Assembly: GCA_032622095.1 (NCBI GenBank)
Contig: CP136065.1
Span: 95,735,343 to 95,799,342 of the forward strand
Source: Siphonodentalium dalli
Lineage: Eukaryota; Mollusca; Scaphopoda; Gadilida; Siphonodentaliidae
Length of the DNA stretch: 64,000 nt
Direction of reading: 5' to 3'
The notes beneath the pieces were generated by a model, which made no database searches, was not told the origin of the DNA, and saw only the letters and a program-made list of their open reading frames with translations. Numbering within the stretch: position 1 is the first letter of the stretch; every line of letters begins with the position of its first letter. Of the stretch, positions 1 to 64,000 are shown piece by piece. The position numbers were made by a program, and so were the translations under genes.

Positions 1-2030
1 ATTTTAACCCAACAATGTCGGCAAATAGGTTATGCCATAGCCACAGGGATCGCTTTACCAAAATCGTTAATTTCTGGAAAAAGTCACTGGTGGGTATCGC
101 TCATCGTCGATTTGACAATAGCCACCACCAATTCCGTTATTTTTCACTATCATTTTCGTCAAAATTATATATTTCTCCTTTAAAAAAAGTTGGTTTTAAC
201 TTGTTCTACCGTGGGTATGGGTATCTCGAAAACTAGAGCTATTATTCGATTTGGCCGCTGCACTAGTTAGCTATAACAATAGAGTGTTTAAACTTCGCCG
301 GATAAGAATTACAGGTATCCGGATACGCAGCTATACAGTCTTCAACTTTTGGATAAAATGATTTAGTACAAGCACCTGCTTGTTGTATGGATTCTAATTC
401 GCTCTGCGGTTAAGTTAGATGTTTATCTGGGGTCATGCCGTCATGGATGATTTCCTTTCAACAATTAACTCGAACAATATTATTGTGTAATCACTGATAG
501 ACCAGCCCGCTTTTCACATGTGTACATATGGGTCAGTGTGCCAGTTTGATTGTCCCTAATCAGCTGTCCGTCCGTGGTCACACACCTTCATTACATGCTA
601 TTATTATAAATACTAACTGATGATATACACGTACTCTGCATGTGCATGGTACATTTGTTGCGCATTCGAGGGAATTATATGTGCGTGTTCATGTACATGG
701 ATTCAAACATAATGGCAAATTAGTTCAATAATCTAAATCTGAGTGCGCCGTGGACATATATACACAGTGACGGGTCTAGAGGACCTGATTTGGAGGTGTG
801 TGACTGTTAATCTTTGTAATTTCCAACTGAACACCAAACCTTGAATCTCACCAAACTCACAAGTTCACGTAAATCCATGTACGCACCACGTTGGGCTTCA
901 ATCTAACTTTCCACTCACATTAATCCTCTGGACGGCCCCGTATTCTCTGTGTCTAAACCTGGCAATTGCCCAAATCCTAACATGTTTAGTGGTCTGACGT
1001 CAAAAAACTTGAACCCCGATTTGATTCAGTTAAATTAGATAGCTGTTTAACTGACAACGGGGGCGGGACCAAGACATAATATTATCGACCGACCATGGTT
1101 ATGGCCAGGTGTGAGAATTATTTTTAATCTGAACCCTGAAAATTGCAAAATCCTAGCATCCAGACTTGCCTTAATATTTCCAATTGTTGGACATTTTCCA
1201 AACTTAACACACCTCTGTTGGATCATATTTAGTTCAGTGAGAACTAAAAGGAAAACTACTAACAAGTAAAGGAGACACATGCATATATGCGTATCTTCGC
1301 CGGCGATATGTAAACACTCTGCAGTAACATTCGCCGGTTAACGGGTTCGCCACGTAGATCGCTCACCGGCTATGTGTAAACGGCACCTTTCACAATCCCT
1401 CATAATTTCACTGATTGGGTGTCTTTCTTATATACCTATTACCAGCGTTTTTGGAAGGTATTACAAGCTAGAAATTGTTTTATCCAAATCATCCCTCGGT
1501 TAGGACGATTCCAAATCATCAACATCTGCATACATCGCTATACGTGTGGGGCATTCCCCGTACAAGTGCGGAACGGTGGAATCTATTTAATATTAAGAGC
1601 ATAGTCCGTCATCAATACAGAATTAAATCGTCTTCATGACCATGATGATTTCCAAACAAGCTTAAGATTGACCACTATACCAACACATAAGTTATATATA
1701 AAACCATAAAGTGATATGACAAGAAAAGAAAACTCATTAAACGACTTTGGTAGTCTATAAACACCTCTCCTTCCTAATAAGTTAGTCCTTTCTACTTTCG
1801 CCGACCGCCTTCAACAGACTACCCGTGGAGTAATGGGCAAACTGTGTTACTGTATCACAACCTGTTCTGCGTAGGCCCCTATTGGATTTCCATGACATTA
1901 ACCCTTTGAACACAATTTCCCATGGGAGTTGAACTAAATATGTGGAGAATAACAATAGGGACCTTCCAATTTTCCAGACGAAACGGTCAACAGAAAACAC
2001 CATCGCCTCTTAAATGCCGTATTATTAAAG
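1..2030. other. Non-coding stretch, nothing recognised
   Basis: I see no coding region that I can support here; the open frames are short and lack recognisable motifs or splice-site pairs. Around 1290-1400 there are two loosely similar segments containing CGCCGG or ACCGG followed by a TATGTAAAC-like string, perhaps a decayed short repeat. Confidence 0.5.
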
Positions 2031-2040
2031 CGCAAGTAGA

Positions 2041-4800
2041 TTAGTATTACTGTTAACAGCATTCTTGGAATTGAACCCCGGCCCTGGTAATGGCCAGGCC
2101 CATTCAGACAACCACTCTATCTATTTTCCACTGATCATAAGAAGTATCCGAATTGAACTGTTAGAATAGTCGATGATATATTATGTTTCACGGAAACCCA
2201 CATTGATGTAACATTTCCAACTACGAATATACAGCTCGAAGGGGTCTCAGACCCAGCAAGACATGACGGTTGGCGCTACGGAGGTATTGCCATTTATGTC
2301 GCTGATCACCTGATCTTCGAACGTATGCCATCCCTTTAATTCGATTACTCAGTCCTGTGGTTCAAGCTGATGTGCAGGTCATCAAGCTATCTTTTATGTG
2401 TGTCATACCGCTCTGACCAAATTTGTCACGAGCGATACTGGGACCTACTTGATCAGTCCATAGTGGATGCATTAGATCTGAATATACCATGGTCATAACT
2501 GGTGACTTTAATTATAATGCATTGGACCCATCCTCAACAACCAATGAAATAATCTCCTACTATTATAGCCTTCAGTACATCATTACATCACTAACCAGAG
2601 TTCCATCGACAACATCGACACTTCACGGCCCCTAACAGTGAATAGCACTGTCACATCATGTGAATCAGAAGTGATTGACTTCGGGAGATCTATCTCAGAT
2701 CATTATGCGGTAATAGCATATCTGAAATACGAGAATAGCAGTAATGGTCCATATTCTCGATTAATCAGAAACTACCCAAAAAGGCAACTATGAACAAGCA
2801 ATGGAGCAGATCCGCGACCGAGAATGGCTACGCTCTATCGAAATAGCCCCTGATATAGACACAGCGACAAACATTTTTACTTCGAAATTCCTTGACATTA
2901 TGGATCACACTGTTCCTCAATCTAAAATATTGATCAGGCCCAAAGACAAACATTGGTTCACATCAGGTATACGATCGATGACTCGCAGAAGAGACAGGCT
3001 ACGTATTATTGCGATAAAATTTAAAAAGTATATAGGCTGGGACAAATTAAAAAAAGTGCGAAACACGGTCAACAATATGAAAATTTACGCAAGAGCCCAA
3101 TACGATGAACATCTCCAGAATACTGTCAAAGACCGACCTTCCCCAAAATATTGGTGGCATAGCATAAACGAAATTATGCAAAACAAACAAAGACGCAATT
3201 CCCCCTCATCGTTTATGATGGCAATCTTGAAACTGACGATCAAACCAAAGCATCGATGCTTAATAATGACTTCATTGCCAACTCAATCCTCGACGATTCC
3301 TCTTGCAATCTACCGGTGTTCACACAAAAATGTAATGATACGATTACTGAAATTGACTTCATTCTTGACATCACTTCGGCAACTACAAGAATGAAACCAA
3401 GCAAAGCGTCAGGCCATGACGACGGAATGACAGTTAGAATGTTGCAGAAAACAAGCCCAGCTATTGTCACCCCTCTCAGAATTATGTTCAGGAAATCTCC
3501 TGACTTGCGCATTCCCTACACAATGGAAGCCAGCAAATGTCATTCCTATTTATAAGAAAAACGACAGACCCAACAGCAAAAACTATCGCCCTATATATGT
3601 ACTTCCATGTGTCAGCAAGCTCCTGGAGAAAGTAGTACTGAAATAGTTATCCGCCTATTTCATTAAGAACAATATGCTATTCTAATACGAATCAGGATTT
3701 GCATCAGGCCACAGCACCACGTTTCAGCTACTTGGGATATACCACACCATGTGCCGGGCACTCGATTAGAAGTTAAATACGTCTGCATTTTTTCTGCGAT
3801 ATTTCCAAATCATTTCAGAGAGTCTGGCACAGGGGGTTATTATTCAAGTTGGAGCAAAACAGAGTAACCGGGAATATTCACAAATGGATCAACAGTTTTC
3901 TCTCTAAAAGATCACAGCGTGTTAAAATAGGAATTGCATTCTCTGACTATCGGCAGGTGTTCCACAAGGATATCATCGGGCCCTTTCTATTTTTGATTTA
4001 TACTAACGACATCGCAACAACTATACACTCACTCGAATGTATGCGGATGATACCTGCTTCTTATCAAAGATACATTGGGACACCCAAATCAATACCATTT
4101 ACAAACGAGTAGCCAGCAGATTGTCACAAATCAGGAAGATTAAATTCCAAGTAATCCGACAGACGATCGAGATAACGTTCAAAAGCATAGATACTCCCAA
4201 TAATGGAATATGGTCATATAATTTGAGATAACGCCCCTGATTGCCTCCTCCACAAGCTCGACCGCCTATATGTCGACGCTGGTAGAATTTGGAAGGCCTC
4301 CTCTAAACGAAAAACGGGCATGTGGCATAAAACATTGGACAATAAGGCCCCTCCTATATAACCAAACTTTTGCCTCTTACCATTGGGGAATCGTGTCGGT
4401 GACACATTAGAAATCCGTTACGATACGTCAACTATTTCACAAACACGACTCACTTTAAATCAAATTTCCTCCCAACTATGATTGCTGAATGGCATGTATC
4501 GTGTAAAAGTACAACTGATGCAAACAAAAACCCACAGACCCCACATCAGAACCAACTAAGGACGAAATACTTCCTAATATGTATAATAATTTATGCATTG
4601 AAGAGACATTAATAAGGCCTCCTTCTTACTAAAATTCCGGGGGAGAATATCAAATATTTTGCAATGTAGACTCCGAAACAACTGCAGTGATCTGAACTTC
4701 GATAAATTCAAAAATTACATCTCATCAAGCCCGTGTTGCTCCTGTGGTAACCAATTTGAATACGCAAGCCATTTTTCTTCCAATGAACTTTTTATATAGA
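2041..4800 (+). pseudogene. Decayed CR1/Jockey-type LINE (endonuclease plus reverse transcriptase)
   Basis: This is a dead non-LTR retrotransposon reading on the plus strand in several frames. In order, I see a hydrophobic leucine run ending in ELNPGP (2041-2085), an endonuclease with CFTETHID (about 2183-2206) and GGIAIYV (about 2281), VITGDFN near 2490, and SDHYAV near 2698 as the endonuclease end. A linker follows (2801-3230), then the RT palm start NYRPI...LEKV (3581-3640) and MYADD (4037-4051), and a cysteine-rich tail CCSCGN near 4735. Endonuclease-RT order with an NYRPI-type RT fits the CR1/Jockey superclade. Many frameshifts and stops make it inactive. I cannot place it in a named family, and its exact 5' and 3' ends are uncertain. 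Confidence 0.8.
2068..2085 (+). other. Relic 2A-like motif (ELNPGP) at the LINE N-terminus
   Basis: The codons GAA TTG AAC CCC GGC CCT encode ELNPGP directly after a leucine-rich stretch. Active 2A-like peptides end in D(V/I)ExNPGP; here ExNPGP is kept but the upstream GD(V/I) is replaced by AFL. Such motifs are known at the N-terminus of some marine invertebrate non-LTR retrotransposons, where they cause ribosome skipping. This copy is probably inactive. Confidence 0.55.
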
Positions 4801-5840
4801 TGCAAGAAACCGTATGTGGACACGACTAGATGAGCGTAAAGTGTACATCACCAGTATTAAAGATATTCTCTTCGGCATACCGCAAAAATAACGATACCCT
4901 GAATATGCGATTATTCGAGACAGTACAATCATTCATCATATCTACAGGCCGATTCTAGAAATCAATATTCTCATCGATGTGGGACTCCGCCCACTGCTAT
5001 AGCCACAACCACAACCTGCATGTTTTGATTGGGAGACGGTGCCCCTATATATATATGTATATACATATATTGCAACTTTTCGGTGGCGAACATCATTCAT
5101 GATCATGTAGTATTAATTAATTTTGGTGAAACACCCCCACCGATTACTTTCACTGACTTTCAAAATGTAACTCTTGTAACTTCGCAAAGAGCGTATTTAG
5201 ATTTCCCGCAAAATTTCTTTGAACTGAGCCATCTAGATATTCCCACATACATTTCTAAACCAAGTATTTATCAATTATTATATAGTGTCCTTCCCGATGT
5301 CAACTCCCCACTCCTGACTCAGATTATATAAACAGTATGGTGATTTATATATATACAATTAAAACATATCAGATACATGGGCGGAGGCAACTTTGCCTTT
5401 ATGTGTCCCATCGCCAAACTTATGCTCTATCCTTTTTGGACAAACAGATGGGTTCCTTCAACTTGTTTTTCTGTTGTTTGTGGGGACATGACATATTTTA
5501 TCAGTAGCTGCAAATATTCCTTAGTTTATCATTTGAATACCTCTTGTATTTTCCAGCATCATCGTTTTCCGAGAAATTATATACATTTGGCTGTTTCACG
5601 GCCCGATTTTCTTATATCCTTCCAATAGTTTGTTCGTCTCATCGCGTAGTGCGTCCAGCCATTGAACGGTTTTGTTATGTGTATACTTAGATACGACTCA
5701 TTTGTTAGCATCGCATTTGGTTGGTATCCCAATAGTTGATCGTGTTGACCAAAAATAAACTATAGTAGCTTGATATGCTTTATTGTTGATGCCGTTTGAC
5801 TGACAACAGTTGCAGAAATGCTGCAATATTTACAACCTGG
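4801..5840. other. Stretch without recognised gene
   Basis: Only short open frames are present, including 100 residues at 5029-5331 and 83 residues at 5377-5628, with no motif I recognise. There are short TA-rich microsatellite patches at about 5047-5075 and 5337-5355. Confidence 0.45.
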
Positions 5841-5843
5841 CAA

Positions 5844-6175
5844 CTAATCCGTCACCAATTTTATCAACAATTGGCTGACGGTGCCGAAGAGTTGTTGCAA
5901 CAGTGGGCACACAATAGCATCAGTCTCGGACTCATTCAATAACAAGTCCAAAACCATATTTTCTTTCTTTGAATCTTTTTCAAAAGGCAAATCTGCTCCT
6001 CTCATGAGTTTTGATGTTTCCACATTGCTGCTGGTACATAGGTCCAAATAGTCCACAAACTTCTTGTAGTGGTCTTTCATTTTCAGAACGTGACCCTCTG
6101 CTTCTAGCATTCTCCAAAGAGGGGCACTGGTGAACTAAGGGACCTAATTCCAGCCAGATATAATCCCTTCTTAAT
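5844..6175 (-). pseudogene. Possible coding remnant, unknown protein, antisense
   Basis: On the minus strand an 88-residue frame (5844-6110) looks protein-like: it is helical and charged, with cysteines, and ends VSQLLIKLVTD before a stop. An overlapping frame at 5980-6180 could be its upstream continuation after a frameshift. I do not recognise the family; it could be the C-terminal exon of a transposase-like or host gene, or chance. There is no clear start or convincing splice acceptor. Confidence 0.25.
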
Positions 6176-6769
6176 ATCAAACGATACTTGAGAAGAGTGT
6201 TTGATTATCCATGGATGTTGTCCAAGAAATCATCGATACTTTTTGATGATAATAAATAGCGTGGCCAAGAACAAATACAAAATTGGACCTGTTATGTTTG
6301 AAGCTCACTATTTCATTTCTTCCTAACTTTTGATCTTTTGTGTAAGTTTTCCAATCGGCACTGGCTCCACTTCCATCTTCCCCGGTGGCACACACTTTAC
6401 AGCAAGTCCGAATCAGTCTCAATGTCCCACTCTGACTCATATGAAACCTCTTGGTCCGAATCGGCATCTCCAGTTTAGACCTAGTTTAAACTACCAGTTT
6501 AAACTGGGTTTTAGTAGTAAAACCAAGTTTTTCTCCACCGCTGGGACGACATAGATTTGGTCGATTGCGTTACCTGTGGGCCACGCTTGTCCAATTGCAA
6601 GAATAGGAGGCGTGGTCTGTCTGTTTATTATCGCTACTTGTCAATTCATTGTCCGGTCAAGCGACCTGTTGTCGCTATATAATCTCCTAATCAGGGGAAT
6701 AACCCGTGCGCTTTGAGAAATCACGACGAATGCACGGTCTGTTGTATAACGGTTAGATATTATCTAATA

Positions 6770-8215
6770 TCATGGACGAACGTGACTTTTGGAACTCAAA
6801 AATATCTCTTGAGGGCATGGGTGGGGCCCCGCCACAAATACCCCATAGAAACACCACCACCCCGGGGGTACCATCCGGACGGGTGAAAAATGTGGTATGG
6901 ACCATTGTTGAGAACGGGAAGGATTTCGGCGAATTTGACGGCATGAAATGGTGGCTCGCCCATAATACCCGATATAAACATCACCCCTCACCCCGGGATA
7001 ACAGGGGTATGGACGGTATAAGGATTTAGGCTAATTAATTTGGCAGCAGGAGTGGGTGGCACGATCAAAATACACCATAGAACCACCCCTACCCACCCCT
7101 CACCGGGGGGGAGGGGTCCCACCAGAGGAGGTGGAAATTGGGTACGCCCAAATACCGAATAGAAACACCCCAACCCTCACCCCCGGGGAAGGGTACCTCA
7201 AATAACGCATATAAACACCCCACCCCTCACATGCGGGGTGGGTGGGTCACCACCCGAGGGTGAAGATGGGATATGAACCATGTTCGAGAACGGTAAGGAT
7301 TTCGGCCAATTTGACGACAGGGGTGTGTGGCCCGCTCCAAATATCCCATATAGACACCCTACCCTCATCCATGGAGGGTACCACCCTGCTGGGGTGAAAA
7401 TGGGGTATGGAGCATTTTATTCATTATTCGCAAAAACATGCCTCTGTTGGTCAATATTACGGCATGTGTAGGTGGCACACCCAAATACCCAATAGAATGG
7501 GGTATGGACCGTTATCGAGAACGGTAAGGATTTCGGCCAATATGACGTCATTGGTGGGCGGCCCGCCCTCAAATATAGCCATAGAAACACCCCCACCCTT
7601 ACCGCGGGTGGTTCTACCCGAGCGGGTGAAAATGGGGTCCGGGTGGGGGTGGGGTGTTTCTATGGGGGGCATTTGGGATGTGCCACCCACCATTCTCGAA
7701 AATGGTCCATACCCCATTTCACCCCCTCGGGGTGGTACCTCCGGGTGAGGGTGTTTCTAGGGGGTAGTTGTAGCGGGATACCAACACTGCTGACGTCAAA
7801 TTGACCGAAATCCTTACCGTTCTCGAAAATGGTCCATACCCCATTTTCACCTCCTGGGTGGTTCCCCCAGCGTTCAGGGGTGGGCTGTTTCTATGGGACA
7901 TTTGAGCGGGCCATCCATCCATGCCGTCAATTGGCCGAAATCCTTACCTGTCTCGAAAATGGTCCATATCCCACGTTCACCCCCTCGGTGGTACCCCCCC
8001 CCCCGGATGTGAGGGGTGGGGTGTTTCTATGGGTTATTTGGGGCGAGCCACCCACCCATACTATCAAATTGGCCGAAATCCTTACAGTTCTCCAAAATAG
8101 TCCATACTCCATCCCTCAGGGTGGCCGTTACCCTCCCCCGGGTGAAGGATGTGGTGTCTCTGATGGGTATTTGGGCGGGCCACCAACCCATGCGTCAAAT
8201 TGACCGAAAGAGACC
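6770..8215. repeat. GC-rich minisatellite, unit about 130-138 bp, in two opposed arrays
   Basis: The unit contains TTGGCCGAAATCCTTAC, a GAAAATGGTCCATACCCC block, a G/C-rich GGGGTGGTACC block and GTGTTTCTATGGG. Cores on the plus strand start near 7801, 7931, 8069 and 8200, giving periods of 130, 138 and 131. From about 6770 to 7640 the same units run in the opposite orientation and are more irregular, for example cores near 6921, 7297 and 7529. Open frames in this interval exist on both strands because of the repetition and are not genes. Confidence 0.8.
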
Positions 8216-8761
8216 TTTTTGTGAATAAGGAATCAGTTTCAAAAGTCATGTTCGTGTCTAACGTGTCAATCTGATCAGTCCGATCCCGCCATGCTCTCAG
8301 CCGCCAAATCGACATCCGAACGAGCGAATTGCAAACAGACATATATAGCAAGAAATCATCCATCACACTGGCACATATTTTGTTAGAATTTATCTCATAA
8401 GTACCGACATCGCCTCCCCGAATTCCACTAAGACTCTCCTGCATCTACATTGAGTGACAAACGCCCGCGCATAAACGCCTCCCCCAATTCAAAATAAACA
8501 CTCCCATATTCACGAAGAATCAACATCAATATTGGGCGAAAAATATCGGCCGAATAATTAAACCCAAAAAACTAGGTTTTAGTCAAACCTGGGGTAGGGT
8601 GGTTTAACTTTGAATTTTTTTCAAAGTATATTTAAAGGTGTATGTTCGAGGCGAGACGTATGGTACGTATAAATCATATATACCCAAGCTTATACTGATG
8701 ATTATATAGCCAATTCACCACAAACAATTAGTAATATTACCATAACTTTATCACGTTAATA

Positions 8762-8930
8762 AAACCTAGTTTCAACTTAAACTGAGTTTATCACAAAACT
8801 TGGTTTAAGTACGCTAAAACCCAGTTTTACTCCCATAAACCTGGTTTAACTACTGTAAAACCAAGTTTAAACCCTACTTAAACCTAGTTTAAACTGGGGT
8901 TAAACCTGGTCTAGAATAAAACCTAGTCTA
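8762..8930. repeat. Series of AAACYNRGTTT palindromes spaced about 17-22 bp
   Basis: At least nine palindromic or near-palindromic copies of AAACCTAGTTT-like 11-mers occur in about 170 bp, at roughly 8763, 8780, 8798, 8815, 8837, 8858, 8880, 8902 and 8920. A shorter mirror series lies just inside the left end, at about 6471-6530. The position next to both inverted ends suggests subterminal binding sites of a transposase; that role is inferred. Confidence 0.55.
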
Positions 8931-8984
8931 AACCAGAGATGCCGATTCGGACCAAGGTTTAGATCTGGTCTGGTAGCCGATCCA

Positions 8985-9145
8985 TGAAGTTTCGCCTAAT
9001 TATGAGTCGATAATGTGACTAAAAGTTTCTCATTTTCACCACATTATCGACTCAAAATGAGACAATTCTAAGCAGATTATCTACCTAAAACAAGTTATGT
9101 TATAATCAGACAATGTTCTGATTTTCGGGAGAATAGGCTGAATAA
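8985..9145 (+). repeat. Dispersed repeat, copy 1, with stem-loop
   Basis: This shares CCTCATTATGAGTCGATAAT-like sequence, CTAAGCAGATTATCTACCTA-like sequence and a GGGAGAATAG-like end with copies at 43,163-43,480 and 47,300-47,662. A 15 bp perfect stem (9003-9017 with 9040-9054, TGAGTCGATAATGTG) encloses a 22-base loop. No coding potential is seen. Confidence 0.55.
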
Positions 9146-10161
9146 AGCGTTAGAAGTGCGCGGTCGGAACTTTCAAATTCAGAGTATTTGTTTTACAAAT
9201 TTAACAAAAAATCGTTTCAGAAATATAAGCGAGGTTTTTAGTTCAGTAAACATAGAATAGAATATTCGTTGTCGAATTGTGATATGTACATTGGAAATGA
9301 CGCGTAATTACTTAAAATAGCGATGTTTACATCACCTACTGTCACGATGGTCTCGGAAATTTCCCGGTCAGGTCACCATTTGCCGATTTCCTGAAATGGG
9401 CGAGTTATCGTTCTTGTCCGGGTTGCCTATTGCTACTTAATGTAGCATCTTCACATCGTCCCGGTATTCCGTATTTTGTATCTGTTCAACTGGAAAAAGC
9501 CATTTGTTATGTATAATTAAAAAAACACTTTGCAGAAATAATATTTATTTGATTTACATGACAAGAATAATAAGCAAAATATATCTATCTAATATATATA
9601 CCGCTGGTTCGGAGCTAATTTTGGCTTGACATATGCTTGTTCGGGTGAAATAAGTGTTTAAATTTCGCCAAGCAGTTTTCCATGAACGGCTTTACTGGTG
9701 TTTCACATCTTCGAAGTGGTACAGGGGGTTCAATCTGATGTGTCGCAAGGCTGAAGGAACCCGACCACATCTACTTCCACATATGTTTATACTACATTGT
9801 AAGCTGAACTGAACGAAATAACGTTTAGAGCTATTCCCATGGGTTGCCGTCCGTGCCAAACCGATTACCATACCATTCAGGCCACATCTCTCATTTAATC
9901 GTCAACAAACTTCATACGGATTTTTGGGATGATCATTGTTTCGGCGAATTTTATCTTGGATTTCACATTTGATTCATCGGCGCACCCTGCACCTTGGACA
10001 TAGGAGTCAGACCTGGGGGGGGGGCAAACTTGTCTTTCTGTTCGATTATATTTTGGCCGACAGTTTGATGTTGGAGAAGCAGAAAACCAGAACATGAAGA
10101 CGTAGACCATTTGGGTTGACTTTCGTTACAGTGACCAATAAATCATTCAGTTGGATCTTGT
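9146..10161. other. Stretch without recognised gene
   Basis: AT-rich sequence with only short frames. A run of about 12 G lies at about 10,014-10,024. Confidence 0.5.
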
Positions 10162-10314
10162 TTAACCCTTTACCCAACAAACCGGCCAAAAACGCCCAAA
10201 TAAAGCTTCAACAGCCTAAAATATCTTCGGTCTGTCTCAATAACACCATACAAATATGGATATCATTGGAACCGGTTCATTGACCACATTGTGATGGTTA
10301 CAGTTATGCCCTGT

Positions 10315-10384
10315 GCCAATGCATTCTCTTATATATGCGAGTCGACCATAGGGTCGCCTCGCATATATAAGAGAATGCATTGGC
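10315..10384. repeat. Hairpin 1 within the MITE (27 bp perfect stem)
   Basis: Two 27-base arms starting GCCAATGCATTCTCTTATAT pair perfectly around a 16-base loop. Confidence 0.9.
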
Positions 10385-10466
10385 CTTTTTTTAACACTTT
10401 TTACCATTTTTTCTTATAATATTTTCTACATTCTTTGACAATTTGATCATTTTTAATATGTGTTGA

Positions 10467-10535
10467 GCCAATGCATTCTCTTATATATGCGAGGCGACCT
10501 ATGGTCGACTCGCATATATAAGAGAATGCATTGGC
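10467..10535. repeat. Hairpin 2 within the MITE (27 bp perfect stem)
   Basis: It has the same arms as hairpin 1. The 15-base loop is the reverse complement of the loop of hairpin 1 minus one base, so the two hairpins together also form a larger inverted repeat. Confidence 0.9.
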
Positions 10536-10565
10536 ACAGGGCCGTTCTGTTGGGTGAAGGGTTAA

Positions 10566-13500
10566 TGATCTGTGTACCTTTAAAGATACAAAACAAAATA
10601 CTTATACATTAATCATACGTATTTTCACTACTATATGGTTTTCAAATATGTTGCTTTCGTCGTTGCGTTTTTGGAGTTGTGGTCATTTCGACAGCCACTT
10701 CATGGCCGCGATTGGTTTATTTTCTGTCCGTGTCCCCGTGCTATAATTTCACACATGCTTGTATAACTGCGTAATTCCTATGCCAGAACATAGAGGATAC
10801 TTACCTTCATAATTTACGTCAGATCTCACCCCTGTTCAGGGTGCTGTAGAACATTTTCCCCTAAGCGGATTTTAGCGGATTTGTGGATGTTATACACGAA
10901 GATCTCATCTTTCCAACGATACAAAATTTAGCTTGTGAAGAATTTCAGCTCCGACAGCCAGACTATTATGGTTCACGTTAATACACAGGTGCCCTCAAGC
11001 TGATATCCCTGAAGCAATTCTTTGGTACTGTTGAGTAGAGCAATGGTAGAATTCTACTACGAATGTTATCCAAATTGTGAAATCAATTGCTTATAGGTTA
11101 ATAACAGTTAGTGGTTGAAGAAAAAGTTATCATGCATCAAGTCATACCTATATATGAATGTCAGAGACCACATTTGTTATGTTTCGATTCGAATCAGATG
11201 CATTCACATATGATCGGGTGAATTGTCGCCTGAATATATGGCCAATGTGCACTTTGGACTTCATTCTGTATATTGCACTTGTAGTTCTAGGGGGAAAATC
11301 CATTAATACCACCGCTGATGATTTAGCCAATATAGATCACTTTGCATCTTTTAGTTGATTTAGCTGCCATTGGGCACGAAATAGGTGGCCAGCTAACTTT
11401 TGCATGAGTGACTTTGTTGCATCAACAATTGAGAGCTTAGTCGTCAATAGTTCGGTCACATTAGATATTTGTTTGCACCCCTGCCACTACTCTGACTTTA
11501 CTGACCTTCTGCGTGCTATTACCGACACTTCTTCGTCATTTTCTTATATTAATAATTTTGATAAATTATACTTAATTTTGTCAATGCCGAACTGTACACA
11601 TTTCCGCTCAATGCAGTTTTAGCATGACACGTTGAATCATCTTATGGTAATACATTGTCATTTTTGCAAGATCTCTTTCAGCGGTTGGTAGTTTACAATT
11701 TAAAGGTACGGTTGGCCTTGGCGGTGGGTATCCTGTGAAAATATTTCCACCCGTCAAAAACCATATACAAATAAGGAATATCGCATAAACAGTATGTTAT
11801 TGTCATATTTTTTACCATTGTTATGTAAACAAAAGCATAAAAAGTTACTTTTCTGGTGTTTGTTTATATTATGATGGTAAACATAAGGAGCGTTCTTTGT
11901 GGGTGAATTCCTGATATGGAACGAATAAAGAGCGTTTATGCCATTTGTGTGTGATTAGCCAGCAGCATTGTGTTGTCTTCTGTAACACAATCAGGCTCTT
12001 GCTTAGGTAAAATATAGTAAATCTTAATGATAACATGCTGTTTACGCGATGGTCATGGTATATATGAACGAAACTGTATGCGTTTTAATGTTTTTCTGTT
12101 TACGGTGATTGGAACAAATATGAATATTTTCGACAACTAAGGCCTCACGTGCCTTTAAACCTGATGAAGTGTACACTTGGTTGATGGCTTTCACTTCAGT
12201 TTAATATTTTCGCACTTAATGCAGCATACAATTCTTTCTAGGGCTTTCAGTGAATGGACATTTGGTGGTTTTATCGAAATAAACTTGACATATCCAATCT
12301 TGACTTCTGGATAGGAGCCTTGAACCGCCGATACCATGTGGCGTAACTGCATTCTAATTCTAAGAGCCTTCTCTTATCTCTTTTCTTCCTTTGAAGTTGT
12401 CTGGAAGTTTCTCCCGAGCACCAGAAGGACTTCACTTCATCTGAGATCTTCCCATTGTTTCTTACCATTGTAAATTCACCCTTGGGATTCATTGTCATCT
12501 GTTTCAACGTTATCCAGGTGTGTCCTAGTTTCTTGCCCAGCTTGTCCTTGAATTTGATGCTGCCTTCCAAACAGTAAATACTATGGATCTATTCGAACTT
12601 GAAGGTTTCTGTTTGGCCGAGTTTATTGTGGTTCTTATATTATGTGCTACTTGACAACTGTTGCCATCTTTGATATGATGTCGTCTGTCGGACTGACGTA
12701 TTGGTGTTCATTCATTGATTATTACTGTTGTTAAGAGAGCTGACCTGAATTCAGTGTGTTCTGTAGAATGAATGTTATGTTCTTCCTCTTGCGACTAAGT
12801 GATCTGGTTGAAACAGGTGTCCGTAGTGGTATAGTGTTAACGTGTATCCGTTTCTTCGTTCTTTCTCGGTCTAATTAACGTTGTGAACTTTCTTGTGTGA
12901 CGACATGTTGTCTCTATTTTCACGCATCTTTAACTTGATGTACTCTTTCTTTTCATCTTGGGTCATATCTTTCAGTTTTTCGTTGGAGACTCCATGTCAT
13001 TTTTTTCCAGAATGTTTCTGTCTTCATTTTTTTTATTGATTCCACTTTTCTCTTGCTTTCTTTTCCCTTCCTCCGTTCTCGTTTTCATTGGTTTGTATGC
13101 TGATTTCTTTCTTGTAGCATCAATTTCTAAATTGCTTTTGTACTTGGTCGGATAGTTTTCTTTGCATTCTTTCTGTAAGTGGTAACGGTACTCAGCATTT
13201 GTTTACAGGTATCATCAGGCTTCGTCATGTTGTGACAGTACAGTCAGGTCCGAAACATTCCGAGCACAATTAAGTCAACTCTATTAAGACGAATTAATTC
13301 ATAAATTTAGATTTCTTTTGAAAACAAATTATCCTTTGTCAAATATAATCAGAAGTCGGTGTACCATACATGTACATACATTCATTTATAAATCTTCATG
13401 TTTTATTAATATAGATTCTTGTTCATGTATTTTCAACATATTGGCCCACACTCGTAAATTTAGCCATATAGGTCTATATACCTATATGTATATTATGGAG

Positions 13501-13800
13501 TTATCTATTTATACTATGACGTAAGTCCTCGTTGCGGGTCAATTAGACAGCCTACACGTCAAGTCACAGATATGCACTTTTTTGGCAATACTTTCATGAG
13601 AAAATAACAAGCGGAATTTGAAATGTTAATTGACCGTCGATTGATTCGTACACGAGGACTTACCAGAAACATATACCCGCCGAATACAACACATCATTAA
13701 AATAATATGTACTTCATATTACGGTTAGCTCTAGTAACAATGCACGGACTATACATATTCATGCTTGCATATTTAATTCATTCTGAAGTGGAGGGCATAC
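10566..13800. other. Long stretch without recognised gene
   Basis: Short frames occur on both strands (for example 11,158-11,358 and, antisense, 12,271-12,570), but none has a motif, a signal peptide or splice context I can support. T-rich tracts are prominent near 12,940-13,160. Confidence 0.5.
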
Positions 13801-13830
13801 ATTTCATTCATTCCATTATAGGTCGTACTC

Positions 13831-14060
13831 ATGGCTACAACTAACGTAAATTTGAATGAGGTTCGGGATTCTGATGAATATAACTTTACAATGAAATGGA
13901 ACGAAGCGGAACAGGAAAATGACAATTATTTAAATTCCGCTATTAATACCTGCAATGAATATGGATACATTTCACCATCACACACTATAGACCAATCATA
14001 TAAAAAACCAAAATTTTCAATATTCAGCCTCAACTGTCGAAGCATCAAGATCATAATCCA
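13831..14060 (+). pseudogene. 5' part of a CR1-like LINE ORF (interrupted)
   Basis: An open frame starting at the ATG at 13,831 runs about 77 residues and ends in FSIFSLNCRSIK, the typical first strand of an APE-type endonuclease. The frame then fails. The later part of an endonuclease of the same general type resumes at about 19,145 with DFNIDLL. I infer one CR1-like element split by later insertions, with loss of most of the endonuclease between the two parts. Confidence 0.55.
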
Positions 14061-14484
14061 AGCGGTATAACTCTACAATGATTGTAACATTTCAAAGCAT
14101 GTGACTACTGCGAGACAAACACGCCTGATCGTGTTCCATGCGGGATAACTCTTTGCTAATATCTCAATATATAATTGTGGGATGGGATAGCCTGCAAGGA
14201 CCCACACAAAGTCTTGTGTACATGTGAAGTATATTAATTTGCATAAATTATGGATTTTCGTTTTCAAGTTGATAATACCTTTTTTGGGCGATGGTTGAAA
14301 ACTGCATTTACCATGCCCATCATGAGTATGATTGGAAGGTCAATTATATTTAATGTCCAATCCCCAACCCTCCCCTTTCAATGCACGACTGATTTTTTAT
14401 TTAAATTGATGTAAATTACTGGTCGCTGTATATGTATATGCTGTATATTTGGAGTCATATTAGTATATTCATTAATATTCGCAT

Positions 14485-17400
14485 ATGGTTAGTATTATGT
14501 CGATGAACTGTAGAGGCCTCGGTGACCCAAAGAAACGCAGAGATGTTTTTAACTATATAAGAGAGAACAAATATGGGATATATTGTTTACAGGATGTCCA
14601 TTTTACTACAACAAATGAGCAAAGAATTAGGACAGAATGGGGATATGAGGTCGCCTTTAGTTCACATACAGGCTCGTCGAGAGGGGTTACAATTCTAATG
14701 AACAATAACTTTAGTTTCAAACTATTAGATACGAAAACTGACCAGGAAGGTAACCTCCTTATAATTCGTGCGGAAGTTGAAAACCAATTAATGACGCTCG
14801 TTAATATTTATGGTCCAAATACTGATGATCCTTCCTTTTATAAATCAATTAGAGAAAGTCTTGAGCAAATAACAGATGGCAGCATAGTCATATGTGGGGA
14901 TTTCAATTTAGTCCTGGACCCAGACCTCGACCTGTTAAATTATAAAGCTATAAATAACCCTAATGCACGTGATGAAGTACTTTACATGATAAATAAGCTA
15001 GATTTAGTCGATATTTGGAGATACAATAACCCAAAGGAATGCAGATACACATGGCGTCGGACCAACCCATCCAAACGTGCACGTTTGGACTTTTTCCTAA
15101 TCTCTCGATACCTGATACCAACAGTAGAAAACTGCGATACACACACTGGATATAAAACAGATCACTCTGCGATATCGTTACAATTGAAATTTAATAATTT
15201 TGAAAAGGGTAGGGCTTCTGGAAATTTAATAACTCATTACTCAAAAACAAAGATTATATAGAACTAGTAAAGGATACCATAAATAGAGTTGTTAAACAAT
15301 ACTTGAAAAATGGACGGGTAATGGTAATTTAAATATGAATAATGTTGAATTTAACATTGATGACCAATTATTTTTCGAAACTCTCTTGATGGAAATAAGG
15401 GGCGCTTCCATACCATTTTGCTCTCATTTATCTAAACTAAGAAAATGTAATGAGACTAAATTAATTGAACAAATAACAAATCTAGAGAATATTACAACGG
15501 AAAAAGAAAGTCTAGAAATGGAGAAGCTGAAACGTGAATTAGAAGCATTACGAGAAGAAAATTAAATGGAATATTTGTTAGATCACGTGCTAGATGGATT
15601 GGTGACGGGGAGAAGCCAAGTAAATATTTCTTAAATTTAGAAAAACGAAATTTTACGTCTAAAACCATCCAAAAATTACAGGCAGATAACGGAGACATGA
15701 TATATGAACAACATGAAATCCTTCAAGAGACAAACCATTTTTATAAACGTCTTTATAAAAACCAAGATGCAGAAACACATTCCTTAAACATTGATAACTT
15801 AATAACTAACGTGTGTGATATAAATGACAAAGTTGAAATAAATAAATTAACGCTAGAGACTGGTCGATGTTTGGAAGGAGAAATTAGTTACAGCGAAGCG
15901 CTAAATTACTTGAAAAAAAATGAAAAATAATAAATGCCCTGGAAACGATGGATATTCTGTAGAGTTTTTTTAATTCTTCTGGCGAGATGTTGGAACCTAC
16001 CTGGTCAGATCACTTAACTACGGCATGAAAGTTGGAAAACTATCTGTTACACAGAGGCAGGGAATAGTAACACTCCTCCCCAAAGACAAGAAACCACGAC
16101 AACTTCTTAAAAACTGGAGACCAATATCCTTATTAAATGTGACATATAAAATTCTCACAGGAGTCCTATCTGAAAGATTAAAACAAGTTTTACCATTTCT
16201 AATACATTCAGATCAAACCGGATTTATATCTGGACGGTATATTGTGGAGAATATTCGACTAGTGATGGACATGATGCTACATACAAAGCAAAATAAAATA
16301 CCGGGACTCTTGCCATTGATAGATTTTGAAAAAGCATTTGATTCGATATCCTGGAAATTTATATACAGTGTACTAAAATACTTTAATTTTAGTCAACCAT
16401 TTATCGATTATATAAAGACTTTATATTGTGATACTTCATCATGTATAAATTTAAATGGGCAAATATCAGACTTTCTCAACTTAGAGAGAGGATGTAGACA
16501 AGGCGATCCAATATCCCCATATATTTTTTTATTATGTGCAGAAACCCTTGGTATTATGGTAAGATTATCAAAAAACATAAATGGTATCAATTTTGGTAAT
16601 ACGAATATAAGAATGTCGCAATATGCCGATGATACATCTCTTTTCCTCGATGGGTCACCAGAGTCTCTAGAAGCAGCTATGAAAGTACTTGATAACTATA
16701 AATATGTATCGGGTCTAAAAATTAACTATGATAAAACACACGCAGTGTGGATTGGTACAAAGGCAGACAGCACGGAACAGATATGTGACCGATGGAAATT
16801 AAACTGGAATCCAGAAACCTTTAAAATACTTGGTATAGAATTTCATCATGACACTAAGCGTATGATTGACATAACTTTTACAAACGGGCTTATGCAATTA
16901 AAGAACATACTAGCAATGTGGAGTAAACGTAACCTAACTGTTCTCGGTAAAATAACTGTTGTCAAATCGCTAGCTATTTCAAAATTAGTACACCTGTTCC
17001 TTGCACTACCGAATCCCACAGATGAATATATAAAAAAATTAAATAAACTGCTCTTTGGTTTCATTTGGAACCAAGGTCCAGATAGAATAAGTACAAAACT
17101 GCTCACCCAGAACTATGCTTCTGGTGGGTGTAAAATTATTGATATTAAGAATTTCATAAAATCTATGAAGATATCATGGGTTAAGCGAGCTATCACACAA
17201 CGGGCTTCCTGGGTTACAGTTTTCGAACACTCTTGTAGTATGTTTTGTAATAGTTGGTATCTAATGTCATCTTCTGGAAAGAGGTAGTAAATGCCTGGAT
17301 TCTGTACTGTGACAAACTAGAACCGGTGAGTCAATGTGATCTCCTCACTACACCTTTAGTTAGATTCGCGGATACGGTAAAACTGGTGAAGCCACGATTG

Positions 17401-18221
17401 AAACTGTTCATGACTGATAAGCTTATATACATATTCGATTTCCAAGACAAAATTTAGGAAAGTACCTGCCACATGAAGAATTTAACGCTCTACACAAAAC
17501 AAACATCGACTTTCTAACTTTTAACGGAATTGTAAAATCAATCAAGAAAAGAGATAAATCTTTAAGTAAAAGCGACAGGGTTTTGCGCCCTCGTATACCA
17601 TTTCACTTAATAAATTTACTTGCTCCGAACAGTGCTAAATCCACGTATAAAACAATGTTACCAATTGACTCACCCCATAAACAAATAAGTAAATGGGAAC
17701 GAAAGTTGAACCGAACATATAATGTCGAGTTCTGGACTGAAGTATATAGATGCCCATTTATTTACGTCACCGATACCAAACTTAAGTGGTTCCAATACCG
17801 AATAAATACACATACCATCGGTACAAAACAACTTTTGAAAAAAATGAAAATATCTGACGACGACTCATGTACCTTCTGTAAATCTAATACTGAATCGATC
17901 ATTCACATTTTCTGGGAATGTCCAAACATACAATATTTTTGGAATACGGTCAAAAATTGGGTATTTCAATTACAACTCACACGTGAAACTGCAATATTTA
18001 GCAGCTGCCCTGGAAAATATACCAGTCCTTGGATAATATTCCTTCTTATCTTTGTTAGATATCACATTTATAGATCAAAGATGAATAACTCTATGCCAAA
18101 CCTCACCGGACTTAAAAAAGAACTTAGTTTATATTTCCAATCTGAGCGTGTTTTTTATTATAATAAAGGTCAATACACTAAATTTAAACAAAGATGGTCT
18201 TATCTAGAAGAACTATTTTAA
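14485..18221 (+). pseudogene. Tx1/L1-type LINE ORF2 (endonuclease, RT, zinc knuckle), frameshifted
   Basis: The endonuclease is long and well preserved (14,485-15,240): MNCRGLGDPKKR near the start, VICGDFN near 14,890 and TDHSAI near 15,160. After a linker in broken frames, the RT (16,025-17,287) shows NWRPISLLN, DQTGFISGR, IDFEKAFDSI, GCRQGDPISP and YADD at 16,622-16,633. The C-terminal part (17,583-18,221) carries CTFCK...HIFWECP, the cysteine-histidine knuckle of this group. NWRPISLLN and the ECP-type tail fit the L1/Tx1 branch. There are breaks near 15,250, 15,560, 15,930, 17,285 and 17,460. No ORF1 is seen upstream, so the copy may be 5'-truncated. It could have been active fairly recently because long frames survive. 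Confidence 0.85.
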
Positions 18222-18785
18222 TTTAATGTGTGACTGCACATGCCAACCCTAAAACATGCGTATCGCACCGGCCAAGACATTGGTTTTCGGCAAGCAATCA
18301 AATATATATGCTACTGGTGTAACATAATTAATATTAGAGATCCAATTTTCTGATTCCAAATAACAAAACAAAACAAAAACATTTACATTTATCAATTTTT
18401 GAAAAAATTCGACGATATTCTAGAAAAAAATAATAATATGTACCAGGAGACTTTAATATTTTATTTTTTTTTAATATTGTTTTATTCAGATCATTTTTTA
18501 AATTTCATCATGTGACATTAGTCTTATTCAGTATTGTATAACATTTTCAAATATTTTTAGGTATATATGAACATACATGCATATATGATTAAATGTAATT
18601 TGTAGATATAAAGTAACAAAATATAAAACACGTAATTTTTTTTTTGTGTGGATAATCAGTGTATTTGTGAAACGTGGATACTTATGATCACTTATTTTTG
18701 AACTGTCGTGGGGGGAAGTTATTAAATCCATATTATGAGCATGTTTGAGTAATAGCTTCACTGAGAAGTAGATATTGCCTTGTTT
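18222..18785. other. AT-rich spacer, probably 3' UTRs of two facing LINEs
   Basis: This lies between the ends of a plus-strand LINE and an antisense LINE fragment. It is strongly AT-rich with A and T runs near 18,420-18,500. No gene is seen. Confidence 0.4.
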
Positions 18786-19143
18786 TCAATTGCTAAGAAT
18801 TGCTTCCAGAGCTTCCCATCTTTCCCCATATTTTTTACTTCTATCATTCAAGGAATATGTGTTTAGAGTTTCAATTCTTTTATAATATTTAAAAAATTCA
18901 AGAAGTCCATTTATAGTTGGGTTGGTAGCCCTCAACTTACATGAGTATATAAATTTTCTATACAGCATTGTACAGATATCAAGGGTATCATTGGGATGTA
19001 TATCTCCATGCATACCTAGGACAGTATACTCTGGTTTTAATTCGAATGTAATATCACACTTTTCTTTTAACTTATGTTGGAGTTGAAGTAGAACTGATTT
19101 TGAAATGGGGCAATCCCAAAAGAGATGTATAATTGTTTCTGAG
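18786..19143 (-). pseudogene. 5'-truncated Tx1/L1-type LINE 3' fragment, antisense
   Basis: Reading leftward from about 19,143, the frame begins ETIIHLFWDCP (the C-terminal knuckle of Tx1/L1-type ORF2) and ends in a 75-residue open frame (18,786-19,013) with KYGERWEAL near its end. That tail is clearly similar in style to KYADRWDIL at the end of the LINE at 35.6-39.3 kb. It is a 5'-truncated insertion whose right border abuts the resumed CR1-like frame. Confidence 0.7.
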
Positions 19144-19144
19144 A

Positions 19145-21632
19145 CTTTAATATTGACCTACTCAATTTCAACTCGCATACAAAAACGAACGATTTCATAA
19201 ATAACATTTTCACAAGAGGATTCGTGCCAAGGATAACTAAACCTACTCGAATGGCTGATCATTCAGCAACTCTCATCGATAATATATATACCAATAACCT
19301 ACAAGGCGAATGTAAATCTGGCATAATCACATGCGATGTTTCCGATCATTTCGGCATATTTTATTCAGAATCTAACCAAACGAGACAAAACAGCACCAAT
19401 AATAACGAAGCTATCACTAATCAAAGAAGTTTTAGTCATGATAACATAATTAGATTCAAAAATCTTTTTAAATCTTGTACCTTTGACTCCGTCACATCTT
19501 GTAGAAGTGTCGACCAAGAATCTTCTTAGATATCTATATGAATGCATATGAACTAGCTTTCCCCATCAAAAGTCGACATATACCCAAAAACTTCATAAAA
19601 CGCAATCCTTGGATGACAGCTGGATTGATTAAGTCAAGTATTGTTAAGAACCAGCTATATTTACACAAATTGAATAAACCCACGGAAACGAACGTAAATA
19701 AATATTTGAGCTATCGTACCTTATATAATAAACTAATCAGAAGGAGTAAAAATATATACTATACAAATATTCTAGAAGTAAATAAAAATAACTTAAAGAA
19801 AACATGGGAAATACTTAAGGGTGCATTGAAGATAAATGGAAACACAAATAATAACCCCAAGACCTTTACCGAAAACGGAATAGAACTTGAAAATTCCAAA
19901 CTCATATCGGAAAAGTTCAATGACTTTTTCTCAAAAATTGGGCGGGAAACTAGCCAACTCAATGAACATGAAAATGACTCTCATTTTACAGATTTTCTCC
20001 ATAACCGCAAACCAGACGACATCAATTTCAAAATAATTCCGACCTCTATACAGGAGATCATCCTCACATGTTTCTTTATGACTGGGAAAGTATCAAGGGA
20101 TTTCAATGGTATATCAACTAAACTTATCAAGGAAACAATTGAGGAGATAGCCCTAGCATTATTGCATATTTTTAACTTGTCCTTAGAGTATGGAATAGTC
20201 CTTAACAAAATGAAAATTTCTAAAGTAGTCCCGATCACAAAAATTAATACCACTCATGAAAATTCCAACTACAGACCTATCAGCATTCTTCCAGCTATCT
20301 CTAAACTTCTCGAAAAAATAACGCATAAACGATTATTAGACTTCTTAAATGAACAAAACATACTCTATAAACACCAATACGGCTTCCGTCCTATTCATTC
20401 AACCTTCCATCCTGTATTACACCTCGATCAAGTTGTCTCAAATAATGACAAAATGACAAGAGATTCCACTTTAGCTCTATTTCTCGACCTCTCAAAATTA
20501 TTTTACATTATAAATCACGATATTTTACTCCACAAACTAGATCACTGTGGTATACGAGGCACAGCATACTCATGATTTCAGAGCTATCTGCAAAATAGAA
20601 GGCAACATGTTGAACTCAATGGTATTAAATCTAAATTAACGGAAGTGACGTGTGGAGTGCCCCAGGGATAATTCTGGGACCGATAATTTTCTTAATTTAC
20701 GTTAACGATATGTCAAATTCCACAACCATGGATATCTTATCATACGCGGACGATACGACTCTAGTAACTGGTGGAAAAAATGACATCCTTGTAGAAAGTT
20801 ATGTGAATAATGAGTTACGCAACATATTTGCTTGGTGCTGTAGCAATAAGTTAGTGATCAATACTAAAAAAAAGCAACTATATGCTAATACACCCAGAGA
20901 ACAATGATGACAAATGGAACTTTATAAAGGTTTACTTAAATAATACGGAACTAAACAAGATAGGAAATCTTGAGCACGAATCCTCCACAAAATTCTTTGG
21001 AATCCATATAGATGAAAACCTGATTTTCAAAAAACATGTGTCCTCTGTTTGTTCTAAAATGGTGAATGACATATACCACATCAATAAAGTTATACACTTC
21101 TTTCCTGGTAGCGCACATAAAAAATTATATTATGCTCTAATACATGCTTCAAAAACGCGCGATATGAGTTTTATGTAATAAGAAATATAGAAGCCACACA
21201 GAACCTCTCTTTAAAAAAGCAAATATACTCAAAATCTACGACATCCACAAAGTACAAGCGGCTGTTTTCATGCATGATTGGTATCATATGCGCTTAATAG
21301 AATCATTCACCGACATGTTTACCAAACGCAAAACCGGACCAGACACCCGGCAAAAGCACCCACTATTTAAAAAAAAAACAAGAACATCTTGGTCCCAACA
21401 ACTACCATTCCATTCTTTTCCAACTATATGGAACAACTTAGATTACGAATTTACATCATACCAATCCAGACACACATTCAAACGGCGTTTACATGCCGAT
21501 TGCATTAACAAATATGCTGCAACAATTAAATGCAACAATCAAAGATGTCCCGAGTCAGATGTCACTCAGCACATTCCTACTCGACTTTCAAGGAACATCC
21601 CACTGACAAGAAAGAGACAAACCATCGAGTAA
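19145..21632 (+). pseudogene. CR1-like LINE remainder (endonuclease end, RT, C-terminus)
   Basis: The frame resumes with DFNIDLLNFN, then ITKPTR...HSATLIDNIY and CDVSDHFGIF (19,160-19,350), the end of an APE endonuclease. The next frame (19,538-20,575) covers the linker and RT: NYRPISILPAISKLLEK, YGFR, and LDLSKLFYIINHD where AFDTINHD is usual, so the conserved AFD aspartate is now tyrosine. A stop replaces tryptophan near 20,573 and a one-base loss follows GVPQG near 20,670. YADD is kept at 20,743-20,754. The C-terminal part (20,882-21,632) has FFGIHIDENL and ends with a CNNQRCP-type cysteine motif. Inactive. Confidence 0.8.
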
Positions 21633-21639
21633 CCAATAA

Positions 21640-22204
21640 GCGATTTATCTAGACGTATACCCTCCATGTATATAACCCAGTTAAATGCAACCATTGTGTG
21701 ATACATAATTATATAGCCGTGCATTGTACAAGAAATCTTGACCGCCTATCGTAACATCTTTTCTTCTTCCGGTGTCATGTCGGGGATGTCAACAAAAATC
21801 TGCTCCCGATAAAATACGTCAAAAAGTAACATTTTAGGTTCGACAAGTACATACAAATTCGACAGGAATGTTTGCTACGTAGGTAGGAATGATTTCGGGC
21901 GGATAAAGGACATGGTATGTGTTTCTTTTCGGTATTTTGAATAGTTTTATGTGGCATTGTTATGAAAAGCATGAGACAAAATAGCACGCAAAACAGGAGA
22001 CCAGTCACGCTAATCTAAATGCAATCAACTGCACAAAGGATCCTCCAGTGACAGAGTGACCGTCAATTATTACTGATTGCTCGATTGGACTCAGTTCTCG
22101 GCCAATACAACGTGTTGTATAATATCTATGTCAGCGCCCCCAGGTGACAAATATTCGCGGTAAATAAACATTGGGTTGTTTCTTCCAATTGTGAACTTTG
22201 TCGA
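21640..22204. other. Spacer; right part may be the 5' UTR of a LINE
   Basis: No gene is seen. It separates the end of the CR1-like LINE from the short ORF at 22,205. If that ORF is a LINE ORF1 start, part of this stretch is its 5' UTR. Confidence 0.35.
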
Positions 22205-22363
22205 ATGGGCCGACGAAAACCAAGAAAGCGAGATCGCCATTCCGACTCATCCACGGACGAAACTGATATATCTGGTCCTACCATACTATCAACGAGTACG
22301 CCGATCAGAAAGGGGAAAATCCAAAACAATATGGATGAATACGGTAAAAATAAAGATAAGGCC
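22205..22363 (+). pseudogene. Probable N-terminus of Tx1/L1-type LINE ORF1, cut by a transposon
   Basis: An ATG-started frame of 53 residues begins MGRRKPRKRDRHSD and is basic, then serine/acidic, as LINE ORF1 N-termini often are. It stops exactly where the left inverted repeat of the 10.45 kb element begins. On the far side of that element (32,810 onward) a coiled-coil/RRM ORF1 starts. Joining the flanks leaves a one-base frame difference, so an indel must be assumed. The ORF1 identity is inferred from composition and position. Confidence 0.45.
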
Positions 22364-22393
22364 TAAAAAAATTATACGTTTGTTTCCGCTAAC
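22359..22393 (+). repeat. Left terminal inverted repeat of the 10.45 kb element
   Basis: 35 bp, pairing with 32,775-32,809 with a single mismatch in the A-rich part (A here, C in the partner). Confidence 0.8.
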
Positions 22394-22481
22394 TCGACCG
22401 ATCGTATTTTAAACCGCCGACTCTAAACTTTTTATTTTGAAGTTTTTTTTTACGGTGTTCGTTATTTAGTATGAATGAATG

Positions 22482-22514
22482 AAACGCGGTATTACCTCTA
22501 GTAATACCGCGTTT
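22482..22514. repeat. 14 bp-arm hairpin upstream of the transposase-like gene
   Basis: AAACGCGGTATTAC (22,482-22,495) and its perfect inverse (22,501-22,514) flank a 5-base loop. It lies about 70 bp before the chosen start codon and inside the left end of the element, so it could be a subterminal transposase site or part of the promoter or 5' UTR. Confidence 0.8.
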
Positions 22515-22586
22515 AAACGTACCCCGGTAACTAAGACCAAACCGGAAACCGGAAGTCTAAGTGGTGGGAGACAACTCGTGTTCAAA

Positions 22587-25500
22587 ATGGCCGAGGAACA
22601 CATTCTTCTTGGCCTGACTTGCCACAAATGCGGTCATGGCGATAAACAGAAAGAGATAATAAATGTCAAATTATCAGACAACATAGAAAAAATATTTAAG
22701 TATATCCACAAGGACCATTCAGATTCTGTAACGGCGCAATGTCGGGTCAGTTCCGATGCGGAATTGTTCGTGGTGCCTATGGACGTTGTAGTTCGTCAGC
22801 TTGTCGAACATTTCGGAGTTAAATTCGTAGAGTTTACATGCAGCACGCAATCTACAAATGATGACAAACTCGACCACGTCGATGCTTTCAAAATCCTTTT
22901 AAAGAAAGAGATTTGTTTCACACCTCCAAAAGTGGCAAAACATCCAAGTTCAACTTCAACTTCAACTTCAAGGTAAGTTTTCAGTTTTGTTTTAAATACT
23001 GAACTTTTTTGAACTCATACTTGATTTGGATATATACGTTCAACTCAAAAGTATAAACCAATATGGTATGATAGGGCTTCTAGACGTTTCGTCCCATAGT
23101 GCCGTATGCGCCGCAGTCGCCATAAATTGTCTGACATATTAAATACGTCTGCAACCGCCCAAAATAATAATATATAAAGCACCGACCCATCCCACCACCC
23201 ATAGTATATTATGCGCCCGTAGAACGTCTGCAACGACCCACAATAATATAAATAATATATATATTAAGCGTTCGCCCACCACCCTATCCCACCACCCATG
23301 GTGTCGTATGCGCCTGCGGCCCCGGGAATATGCGCCGCAACGAAACGACCTGTACCATATGATAGTATGGGTGATTCATTCAGTCTGTCATTGAATGTCA
23401 GGACTCAAACTATATAGGTTTTGAATTTTATAAATATATTTTGACAAATATACAAATATACAATAATTCAGTCCAGGGGTGGGGTTGGTTGGCAACTTCA
23501 TATATGTCTGCACCCAATCGAAAAGGTTTATATTTCGGGATTGTATGTTCAAATCAGGAAAGGTACCTTTCCGTCAGTGTTTGTCCAGTTTTTTATATTT
23601 AATAACAAGAATTTAATATACAATTATTATTTTTTATTCCAACAGCTCAAAAGGACGACCGGTACTGGTGTTAAATTCAAAGGAGGTCATGTTCAATGAC
23701 CTGGCACACCTTCAAAAGGAGATGGAGATGGCCTTTAATGCCAAATATGAAGCAGACACAACGGGGTCATACATTACCCAGGTATGGTTTAATAATACTA
23801 TGGAATATATTTTATATAAAACCATTACATTGTATATTTTGTCCTTGTATTATTAATATAAATATAGTATTATATTTTAATTTAATATATTTAAATATAA
23901 ATGTGGATTATAAATTTTAATATTTAATAGAGAGTTGGCAGAATTGAAATTGAATATTAAAATTTAATTCATATTATTCCCAAATTGCATGTTCCTGCCA
24001 ATACTGACAATACTGGGATATATCTTTGGACTGTATTGTGTACACAGATATAATTAGAGCCCATTTAATCATATTTTTTATTATTAAAATAGTCAGTTTA
24101 GGGAGACATGTATATAATATATTAAAAGTAGTATAAACTAATTGCTAGAATGGATGGCGGCCGAAGGCAGGTATAATAAAATATTAATATATAAACACTG
24201 TCTTAATATATTTTAAAATGCATACAAATTTAGGGATTCATTCATTTCAGGTAATTACAAATGCTCTCTGGTATATAACAAACGACCATCTCAAAATAAA
24301 AGATGCGGCAAGACTGAAATCCGTAAAACCAGTGCCAGAATTCTTCAGTAGCTTCCAAGACCGGGACGACTATAAGGCGAAGAAGATTAAAAAAAGGCGA
24401 ATGGCAACTGGAGAGATACACAGTCATGCCCAGGTAAAGTCTTTTTACCATGTCTAAATGTGTATATATAAAACAATACTAGCACATGTTATATCATAAC
24501 GTCGTGTGGGGGCCTTGTTGGCTAAATCAGTTAATATTATTTAATAAAGGTCAATACTAAGTTATTTCGCCCTCCAGTGCTGGCGATGAGGGTTCGAATC
24601 CTGATGTATCCATCAACTTTGTCACTCGATTTAATTATCTGGCACCTGGAGGAGCCAATGTCTCACCAATGTGTTGCCGCATACTGTAGACAAGTTTATC
24701 TGACAGCCAATTACATTTAATAATGTATGTTTGTTGATTCCCTCCACCACTAAACCTGGCAAAGTCGCGACAAAGCTGCGATATGGTGTTTAGATAGGTG
24801 TTGAAAGTGAGTCATGTGATATAAATTAACCCCAATGTTGGCCAATCAATCATACTAGTATATCATGATGTTGTCACTCTGTTGTGTCTGTAAGTACTAT
24901 AAAATTTGGCTACATTGTTTATAAACTATTTGTCTTTCTTTCTCAAATAGGCACTTTATAGCATTCTCATGAAGCCGGTCATGAAGTCGACTGTTGCTTG
25001 GTTAAGACTCCACACAGAAGTAAAGTTGCTCGCTGACTGTCTTGATAGCTATAGAAATTTCTTAGAAGAAAAAAACCTAGAAATTCAGACGAATCACGCC
25101 ATGGATCATCCTGTTAGACCTGTATCTGAAAATATAACTGCCGAGTTCAGAAAACCTTCAAGATGCATTGACAAGATCTATGCTCGTTTAGATGATGCAA
25201 TCAAGGAAAGTAGCGAAGTGTTCATTGATGAAGACTTGCATATTGAGAAGTGCTTCAATAACCCTATGCAGCGGTCAAGGTAGTTTGAAAGTTTGTTACG
25301 TTGTTCTATTAAAATTGTTTTTATGTTGTTTTTAGCTTAAATTATCTCGACAAAGTCAAAATAAGCTATTGTCATCGAGTGCGCGGAAGTCTGTCAGTCT
25401 GTCAACAATTTCCTTCCACACAGGCCACAGGTCACATTTATCATCCAATCATCACCAAATTTCATTTGCTTGTTCATTTCATTTTTCTTAAAACTTTGCG

Positions 25501-28500
25501 GGATGACTTTAATAACAGCAGCCCTCTTGGACTTGGGCTTAACTTGACAAATTGCCATGGTTTGTTGTCTGGCATCAGTCTGTATACATGTACGTTCTAA
25601 CATATTGCACCAAATTGCTGCTGAGCACAATCAACACGATACAATAAATATATTACAATTCATTGTCTTTCATGTAACTAATTTTAACTTGATATTCAAC
25701 ATAAATTACAGAAATACAACATTAATTTCATGAAAACAACTGTTTGTCATGATAAGATACAGTGTCATTGACACTTTCATTTATATTTATAATGCGAACA
25801 GTTAGTGTGTTTTCTACACAGTTAATGTTAATTCCCAGTTTGGTTTGATTTGCCTTTCTGCTATTAAATATTTCCATTTTATTTGATTTTCATATATTGT
25901 TTGCATGTTTACTTTTATACTTGAAATTGTTTGCATGTTTACTTTTATACTTGAAATGATTTATTTTTTGTTTTATCTTTTAGTTTTAATTTTATTTTAG
26001 TTTTACAATACATATGTCGGATGAGAGCAACACAATTGGTTGAAAGATATTGAGATGAAGGTACCGTATTGACAAAGTACATGTAGTCATTCTGGTTGAA
26101 TGTTGTAAAGCTGAGACACCAGTTTAATATTAAATCATATTGACATTTACTTTTGATGCATGTAGTAGTTAACTAAGTCGTTGATCATAATCCTGACCAT
26201 TCCAACTTTAATTTGCAACTAGTTTTTTATATTAATATTTAAATAATAGTTAATGTCATCGAAGATTTTAAATACTATAATTTTGCCTGAAGTTTTCATG
26301 TTAAAGGATCCATATCTGTACACTCTATTTTTATACAGGTATTTTTGGGGGGAAATGTTTTCTGAATACTATAAACAGATGTATGTGTAATATATGCACA
26401 CTTCTGATACATATTTCATTCTTCATGTTGGGTTTACTGCTTTTTTCTCAGGTTTTACGAGGACCTTCAGCTGTCGGTGCCATTTGACCTCTATAAATAT
26501 TCTCCCGGTGGCAGCATAGTGACCTCAGTTTGCCTTGTTCAAGTGGAGGAAGTTCGCACAGAGGATGAGATAATGACACAGACATCTCGATTTATGGTTT
26601 CGGAGGCTTCAAAGCAGCATTTTAAAGAATATCACACCCGATATCAACGAAAGCTTTTCCGAGATCGACTAGGAAACATAACCTCAGGTATTAACCCATT
26701 GTATATAAAACTGGATATTCATCACCATTGAAGTAGGTAGTGATCCTGATTCATTCTTCATTCATTTGTAAGGACATTGAGAAATAAGTTCAAGAACCAC
26801 GCATTGGTACCTACAGTGATTTGATGAACTTATTACTGCAACATATTGTTGTGCGTTGTTTCTAAAAATGTATGGGATATGTATATGATATCATGGATTC
26901 CGCTACACCGACAGGGGGTCCCTTTGACATATTTTGCTTAATCGGTCCATCCCTGTTCTGTCCCAAGTTATGCCGATAACAATGTTTCTGTGTGTGTTTA
27001 TTTGATATTAAAATAAAAGGTCACTTGCTGTCACTTGCGCTGAAATAATTGAAATAATGCAACAAAACCCATTTAAACCAGCCAATCGAAGATTCAAGTA
27101 TTGTTTTGTCAATTTTATCATGGGATAGATGTCAACATCAATTATCAACAGGGGAAGAATTTGTTCAGTATCATATGTATTAGTTTAATTCTTGTGGGAA
27201 AAAAATCTCCTGTCTTTGACTTTGATGCGTTTGGGGGGGGGGGGGGTGGTATCATGACATAAGGGCCCCATTCCCCTATCCCATAGCAGAAACCCTGATG
27301 ATATACTGTATATATTTATATGATTATCTGGACTATTTTAAATATTTATTTCATTAAATAAGTATAGAACATTCAAAGAGATGCGTTTTAGGCTGTCTTC
27401 TTTGACCGTTTGTTGAAGGAAACCAAAGTTTTCATGTTTCTACTTTATTTTTTATACAGTCCAACCAGGTGTGGCAGATCTCATTTACAGAGAACTTGCG
27501 CTTGGTGCGTCACTTGCTGCCCATCCGATTACAGCCGAGAGAATGCGATTGATCTTTCTTGGAAATCATAACTTGATAGCAGACATGCGCCACCTCAACC
27601 CTGGAAGAGCTGGGAATGCATATGATGAATTCTTTACCGAAATGGAGAAGGTAATTTATATAGTTTAATAAAGGGCTCCGACTCTCCTTGACTCAAAATA
27701 ATGAAGACTAGTTTAGCCCTCCTTAATTCAATCGGCTCCACTTAATCTCCCAGTTTGTATGTAAAATGTAAAACTAGAGGCATATGGCTTTTCTGTGTGG
27801 ATTTAGGGAGGGTTGTTGTAGATCACAAGGTGATTTTCAAACAGACAGGCCTATAAATGTAGTACAATCCCATTATGCTTGGAGACAATATATTTATAGT
27901 TTAGTTTCAGGAGCCCCACAAAGATATAACATTATTTCGGTTGTTTCAGATTGTTGAAGAGGCAACAGCCGCTGATGATCGCCGCCACAACATCGCCCAC
28001 CTTGCTAGATGGATATCGATCAGGGACCTAATGAAGGAAACCGAAGAAAAATGCAGTAGTGATGTGGCAGTCCCTTCGAAACAGCTGGTTCACCTTCAAT
28101 TTGCTCCCAAGAACCCATATTTAAATACAGCATTGGCCTTCACATCCAGAATAAAGGTGTGTGTCAGACAGACTAAGACTAAAATAAGTCATTAATATGT
28201 GTTAGAATGTCTTATTTTCAGAGGAGTCATATCTGAATTTATAAAGTTCATTGCAATTTATTCAACGTACGCTGTCAGGCATATGTTAAAATAAATTTGA
28301 AAACTTTAACGATTGCGATGGGGTTCATAATGGGTATCAATTCTTGCCAGTGAAACCAAGACGAGTCAGACACGGGTAGCGCGTCTGGACCGGACGCGCT
28401 AGACTTTGCTCGAGTCAGTGAGAATACGACAAATTGGATGGTATCATACAGCAAGCTACACACAGACTTTCTTGTACTTTACAATTTTTAGACCAAAAAG

Positions 28501-31500
28501 CCTGGTGCTGTGCGTGTTTAGCGCTACGTATGAACTAAGCCTCAGATGATTCAGATCTGATATAAGTCTAATATTCAGACATTATCTATGAACATTTCTA
28601 GGTCCAGTACAAGATTCAGAGAAGACAGTTGCGTCAAGAACATGTCGATCAACATTACACTGGCGCCCAATTTAAATATATACGGGAGCACGCTTTGGAG
28701 CTTGGTAAAGAGAATGTCATACTGTTGTTTGCAGATGATAAGGCCAAGGTACCTATAGGCAATCCAGGTAATAATATTTAATTATTTCAATGCCTAGTAC
28801 CCGCTGTGGTAGTGCTCACTGTTATATACATATAAACACTATCATATTATTACACCAATCAAAATATATGCGTATACTAAAATGAAATGAAAAATATATT
28901 GTCTTTGAACAGTTTCTCTTCTCTTCTCATTTCAGGACTCCGAGTCTCAACGGGTGTCCGGGGGAAAAAGACGCTTACCCCATCTGTCACCGAACTAGTG
29001 GCACTTGACCATGACATGACAAAGTGTTCGCTGACTCCTTCAGTTAATTTACTTTGTGACCTTCCGAACACATCAACTGGAAGCTTCGTTCAAGGCCGTG
29101 TCATAACAACGATCAATGACTCGGTTTTCGAGTGCAGCTCGCCATGGAGACATGCGACTACCTGGCAGAAGATTTTGCACAACTACGACCAGAAAGTGAT
29201 GATCATTTTCACAGACGGGGGAACTGATCACAGGTAAGATAAGAGATACTTTTATTCCAATCAAGACCCCTGTGTGGGAATATACAATCACAAGGAGCAA
29301 TTGCTCCAACAAACAAAGCATGATTTAGATGATTATAACAATGTAATAACATAAAATACAGAAATGATAACGGTATGTTAAAACAAAATATGATGGTGGA
29401 AACCTCATATGGTGTTATTTTGCGTTGTTTGCGTGACTCACAGCGTACTAGGGGCAGATGCAACCAGGGACATTTAAGCCCTTCCCCGTACCCTCATGAG
29501 AGACGACGAGAACAACAATACATCACCATGATTGTCTGAATGAAGTCAAAATCTTCATGACATATGCCTATTGTTATGAGGCTATTATAAATAGCCTGAT
29601 CATTAAATATTGACCCAAGTGAACTATGGTATGTTGTTCATTACAAAGCGTGCCATAACCGCACAGACATGATGATTTTCATTGTTCATCAATAGGAACA
29701 ACCTCGAGTCGGTGAGGCGCTCATTGATCTGCCTCTTCAATGCGTTGGACCTGGACATGTTGGCGGCAGGGAGATGTGCGCCAGGCCAAAGTGTTACCAA
29801 TCCAGCAGAGAGGGTGATGTCCATTCTGAACCTGGGTCTTCAGAATTGCTCCCTTGAACGGTATGGATTAACCAAATGTTGAGACTTTTTAGTAGTGATA
29901 TCGACATTCGAAAGTGTTGTTTAATATATATGTATTTGTCACACCGGTAACATGATACAGAAGCTACACTCTTCGGTCCCTATTGTATACAGATCAAGAA
30001 AATATTTTGTTGACAAACTAATACATGTAGTAAGCACAGAATATACAAATAGGCATATGTTCAGCTTCACGTAAAGTATAAATGAAATGTAGTTTATGTT
30101 ATACAACTTTATGTGTAAAGATTCACATCGCGTTAAAACAGCCCATATTATCATTTAGATGCTTACAGTGCCATAAAATATTACATTTGAGTCGAGGAAC
30201 CCATATGGGATATGCCTCTATCACCAGATATCGCCAAATTAATTTAATGACAAAAATTATTTAAATTATAGTAATAATACCATCGGCCTTGACCCGAACA
30301 TGCCACAAACTTCGGTGATTCGATGGCGTTTGGGTTTATAAAAGGCTAATTTATGCAATTTTGGGCATACCATCAAACTGAAAACGTAATTAATATAAGT
30401 AATTTAACACATTGGATTCCAAAATAATATTTTTGAAAAATTAGTGTTGTAACTGTTGTTGTTGTTTCTAGAATTCCGCTCTAACGCGAAGAGTCCCTTT
30501 AAAACCAACGGTCTACCATATTTTATTCAACAGTGAAAAGATGGACCATATGAGTGAGGTAATCGTAAAAGGGTGTGGCTCCATGAAGGAGATCCGGAAG
30601 CAACCGAAACTCAAAGATGCCTGGGAAGCTGCCTTGACTCCCGTAAAACAATGTGTCAAAGTGCGGTTTGAGAGGTTGAAGCTGAAAGATCAACCAATAG
30701 AGGTGTTGGATTCCATCCCGATTGCGGATATTGAGAAACTGCAGAGCATATCAAGATCTCTCTTCGCCTCCTTGGACCCTCATAATGTAAGCATATCACA
30801 GTGATGATCACACTGTATTAAAATTGTATCCATCTGTTGAGCAGTTCTTGGGTTCTTTTTATTTAATTATTATTTGTTTTATTATTGCTATAAATTCCAC
30901 CCAATATTGTTTACCAATGTGTCAACTAAAACGAGATACAAATAAAACTTGGACATTGATCACTCTGGAATGATGCAGCTCATTTTAGGATAAAAATTAA
31001 ACATTTAATATTGCAGATAACCAAGGCCTCGGCTATGAAGGATCCAGAGTATGTAGCCTGGAAAGCAGTTCATTGTCGCGAAAGACAATACATGTTTCAA
31101 GTACGAAAGTGTGAAAACAGAAAGTGTTGTAATCCTGTCCGCTCCGAGCAGAACAGGCTATGGATCCCTGATCCTGTCATCGATTCATCAGATGAAGCAA
31201 AGAAGAAAGGAGGAGAGCACTATACACCATACACAAAAGTAAGGAAAAATTGTATTGCACACGATGTTGGCAATAACATCAAAAGGTGCCTGCGTGATAT
31301 AAATCTTGAGACAGCCATTTCAAGGGGCTCCTCGCGTTAGAGCGGAATTCTAGAAATATCAACAATTACTATTACTTCGTGGTAATCTCGTGGGACAGAA
31401 AAATACTATTTGCTATAATTTAACTAATTTTTGTTAATTAATTTGGCGTATTTGGTGAAAGAGGCATATCCCATATGGGTTCCTCAACTCAAACGTAATA

Positions 31501-32548
31501 TTTAGGGCACTGTAAGCATCTAAATGATAATCTGGGGCTGTTTTAACGCGATGTGCATCTTTAATACTTTAATATGATTTTCACCCACCTTTTTCTGCGA
31601 ACACATGCTATTCAATGACATATAAATAGTAATATTCATACCAACTATCAACCTTGCCAAGTTTTAAATGTTTTCAATATACAGATGAAGGGTGTTGATA
31701 CTACAGAAGATGGCAGACCATCGTTGGTAGCAAAGCCCCCCAAAAAACCAGCAGTGAAACGGAAACAGACAGCACCTCCAAGTTCTGAAGTGACAGAGGT
31801 CAAGGTCGACGTTGACGTAATTGTTCCGATGACGGTGCAAAACTCCAGATATATCATCAATTGCACAGAGTGCAACAAACCTAGAGTGGTATACTCCCGT
31901 CATAAGGTATGTCTTATTCTATATATCCTTTGTCATGTAAATCTAACTTGACACTGTTGCAAAGATTTTGATTTAAAAATAGAACAGTTTGCTAGACTAG
32001 TTTAGTTTTGTTTAGATATATTCAACATCTGTATTAAATAACCCTAACCCCCACTTCCGAAGAAAATAGGGGGTATACAGGGGTATACTGAATTTTTCAG
32101 GATTCATCATTGACATGGTTCATCTGACCATACTATTCTGTGTTTGGACCTATATAAATTTACATCAAAAAAATTATTCAATGTTGAATTGTAGTTTAAT
32201 GTACATCATTTTTCTCTGCTTTACTTCTAGCTAACAGAAAGAGAACAAGTGACAGTGGTGCAGGTTCTCGAAGCGTACGACTACACTTGTGGTGCACAAT
32301 TCTGTCCGCCAGACCACCCGCTCAAGAGTAAAATTATTTCCCGGCCAGGAATCGGCTGTGCGGACCCGGTGGAAATTCCATATTATTCATGTGGTCTCGG
32401 CGACGCCACTTGCTGTGTTCAATGCGGGGAGTTTGACGCAGAAGTTAAACCTGCATTACGGAAATGTTATAAAACAGTTACCCCGATCTGTGCCAAATGC
32501 ACTGCTTCCGGTTTGACCCCAGTTGTCGCAAGACCCTACGGGAAGTGA
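22587..32548 (+). CDS. Putative DDE-type transposase-like protein, 1103 aa, 14 exons
   Basis: Exons: 22587-22972, 23646-23781, 24251-24433, 24951-25279, 26452-26687, 27460-27650, 27950-28156, 28602-28767, 28936-29233, 29696-29860, 30534-30786, 31017-31238, 31685-31906, 32231-32548. All introns are GT-AG, all phases agree and no stop interrupts. I chose the ATG in AAAATGG; an in-frame ATG at 22,479 lies by the hairpin. Seen: CHKC at 12-15; VILLFADDK (D601/D602); VALDHD (D636/D638); VMIIFTDGGTDH (D705); NPAER (E749); KCENRKCC at 881-888; CTEC (984-987), then ten more cysteines to 1088. Inference: D601/602, D705 and E749 could form an RNase H-like DDE site; spacings of about 103 and 44 residues and the NPxE context suit this. 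The C-terminus is probably zinc-binding. It could also be a domesticated host gene. I recall similar uncharacterised invertebrate proteins. Confidence 0.8.
24505..24720 (+). repeat. tRNA-derived SINE-like sequence in intron 3
   Basis: It has a pol III-like box A (TTGGCTAAATCAGTTAA near 24,519) and a near-perfect box B (GGTTCGAATCC at 24,591-24,601) at tRNA-like spacing. A tRNA-unrelated body with TGGCACCTGGAGGAGCC follows near 24,641. It lies in the intron between exons 3 and 4 of the transposase-like gene. Family and 3' end are not determined. Confidence 0.4.
25890..25958. repeat. Tandem duplication of about 30 bp in intron 4
   Basis: TTGTTTGCATGTTTACTTTT followed by ATACTTGAAA occurs twice in direct succession. 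Minor replication slippage product. Confidence 0.8.
30117..30493 (+). repeat. Left arm of an inverted repeat flanking exons 11-12
   Basis: It pairs with 31,329-31,565. Shared blocks in order: ACATCGCGTTAAAACAGCCC, ATCATTTAGATGCTTACAGT, GAGGAACCCATATGGGATAT and, at the inner edge, CTAGAATTCCGCTCTAACGC. The left arm has about 140 bp extra or divergent sequence between about 30,260 and 30,460. It lies in intron 10. Confidence 0.8.
31329..31565 (-). repeat. Right arm of the inverted repeat flanking exons 11-12
   Basis: Inverted copy of 30,117-30,493, located in intron 12. The inner edge CTCGCGTTAGAGCGGAATTC is only about 90 bp after the end of exon 12. The two arms probably are oppositely oriented copies of one short mobile repeat. 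Confidence 0.8.
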
Positions 32549-32556
32549 ACGTTACA

Positions 32557-32562
32557 AATAAA
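32557..32562 (+). promoter_or_regulatory. Poly(A) signal AATAAA
   Basis: AATAAA lies 9 bases after the stop codon of the 14-exon gene, implying a very short 3' UTR. A second AATAAA lies near 32,713. Confidence 0.5.
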
Positions 32563-32774
32563 ATGAAAGTTATTGTTCCATTTTAGCTTTGTTATATCTC
32601 CCTGAGATTGTGTTTTTGTTATATCTTTATGGGATAAGCAAATTAGCAATAATATGGCCTGTAATGTCTAAAATTTCCTTAAATATGACACAGTGAATTG
32701 CATCCTGAAAAAATAAAAAGATAAAAGAACAAAAAAAGATTTGCCTACCTACCTACCCATTTTTTGTTCAGTCC

Positions 32775-32809
32775 GTTAGCGGAAACAAACGTATAATTTG
32801 TTTAGGCCT
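32775..32809 (-). repeat. Right terminal inverted repeat of the 10.45 kb element
   Basis: Inverse of 22,359-22,393 (34 of 35 positions). It lies about 230 bp after the stop codon, so the gene fills almost the entire element. Confidence 0.8.
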
Positions 32810-33703
32810 AAACCAACAACAGTGCACGAGATGGCAGAAAACACACCTCCAGACATGAGTAACATGCATCAACAGCTATCACACATAGCACAGCAGTATG
32901 ATACAATCATAACAAAACTCAACACTGTTATGACTAAAGATTATTTTGATGGCATAATTAAAAACTATTCTCCCACTACTGTTGTGTTTGATAAAATAGA
33001 AGGAGCAAAGACAGAAATAATGGACTCGGTCAAAACGTTAGAAAATAGAGTGAACAAAATCGAGAATGAGTTGAAAAAATGCAGAAAGAGAAAGAATCAC
33101 TAGAAAAGGGCCTAGCCGAAGAGAAGGAAAAGGGACGCGTCGATCAAAAACTCTATAAGGATGAAGTGTCAACTCTAAAAAATAAAATCAACGACTTGGA
33201 ACAACAGGGAAGAAAAGACTCAGTAAGATTATTCGGAATAGAGGAGAAAGCAGGAGAAACCGCTGACGATTGTGCAAGAAAGGTATTAAAAATTATCAAT
33301 GACAAGATGGGGGTACGACTGATGTCAAAAGATATATCTATTGCACACACAGCTGGCAATATAAGACAATCAGAGACTAAAACGGACAGCAGAAAGATGA
33401 AAGTATTTCCCAGAGCTGTGCTGGTAAAGTTTGCCACAAGAATGGCAAAATCTGATGTCATCAAAGAAAAAAAAGAAGTTAAAAGGGCAAATAATCTCTG
33501 TGACTGAAGACTTAACAGCCATCAATCATCGACTCCTTAAAGTTGCTTTTAACCATCCAAGCGTTAAGAATACTTGGTCAGTTAACACTAAGCTTTTTCT
33601 CAAACTAAAAAATGACAAAATAGTGAAATTCTGCACAGAGGAACAGCTGATGGAAACTCTCACACCAGAACCCAATATGGATGTTCACGACAATCATGAA
33701 TAA
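32810..33703 (+). pseudogene. Tx1/L1-type LINE ORF1 (coiled coil, RRM, C-terminal domain), frameshifted
   Basis: Three overlapping frames make one ORF1-like protein. The first (to 33,103) has a long heptad-like helix ending RVNKIENELKK; the second (33,079-33,507) continues the coiled coil, then KDSVRLFGIEE, the start of an RRM-like domain; the third (to 33,703) has ISVTEDLTAINHRLLKVA, typical of the ORF1 C-terminal domain. Family knowledge: ORF1p is an RNA-binding trimer that packages LINE RNA. Frameshifts near 33,085 and 33,450-33,500 inactivate it. Its missing N-terminus is probably the piece at 22,205-22,363. Confidence 0.75.
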
Positions 33704-33714
33704 TATAATACTGC

Positions 33715-35440
33715 TGACTTTGCAAACAACAATCGGATCTGCATTCCGATCTATGTGATGTAGATACTTTTTGATAATTGCTTTGTGTATTGATGTATTG
33801 TGTAAATATGTTCCCTTTATTGTGTTTAATGGGGTAATAAATGGTCTAATTTAAGATGCACCATCACCGGGCACTACCTGAACAATGCTATCGCGGAAGA
33901 TCGTATGGAAGATAATGGGTTCGAACTTACCTATACCCACCCCTCCAATAAGGCGGTCTACTTATCGACCTAACGAACTATATTTTAACCTATACCTGAG
34001 CAATGCTATCGCGGAAATCAAATATGGAAGATAAATGGGATCGAACTTACCTATACCCACCGCTCCACTAAAGTGGTCTACTTATTGACCTAATGACCTA
34101 TATTTTAATGAGTGATGTAAAGGTTAAAATAGTCAAGTTGAAACAGGTTGAAACAGAAAAAAAACAATGCCCCTACGCTAATGGAATATAGCAACAGGTT
34201 ATTTATATATGTATTGCATGCAAGCGCTACATAATGGTAGACGACAGGAAGAATTTGCGATCGCATTGCTACGGGGTGCATGGTGGTGGAAAACCATCCT
34301 TGAAATTAAACTATATAATATAATATATCATGAGCAAGAATCTTGATGCATGTCGGATGCAAATGGATATCGATCTAAATGGATATTCGATAAAGAAAAT
34401 TGGCATTTTATCTATATACGCCATACACAGAGGACGCTGTGCACATCTTTTACACTGAAGTACCGCATATGTGATTTATTATTCTAATCAGATGTATACT
34501 TTCTGGCACAATTTAGTGCGCACATGTTATCATGCAACTGTCGCCGCGTTTCTTTCCGTCTGAAATGATCCGATAAAGAAAATTGGCATTTTAATAATAC
34601 ACGCCATACAAACAGGATTATGTGTACATCTTTAACGCTGAAGTACCGCATATTTGGGGGTTTTTATTCCAACCAGATAGATACTTTCTGGCACAATTTA
34701 GTGCACACATGTAATATGTTTTCGTGTAACTGTCGCCGTGTTTCTTTACATCTGACATGATCTCCACTTTTCGTTTTGCTTGGTTGGCGAAATTAGAGGC
34801 TAATATGTCAGACGGAGCGAGGCGTTCGGTTGATTAAAGCGTTAAACTAAATAAGGGAGATAACTGATTATATATTAGATGTATGATATTTTAATAGGAA
34901 TTTGGAGTGCTCTCCCTTACATGGACTTTCGTTGTTTGACACGGACATGCGCGTTCTTCATTTTACCTTGCTGTATCATATTGTTTTTGGAATCTTTTGA
35001 TATGGATGTACGTTGATAATTGCTTTATGTGTATATTTATGTAATGTGTAAATATGTCCGCTTTGTTGGGTTAACAAAATCATAGCTAAATTCGATATGC
35101 ACGTGCAATATGTTTAATTTATCGTGTAACTGCGTCGTCGCGTTTCATCCCGCCTGACATTATCTCCACTTTTCGTTACCATTGACTGGCGAAATTAGAG
35201 GATGTGGTGTTAGACGGAGTGAGGCGTGCGACGAGTTAATGCGTTGAACCAAATAAAAGAGACAACCAAATATATTTTCGGTGAATGAAATTTCATAAAC
35301 TATTTGGAGTGCTCTACCCTATACTGGATCTCCCATTATCTGACACAGACATGTGCTATTTTACATTACATTGCCTTATCACTCTGTTTTAACTTTGGAA
35401 CACTTTGATATACAGTATGCACTATAACTCTATTCCGCCC
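33715..35440. repeat. ORF1-ORF2 spacer built of degenerate duplications
   Basis: The 1.86 kb between the ORFs has no coding potential and repeats itself. The TTGATAATTGCTTT...GTGTAAATATG block occurs at about 33,769 and 35,013. The GATAAAGAAAATTGGCATTT...CGCATA block occurs at about 34,388 and 34,572. The GGCGAAATTAGAGG...GGAGTGCTCT block occurs at about 34,785 and 35,190. Such a long, duplicated inter-ORF region is unusual for L1/Tx1-type LINEs. Confidence 0.6.
33876..34111 (-). repeat. Two tandem 118 bp units with tRNA-like features (antisense)
   Basis: ACCTGA(A/G)CAATGCTATCGCG starts at 33,876 and again at 33,994. On the minus strand the first unit reads TTAGGTCGATAAGTAGACCG, with a GGTC/GACC D-arm-like stem, then AAGTTCGAACCC, a box B-like string. 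The T-stem does not pair, so it is not a functional tRNA. A SINE origin is possible. Confidence 0.35.
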
Positions 35441-35560
35441 GATAACCCACACCCATGAAACATCTACCCCTTTCATTTTCCTCTTTTCTTTCCGAATCCG
35501 ACTTAAGTTTGGTGGCATGTGGTGGTTCTTTTGTTGCTGTCATGATGTATCAATCAAAAA

Positions 35561-38500
35561 ATGACTATGGATAGTACAGGAATCAGTACCCTCAATGCTA
35601 GAGGTTTGGGTGAGAGCAGAAAACGTGCCGAGGTTTTTAATTATCTTCGAACACAAAAAAGCTACATTGTATGTTTGCAAGAAACACATTTTACGTCGGA
35701 CTTAGCAGATTCTCTTCAGGTAGAATGGGGTGGAGATATCTATTTTAACTGTTATAATTCTAGATCTCGGGGAGTAGCGTTTCTCTTTAAACGAAGTAAC
35801 GATTTTAATTATATAGTGCACAAAGTTGAAAAGGTTGGAAAGGGGATGGGGCTTGTTATGGATATAACTGTTAGTGGTTCTCGCCTCACGTTAGCTGGAT
35901 GTATGGGCCAAATTCAGATGATCCTTCCTTCTTCGAAAGTATAAAACAGGTAGTATCATTGGAAATGAATCTGCCATTATTTGCGGAGACTGGAACATTG
36001 TCATGAACCAAACGAAAGATACCAAATTTTATTCACATGACAACTGTCCAAAAGCTAGAAAAGCTGTTGAAGAATTGATGGGGGCCCAACGTTTATGTGA
36101 CGTTTGGCGTCGCTTGAAAAACGAATATACGCGATTCACTTTGTGGCCGAAGAACAGAAAAAAAAATTCCCGCTTGGATTATTTTCTAGTTTCGGAACAT
36201 ATCGTTCCGTTAGTTGATCAAATAGTTGTTTTACCAAAAACAGAAAACATTTCAGACCATTGCATGGTAGAAATAACCATAAAATTTAGCAATTTTAAAC
36301 GGGGCAGAGGTTATTGGAAAATGAATAACATGCTATTGGGAGATGAAATCTATAAAGCCGGAGTTAAAAAGAAAATAGGCGATGTTTTAGATCAATACCG
36401 AGTAAACAATGCAAACTTAGAGGGTCGAGAAAATTTTAGTATCAATGATCAACTCCTGTTCGAAATGCTTCTCGTTGAAATAAGAGGGTTTACAATAATG
36501 TTTGCTTCGAGGATTAAAAAAACTAAATTGAACAAACAGGCCAAAATAGAAAAAGTGTTAGAAAATTTACAAATAAATTACGATAAAAACGATACTGCCA
36601 CCTTGCAAAAAATAGAAGAACTGTCGACTAAACTACATGAGTATGAACTTGAAAAACTGAGAGGTTCGATGATTCGAGCTAGAGTAAATATTATAGAGGA
36701 AGGCCCTCAAAGTACTTTTGCTCTCTCGAAAAAAAACGCGTTTTGGAAAGCACGATATTCAAAATCCGTAGGAATGACGATTCTGTTGTCACGGATCAAT
36801 CTGAAATTTTAGTAGAGTTGCGAAAATACTACGAAAAACTATATTCAAAACAAACTTCTGAAATATCTGAAAGTGACTGGTCTGATTTCGCAAATACCAA
36901 CAATATAAAACGTCTTAGCACGGAAGAATCATTTGCCGCGGATGGCAAATTGACGGTAGATGAAATAACTAAAGCGTTATTACAGATGAAATGCAATAAA
37001 TCTCCTGGAATATGTGGTCAAGTTTTACGGTAGAATTTTTTAAATGTTTCTGGGATGAACGTAAAAAGTATTTACTTAACTCTCTAAACATGGCATATAT
37101 GAGCAGAACTTTGTCAATCACACAAAAACATGGTATTTTAAACTGTATACCGAAAAGTGGAAAGGATCATGCTGTATTAGAGAACCAGAGACCACTAACA
37201 TTACTCTTGGTCCCCTATAAAATTCTCACAACTGCCCTTTCGAATAGAATTAAACCTCTATTGGAAATTGTGATTAATAGGGATCAAACAGGATTTATGA
37301 AAGGGAGATTTATTGGAGAAAACATTAGACTGGTAGCAGATATGATCGATTTTACAGAGCTGAATAATCAACCGGGCTGTCTGCTTTTAATCGATTTTCA
37401 GACAGCATTTGACACCTTGTCGTGGGATTTTATACAAAAGACTTTAGAAGAATTTAACTTCGGTACATCTTTCATTAGATGGGTTCGTACTCTTTACACG
37501 GATATATACTCGTCAATCAAACAATATGGTCATCTTTCAGATATAATTAATATACAAAGGGGCTGCAGGCAGGGTGACCTCTATCGCCCTACTTGTTTAT
37601 TCTCTGTGCGGAGATACTGTCAACCCACTTACGAACAAATAATAACATACGAGGAATTAAAGTAGGTGATATTGAAATAAAGCTGACACAATATGCCGAT
37701 GACACATGTTTTCTGCTCGACGGTTCTAATCCCAGCATCATGCATTGCATCAACTCCCTAGAACGGTTTTCAGTAATATCTGGACTAAAGATAAATTTCA
37801 ATAAAACGAAACTTGTGTGGATTGGATCAAAACAGAAATGTCAGACCCCACCCCCTCCAGCTGTCCAGGACTGGTGACTACTTGCAACTTCAAATTACTA
37901 GGTGTTAATTTCGATCTTAATGCGGAAATTATTTTTCACGAAAACTACAGCAATGTGTATCGCCGCATCGAGGAAACAATTTCGGTGTGGAAAAAACGAA
38001 AGTTAACACCCATTGGTAAAATAACAGTAATCAAAACATTTATAATACCCCAATTGAACCATTTTCTCCTATCATTAGAAAATCCTAGTAAAAACTTCGT
38101 TAAGAAGTTAAATACGTTGATGTTTAGCTTCATCTGGGATAAAAAAAAAACGGATAAAATTAAACGCCAGCAACTAGTCCAGGACTACTCGGAGGGGGGG
38201 GGGGGGGGGGGGGGCTTAAAATGATCGATTTAGACACAACCATAGATTCAATGAAAGTATCTTGGATGCGAAGAATTTTATTTACAAATAGCATAACTAG
38301 ATTTGTTTCAAAAAATAACAAAAATACGAATATCAGAGAAATTATGCAATGAAGAATATATTTGTCGGATTTCAAAGAAAATTCAAAAATATAGGTTCTG
38401 GGTCGAAGTCTTATCGGCATGGACAAAATTTAATAAAAAAGTCAACGATTTCAATCGAAATGTGTTATTTCAGTCAGTGTGGTACAATAAGGATATTATC

Positions 38501-39335
38501 ATAAACGGAGACACAATATACATACATAAATGGGAAGCGAAAGGAGTGCATACGATTTTAGATTTTTTTGACGCGAACGGCAACATACTTCAAATCTCAC
38601 AATTCGGTAAGAAATTTTCAATTAAACCGAATTATCTACACTTCATATCTATAACCAAATGTATTATGAAATATATGAAATGCATGAATATATCGAGTCG
38701 AATAATAGCAAAAACACATAGACCTGGTATATCTGATAGCTTCCGTATTATTGCAGGAGTTAAGGGACATCAGTACCTAAAACGCTCAAGCGAAACAACG
38801 AAGTGGCTTGATAAGCTTTCAAATAAGTGGCAAGAATTTTCAATAAAAAATACAATATGGCCTAAATTGACAACTGTGCCGTTTAAATGTGGAACAATAG
38901 AGGTCAAATTAATATGGTTTCAATATAAAATTATTCATAAAATATTAAGTACCAATTCTCTTGTTTCAAAGTTTGTTAAGAATAGTACAAAAAAATGTGA
39001 TTTCTGCAATAAAGAAACAGAAACTATAAAACACCTTTTTTTGGGATTGTTACCTAACACAGATATTCTGGGAAGAGCTGCTTAATGCAATACATATAAA
39101 TATAACAGATCAAAATGTCTTATTGGGATTCTCGACAAATAAAGGTGCATTAAACTTCACGCTAATTTTCATAAAATATTACATATTTCGTTGTAAATTT
39201 CACTACCCCAATAAACCTACTGTTAGATCTTTCATCAGTTATGCAAAAGAATATTATACAATTTTCCAACATGTGGAAAATAAAACTAAATATGCAGATC
39301 GATGGGATATACTGAAACCTATACTGCACCCATAA
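35561..39335 (+). pseudogene. Tx1/L1-type LINE ORF2 (endonuclease, RT, zinc knuckle), frameshifted
   Basis: The endonuclease starts at 35,561 (STLNARGLGESRKR, CLQETHF) and continues after a break near 35,944 with the ICGDWN region near 35,980 and SDHCMVEI near 36,260. The linker spans 36,300-37,000. The RT (37,012-38,224) shows DQTGFMKGRFIGENIRL, IDFQTAFDTLSW, GCRQGD followed by a frameshift, and YADD at 37,692-37,703. The C-terminal part (38,303-39,335) has CDFCNKETETIKHLF and ends KYADRWDILKPIL. There are about seven frame breaks, one at a 21-G run. It is the partner of the ORF1 at 32.8-33.7 kb. Confidence 0.85.
38194..38214. repeat. G21 homopolymer inside LINE ORF2
   Basis: It sits where relatives have the codons for EGGLKM and shifts the frame before LKMIDL. 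Confidence 0.9.
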
Positions 39336-39773
39336 TTACATATGTGGATCTGACACAACATAAAAATCATCGCATGCTACCAACGCCACACACTCTGCTG
39401 ACTACAATTCCTTTCATCTGCACCCCTTTGAACCCCGACACGACACCACTATTAAATGTATCACTGATCCTTCCTTGAAATATGTCACAAACTATACAAC
39501 AATAAGTAGTATTTACTAGATTAATGAACACTATCCCAAACAATGTAGATATATCAATTACATTACTGGCACCGCATCAATACATGAGATCGGAACCAAC
39601 AAAGATCACAATAACCATCGAAAAAACTTTAAGATCTATTCAACTAATAATTATCTTTTACTTTCAGAAGTACAAAACCCTGCCACGTGGGTTCTGCAAT
39701 GGAGATATGTAAAATCGTGGCATATTTCAAAGAACGAATAAACATATAAAAAAAAAATCTTTTCTTCTTTAAA

Positions 39774-39898
39774 GGGGTGGCAGTAAGACAGTCTAGTCTG
39801 ACTATGCCACCCCTCGAATATGCAATATAATATTTGTCAAATGTATTATGCATTAATATGTGTATATTGAAATAAAATATCCTATCCTATCCTATCCT
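39774..39898 (+). other. LINE 3' terminus: hairpin, AATAAA and (ATCCT)n tail
   Basis: GGGGTGGCA (39,774-39,782) pairs with TGCCACCCC (39,805-39,813). AATAAA follows at 39,871 and an ATCCT repeat of four units ends the element at 39,879-39,898. A 3' stem-loop plus simple-repeat tail is a common end for non-LTR elements; assigning it to the LINE above is inference from distance and orientation. Confidence 0.5.
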
Positions 39899-39900
39899 CA

Positions 39901-42030
39901 GTCGTTTTTTGTCCATTAAACTTTCAATTGCAACATCTTTCATTAGTTTGATCTGCAATCAGTAAATGAATAAACTTTATTACAAATCTACCAAATTGTT
40001 ATCAGGATTGCTACATAGTTTTTTAATGGTACATGTATTGACTATTTTGGCAAATTTTATTTAAGCACTGAAGTTGTTTTCTTTTGTCTCAAAACATGAT
40101 AAAAACTGATCCAGGTGGTATTTAATTCCGCTCTGGCATATTAAAAACAAATTTAATTGTTGTTTCGAAAAAAACAAAATGGTTCTACAAATTTAAGTCT
40201 GAATTTTTTTCTTCAAATTATTTACAATAATTTTATTGTAAACAAAATACGATGTCAAACAATCACAATTGAAAAAGTAAGCCTTGTTGAAGTCATATCA
40301 ATTGAATTTTCATTAGTTATTATGGCACCAACACAATTTATTTCTTGTCATTCTGGCTTTCCATAGATGTTTTTTCAAACGTAGATTTGGGTAGTATTTA
40401 CAGTGTTTATTTTTTTAGCCATGAAGCAATATCTACTTCTTGGTATATACACCGTATACACACAAAGCAGTGATATGTACTTTCGAGAAAGAAAAAAATT
40501 TCGGCCAAACGTCGTCTGCTTCAAAGTGCCAATTTAAAACCATCAGGGACTTCTACATGGTGTGTTTCACCTAATTAACTATTTCACTAATAAACATACC
40601 TATTTTGCACAGAAAATTCTGTTGCTTTCTTCAAGTTCAATGCAATCTGCGAAAACGACGGTAAGCACCAAAATGTAAACAAATACAAACGCCTTGTCAT
40701 TCTATGGAAGCCCATATTGGTAATAATATACAAAAACATTTTTATTGCCATCTGACCTAACAATGTTAACCTATTTTGTCACAAATTGTAGATCCCTTTT
40801 CAAAGCTGTCATTGGTACAAGGAATACGCTACAACGAATTCTAGTGTGTCGATGTTCATTAAACCTTTCTAGTTGGCCCACAACATGCATACATGCAAGC
40901 AGCGATGGTTGACGATAACGAAGGCCAGCATGACATATAAATATCTATTGTCAGTGTAGGTCACCTTTGATAACAAATCTCTTGCACTAATGCCATAATG
41001 TGATTTCTGTTAAAAATGGTGTCCTCTCCGAGAAATCAATGGGTGGTGCTTATATTTCACATGACGTTTTTGTGAGAACAGCTTAAACAAAATATTTTTG
41101 AGCCCTTCAAATAGTTACAGTCTTAATAATTATTAAGTAATGTACAATGGATTGGTATATACAGTGTATGCACCAAGAAATGGTTGAACTGAAAATTGTT
41201 GATTAGCTAATAATTTCATGAGAGTGAAATATACTATATAAATGTGTTTTGACACAGTACACAATTAATAAACCTTATGTCAACTAAAGCTGTCATATTA
41301 TATGAATACGTAGTGCTGTTTAACGAAATATTTATTCATTTTAATGATGAAATTATCGGCGAGGACATTTATTTTAACACTTGATCATCTTGGTGACGAT
41401 TTATTATAAAAAGCAAAATGGTTCTACAAATGTAGTCGTAATTGTCCATAATTTCTGCACTTTCCTTATTATTCTTAACACAGGTTTCCCTTTGCATCTC
41501 ATTCTTAATATTGTTTAAGGATAATTCTCGGAGAGGACAGTTTTTGTCCATAATATTTGAGCCAGCAATATAAATTCAATATGATAGATATATTGAGGAA
41601 ACGTGTTTTTTTAAAGTATCACACCATTAACTTAAAACAAAATGTTAGGTTAGGCATCTCATAGTAATATGTATTTGTTTTTCTTGTGAGTGCCAGTTTT
41701 GATAAAAGTTGGAAAATTATGTTTAATGGAAATGTTGCTACTGTCATTAAAATTGGATATCTTTGCAACGGATCAAGCTATTTGCTTCACATTTTCAACA
41801 AATCACTTGGCATCACCATCAAAGGTGGGAGAACTTTTCTTGAAGATGTGAAACCTGGTTTTACCAATAATTAATAACGCATGTGAAAGTTATTTGAATT
41901 GGCCACCTAAAATCAGCCAAATTTATACATATACCACTATAATTTATACAATATGCGCTTTCTTGTCCTGAAAATTTGTCAGTAGTTAGCTGTATATGAG
42001 TGTATTGTGGAGAAATAAATTGGGGATTTT
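39901..42030. other. AT-rich stretch without recognised gene
   Basis: Only short frames. CAAAATGGTTCTACAAAT occurs at about 40,178 and again near 41,416, so a decayed repeat may be present. Confidence 0.5.
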
Positions 42031-42195
42031 ATTTCAAGAACATATTCATTTCTATCATCGTCATCACTGTCATATTTTACTTTATATGCATCACGATCGC
42101 TGTTGTCATCCTCTTTGTCATCATCGTCGGCACCATCACGGTCGCCATCATATCCATCGCCAATGTCGTCATCTTCGTCACCATGACCATGGTGT
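42030..42195. repeat. CAT/ATC-rich imperfect microsatellite
   Basis: Repeated CATCATCGTC-like trinucleotides produce His-rich and Ile/Val-rich artificial frames. Confidence 0.7.
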
Positions 42196-42204
42196 CATCC
42201 CTTT

Positions 42205-42350
42205 ATTATGGAGGTCCAACACTCCGAATGTCATATATTACGAAGGTCCAATAGTCCGAAGGCCCTACATTGCTCAGACCCTATACTACGAATGTCCAAT
42301 GCTCCGAAAGTCCGATTCCACGAAGGTCCGATAGTCTGAATGCCGAATTT
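42205..42350. repeat. Short minisatellite, unit of about 13-16 bp
   Basis: Variants of TACGAAGGTCCAATAGTCCG recur about every 13-16 bp, sometimes with CTCCGAA or CCACGAA joints. No coding role. Confidence 0.7.
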
Positions 42351-42382
42351 ATAATAACCCGGTGTGTTCGCGGCAGTGCTCA

Positions 42383-42425
<43 letters not shown>

Positions 42426-42435
42426 ATATATATAG

Positions 42436-42478
<43 letters not shown>
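42383..42478. repeat. (TA)n microsatellite
   Basis: Nearly pure TA dinucleotide with short CC and GC interruptions near 42,424-42,438. Confidence 0.95.
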
Positions 42479-42481
<3 letters not shown>

Positions 42482-42489
42482 GCACTGTA

Positions 42490-43160
42490 CATATAGTGCA
42501 TTCATTTCTTCAGTTTCAATTTGAGAGCCGAAGATTATATGCAACTTCAGTATATCATGTATGCTACTTAAAGTGATATGAATCACTCCGGTTGTGTGAT
42601 TAAATAGAAATGGACAATAATCTTGCTCAAACTAGTTATATTGATGAATAGTCATCCAAATTTACAACACACATCGCCAGTCTCATATAGTTATTACATG
42701 CAATGACTAGCGATGGCAAAAATCATTGACATTAGTTTATAGCCGATTGTTGCGTCTCGAATCGAGATGTAAATATTTACGATTGAGCGTAATTCAGACG
42801 GTGTTTTCTATGGAGTTGTGTGGTCGATTTCTTTTATATTTTGGGCGATGTTAGTAGAATGCTACATCTCCCAGTTGGCATAGCGCCTGAGCACTAACGT
42901 ATCAGTTTCATGCACACGAACAAGTCAATAACATTTCTTTAATACCTGATGCATATATATGTATGCTCTTGGCACGAGACAAAGTATCTGATACATATTA
43001 ACTCAGCATCGACCTATAACTTCTAACTTCTAGCAATCACGACAACCCCATTAATGTCTAGTTGGCACGGGTGAATGGGGAGTATATTGATTGATCCATG
43101 ATGATGAGCCGGATTCGGTATGGATGAATGGGGAGTATATTGCTCCATGTCCATCTACGT
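42490..43160. other. Stretch without recognised gene
   Basis: Non-coding. GAATGGGGAGTATATTG occurs twice, near 43,073 and 43,125. Confidence 0.5.
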
Positions 43161-43162
43161 GT

Positions 43163-43480
43163 ATCTACCTACCAGGACAACATATCCTGGCGCAAATACA
43201 CACATACTGGACCTATAATACGAAATAGGTACATAATGTGATCATTTGATTCTCAAATAAGCGGACAATGGTTTCATACCCGTTATTTCGTTTTGTGGCG
43301 CGGGCCACAGTGAAAACACATGTTACAGAGCGTACACCTGAAGTCGTGAGTTTGCTTATATGTCATTTTCCGCACATAATCTGCTAAAACTCGCCTCATT
43401 ATGAGTCGATAATGTGACTAAAACGCTCTCATTTTCATTTCCATTATAAGCATATAATGTGCGGATTTTTTGGGAGAACA
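43163..43480 (+). repeat. Dispersed repeat, copy 2
   Basis: It shares in order AACATATCCTGGCGCAAATA, AATAGGTACATAATGTGATC, CGTTTTGTGGCGCGGGCC, CGCCTCATTATGAGTCGATA and a GGGAGAACAGC end with the inverted copy at 47,300-47,662, and its right half with 8985-9145. Confidence 0.75.
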
Positions 43481-44715
43481 GCTTACCAGGACTAGGTAGT
43501 TGAATCAGACATATAACTAAGTTAATAGCATCTATCTACCTGTACAGGTACTGGTTTTCTGATAACAATGTTTATCTAAGTTAGTGGCATCAAGCTATAC
43601 CTACTAATTGGGATTGGAGGACAAGTGTATAGCCTCCTATCAAATGCAATTACCATTATAACACTAATAATAAATTGGGTTGTCAACACAATGGGTATAA
43701 CACATTTATGTATAACATATATACAAGTGTACCTACATCATTTGAAAATAATTTGTAGATGATTTGTAGTCTCACCACCCCCACCAGTTCTTTTAAATCT
43801 AGTTTTACGCCTGAAAACAACATCTTCACTGCTAAATTACGTGTACATGGACGTTGACATTGTCGCCTTTTCCCAGTGGGATACTATAACGAGAATATTC
43901 TGAAAACCACATAACTGACTCAATTGAAATGATATTGCCATCTACATTCCCGAAACATCGTACACTGTTTCAAACACCGAGATACAATCGTTCCGATGCA
44001 GTAATTTCTTAGTTACAGTGAGAAATGAACGACTGCTAGCGTGCTGAAGTAAGTCCGTACTTAATACAGACCTATCGCACACAGCGTTGTGCGGACGTAT
44101 ATCACACATCGTGACATGTTACGTCCGTAATCATTACGGGCGTATATAGCAGCCAAAGATATTAATATGATCATTTTCGTGCATAGTTTTAAGGTTTATA
44201 TTTATAACATAAAATTGTGTCGTCATATAATAATCACTGAAAGTTGAACCCATGTCGCGGCGTGAATTATGTGTACCTTGATATACGTGATGTATACAGT
44301 GGAGGATAACGTCGTGAAAAAATGCACACTCGCGTGGTGTTGCAATTGGTATTCCACGATGTCACCCGGTCGTTTGACTCATCGGTCAATCGTCCTCGTT
44401 GATCTACCGGGAAGTGAATTCGCGCCACATAAATTTCCACAGAAACTCAAGTTTGAAGTTTTCTTTACAATTTAAGCCTCCCTAATATCACAGCGTGTAT
44501 GTATGGGGGTGTTAAACGGTGTGTGGATATTCCCATGTGTACATTGAAACTGAGATGCACAAGACAACGAAATCACCGACTTGTAATTTCATTCTCGAGG
44601 CTGCCTTGTCAGATTTGATACCATCAAACCACTGTTCATACATTTTCTAGACAAAAATAATAATCAGATTCAACAACCCATGAGGCCATTTGTGTGAGGG
44701 TTTCATGGTCGGACA
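43481..44715. other. Stretch without recognised gene
   Basis: Short frames only. Around 44,050-44,145 there are several near-inverted GTCCGTA/TACGGAC-like strings, perhaps a decayed palindromic repeat. Confidence 0.45.
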
Positions 44716-44720
44716 TAGGG

Positions 44721-45135
44721 GCCGGAGTCGTCATCTCAGGTTTAAACCCGGTCTTCGTAAACCTCTAGCTTTAAACCGCCGTGAGTCAGCTAAATCCGTG
44801 GTTTAAATCCGAGACCGCAGGTCTAAGCGACCCATTCGTCATCTCTTGTTTAAACCTGGTCCAGCCAGCCCAGTGGTTTAACAGTAGTGTCTCTGTATCG
44901 TCGAGATAATTGTACTTTCCTAAAGCGGACCGCCTCGTTTTATTGATTGCGAAAATCAGTAATTAAGACAGCGAGCATATTTTTATTGGACAGTTATAAG
45001 CGAGAATCATGTACGGGGATAAGTTTTTGTCAATTTCGATGTTTTTTTGCGTTTTATAAGCTTAAGCCGGCAACTAAACCGTCTAATTCGGCGGTCCAGC
45101 TTTACCGAGGCTAAACTTGAGATTACGAATCCGTC
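44721..45135. mobile_element. Short inverted-repeat element related to the one at 6.45 kb
   Basis: The ends GCCGGAGTCGTCATCTCAGG (44,721 on) and the inverse of 45,110-45,135 match at about 20 of 24 positions. They resemble the ATTCGGCATCTC...GTTTA termini of 6450-8956. The interior has GGTTTAAACC-type palindromes and a second internal terminus-like copy near 44,836. About 415 bp and non-coding. Confidence 0.45.
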
Positions 45136-45139
45136 TTTT

Positions 45140-47000
45140 CTTCATCGCGGTTTTTAGAATTGTCAAACAATCAGCCAAAGGGTGGAGCTGTAAATAATCT
45201 CGAGTGAGGGCGTGTCTAAGTGGCGACTGCCGACTGGTGTTATCATGTCACAGTTGATTCATTTGCACGCGCGCTTTGCTCAGCTATGGACATGTGCCTT
45301 CAATATGATTTTTACAACAATGTTGTGGTCTTCTTTTTTTTTTGCTTGTGGCAACCACAAATACTGGTGTTTTCTACCAATTCATTTGAAGGGTTCAACG
45401 TTTTAATTTGGACATCAAAAACGATGCTACTGCATGCATGACCAGATATGATATACACATAGTTTGCAATCCTAAACTTACATTACTATATGAGTAAAAT
45501 TTGATAATTTATTCTGATGTAGATCATGCCACAAAGCTCTACGCTGGCTACGCCCGCAAATTCCCAAAATATTACACCAGTTCAAAACATGAGAACCTTT
45601 TGATTTTCTGCATTACTGGCAATTTATGATATTGAAAAAAAGCAAAGCAGGAAATATATATCTTTATTAAAAGCTACCCTTCTGCATGGTTGGCCACTTC
45701 CACCGGTTCAGATGCCGCTTCTGATGTGCACTCATAAGCAAATTGCCGCTACTTGACTGACCTCTTGGTCCAGGACTGACTCGATTATGGGGCCTTTATT
45801 CAGCATCAGTGGGGCCTGCGACATCTTTGCGCACATTTTGATCATTTGAACATTTTAATTAAAAAACAACCAAATATTAATGGAAATTTAAATTTTGTTT
45901 TTGTTATACAACTCCTTCGGTGAGTTGTGCACCTCGCGTCCCACTGAATTGGTGGAGTAATCAAAGTTGAAGACGTGCAAATGGGCCCTATATATCAGCA
46001 ATAGTAGTAGTCACATACTTCAAGCATAATTCGAATAACACTCAACATTACATAAAACTGAGAAGACAGGAAAGTAAAGCCATCTATCCGATATTTAATC
46101 TGCAATCATACCTCCAATATCGACCCTAAGGTTCAATTTCCCCTCTTTATTTGAGCTACAGGGAAGGCGGTGACAAGAACTAATTTCGACCGGTGTCTCT
46201 ATTAAGCCCTTCTTTTCTGCAATTTTGATCAGAAATGTATGAATTACCTCTAATGTATCTCACGAGAGAGCCAGCGAAAGCAGGGTCTAATACAACGGTT
46301 AACTCTGGACTGTTGGGCGTCCACAAACGGATTTGTTTGCGATGTTTATCTTCAATCGTGTAAGATTGGTGTAAATAGACAGTTAGAGGGGATTTAATTG
46401 GGATGTACTGATTATGTGACCCTTTATAAAAGCAGATATATGTGTGTCCAGAGCAGTATCACGAATATGACACGATCATAACTTATTTTTGTATCTACGA
46501 CATAAAACCTTTAAAAATCAAATGCTATTGAACAGTATGATATATATGCATAGGTTACTGTGCATAATGTGTAGATCATATTGTCCGTGTCTCAAAATAC
46601 TATTCCGATTAAATTCCATCATTCTGATATATGACATGGCCCCAATACGCTAAGCAAACATGTATGTGCGTTTTCTTTTAGTAATAACCCTAAACAGAAT
46701 CCACTGAAAACTCACATGCATGGGTACTACCAGAAACGATTTCATTTTTCATATTTTGCGCACACCATGAACATAATTCCAGTGCTGTACAAATTGTGTC
46801 TTGGTCAGGACATTTCTAGTATTTGACTCGACTAATTGCAGCCTGTGATATCAGGGAAATGATTATTAATGTATTAATTTGATATACGTTGAAAACATAT
46901 ACTAACTGATAACACACTTTATCTACCGCGTTTGAGAACAAAATTATGGATGCTCTTCTCAGACACCATAATTGCAATTTTTGCTAGGCTGCCGTGTTGA
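45140..47000. other. Stretch without recognised gene
   Basis: Mixed AT-rich sequence. No frame has a supportable motif. Confidence 0.5.
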
Positions 47001-47084
47001 CACTTGCAAGTTCAATCCTCAATATCTGGCCATCAGGACCTTATATTAATGGGACCCAAGGCACTTGCAGTGGGTAAATGTGAG

Positions 47085-47200
47085 CAATATGCGAACGCTG
47101 AACTGGTCACACTTTACTATTGGTGCGGCAGTAATAAGCTTATCATCGACATTGTAAAAATGTCGACATACATGGTGATGCACCCTCCTAATATTGAATA
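47085..47200 (+). pseudogene. Small reverse-transcriptase remnant (CR1/Jockey-type)
   Basis: One frame reads LVTLYYWCGSNKLIIDIVK followed by STYMVM. That is the pattern found just after YADD in CR1-like RTs (WC..NKL.IN..KT.YM), compare WCCSNKLVINTKK in the LINE near 20,840. Nothing else of the element is seen nearby. Confidence 0.4.
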
Positions 47201-47299
47201 CAAACATAGTCATATTAAGTGAAAGTTGAAAATATGATACAGATAGACAACCGTAATGTGAACATTCGGTGTAAAATTTCTTAGGCGTAAAACCAGCAT

Positions 47300-47662
47300 G
47301 ATCTCTCGAAAACCTGCACATTATCTGCTTATAATCTAACTTATTTTAGGTAGATATTGTGCTTAGAATCGCCTCATTGTGAGTTATAAGGTGCTGAAAA
47401 TGAAAGGGTGTTATTCACATTATCGATTCATAAACAAGACGATTCTAAGCAGATTATGCGCTGACAACGACACAAAGAAGCCAACTCACGACATTTCAGG
47501 TGTACATTCTTTAACGCGTGTTTTCATTTTGGCCCGCGCCATAAAACGAAATGACGGTATTGCGTCCATTATCTGCTTATTCCATCATCAAATAATCAAC
47601 TATGTACCTATTTAACATTATAGGTCGATTATGTGCGTATTTGCGCGAGGATATGTTGTTAA
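47300..47662 (-). repeat. Dispersed repeat, copy 3 (inverted relative to copy 2)
   Basis: On the minus strand it runs from AACATATCCTCGCGCAAATA (at 47,660) through GCCCGCGCC-type and GATTCTAAGCA blocks to a TTTTCGAGAGA-like end. With copy 2 it forms an inverted pair 4.5 kb apart overall. Confidence 0.75.
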
Positions 47663-47669
47663 TATGGAT

Positions 47670-50025
47670 GAGAATATGCAATTCAAAAATAGTGTATATA
47701 CTATATCTTCAAAAATTCCGAGCTATCGGTGCAATAATATGATTAAGCACTCAATAACTAAAGAGCCACTTAAACCCATATGTTTTACCTCAGATCAAAG
47801 CCATCTGTTGTATGGGATAGAACTGGGACATTGTTCAATAGTCAAGTATTTATACCACAAAAGAGAGTCGTATGTTCCATGTGTAAATCTAAATATAATA
47901 GTTTCACTTGTCCTATGAAAAGATACTTAAATTTAAAGGCCTGCCTTGGCTGAATATCGCCATATTTTCTCATGAGTGTCATTTTTCCAGACTGCCCAAA
48001 TAATTTCTTAATTATTTTAGTACATGTAGCAACAATACAAGAAAAAAGGGGCGAGCTCACATATAAAACCCCAACAAATAAATTTAGCTCGAAATTATCC
48101 TTATGCTCTTTCTTAAAAATATAGTTCGAAACTAACAGTAAAAAAATAAACTGATATCGAATAATAAATCCTTCAAATCTGTACTTAATAAACAAGATTT
48201 TAGTCGATATTTCTCAGCAGTGGATTACGACAATCCAAATGTGCAGAATGCTGTGATAACATTTAATTTAGTGATTTAAAAAATATTTATAGCACGCTAT
48301 CACTTGCGGCTCTCGTGTTTAATTGTTCTTCCATGAAATAACATTTATGTTTGCTTGGGTCAAGTATATCGTTAAGTGTATATTGCATGAATATGTATAA
48401 ATGTAAATCCACACTTCTCTATTGTGGGGGGACTGGAAGACGGTTCTTGAGATAATCTCGCTCCCAGTGATATACCTTTACATGTATTCATATAGTTTGT
48501 TTATCTTCAATTTTATACCCCTAAATAAATAGTCAATCGATAAGGCATGTATATGGACATTATACTTAATAGTTGAGTGTAGTTCTAATGACATACGTCA
48601 GACGCGTCATGGCGTATCGAAATGGTTTACGAATGACACTAAATTCATTGTCCCGGACATTGAATTTGTTTAATCTCAATAAAAAACCGTACATATGCAT
48701 ACAGTATTTGAGATAAAATATATGAATAAGTTTACATGTGAAATTAGTATTTACAAGTGATCAAGCACATTACATATATACAAGAAACACCATAAATTCT
48801 CGCCATTAACATCGGCATTTATTATCATGTATTCGCCCTATGCATTGCAGCACGTATGCAACTCTTGCAGTACGTATACAACTCATGATGTATAAACGCC
48901 AAACAAAGGACGTGTGAAGTAACATTTTCCGAAGTTGGCAACACGTTCGGGATATTCTTAGAGTGCAACTGGAGTTATACTGGGTTGTTTTCTCAATCAC
49001 GGCTCCGTAAGATTCTAGAAATGGGTTGGTTCGCTTAATTATACCATTGCCTCTACCAATGCAATGCACATATAGGATTGCTCTTAATTGTTAACAAGAA
49101 AACCAATGTCAGAAATGGTAACGCGCTCGAGATCATATATTATATACCCATGATTGTAATGATATAATACTAGCAGGGTTACCCGGCGTTACCCAGGTTA
49201 AAGTGATGTGAAAACCCTCTGCATATATTGTGGATATATGGTGGGAATAGAGGAAACTCTTGTTCAAAGCATTACACATATTCTCATAAATTATATATCC
49301 AAATAGCATCACAAAACACGATTCTTACACACGGAATATAAGTAGTATCTCACCTTGTCGGATCGGAGCGATTGTCATTTTGTTTATCGCGATTAATCCG
49401 TCCCACCAATACAGAACTATTTATTTATTTACAACTGCGTATACTTTAGACGTTATAACATGAACATCATAAACACATTAGTTCGCAAAAATAAAAGACG
49501 ACAATTGGGTTTTACATAGAGATGTATCAATCAATCTAGTGGGTTTGACAACGATTTTGAGGACACCTGGTTATCATATCTCCATGAAGATACAGATGTT
49601 TTAAAGAAATGTCCAGGTGATCCTCTGTTCATTGTGCTATATTCTGGCTAATTATTCTCAGCTTAAAAGAAATGTTGCTATGCCCCTATATCCGCTACAT
49701 GTGCCCGACACAGAGCGAGATTTTTTTGAGTTGTTTATCTTAGGCGATGAGTCTGCGCTAAAACATGAAAGATATCCTCTGTATATTGGGCAGATATAAC
49801 CTTGTGAGATGGCAATATTGGAGGATCCTGAAAAGGCATGTGCCACAGACTCCGTTTTCTTTTATCTCAGAAGAAATTATATTTGACGGCACATTGTGAC
49901 CACTATTGCTGAAGAGGCCTTCTATACATTTCCATATCTCTGGTAACTTTTTTGTGGAAACTATATTGAATGGGGCAGACTCAATTGTGCTATAATATTA
50001 ACATGAGCTATTCTAATATTTTAAC
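47670..50025. other. Stretch without recognised gene
   Basis: Short frames on both strands, none recognised. GGGTTACCCGGCGTTACCCA near 49,178 resembles a fragment common in invertebrate repeats. Confidence 0.45.
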
Positions 50026-50028
50026 ATG

Positions 50029-51800
50029 CACCATTATCTTCCTCGTAAAAAGTTACCACTGTTAGAACGCCTTGGTGCCAACTCGATTGTACCCCGTGAA
50101 GTTATATATAATACACATACAGACAACATACATGTATTTGCAAATATATCTAGGCATCAAATGTGACGTTTTTAACACGCACGATTTGATTCCTCGTATT
50201 ATTTGAGAAGAATGTGTATGAATTTGATGTTAATTGGAACTAAACATATGTATATCAGTTGTTGTGACCCCGCCCGTCCCTATGTAGGACTCAAGCGGTG
50301 CCATCATTAAACCACAAACTTAGACTCATTATGGAGATGAATATATATAAAATTATTGAACATTGGCGAGTATACAAATTCGTATCAAATTTAGGGCCCC
50401 TCATATATCTCACCCAAATGGCACCAGTTTGGCATATTTAAACCACACGATTAGATTTCTCGTATCATGGAGAAGAATATGTATCAGTCTGGTGGAAATA
50501 GGTGCTAAACATATTGTTTATCCATTTTTGTGTCTCACCCTCTGTGGACCCCTGTCTCGAATGGCACCACTTTTGACATCTTTAAACCACACAATTGGAC
50601 TCCTGATATCATGGAGATAATTATTTACATTTAAGTTTGGCGCTAATCGGCGACTAAACAATTTTTTTTTATCAAATTTAATGCCTACCACTCCCAATCT
50701 CACATCCAAACGACACCAATTTGGCGTCTTTAAATCACACAATTAGATTCCTTGTAGCATGGAGAAGAAGGTATATTAATTTGGTGGAAATCGGCGCTAA
50801 AATATTTTTATCAACGTTGGTGCCCCTCTCCCTTTCAGTGCACCCCTGACTCGAATGGCCCCACTTGTCACAGCTTGTGACATCCTTAAACCACACAATT
50901 AGACTACTGATATCATGGAGATGATTATTGATAAGTTTGGTAAACCAATTTTGATCAAATTTTGTGCCCACTAATCCCCATCCCTCACCCAAACAGCACC
51001 AACATGGCGTTTTTAAATCACACGATCAGACTCCTCATATTATGGGTAAGAATGTATATCACGTTGGTGGAAATTTGCGCTAAAATTATTGCATATCAAG
51101 TTTGGTGCCCCTCTGCTTTTCAGTTCAACACTGACTCGAATGACGTCACTTTTGACAGATTTAAGCCACACCATTAGACTCCTCGTATCATGGTGATGAT
51201 ATTGTATAAGTGTGGTGGCAGTCGGCGACTAAACCCATTCTTATCAAATTGAGTGCCCCTCCGACAATCTTTCATCTAAACGACAGCAATTTGGAATCTT
51301 TGAATCGCACAATTAGATTCCTTGCATCATGGAGAAGAATATATATCAATTTGGTGGAAATCGGTGCTAAAATTAATTTTTATCAATTTTGGTTCCCCTC
51401 TCCCCTTCGGTGCATCCCTGACGCGAATGGTGCCACGTTTGACATACTTAAACAACACCATTAGATTCCTCATATCATGGAAATGATTATATAAACGTTT
51501 CGTGGCAATCGACGCAAACAATTTTTTCCACCCCTCCCCTTTTCTGCCCCTGACAACGGCGTCACTTTAGAAGATTCTAACCCACACCATTATCTTTCTC
51601 GTAAAAAGTTACCCATAGGAGGCCGTTTGGTGCCATCTAGATGGTTCCTCGGCGCTAAACTTAGTTCACCATTATCTTTCTCGTAAAAAGTTACTCCTAG
51701 TAGACCCTTTTGGTGCCATCTAGATGGTCCCCTGTGAATGTTTATAGAACACAGACAGTCAGACAGACATTCGCAAATATAGATATAGATAAAATATATT
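50029..51800 (+). repeat. Satellite-like array, about 288 bp period in two half-units, with flanking tails
   Basis: ATTAGATTCCTTGTATCATG-like cores with GGAGAAGAAT recur at about 50,465, 50,757, 51,041 and 51,328 (spacings about 284-292). An alternate half-unit with CATGGAGATGATT lies midway (about 50,335, 50,612, 50,914, 51,189, 51,475). A different tail flanks the array on both sides (50,029-50,150 and 51,585-51,800): CACCATTATCTTTCTCGTAA, TGGTGCCATCTAGATGG, then a CAGACAGACA tract. Inverted relative at 63,100-63,470. Confidence 0.75.
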
Positions 51801-52990
51801 GGTTTCACGAATGACCAACTCATAATTCCGTTAAAACAACTAATCCTTCAAATTATTACAACTATATACGGCTTATCACTGAAGGTTTCTCATGCATCTC
51901 ACCAGAATTCCCAACTACACCTTTTACCTGACTCGGCCTCCCGGTCGCAGTTCGACTTTTAATCCGTCCCCAAAAATCCCATTTCTATAAATAAAACGCC
52001 CATAGCCCATGTATACCAGGAATCAGCGAAACATACACGCGGAGCGCAAAATAACTAGATTACTTGTTTCAGAATAAGGCGGCTTTAATTTACCGGTGGT
52101 TTGACATGAAACAATTTTATTGTGGGAACAACCGTTGAATCAAACTATATGATTGACATACGGCTATGCGGGAAGTTTTTTGTTTAAATCGGCCACACAA
52201 TTGACATAGTTAGAAATAGAATTTCAAACAAATCTCCGTTATTAATAATACGTTCTTTGAAATATCTGTTTTCTCTAAACAGTAAATTAAGAAATATTCG
52301 TTCTTTTGTGAGATATATTTACTTAAGATCGGAGATTTTGAGAATTATAACAAATTTAAGAAACAATTCTGTTAAATTCGCCGCAACCCACAAGTATGTA
52401 TCCTCTCGCGAGAAAGACGTGCGTTCGGACACGGATGTAATTTCCGGAACAACAATATCAGGGGACAATAATTGTTCCATTTATGCAGCAAATTGTCGCA
52501 TTCTACAGTGAATTTGTTTAAATTCGCTTTTTATCGATTGTATACATCGGTCATAGGACACCGTTGTCACTCCCATCACCCAACGACGTAGATACTTCAG
52601 TTGCAGCGACACGGACCGAGTATTCCGTTAACGCATGGAACAAGAGTAACGCCAGATTGTGTGATGTGATTTAGTGTTGAACAACAAGATATGGATCGTG
52701 AATCGATTCAATTGACCATCCTTTCCACCAGCAAGCGATAAGCATCGTTTTAAAAAATTGCTTACATTGTATGTCCATAATGATATCAAAAGCTAATTTA
52801 TCTTTCAAAAAGACAAAATTGGCATTCATGAATTAATAACATAGACCATGCATGACTTATCGGTAGCCACAACGTGCGCGCCATAATATTGGGAACTAGT
52901 TTGAACAACCATAATCCTCACGCATAACAGTTGTTCCACACACATACTTGGCGCCTTGCAGCTAGATCAGATCACGTTCAAATATCTACA
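51801..52990. other. Upstream region of the PAN-like exon; no other gene seen
   Basis: Non-coding. The right end would contain the promoter and 5' UTR of the exon at 52,991. No TATA box that I would defend. Confidence 0.4.
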
Positions 52991-53257
52991 ATGTTGGTCA
53001 GTCTTTTCTTCTTACTTGCGGTGACAGAACACTACTGCTTGGATGTACCCAAAATCGGCCGGACTTATTCTTGGGACCTAATAGATATTGTCTATGAAGC
53101 TACAGCAGAAAACATAGTCCGTTGTGATAAACTCTGCAGGTATTCCTTAGAATGCCGGCGTAGTGTGTACGATGTCGTGACAAAGAAATGTCGTTTGTTG
53201 GGGACCACACAGCAGGACAATGTTGTGGACGCGAAAGCAACATATCGGACTATTGAG
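52991..53257 (+). CDS. First coding exon of a secreted PAN/apple-like protein (partial)
   Basis: The ATG at 52,991 opens MLVSLFFLLAVTEHYCLDV, a good signal peptide (hydrophobic residues about 2-12). The rest has RCDKLCRYSLECRRSVYDV, then KKCRLLG, the cysteine pattern of PAN/apple modules (C..C...C......C.L), which bind proteins or sugars outside the cell. The exon ends ATTGAG before GTACGT, a clean donor in phase 0, after 89 codons. An in-frame ATG 60 bases upstream is less likely because it would precede the signal peptide with polar residues. No downstream exon could be identified, so the gene continues through a long intron beyond what I can read, or is a fragment. Confidence 0.55.
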
Positions 53258-54185
53258 GTACGTGTGAATGACAGTCGAATGATATCCCGTATTTAAAGGC
53301 CCACTTAATTGTCGAACCCCCAGATAATTTTATATAAAATATATGCCATACCCCCTTCAATTGAAAATACGTTTTAGTTCTGTTGCATTCCGGGAGCCAC
53401 AACGGGGGAAATCCTTCTATGATTTCAGCTGTTTTCTATTTCTCTATGGGCATCTTCTTTTTTTATATTGTTTATTATGTATCATGCTGCGTATTCGCGC
53501 AGAACAAGAACATTAGTAAACATTGATGATGATGATAACATATATACATATTTACATGTCAAGTCCACACACGTACTACGTAAGATTACTTTTACGATGT
53601 GGAATTTAATTAAACTGTAGTTATTTATATTTATTCCTAATTCGTGAAATCTATTGTATATATCTGTTTTAGTCAGTTGTTTTTAATAACTCAATTACCA
53701 AATCAGTTCCCTTTTATATAAGACCTTCATGGTGCCAAATGCATATTAATGCTTTGCAATAGTATATATACATATATATGCATATATATACATGTATATA
53801 TATACATACATATACATATATACATACATACACATATACATACATATATATATACATGCACATATACACACATTACATATATATACACATAAGATTGTCC
53901 AATGGTATGTGGTCACGGCCCTTGACATGTAAAACGCATTAATACACATTCCTACATGCATAATATATATATATATATTCAATTACAGTATTACAATATT
54001 ATGAGATGAAACTTCATTGTTGTCTGCTCATTGATATGTAATATGTGAAATTGTGGCATGCCCAATGATATAGGCATAATTCTTCTCTATAATTTCGAGG
54101 GGGGGGGGGGCTTATATCATATATCTCGCAGAGCTGTTTTCACAAATATACTAACCCTCCGCAGGATGGCAATATTGTCAATAGA
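53258..54185. other. Probable intron sequence with TA/CATA microsatellite
   Basis: TATACATA-type repeats at about 53,755-53,890 give tyrosine/methionine-rich artificial frames. A G12 run lies at about 54,100. Confidence 0.5.
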
Positions 54186-54189
54186 CAAA

Positions 54190-55340
54190 AGAGCATGGAA
54201 TTTGTCAAGATTATGAAGTTCTCAGTAATATTGAGGGATGAATTTCTTTCTGATCTCTTCAAATTTTTTACAAACAATAATCAGGTGGTATTAATCACCG
54301 AGAGCCTCTCCACGTGCAGAGCAGGTTCTTTTTTTCCCGCGAGATGTCTTTCCATCGATCACTCACAATTGCCAGACGATGATTTGATGTTATTATTTTT
54401 GACTAAATATTCTACTAGATGTCGGGGTAATTTCCGTAGATAACCGCTAATTTTCAAATCTGGCTTTATCGCTTTATACAGATTTCCCTTGGACGATGAA
54501 CTGATATCATGCCTCCATTCAGACTTAAAATGTGTTATTAGTCGTTTTTTCAATTCTCTGATATTCCCCTTGGACAAGGGCGAGTTGTCTTTCCACTTAT
54601 CGATTAGACTGGATTATTCAAGGAATGATTGGATATGTTCCACACATTTCGTGCCAGAATCCGAAGAGTCAGATACAGCGCGAGCTAGTTTGTATAATTT
54701 CTTGGCGAGGGTTGAACCGTGCTCGGAGACAATTTAAGCCTCGACCAATACGATATAATAAAATCGGGCTATCTTATAATCATATAATGTTAACATTAAA
54801 TCTACGGGTAGATTCAGCGATCTTACTTCATTGAGAAGTGCATACATCGCTTTTAATGCTAGGTTACGGTTCGCCATTATTGCTCGGCAGAATCTTCCGT
54901 TATAAAAATAATTTCACTCCCAAATATGTTAATTCTTTGGCTATATCTAATATAAAATCTTTATATTTAAACTTTGGGAGTTGTTTCTGCATTTTTTTGC
55001 AGAAGATAACCAAATTAGTTTTCTTAGTGTTCACTTCAAGTTTCCAAGCATCGGCATAATCGGCAAAAGCCTGGAGTGCACGTTGCATGCAGTGTTCACT
55101 CTCGGACATTAGAATCGTATCATCAGCATACAATATACATAACATTTTTACATATACTCCAAGTTTTGAAAAAAATAGTTCATCAAGTTGATTCAATCCA
55201 TCAATAACACAATCATTCAAAAATTTATATCATTAACATATAGTGAAAAAAGGAGAGGTGACATTAATTCTCCTTGAAATAACCTATATTGCTCATAATG
55301 GGGAAGATAATACACCTTTATCCCGCAGGGTCGTAACACA
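54190..55340 (-). pseudogene. 5'-truncated LINE fragment (RT and C-terminus), antisense
   Basis: Reading leftward from about 55,340: QGELMSPLLFSLYVNDINF, a stop, LCILYADDT near 55,130, then AWKLEVNTKKTNLVIF, an RT core of CR1/Jockey-like or related type. Further left, LPVDLMLTLYDYKI (about 54,800) and a C-terminal helix-rich part (54,359-54,577) with SSKGNLYKAIK and LRKLPRHLVEYL. No endonuclease remains and stops interrupt the frames. It lies antisense to the PAN-like exon, possibly within that gene's intron. Confidence 0.7.
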
Positions 55341-56825
55341 ACAAAGACAGGTCTGCCTGATTGACTACCTTTATTTAATGAATTATTAATCAATAAGGTA
55401 GTCGTAAAATTATTGGTAGGATGTTCACTGTCCAGTTATCCATTTCTCGCTTTGCGTCTTCCTGTTTTGGCCCACAATGCGCCATGGCCACAAGCAAACA
55501 AGCGGAGTCCGTGGGAACCCGGACCTGAAACGAGACACTAGACCCCCTGGTTAGTGATGTCGGCTGGTCAGTGCCAAGCGAATGCCGCAGGATCACAAAA
55601 CAAACAAACAAAAAAGGGGGAGGGTGTGGGGTTGTTAATTTCAAACAAAAACATACTTTCCCCAATTTTCGAATCTTGCGAAAAGACCTTGGCCCTCTCA
55701 CGACTTGATCACGTGCCTCCGGCGATATAGTTCCGCTCTCCCGATTTACTGAGAACGATCAGCGCCCTGGTTATATATTACCCTGATGCTGCTGAGAGTT
55801 TTTGGTAACATTGCGAATAAATTACCAGGCAGTTGTTGACTTATTAAATATTATTAATGATCATATATTACTGCATGTTAATACCACCAATGGAATTTGT
55901 GTATCGATCCGCATGATCCATCAAATCTTTATTTAGCAACTGACCCAATCGGGTACGTGATCTTGTTTTGGTTCTATTCTTAGTTTTGGCAAACAACTGC
56001 AAACGTGTCTCTCTAGCTGTCATGTTTTAGCGACCCGACGGGATAAATGCGGTCGCTGTGCGACGCTCGTTTTATCTTCAGCTATTGATGTTAAAATAGC
56101 CTATAATGTCAATGGAAACACAAGCTATTTCATGCCAGAATTCTTTCATGCTAGCTGAAGAAAGAAATGCGACGGGGCTATCACTAAATTAATGCTGATT
56201 ATCATTTGAGATATACCATTAATTAAGCCGTATGATTGATTGCAGGGACCTTGGTATAGGTCACCAATGTGGGGGTCCACCTTAGAATTATTCATTTAAG
56301 TCAATTGACCAACTATTTGAAACTATTATAATTTTAGTATAAATAACTAATGCCATACAAATATCGGTTAGAAGATAAAACTATTGGAACAATTTCAAGC
56401 TACAATGGGTTTGAATTTTCAAACTGATGTTGTGTTGTGTATGGAATTGCCAACTATTGATCATTTTGGCCAAAGTCGTGGGGGGGGGGCTCTGGTGTCG
56501 TCAGTCAGGCCATATCACGACAACATCCATATGGAACTGAACATCTTGCAGTAGAATCCATGAAACTAATCGCTGTTTAATAGTGATGTACAGTGTTATT
56601 GACATCATTGAGACGAGCTTTCTTGTGTAAAATTGTACCAAACATACAAAAAAAAGGACAATTTTCTTTAGGGTTTATGAAAACAAAAACTACAATTGCG
56701 AAGGCATATCGTCGAATTACAAAAGAATAAATACTAGGCGCATAGGTGTGTAGTGATTGATTAATTGGTATAGTATGGCGGTCGAAATGTACAATTACGG
56801 TGGGTACAAATAACAATAAAAGGTC
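55341..56825. other. Stretch without recognised gene
   Basis: Short frames only. A run of about 10 G lies near 56,480. Confidence 0.45.
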
Positions 56826-56829
56826 AGCC

Positions 56830-57404
56830 GTTAATAATTCCGTAAAAAAAAAAAATTCCGTCATCTATATACATGTTGCACATCTCCAATATGTGGGTAA
56901 TAATACTCTGAAGTTTCAAATAGCTATGATCAAAACTGTAGGAGGAGTTGTTTACACCATGAAGGTACCCTCATACAGAAAAAGGGTTAATAACTCTATC
57001 AAAAAATATTTTTTTACGTTATCTATATACATCTTGCACATCTTCAATATATGGGCAACAATATTCTGAAGTTTCAAATCTCTAGGATGCAAACTGTAGG
57101 AGTTGATTACACCATGAAGGTACCCTCATACTGAAAATGATAAAAAATGTTGACATTTTCTGTCGAAAAGGGTTAATAACTCCGTCAAAAACTCCGTCAT
57201 ATTTGTTCGGTCATCTAAATACATGTTGTACATCTTCAATATATGGGCAATAATAATCTGAAGTTTCAAATCTCTGGGATGAAATCTGTAGGAGGAGATG
57301 ATTACACCATGAAGGTACTCAAATATGTGACGGACGGTCGGCTAGACGAACGGACGAACGGAGCCCGTTTCTATAGTCCCCCGAAAATTAATTTTTCGGG
57401 GGAC
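56830..57404 (+). repeat. Three-copy tandem repeat (155-195 bp) ending in GACG tract and hairpin
   Basis: AATATATGGGCAATAATA, CTGAAGTTTCAAATCTCT and TTACACCATGAAGGTA recur, with TACACCATGAAGG at about 56,953, 57,108 and 57,303. The last copy is followed by GACGGACGGTCGGCTAGACG-like sequence and then a hairpin. Confidence 0.75.
57376..57404. repeat. 12 bp-arm hairpin GTCCCCCGAAAA
   Basis: Perfect 12 bp stem with loop TTAAT, directly at the right end of the tandem repeat. It could be a 3' terminal hairpin of a mobile repeat. Confidence 0.85.
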
Positions 57405-58169
57405 AAAAATAGTCAATACATCAGATTGGATATATCGGATCCGCCATTCGCACCACATGATGAAATTCGAAGCTTACGGTTGGTCTAGGAGATAGAACCC
57501 TTCAGCATGCGGTTAGTTTTGGATACGGAACAGTTTTGCATCGACACCAATATCTAGATTTCGCGCCAAAGTTGACTTAGAACATTTGAGAATTCACGTG
57601 TCCATAATATCAAAATTGACTATTTTCAGCAAAGTCAACAATTCAATCAACAGTTCCCTGATGTTTCGGTAACATTATAGAAGGGTCCTTGTCAGCCATT
57701 GCGGTGAATTGTACGTATAAGTTTAGAAGTTTAACCATGTTAATACGCCGTATATTTATTTCTTTGTTGTATACATGGCTCTTGTTTGGACATGAGATAT
57801 TCAAATTCACGCATATAGCAATTTTCTGTACATGCGAGGAGTTATATCAGTTATATCTGAGGTTTCTTGTCGATACATGAACATATTCGAAAGTATAGTT
57901 TTTATTATTATAGATGCTCAGATCGTCGGAGCTAACTGTTGACTGTGATAACAGTACCATTCCAATAAGGTCAGAAACGACAAAATCCGGACGCAGGTGC
58001 GTGAAAATTCAAGGTAATGGTCTACTCCAGTCTATAATGGCTGTAAATGTACACTTACATGACCACTTAGGTCCGTTATATACGTCGTGCCACTATCGAA
58101 TCTAATATAATTCAATTTGAGCCGAGGAAATTTCGATCCAACCAAGTTTTGAACCAGAAGTCGTACATT

Positions 58170-58446
58170 TACAGTAATGCCCAAATTAATCGACTCCTTA
58201 ACCACAGCAGAATTATGGGTAACTTTTCAGGATTTAGTCGGAAATATGGCTTGTTGCCATTCATCGGAAAGCTCTCAGCACAATTATGGGTAACTTTTCA
58301 GGATTTAGTCGGAAATATGGCAACAAGCCATATTTCCGACTAAATCGTGAAAAGTTACCCATAATTCTGCTTTCCGACTAAATCCTGAAAAGTTACCCAT
58401 AATTCTGCTATGGTTAGGGAGTCGATTAATTTGGGCATTACTGTAC
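58170..58446. repeat. Nested inverted repeat (fold-back block)
   Basis: The outer arms run from TACAGTAATGCCCAAATTAA (58,170 on) to its inverse ending at 58,446. An inner hairpin (58,283-58,321 with 58,327-58,365, one mismatch, loop AACAA) repeats the CAGGATTTAGTCGGAAATAT part. The same AATTATGGGTAACTTTTC block thus occurs four times, twice in each orientation. Confidence 0.9.
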
Positions 58447-58613
58447 ATCGCATCGAAAACAAATGAGCAGTTGTTTTGACTATAGAGATTCCTACAAACG
58501 TCGCGTGTGCGTTGACGTGTTTCAAAAATTGGACTCTCCAAAGCACTTCTGCGTGGCGTCATTGTTAAGCTTCCATGCTTCCGACGCTAATGTAGATCAA
58601 TGATAGTGCTTAA

Positions 58614-59951
58614 CTCATTCAGTGCCAGGTTTCCTGGGGGAAACGGATGGCTGAGTGCCAGGTTTCCTGGAGGAAAAGCTATCATTTACACTAACTAGAT
58701 ATTTACTTTGATTATTCAATATTGGAAAGAATTGAATTGACAGCAAACATTGAGAGTATAGGCCCTACTCAAGAAGTTCTTTAAAAGTCCAATTCCGGTA
58801 ATACAGGTTCATCACAGCTCCAAACTTTCACGTTGCCATGGCAACGAATACTTCAAATTAACACCGATTGTATGAAATTGCAAATGTGTTGTTTTATGTT
58901 GCCATCTAGCTAATATATTCTGTGTAGTTTTAGGCATTAATTTTGATGGTGGAATAACATAGCATTATGTTATGGCAAAGACCGGAATTGGGGGGGGGGG
59001 GGGTGATTAGTGAGACCTAACGAATTTTCTAAATGGGATGACGTTTACAATAACCGATTTCCTAGAAAAGCAAATGGCAAAACTGATAACAATTTGAAAA
59101 TCAATTGTGTCCGTTCTAAAGGCCTACAACAATTGTACTTTCGCTGTGCGGCGTATACTATAGTTCCCCATTCATGCGGTACACGTAGCTACATGTATGG
59201 CGTCAATGACACAAATTTGGGCAATCAGAGTAACTCGGTGACAATTCAATCGAATTTAGCACATCGAAAAACCCCTCACTACCAAATGTCCGTTCGATAT
59301 CTTAAAACATGTAAGAGCAATATATTGACAATGTCTCCTGTAGTAATTTATCATTGTAATTTGGCGAACCCCTTAAGGTACATATTTTGATTGACGTAAT
59401 GTGTGCGTTGTCCAAATCGGTGTTCCTCGATCGTTTGGCGATAAACCAAGTGTTCTATGGATTAGGGCATGCCCGACTTGATAGTAATCGCCTTTTACGC
59501 AATCAAAATCGGTCTCCAATTAACATATCTGGACGTTGACTTCTTAGAGAGTTTGAACTCTGCAAGACTTTAGTCACGCCCACAAAACACACAATTTTTC
59601 ACCACCTATATTCAGGCGGCTCTATCTCCCGAATGCCTCAACGTACGGAGCTGCCAGATACGTCGTTTGAACGGAGATATCTTCGGCTACGCCATGGTTT
59701 ACAAATTGGATCTACGCATGCGCGTATAAACATACCAGCCGCCACTCACCCCCCCCCCGATGAAAATTCTCTCAAGATGTGACTTGTAATCCACAGTGTT
59801 TTAAACATGTACACCAATAATGAAATTGTGAGTTTTTCGCCCAGTAGAGCATGTTTTAAGAGAGATGTTCTGGGCGGCGTATATATACGTCGCCGGCAAA
59901 TGGTTGGCGCTTTTCGGGCGACGTATATATACGTCGCCGGCACTGAATGAG
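58614..59951. mobile_element. 1.34 kb TTAA-flanked non-autonomous element
   Basis: The ends CTCATTCAGTGCC are perfect 13 bp inverted repeats with TTAA on both sides (58,610-58,613; 59,952-59,955), as in piggyBac or Kolobok elements. Subterminal short repeats: CCAGGTTTCCTGG twice on the left, and GGCGACGTATATATACGTCG-type hairpins twice on the right (59,874-59,940). A 126-residue frame inside (59,010-59,390) has no recognisable transposase motif. Confidence 0.7.
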
Positions 59952-59955
59952 TTAA

Positions 59956-60490
59956 ACGTACTTTCCACATGTCTTTTGGATTTGCATGGTAACTTGAAAA
60001 ATAACCTAGGATTTTGTTTTATAATTTGGTATCAAATTTAAAATCCCTATCAATTACCTTTCAACAACTATTTACATCTAAATTTATTAGAGTGTTAATA
60101 CACCAATATATTGACCTTCGGCTGAAATGGTAAAATGAAAACAGATATATTCACATGAATGTCGAATCGCCTTCTCTTGTGATCCCACCGGCTCATGAAC
60201 AAATATACTTATCAGTGACGCTTTGACCACGCATATGAGCTTAACGGACATGTCACATTTGAACCCCTAAATCGTGCTTACACAATTTGTAACGAGGGGT
60301 AAAAGGAAGTCGATACATTCTCTAAAATACGACCAACAGGTTACATATACTCTGTTAAAGTCATAGCAGTTTTTCAGCCGTTTCAGTTGTTCACAATTCA
60401 ACTCTCATTATGCATACCATATCAGGAATAAACTGATAATGGCCACTCTTTATTGGCCCATGCTTAATATGACTTGAATAAGTCTTCATG
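59956..60490. other. Stretch without recognised gene
   Basis: Non-coding, nothing recognised. Confidence 0.5.
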
Positions 60491-60564
60491 TGGCATATAA
60501 AGTCCGCATATTATATTGACCATATAAAGTCCGCATATTATATTGACCCGGGATATACATATGT

Positions 60565-60720
60565 CATCAACGTCGTTTTTCGGTTGATCTATGAGCGTAT
60601 AGACCGATCAGTAGACGAATAACATACTGTATAATTCCGCGAAGCGGATTATACTAAGTATGTTATTCGTCTACTGATCGGTCTATACGCTCATAGATCA
60701 ACCGAAAAACGACGTTGATG
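60565..60720. repeat. Near-perfect 156 bp palindrome (64 bp perfect arms)
   Basis: The arms 60,565-60,628 and 60,657-60,720 (starting CATCAACGTCGTTTTTCGGT) are exact inverses. The centre is a second short hairpin (GTATAAT.CCGC/GCGG.TTATAC). Just left, CATATAAAGTCCGCATATTA occurs twice in tandem (about 60,497 and 60,523). No coding content. Confidence 0.95.
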
Positions 60721-61660
60721 GCTTATAATTACAACTATTACACTTTATTTTCAGCTATCTACTATTAATCCATCTCAGAAAATTAATTGCAAAAACATGA
60801 TTTTCCGTTGGACGATCTCAAAATTTGGTTGATGGGCCGAAAATAAATTGGCCGAAATTGTCAAGCAAACTTTCAGAAAATAAATATTTACGCTTCAACT
60901 TCAATTTTCAGCAATGAACAATCCATGCTAAAAAGAATTACTTGTTTGGCTACGATTTACGTTTAAAATGACTCAACAACAACCCAATAATTATCAACAC
61001 ACACAGAGTCGAATCCGCTATCTCCGGTAAAATTATTAACTCCAGAGCAGTCCAGACTCCAGTCCGATCATTCATGGCCGATGTAATTTGGAAACAAATG
61101 CCCTGATCATATATAATGTGCTCGTGACAAATGTCATGTCATTAGCATTGTAATAAAGCTGAAAAATGTTAAAAGGGTTGTAATCGGGTAACACATTTTA
61201 TTTATTTCAATAAATTTTGCCATGTTGATCAGCCTGATTTATGATTTATGTGTTCACAGCAGTAACTATACACGTTGTCATAGACGCTTTTTCGAAAATT
61301 GGACAAATAAAAAACGCGGCACGAACATTGAGTGTTCAATCGAGCTTTACAAAAACATGAATACGGCTGAAATGAACAGACATAAGTATAGTATAGTGTA
61401 GATAAGAAGCAGAGACATGGAATATAGACATAGACTACTTGTTCAAATGTTTCTAACATTGAGTTTTCGAGTTGTTTTTTCACTGAAATTCTAATGGAAT
61501 TCTCGTTCCGCGCTTTCGCGTCATCCGGTGACGTCATGTGGGGCGACGGTTATAGACTCGCCCAATTTTCTTAAAGTGTCACTACGCGATGTGACTCGTC
61601 TACTGCAAAGCCTATGCACTGATAGCCTATGCACTGTAAGTATATTGTAATGTAACCCGA
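60721..61660. other. Stretch without recognised gene
   Basis: Non-coding. An antisense frame at 61,229-61,537 is not supported by any motif. Confidence 0.45.
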
Positions 61661-61669
61661 TAATAATTA

Positions 61670-61981
61670 TGCCCCCGACCCCCGAACGTGGTTTAGGGTA
61701 TATACATGTAGTTGTAGGCTCGGTACTCCCGTCCGTACGTCGATACATTTAGGAGATAAACATACCCTGTTGAATTGTACATTCAGATTTGATGCACACT
61801 GAAGCGGCCGATGTCGGTGAATCGAAAACTAAAGTTAGTCGCTCTCGGCCAATCAGAATGCTTGTTGTTAGTGACAAATACTCAATTGAATTACATTGTG
61901 ATATGTATCGACGTACGGACGGGAGTACCGAGCCTACAACTACATGTATATACCCTAAACCACGTTCGGGGGTCGGGGGCA
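61670..61981. repeat. Perfect 79 bp inverted repeat with 154 bp spacer
   Basis: 61,670-61,748 and 61,903-61,981 (starting TGCCCCCGACCCCCGAACGT) are exact inverses. The left arm abuts the TIR element at 61,749, whereas the right arm lies inside it. The spacer also contains CATTCAGATTTGATGC, whose inverse follows the right arm. Confidence 0.95.
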
Positions 61982-62425
61982 TCAAATCTGAATGTAGCAC
62001 GGTCAAATTTCATCGGTGCAGAACGAGTAGCGAAACGAGCACACCCGCGTGTTGTTGTCTATAGATACCGTTCATCGGCTGCATCAGCGTGCATCAAATT
62101 TGAATGTGGCACGGTTCAATTTCATCGGCGCAGAACGGAGTAGCGAAACGAGCCAACCTGCCCCACAGGAAATGGTTACGGAGCAGTGTTCCGAGTAACG
62201 CAATGAACAAACCCAACAATTTGTGCACGGTGACAACGGCAAAATGAAAGACTCGATTCGTGTCACGAAAATGACTAAATGATACTTTTTATACAGTTAT
62301 TTTGCAAATTCCTTGCTAGATTGAATTACAATGGAGATAAACGTACCCTGTTTCGTTGTACATTCTGGGATTCGAGCATTCGAACCCCAGAATGTACAAT
62401 TCAACAGGGTATGTTTATCTCCTAA
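61749..62425. mobile_element. 677 bp element with perfect 36 bp terminal inverted repeats
   Basis: 61,749-61,784 and 62,390-62,425 (TTAGGAGATAAACATACCCT and onward) are exact inverses. Inside, CATCAAAT(C/T)TGAATGT and TTTCATCGG(T/C)GCAGAACG occur twice in direct order (61,980 and 62,093). No transposase is present. Confidence 0.8.
62333..62423. repeat. Imperfect 91 bp palindrome at the right end of the TIR element
   Basis: A diverged direct copy of the terminus (GGAGATAAACGTACCCTGTT) faces the true terminus around TCGAGCATTCGA, so the right end can fold back on itself. Confidence 0.85.
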
Positions 62426-62429
62426 TTGT

Positions 62430-63095
62430 AACTCGGGTGTTAATTTTCGGATTTCGTTGTCCCCTCGCATGTTGATAAAACGGGTTTCCGCCATTGATTT
62501 TACCAGAGCTACGGCTCTTTTTAACTTGGACATTTGTGGATTGTATGTCCGTAAGAACATTTCTCATAACTCTGGCATATGTCATCTGATTTGGTTGTGC
62601 TTCGGTACATCGAGGGGGAAAGACACTTACTGTGTGATTTTGTCAAGAGTTGTTGCCCTTGTAGGAAATAGCAACATTCTCCATCTTTGCTTCACATTTA
62701 GCATTGTTAATCAAGTACGAACTGTTGGATTTGAATGTCTCTGTAATAGTGATAGATCAATATGAGGGAACCAAAACACTGGGTTTTATCCATTGATTTC
62801 CTAAGAATAAACTAGAAAATAACAAACTGTTCCATCAATACAAATATTTAGTATTGCCCACTCTCCAAACTGGGCGTGTGGGGCATATGCCACGATTGGC
62901 GTTGAACTTGTTTAATATTGTTTGTGCATACATTATATTGCCGGATGATTTGTATTGTTTTATGACATATCCACTTGGTGGACAACAATCAATAACTACA
63001 ACTGCACCCGGATGGATTCATTGAACTTTAACGAAATGTTTTGAACAGTGGACTAGACTAGTTACAGGTGCCCATTCTCAACTGCATGTACATGT
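62430..63095. other. Stretch without recognised gene
   Basis: A 144-residue frame overlaps the palindrome and continues to 62,765, but I see no motif to support it. Confidence 0.4.
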
Positions 63096-63099
63096 ATCA

Positions 63100-63470
63100 A
63101 TCCATCAATCTATATCTCTATTTGCGAATGTCTGTCTGTGTTCTATAGAAATTCACGGGGGACCATCGAGATGGCAATAGATGGGTCTATTTGGGGTAAC
63201 TTTTTACGAAAAAGATAATGGTGCGGGTTAGAATATTCTAAAGTGACGCTGTTGTCATGGGCAGAAAAGGGGAGGGCAACAAAAATATAGTTTTCCGATT
63301 TATACCAAACTTATATATAATCATCTTCATGATATCAGGAATCTAATGGTGTGGTTTAAATATGTGAAAAATGGCGTCGTTCGAATCAGGAGTGCACGGA
63401 AGGGGAGAGGGGTACCGAAATTGATAAAACATATTTTAGCGCCGATTTCCACCAAATTAATACAAATTGT
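63100..63470 (-). repeat. Inverted copy of the 50.0-51.8 kb satellite tail plus one unit
   Basis: On the minus strand it carries one unit with TTAGCGCCGATTTCCACC-type sequence inverted, then CACCATTATCTTTTTCGTAA, GCCATCTCGATGG and CAGACAGACATTCGCAAAT, matching the right edge of the array at 51.5-51.8 kb. Confidence 0.75.
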
Positions 63471-63474
63471 TCGC

Positions 63475-64000
63475 TATGATACACTGTTGCTCATCTGTTC
63501 CCCGTAATTTCATTCCTGTCCCGTTTTATGTTCCACTTCGAAGCTGATTTTTGTTTACCTTCTTAGAGATTTGTTGACAAGTTGGAGGCACCCGCATAGA
63601 AAAAGATGAGCGGGACAATTATTTATCGCATTTAGATTTGTCGCCGTTTGCATCGAGGCTCGGTAGGTAATACACAACGTCTATGTATGGAAATTATTTG
63701 GTTGCATATTCTTAGTCATACAGAAATTTACACTGATCACTAACAAATCTCACATTTTTCTTCAGTGACAAACAAAATAGTGAAATTTCGCAAGCATAAG
63801 ATAGTTCTACCAACCTGCGATTGTAAATTACGATAACATACACCTTCACAAACGATTCTCGACCTGTGTTGTTTCAAGTATTACATTTATGAGCAACAGG
63901 GAGTACTTTTTCACCGAACCATGTTGGTTCCACTTCTTAGTTAACATTTGCTCCCCTTCTTAGCTCCAGAAATCCGTCATGTCTCCCTTCTTATCAATTA
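63475..64000. other. Window end, no recognised gene
   Basis: Non-coding. Nothing recognised. Confidence 0.45.

Follow-up and report, generated by a model that had tools for sequence, protein, structure and literature searches.

Structure of the element and its gene

The window, by which we mean the whole 64,000-nucleotide stretch of Siphonodentalium dalli DNA that was analysed, contains a transposon inserted into a LINE and, between the inverted ends of that transposon, a predicted gene of 14 exons and 13 GT-AG introns with no internal stop. An intact-looking, intron-rich transposase gene of this kind had been described in an earlier note on this DNA, and the predicted model agrees with that description. 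The features are as follows, all exons being taken from the gene model and exons 8 to 10 and 14 from alignment as well.

22360..32808, + strand: whole transposon, 10,449 bp, delimited by its terminal inverted repeats, TAA target duplication and three empty sites
22357..22359, unstranded: left target duplication TAA, from comparison of the flanks of copies
32809..32811, unstranded: right target duplication TAA, from comparison of the flanks of copies
22360..22393, + strand: left terminal inverted repeat, 34 bp, recurring genome-wide
32775..32808, - strand: right terminal inverted repeat, 34 bp, differing from the left one at a single base
22479..22972, + strand: exon 1, start at ATG 22479 or, more likely, 22587
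23646..23781, + strand: exon 2
24251..24433, + strand: exon 3
24951..25279, + strand: exon 4, no second copy in a DNA search of the genome
26452..26687, + strand: exon 5
27460..27650, + strand: exon 6
27950..28156, + strand: exon 7
28602..28767, + strand: exon 8, first catalytic aspartate (DDK motif)
28936..29233, + strand: exon 9, second catalytic aspartate (TDGGTDHR)
29234..29695, + strand: intron 9, without counterpart in the nine intron-10-bearing relatives examined and at a single genomic location
29696..29860, + strand: exon 10, catalytic glutamate (NPAERVMSILN)
30534..30786, + strand: exon 11
31017..31238, + strand: exon 12
31685..31906, + strand: exon 13
32231..32548, + strand: exon 14, including the stop codon and encoding C-terminal cysteine pairs

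As first drawn, the inverted termini ran from 22359 to 22393 and from 32775 to 32809, matching at 34 of 35 positions. The inverted ends hold up, but that unit was one base too long on each side: its first A and last T are part of the TAA duplication, so that the element proper spans 22360-32808 and the trimmed 34-bp repeats match at 33 of 34 bases. In three other copies of the host LINE, 95-97% identical to the interrupted one, the site is unoccupied and TAA stands there just once. Translation from ATG 22479 would give 1,139 codons, and translation from the second in-frame start at 22587, the more likely of the two, 1,103 aa. This second start lies 227 bp downstream of the left end and the stop codon (32546-32548) 260 bp before the right end, distances that replace the approximately 190 and 230 bp given previously. 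Rfam returned no match over 22000-33200.

Copies across the genome

When up to 3 mismatches are allowed, the 34-mer terminal repeat matches the 2.23 Gb genome at 691 places in forward and 675 in reverse orientation. The same pattern read backwards yields none in either (0 + 0), so that the recurrence of the ends is not a matter of chance. Among the copies read, these ends mostly belong to shorter elements. Both ends could be located in 19 of 21 copies examined (the window copy included), and identical 3-bp TNA flanks are present in 17 of the 19 (TAA in 10, TTA in five, TGA and TCA in one each) and absent from the remaining two. The earlier note had suggested looking for further copies with the same borders, for target duplications and for empty sites; the recurring ends, the TNA flanks and the three uninterrupted LINE copies provide all of these. 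We regard it as confirmed that this is an intron-rich, animal-type element and a real mobile unit.

Pairwise identity among twelve 2.8 kb copies is 99.1-99.8%. The 10.4 kb element is a well-preserved, parent-like copy among shortened copies that share its ends, which is its main value in a genome where such copies abound, and the short elements have probably been moved in trans by its transposase or by a related one.

The catalytic core of the transposase gives 147 match rows in the genome, about 40 of which lie in open frames at least 700 codons long. Three rows represent the window copy itself, and some rows come from one and the same gene. This core is under coding constraint: in the seven of 11 relatives sought that offered a usable stop-free stretch, substitutions fall mainly at third codon positions (for example, 44/28/99 against relative L009). 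We relied on codon-position counts only, because dS was not computable for six of the seven.

The transposase and its relatives

The encoded protein is a DDE transposase, as judged by its catalytic residues, by a structure model of a relative (L019) and by structural matches. Both catalytic aspartates (D601 and D705) are present in 11 of 11 aligned sequences and the glutamate (E749) in 10 of 11. The L019 model, with a mean pLDDT of 58, has an RNase H-like core in which strand 1 ends with one of the three acidic residues, a second follows strand 4 and the third lies on the last core helix. Foldseek returned five matches at E<=0.001, all of them Mos1, with low TM-scores (0.14 by query, 0.32-0.33 by target), and a sequence search of solved structures gave no credible match (best E 0.31). 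The predicted layout, about 1.1 kaa in all, comprises a long N-terminal region, the RNase H-like core and a C-terminal cysteine-rich part, in which the cysteine pairs of exon 14 may be zinc-ribbon-like.

No Pfam family scored above threshold for the transposase protein. The ISAzo13 model, PF07592, reached E 0.12 and 11.8 bits against a gathering cut-off of 26.9; it matched one of 11 family members and, in the genome, produced one sub-threshold match (E 0.208). Profile comparison, on the other hand, detects a distant relationship between the catalytic domain and bacterial ISAzo13, and hence the Zator group. With hhalign, whole proteins match ISAzo13 at 93.3% (E 2.6e-7) and the core at 95.8 and 96.2% in global mode and at 72.5-95.6% in local mode with eight reference choices; over references the range is 72-96%, mostly 93-96. 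Forty column-shuffled cores reached 0.66% at best, the shuffles having been run in local mode and the two core comparisons in global, with a like-for-like local value of 94.3%. Single ISAzo13 sequences gave 0.3, 0.8, 22.8, 75.1, 67.0 and 5.8%, a spread which means that the link to ISAzo13 rests on alignments, and single sequences from six other transposase families gave 0.1-2.4%. Against an IS630 alignment the core scored 0.5-2.2% over eight reference choices, although this set samples only part of the group since all eight of its sequences were retrieved with one query; ISAzo13 and IS630 themselves match at about 50%. Pattern searches for relatives produced 63 matches in viral contigs and 28 in bacterial and archaeal genomes, none of which was confirmed.

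Possible intron gain within the family

The same genome carries both 14-exon and uninterrupted versions of this transposase (homology of the uninterrupted relatives extends to the edges of the stretches examined), which makes intron gain within a mobile element directly traceable. Intron 10 is common to relatives at about 55-76% identity, as is intron 8 where covered; the labels intron and no-intron were assigned to relatives by hand from their exon breaks. Intron 9 was found in none of the nine intron-10-bearing relatives examined, all of which span its position, and among the copies examined it is seen only in the window copy. Its predicted excision restores a D-G-G-x-x-x-R motif that is invariant across the family. 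Its absence from the nearest relatives examined makes intron 9 a good candidate for intron gain. An introner-like origin finds no support, as the intron 9 sequence occurs at one genomic place only.

Competing explanations

How should this element be classified? We think it quite probable that it belongs to the ISAzo13/Zator lineage, as a cut-and-paste DNA transposon that is apparently autonomous, and the ends, duplications, empty sites and DDE core all agree with the DNA transposon originally read here. Host splicing would remove the 13 introns before the transposase is made; the protein would then bind the 34-bp GGCCTAA...TTAGGCC ends, excise the element and, with cuts staggered by 3 nt, reinsert it into a T-N-A triplet, which would leave 3-bp duplications.

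It is possible, if rather doubtful, that the family instead forms a eukaryotic DDE superfamily of its own, so far undescribed and lying beside Zator as a sister rather than within it, which came from the same bacterial ISAzo13-like stock and moves by the same cut-and-paste route. Core identity to ISAzo13 is, after all, only about 20%, Pfam's ISAzo13 model misses the family, the protein runs to about 1,100 aa and carries sizeable additional N- and C-terminal regions, where the two scanned ISAzo13 proteins have about 400 aa, and family diversity inside this one genome is very high. However, 3-bp duplications combined with ISAzo13 affinity are exactly the traits reported for Zator in the excerpts cited below. 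A more specific version, in which one clade of such a superfamily came to have a spliceosomal multi-exon transposase gene within the transposon and went on gaining introns, intron 9 among them, while intron-free sisters multiplied in this genome, strikes us as rather unlikely. The distinct DDE superfamily suggested by the earlier note is upheld as regards DDE, its distinctness being only possible given the detectable ISAzo13 relationship.

PIF/Harbinger elements make 3-bp TWA duplications, and the duplications observed here are likewise 3 bp long and mostly TAA or TTA. Yet TGA and TCA occur too, in one copy each, a Pfam scan of the window protein at E<=10 finds no Harbinger-type DDE domain, and the entire core aligns in order with ISAzo13, making a PIF/Harbinger-type element very improbable. 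That transposon ends, or a chance pair of inverted repeats, enclose a captured host gene (a recently captured one, in the earlier wording) is hardly credible: transposases seldom have as many as 13 introns, and neither exon 4 nor the intron 9 region has a second DNA-level copy in the genome, but capture is ruled out by the genome-wide core matches, many in long open frames, by copies at least 99% identical to one another, by the DDE motifs and fold, and by the introns shared with diverged relatives.

Placed in the ISAzo13/Zator lineage, the element connects an abundant transposase family missed by Pfam models with the ISAzo13/Zator branch of the DDE transposases. The window copy supplies this family with an intact-looking gene model, exact ends, a target preference and empty sites.

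Comparison with known systems

According to excerpts of the cited papers, ISAzo13 (TP36) is paired with eukaryotic Zator, 3-bp duplications occurring in both (PMC10045372, PMC5718144), and Zator is represented by 44 elements in bivalves (PMC10294476) and is abundant in C. elegans (PMC12239620); two papers put Zator in the IS630-Tc1-mariner group instead, a placement that counts against the classification proposed here in that the window family finds no match in the IS630 set compared. Compared with the published description, the window element shows both the ISAzo13/TP36 affinity and the 3-bp target duplications of Zator, whereas the excerpts mention neither a 14-exon gene nor a 1.1 kaa protein. 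Bacterial ISAzo13 (PF07592) has a collinear core (D-x-K, HD, DGG, APG/PPG-x-S...N-x-x-E-R), with 42 residues from the second D to E as against 43 in the window transposase. The latter, about 20% identical in the core and about 2.7 times longer, differs in its introns, its extra N- and C-terminal regions and its score below the Pfam cut-off. Tc1/mariner, in the form of Mos1, provides the closest solved structure by fold, but Tc1/mariner-IS630 elements duplicate a 2-bp TA rather than a 3-bp TNA, and the eight IS630 sequences used give no profile match to the window family. With cut-and-paste transposons that carry their own transposase gene, the element shares terminal inverted repeats, target duplications, empty sites, ends repeated across the genome and an open DDE gene.

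Borders and insertion site

The earlier note had proposed inverted termini at 22359-22393 and 32775-32809, and these do exist, identical at 34 of 35 bases; their outermost A and T, however, are part of the target duplication. Since the window copy is flanked by TAA on both sides, the element spans 22360-32808, in the following setting:

14485-18221 and 19538-20575: additional same-strand ORFs of retrotransposons, upstream (endonuclease/reverse-transcriptase-like by eye)
22000-22359 and 32812-39085: LINE interrupted by the element, whose flanks read as the first ORF region of this LINE cut in two (assigned by eye)
36003-39085: endonuclease- and reverse-transcriptase-like ORFs of the interrupted LINE, downstream (by eye)

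We sampled borders in 21 sequences, the window copy and 20 copies fetched from the top of the match lists, and located both ends in 19. In 17 of these 19 copies the triplet next to GGCCT on the left equals the triplet next to AGGCC on the right (TAA in ten, TTA in five, TGA and TCA in one each), with unmatched flanks in the remaining two (TCA/TTA in one, AAG/TAA in the other). When the two flanks are joined and used as a query, three places in the genome match at 95-97% identity across all 339 bases. At these uninterrupted LINE places the junction reads AAAGATAAACCAAC and, because each empty site carries a single TAA, we have direct evidence that the element inserted into the LINE with a 3-bp duplication. 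Other copies, target duplications and empty sites, which the earlier note proposed to look for, are all present.

Copies in the genome

With up to three mismatches, the 34-base terminal inverted repeat occurs 691 times in forward and 675 times in reverse orientation in 2.23 Gb, compared to 0 occurrences on both strands when the pattern is read backwards as a control. Among 16 copies (L055-L070), 12 are smaller than 3 kb and share 99.1-99.8% identity with one another, and the other four measure 3.4-7.2 kb. These copies retain the left 92 or 93 bases, intron-1-like pieces, and everything rightward of about 32421, late in exon 14, the retained parts being 91-95% identical to the window copy. Part of intron 1 (23142-23341) is internally repetitive and is kept in short copies in several arrangements. 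We infer that short copies were mobilised by the window copy or by a relative since lost. Neither exon 4 nor the intron 9 region has a further DNA-level match genome-wide, so that these two probes reveal no second full-length copy of the window subfamily.

Four relatives (L035-L038) are at least 99.4% identical across long pieces and have open frames of 898-1,104 codons; two of the four carry internal rearrangements. Their sequences suggest that this uninterrupted lineage spread recently.

Gene structure and intron history

As claimed earlier, one gene can be modelled between the termini, with 14 exons, 13 GT-AG introns and no internal stops. Its coding length is 1,139 codons from ATG 22479 or 1,103 from ATG 22587. 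Judged by sequence, the latter is the more likely start, since the N-terminus from ATG 22479 would run through a perfect hairpin with 14-base arms (22482-22514, found by reading the sequence) that lies within the element, close to its left end, and precedes the likely start codon. Note that this hairpin falls outside the 92-93-base left end retained by short copies. Introns 10 and 12 carry opposite-oriented pieces of one repeat (30116-30503 and 31318-31563, arms 85-97% complementary) that also matches elsewhere in the genome at 70-85%, which argues that it was inserted or duplicated within the introns.

Comparing the window protein to the fetched loci by tblastn, we find that the alignments of nine relatives (L009, L010, L012, L013, L015, L020-L023) are split where intron 10 lies and, in those with coverage there, at intron 8 too (L012 and L013 are without coverage). 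All of the other 21 sequences read through the intron 10 position, and 19 cover and read through intron 8; some of the 21 break elsewhere (L025, L028, L029 and L033, after about residue 824-833). In a midpoint-rooted tree of 31 sequences of the core, the catalytic DDE part of the protein, the window copy groups with all nine in a single clade (FastTree support 0.946). Given the shared breaks and the single clade, the intron-rich structure is common to one clade, and many other genes of the family are uninterrupted. Intron 9 was probably gained in the window lineage, as all nine intron-10-bearing relatives read through its position; a genome search did not find it as a repeated sequence. For older introns, the direction of change hinges on where this midpoint-rooted tree is rooted.

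The transposase

A Pfam scan at E≤10 returned PF07592 (ISAzo13, E 0.12) and a zinc-ribbon model (E 1.8), both under the cut-off. Searching the genome with the core (150 of 165 candidates scored) gives 147 match rows at E≤1e-5, where three rows are the window copy and some genes yield several; about 40 rows, counted by eye, sit within open frames of 700-1,156 codons. When the protein is aligned with 10 relatives (27-47% identical), DDK (601-603), DGG (705-707), R711, AP (739-740), S743, N746 and R750 are invariant, and E749, separated from D705 by 43 intervening residues, is present in 10 of the 11 sequences (Q in the relative L026). Cysteine pairs at the C-terminus are also conserved and can be read as a zinc ribbon. 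Differences from seven relatives lean to the third codon position (for example 44/28/99 across 153 codons), indicating that the core evolved under protein constraint.

The AlphaFold model of one relative, L019, has a mean pLDDT of 58, with 21 of 29 ten-residue blocks at 78-94 across residues 421-710 (lowest block 39). Its order is strand-strand-strand-helix-strand-helix-strand-helix. Of the three acidic residues, the first closes strand 1, the second follows strand 4 and the third lies on the last helix. Compared to the PDB by Foldseek, the model has five matches at E≤0.001, every one Mos1 transposase, at low TM-scores.

The element has defined ends, target duplications and catalytic residues. 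In the proposed mechanism, a spliced transposase would bind the 34-bp ends and excise the element through DDE chemistry; the excised element would then be joined to staggered cuts around T-N-A, giving 3-bp duplications. The predicted transposase may be active at present.

Relation to ISAzo13, IS630 and Zator

As bacterial ISAzo13 references, we took nine regions among the 40 matches listed for a sequence probe, which matched 161 plasmid records, and aligned eight sequences, leaving out the region L084, which carries a stop. Profile comparison with ISAzo13 gives 93.3% (E 2.6e-7) for whole proteins and, for the core, 95.8 and 96.2% in global mode (two references) and 72.5-95.6% in local mode (eight references, the lowest value coming from a fragment of 121 aa). 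Among 40 column-shuffled cores, the highest local-mode value is 0.66%. The catalytic domain of ISAzo13 is collinear with the core: D-x-K, HD, P, DGG, PG-x-S, N-x-x-E-R. Used as single sequences, six ISAzo13 proteins give 0.3-75%, and IS630, ISL3, IS1, IS6, IS110 and Tn3 (one sequence each) 0.1-2.4%. An eight-sequence alignment of IS630 gives 0.5-2.2% against the core. The ISAzo13 and IS630 profiles match each other at about 50%, and the two are therefore mutually related.

Across the whole genome PF07592 has one match, sub-threshold (E 0.208). It falls some 2.2 kb away from a copy of the window transposase family, in a stretch (L075) that reads as the same gene. Pfam07592 is reportedly named in the original description of Zator (Bao 2009). 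Passages in the literature pair Zator with ISAzo13 (PMC10045372, PMC5718144), have both make 3-bp duplications (PMC10045372), or describe Zator as its own clade inside the IS630-Tc1-mariner group (PMC7386202, PMC8533490). The titles and abstract starts listed held no description of an intron-rich ISAzo13/Zator-type element, for which a Repbase consensus may exist.

The earlier reading of a distinct DDE superfamily holds in part: the window transposase family is possibly a sister superfamily, and the element is best read as belonging to the ISAzo13/Zator lineage, of which it is an intron-rich form with a large protein, with Zator itself compared via published descriptions.
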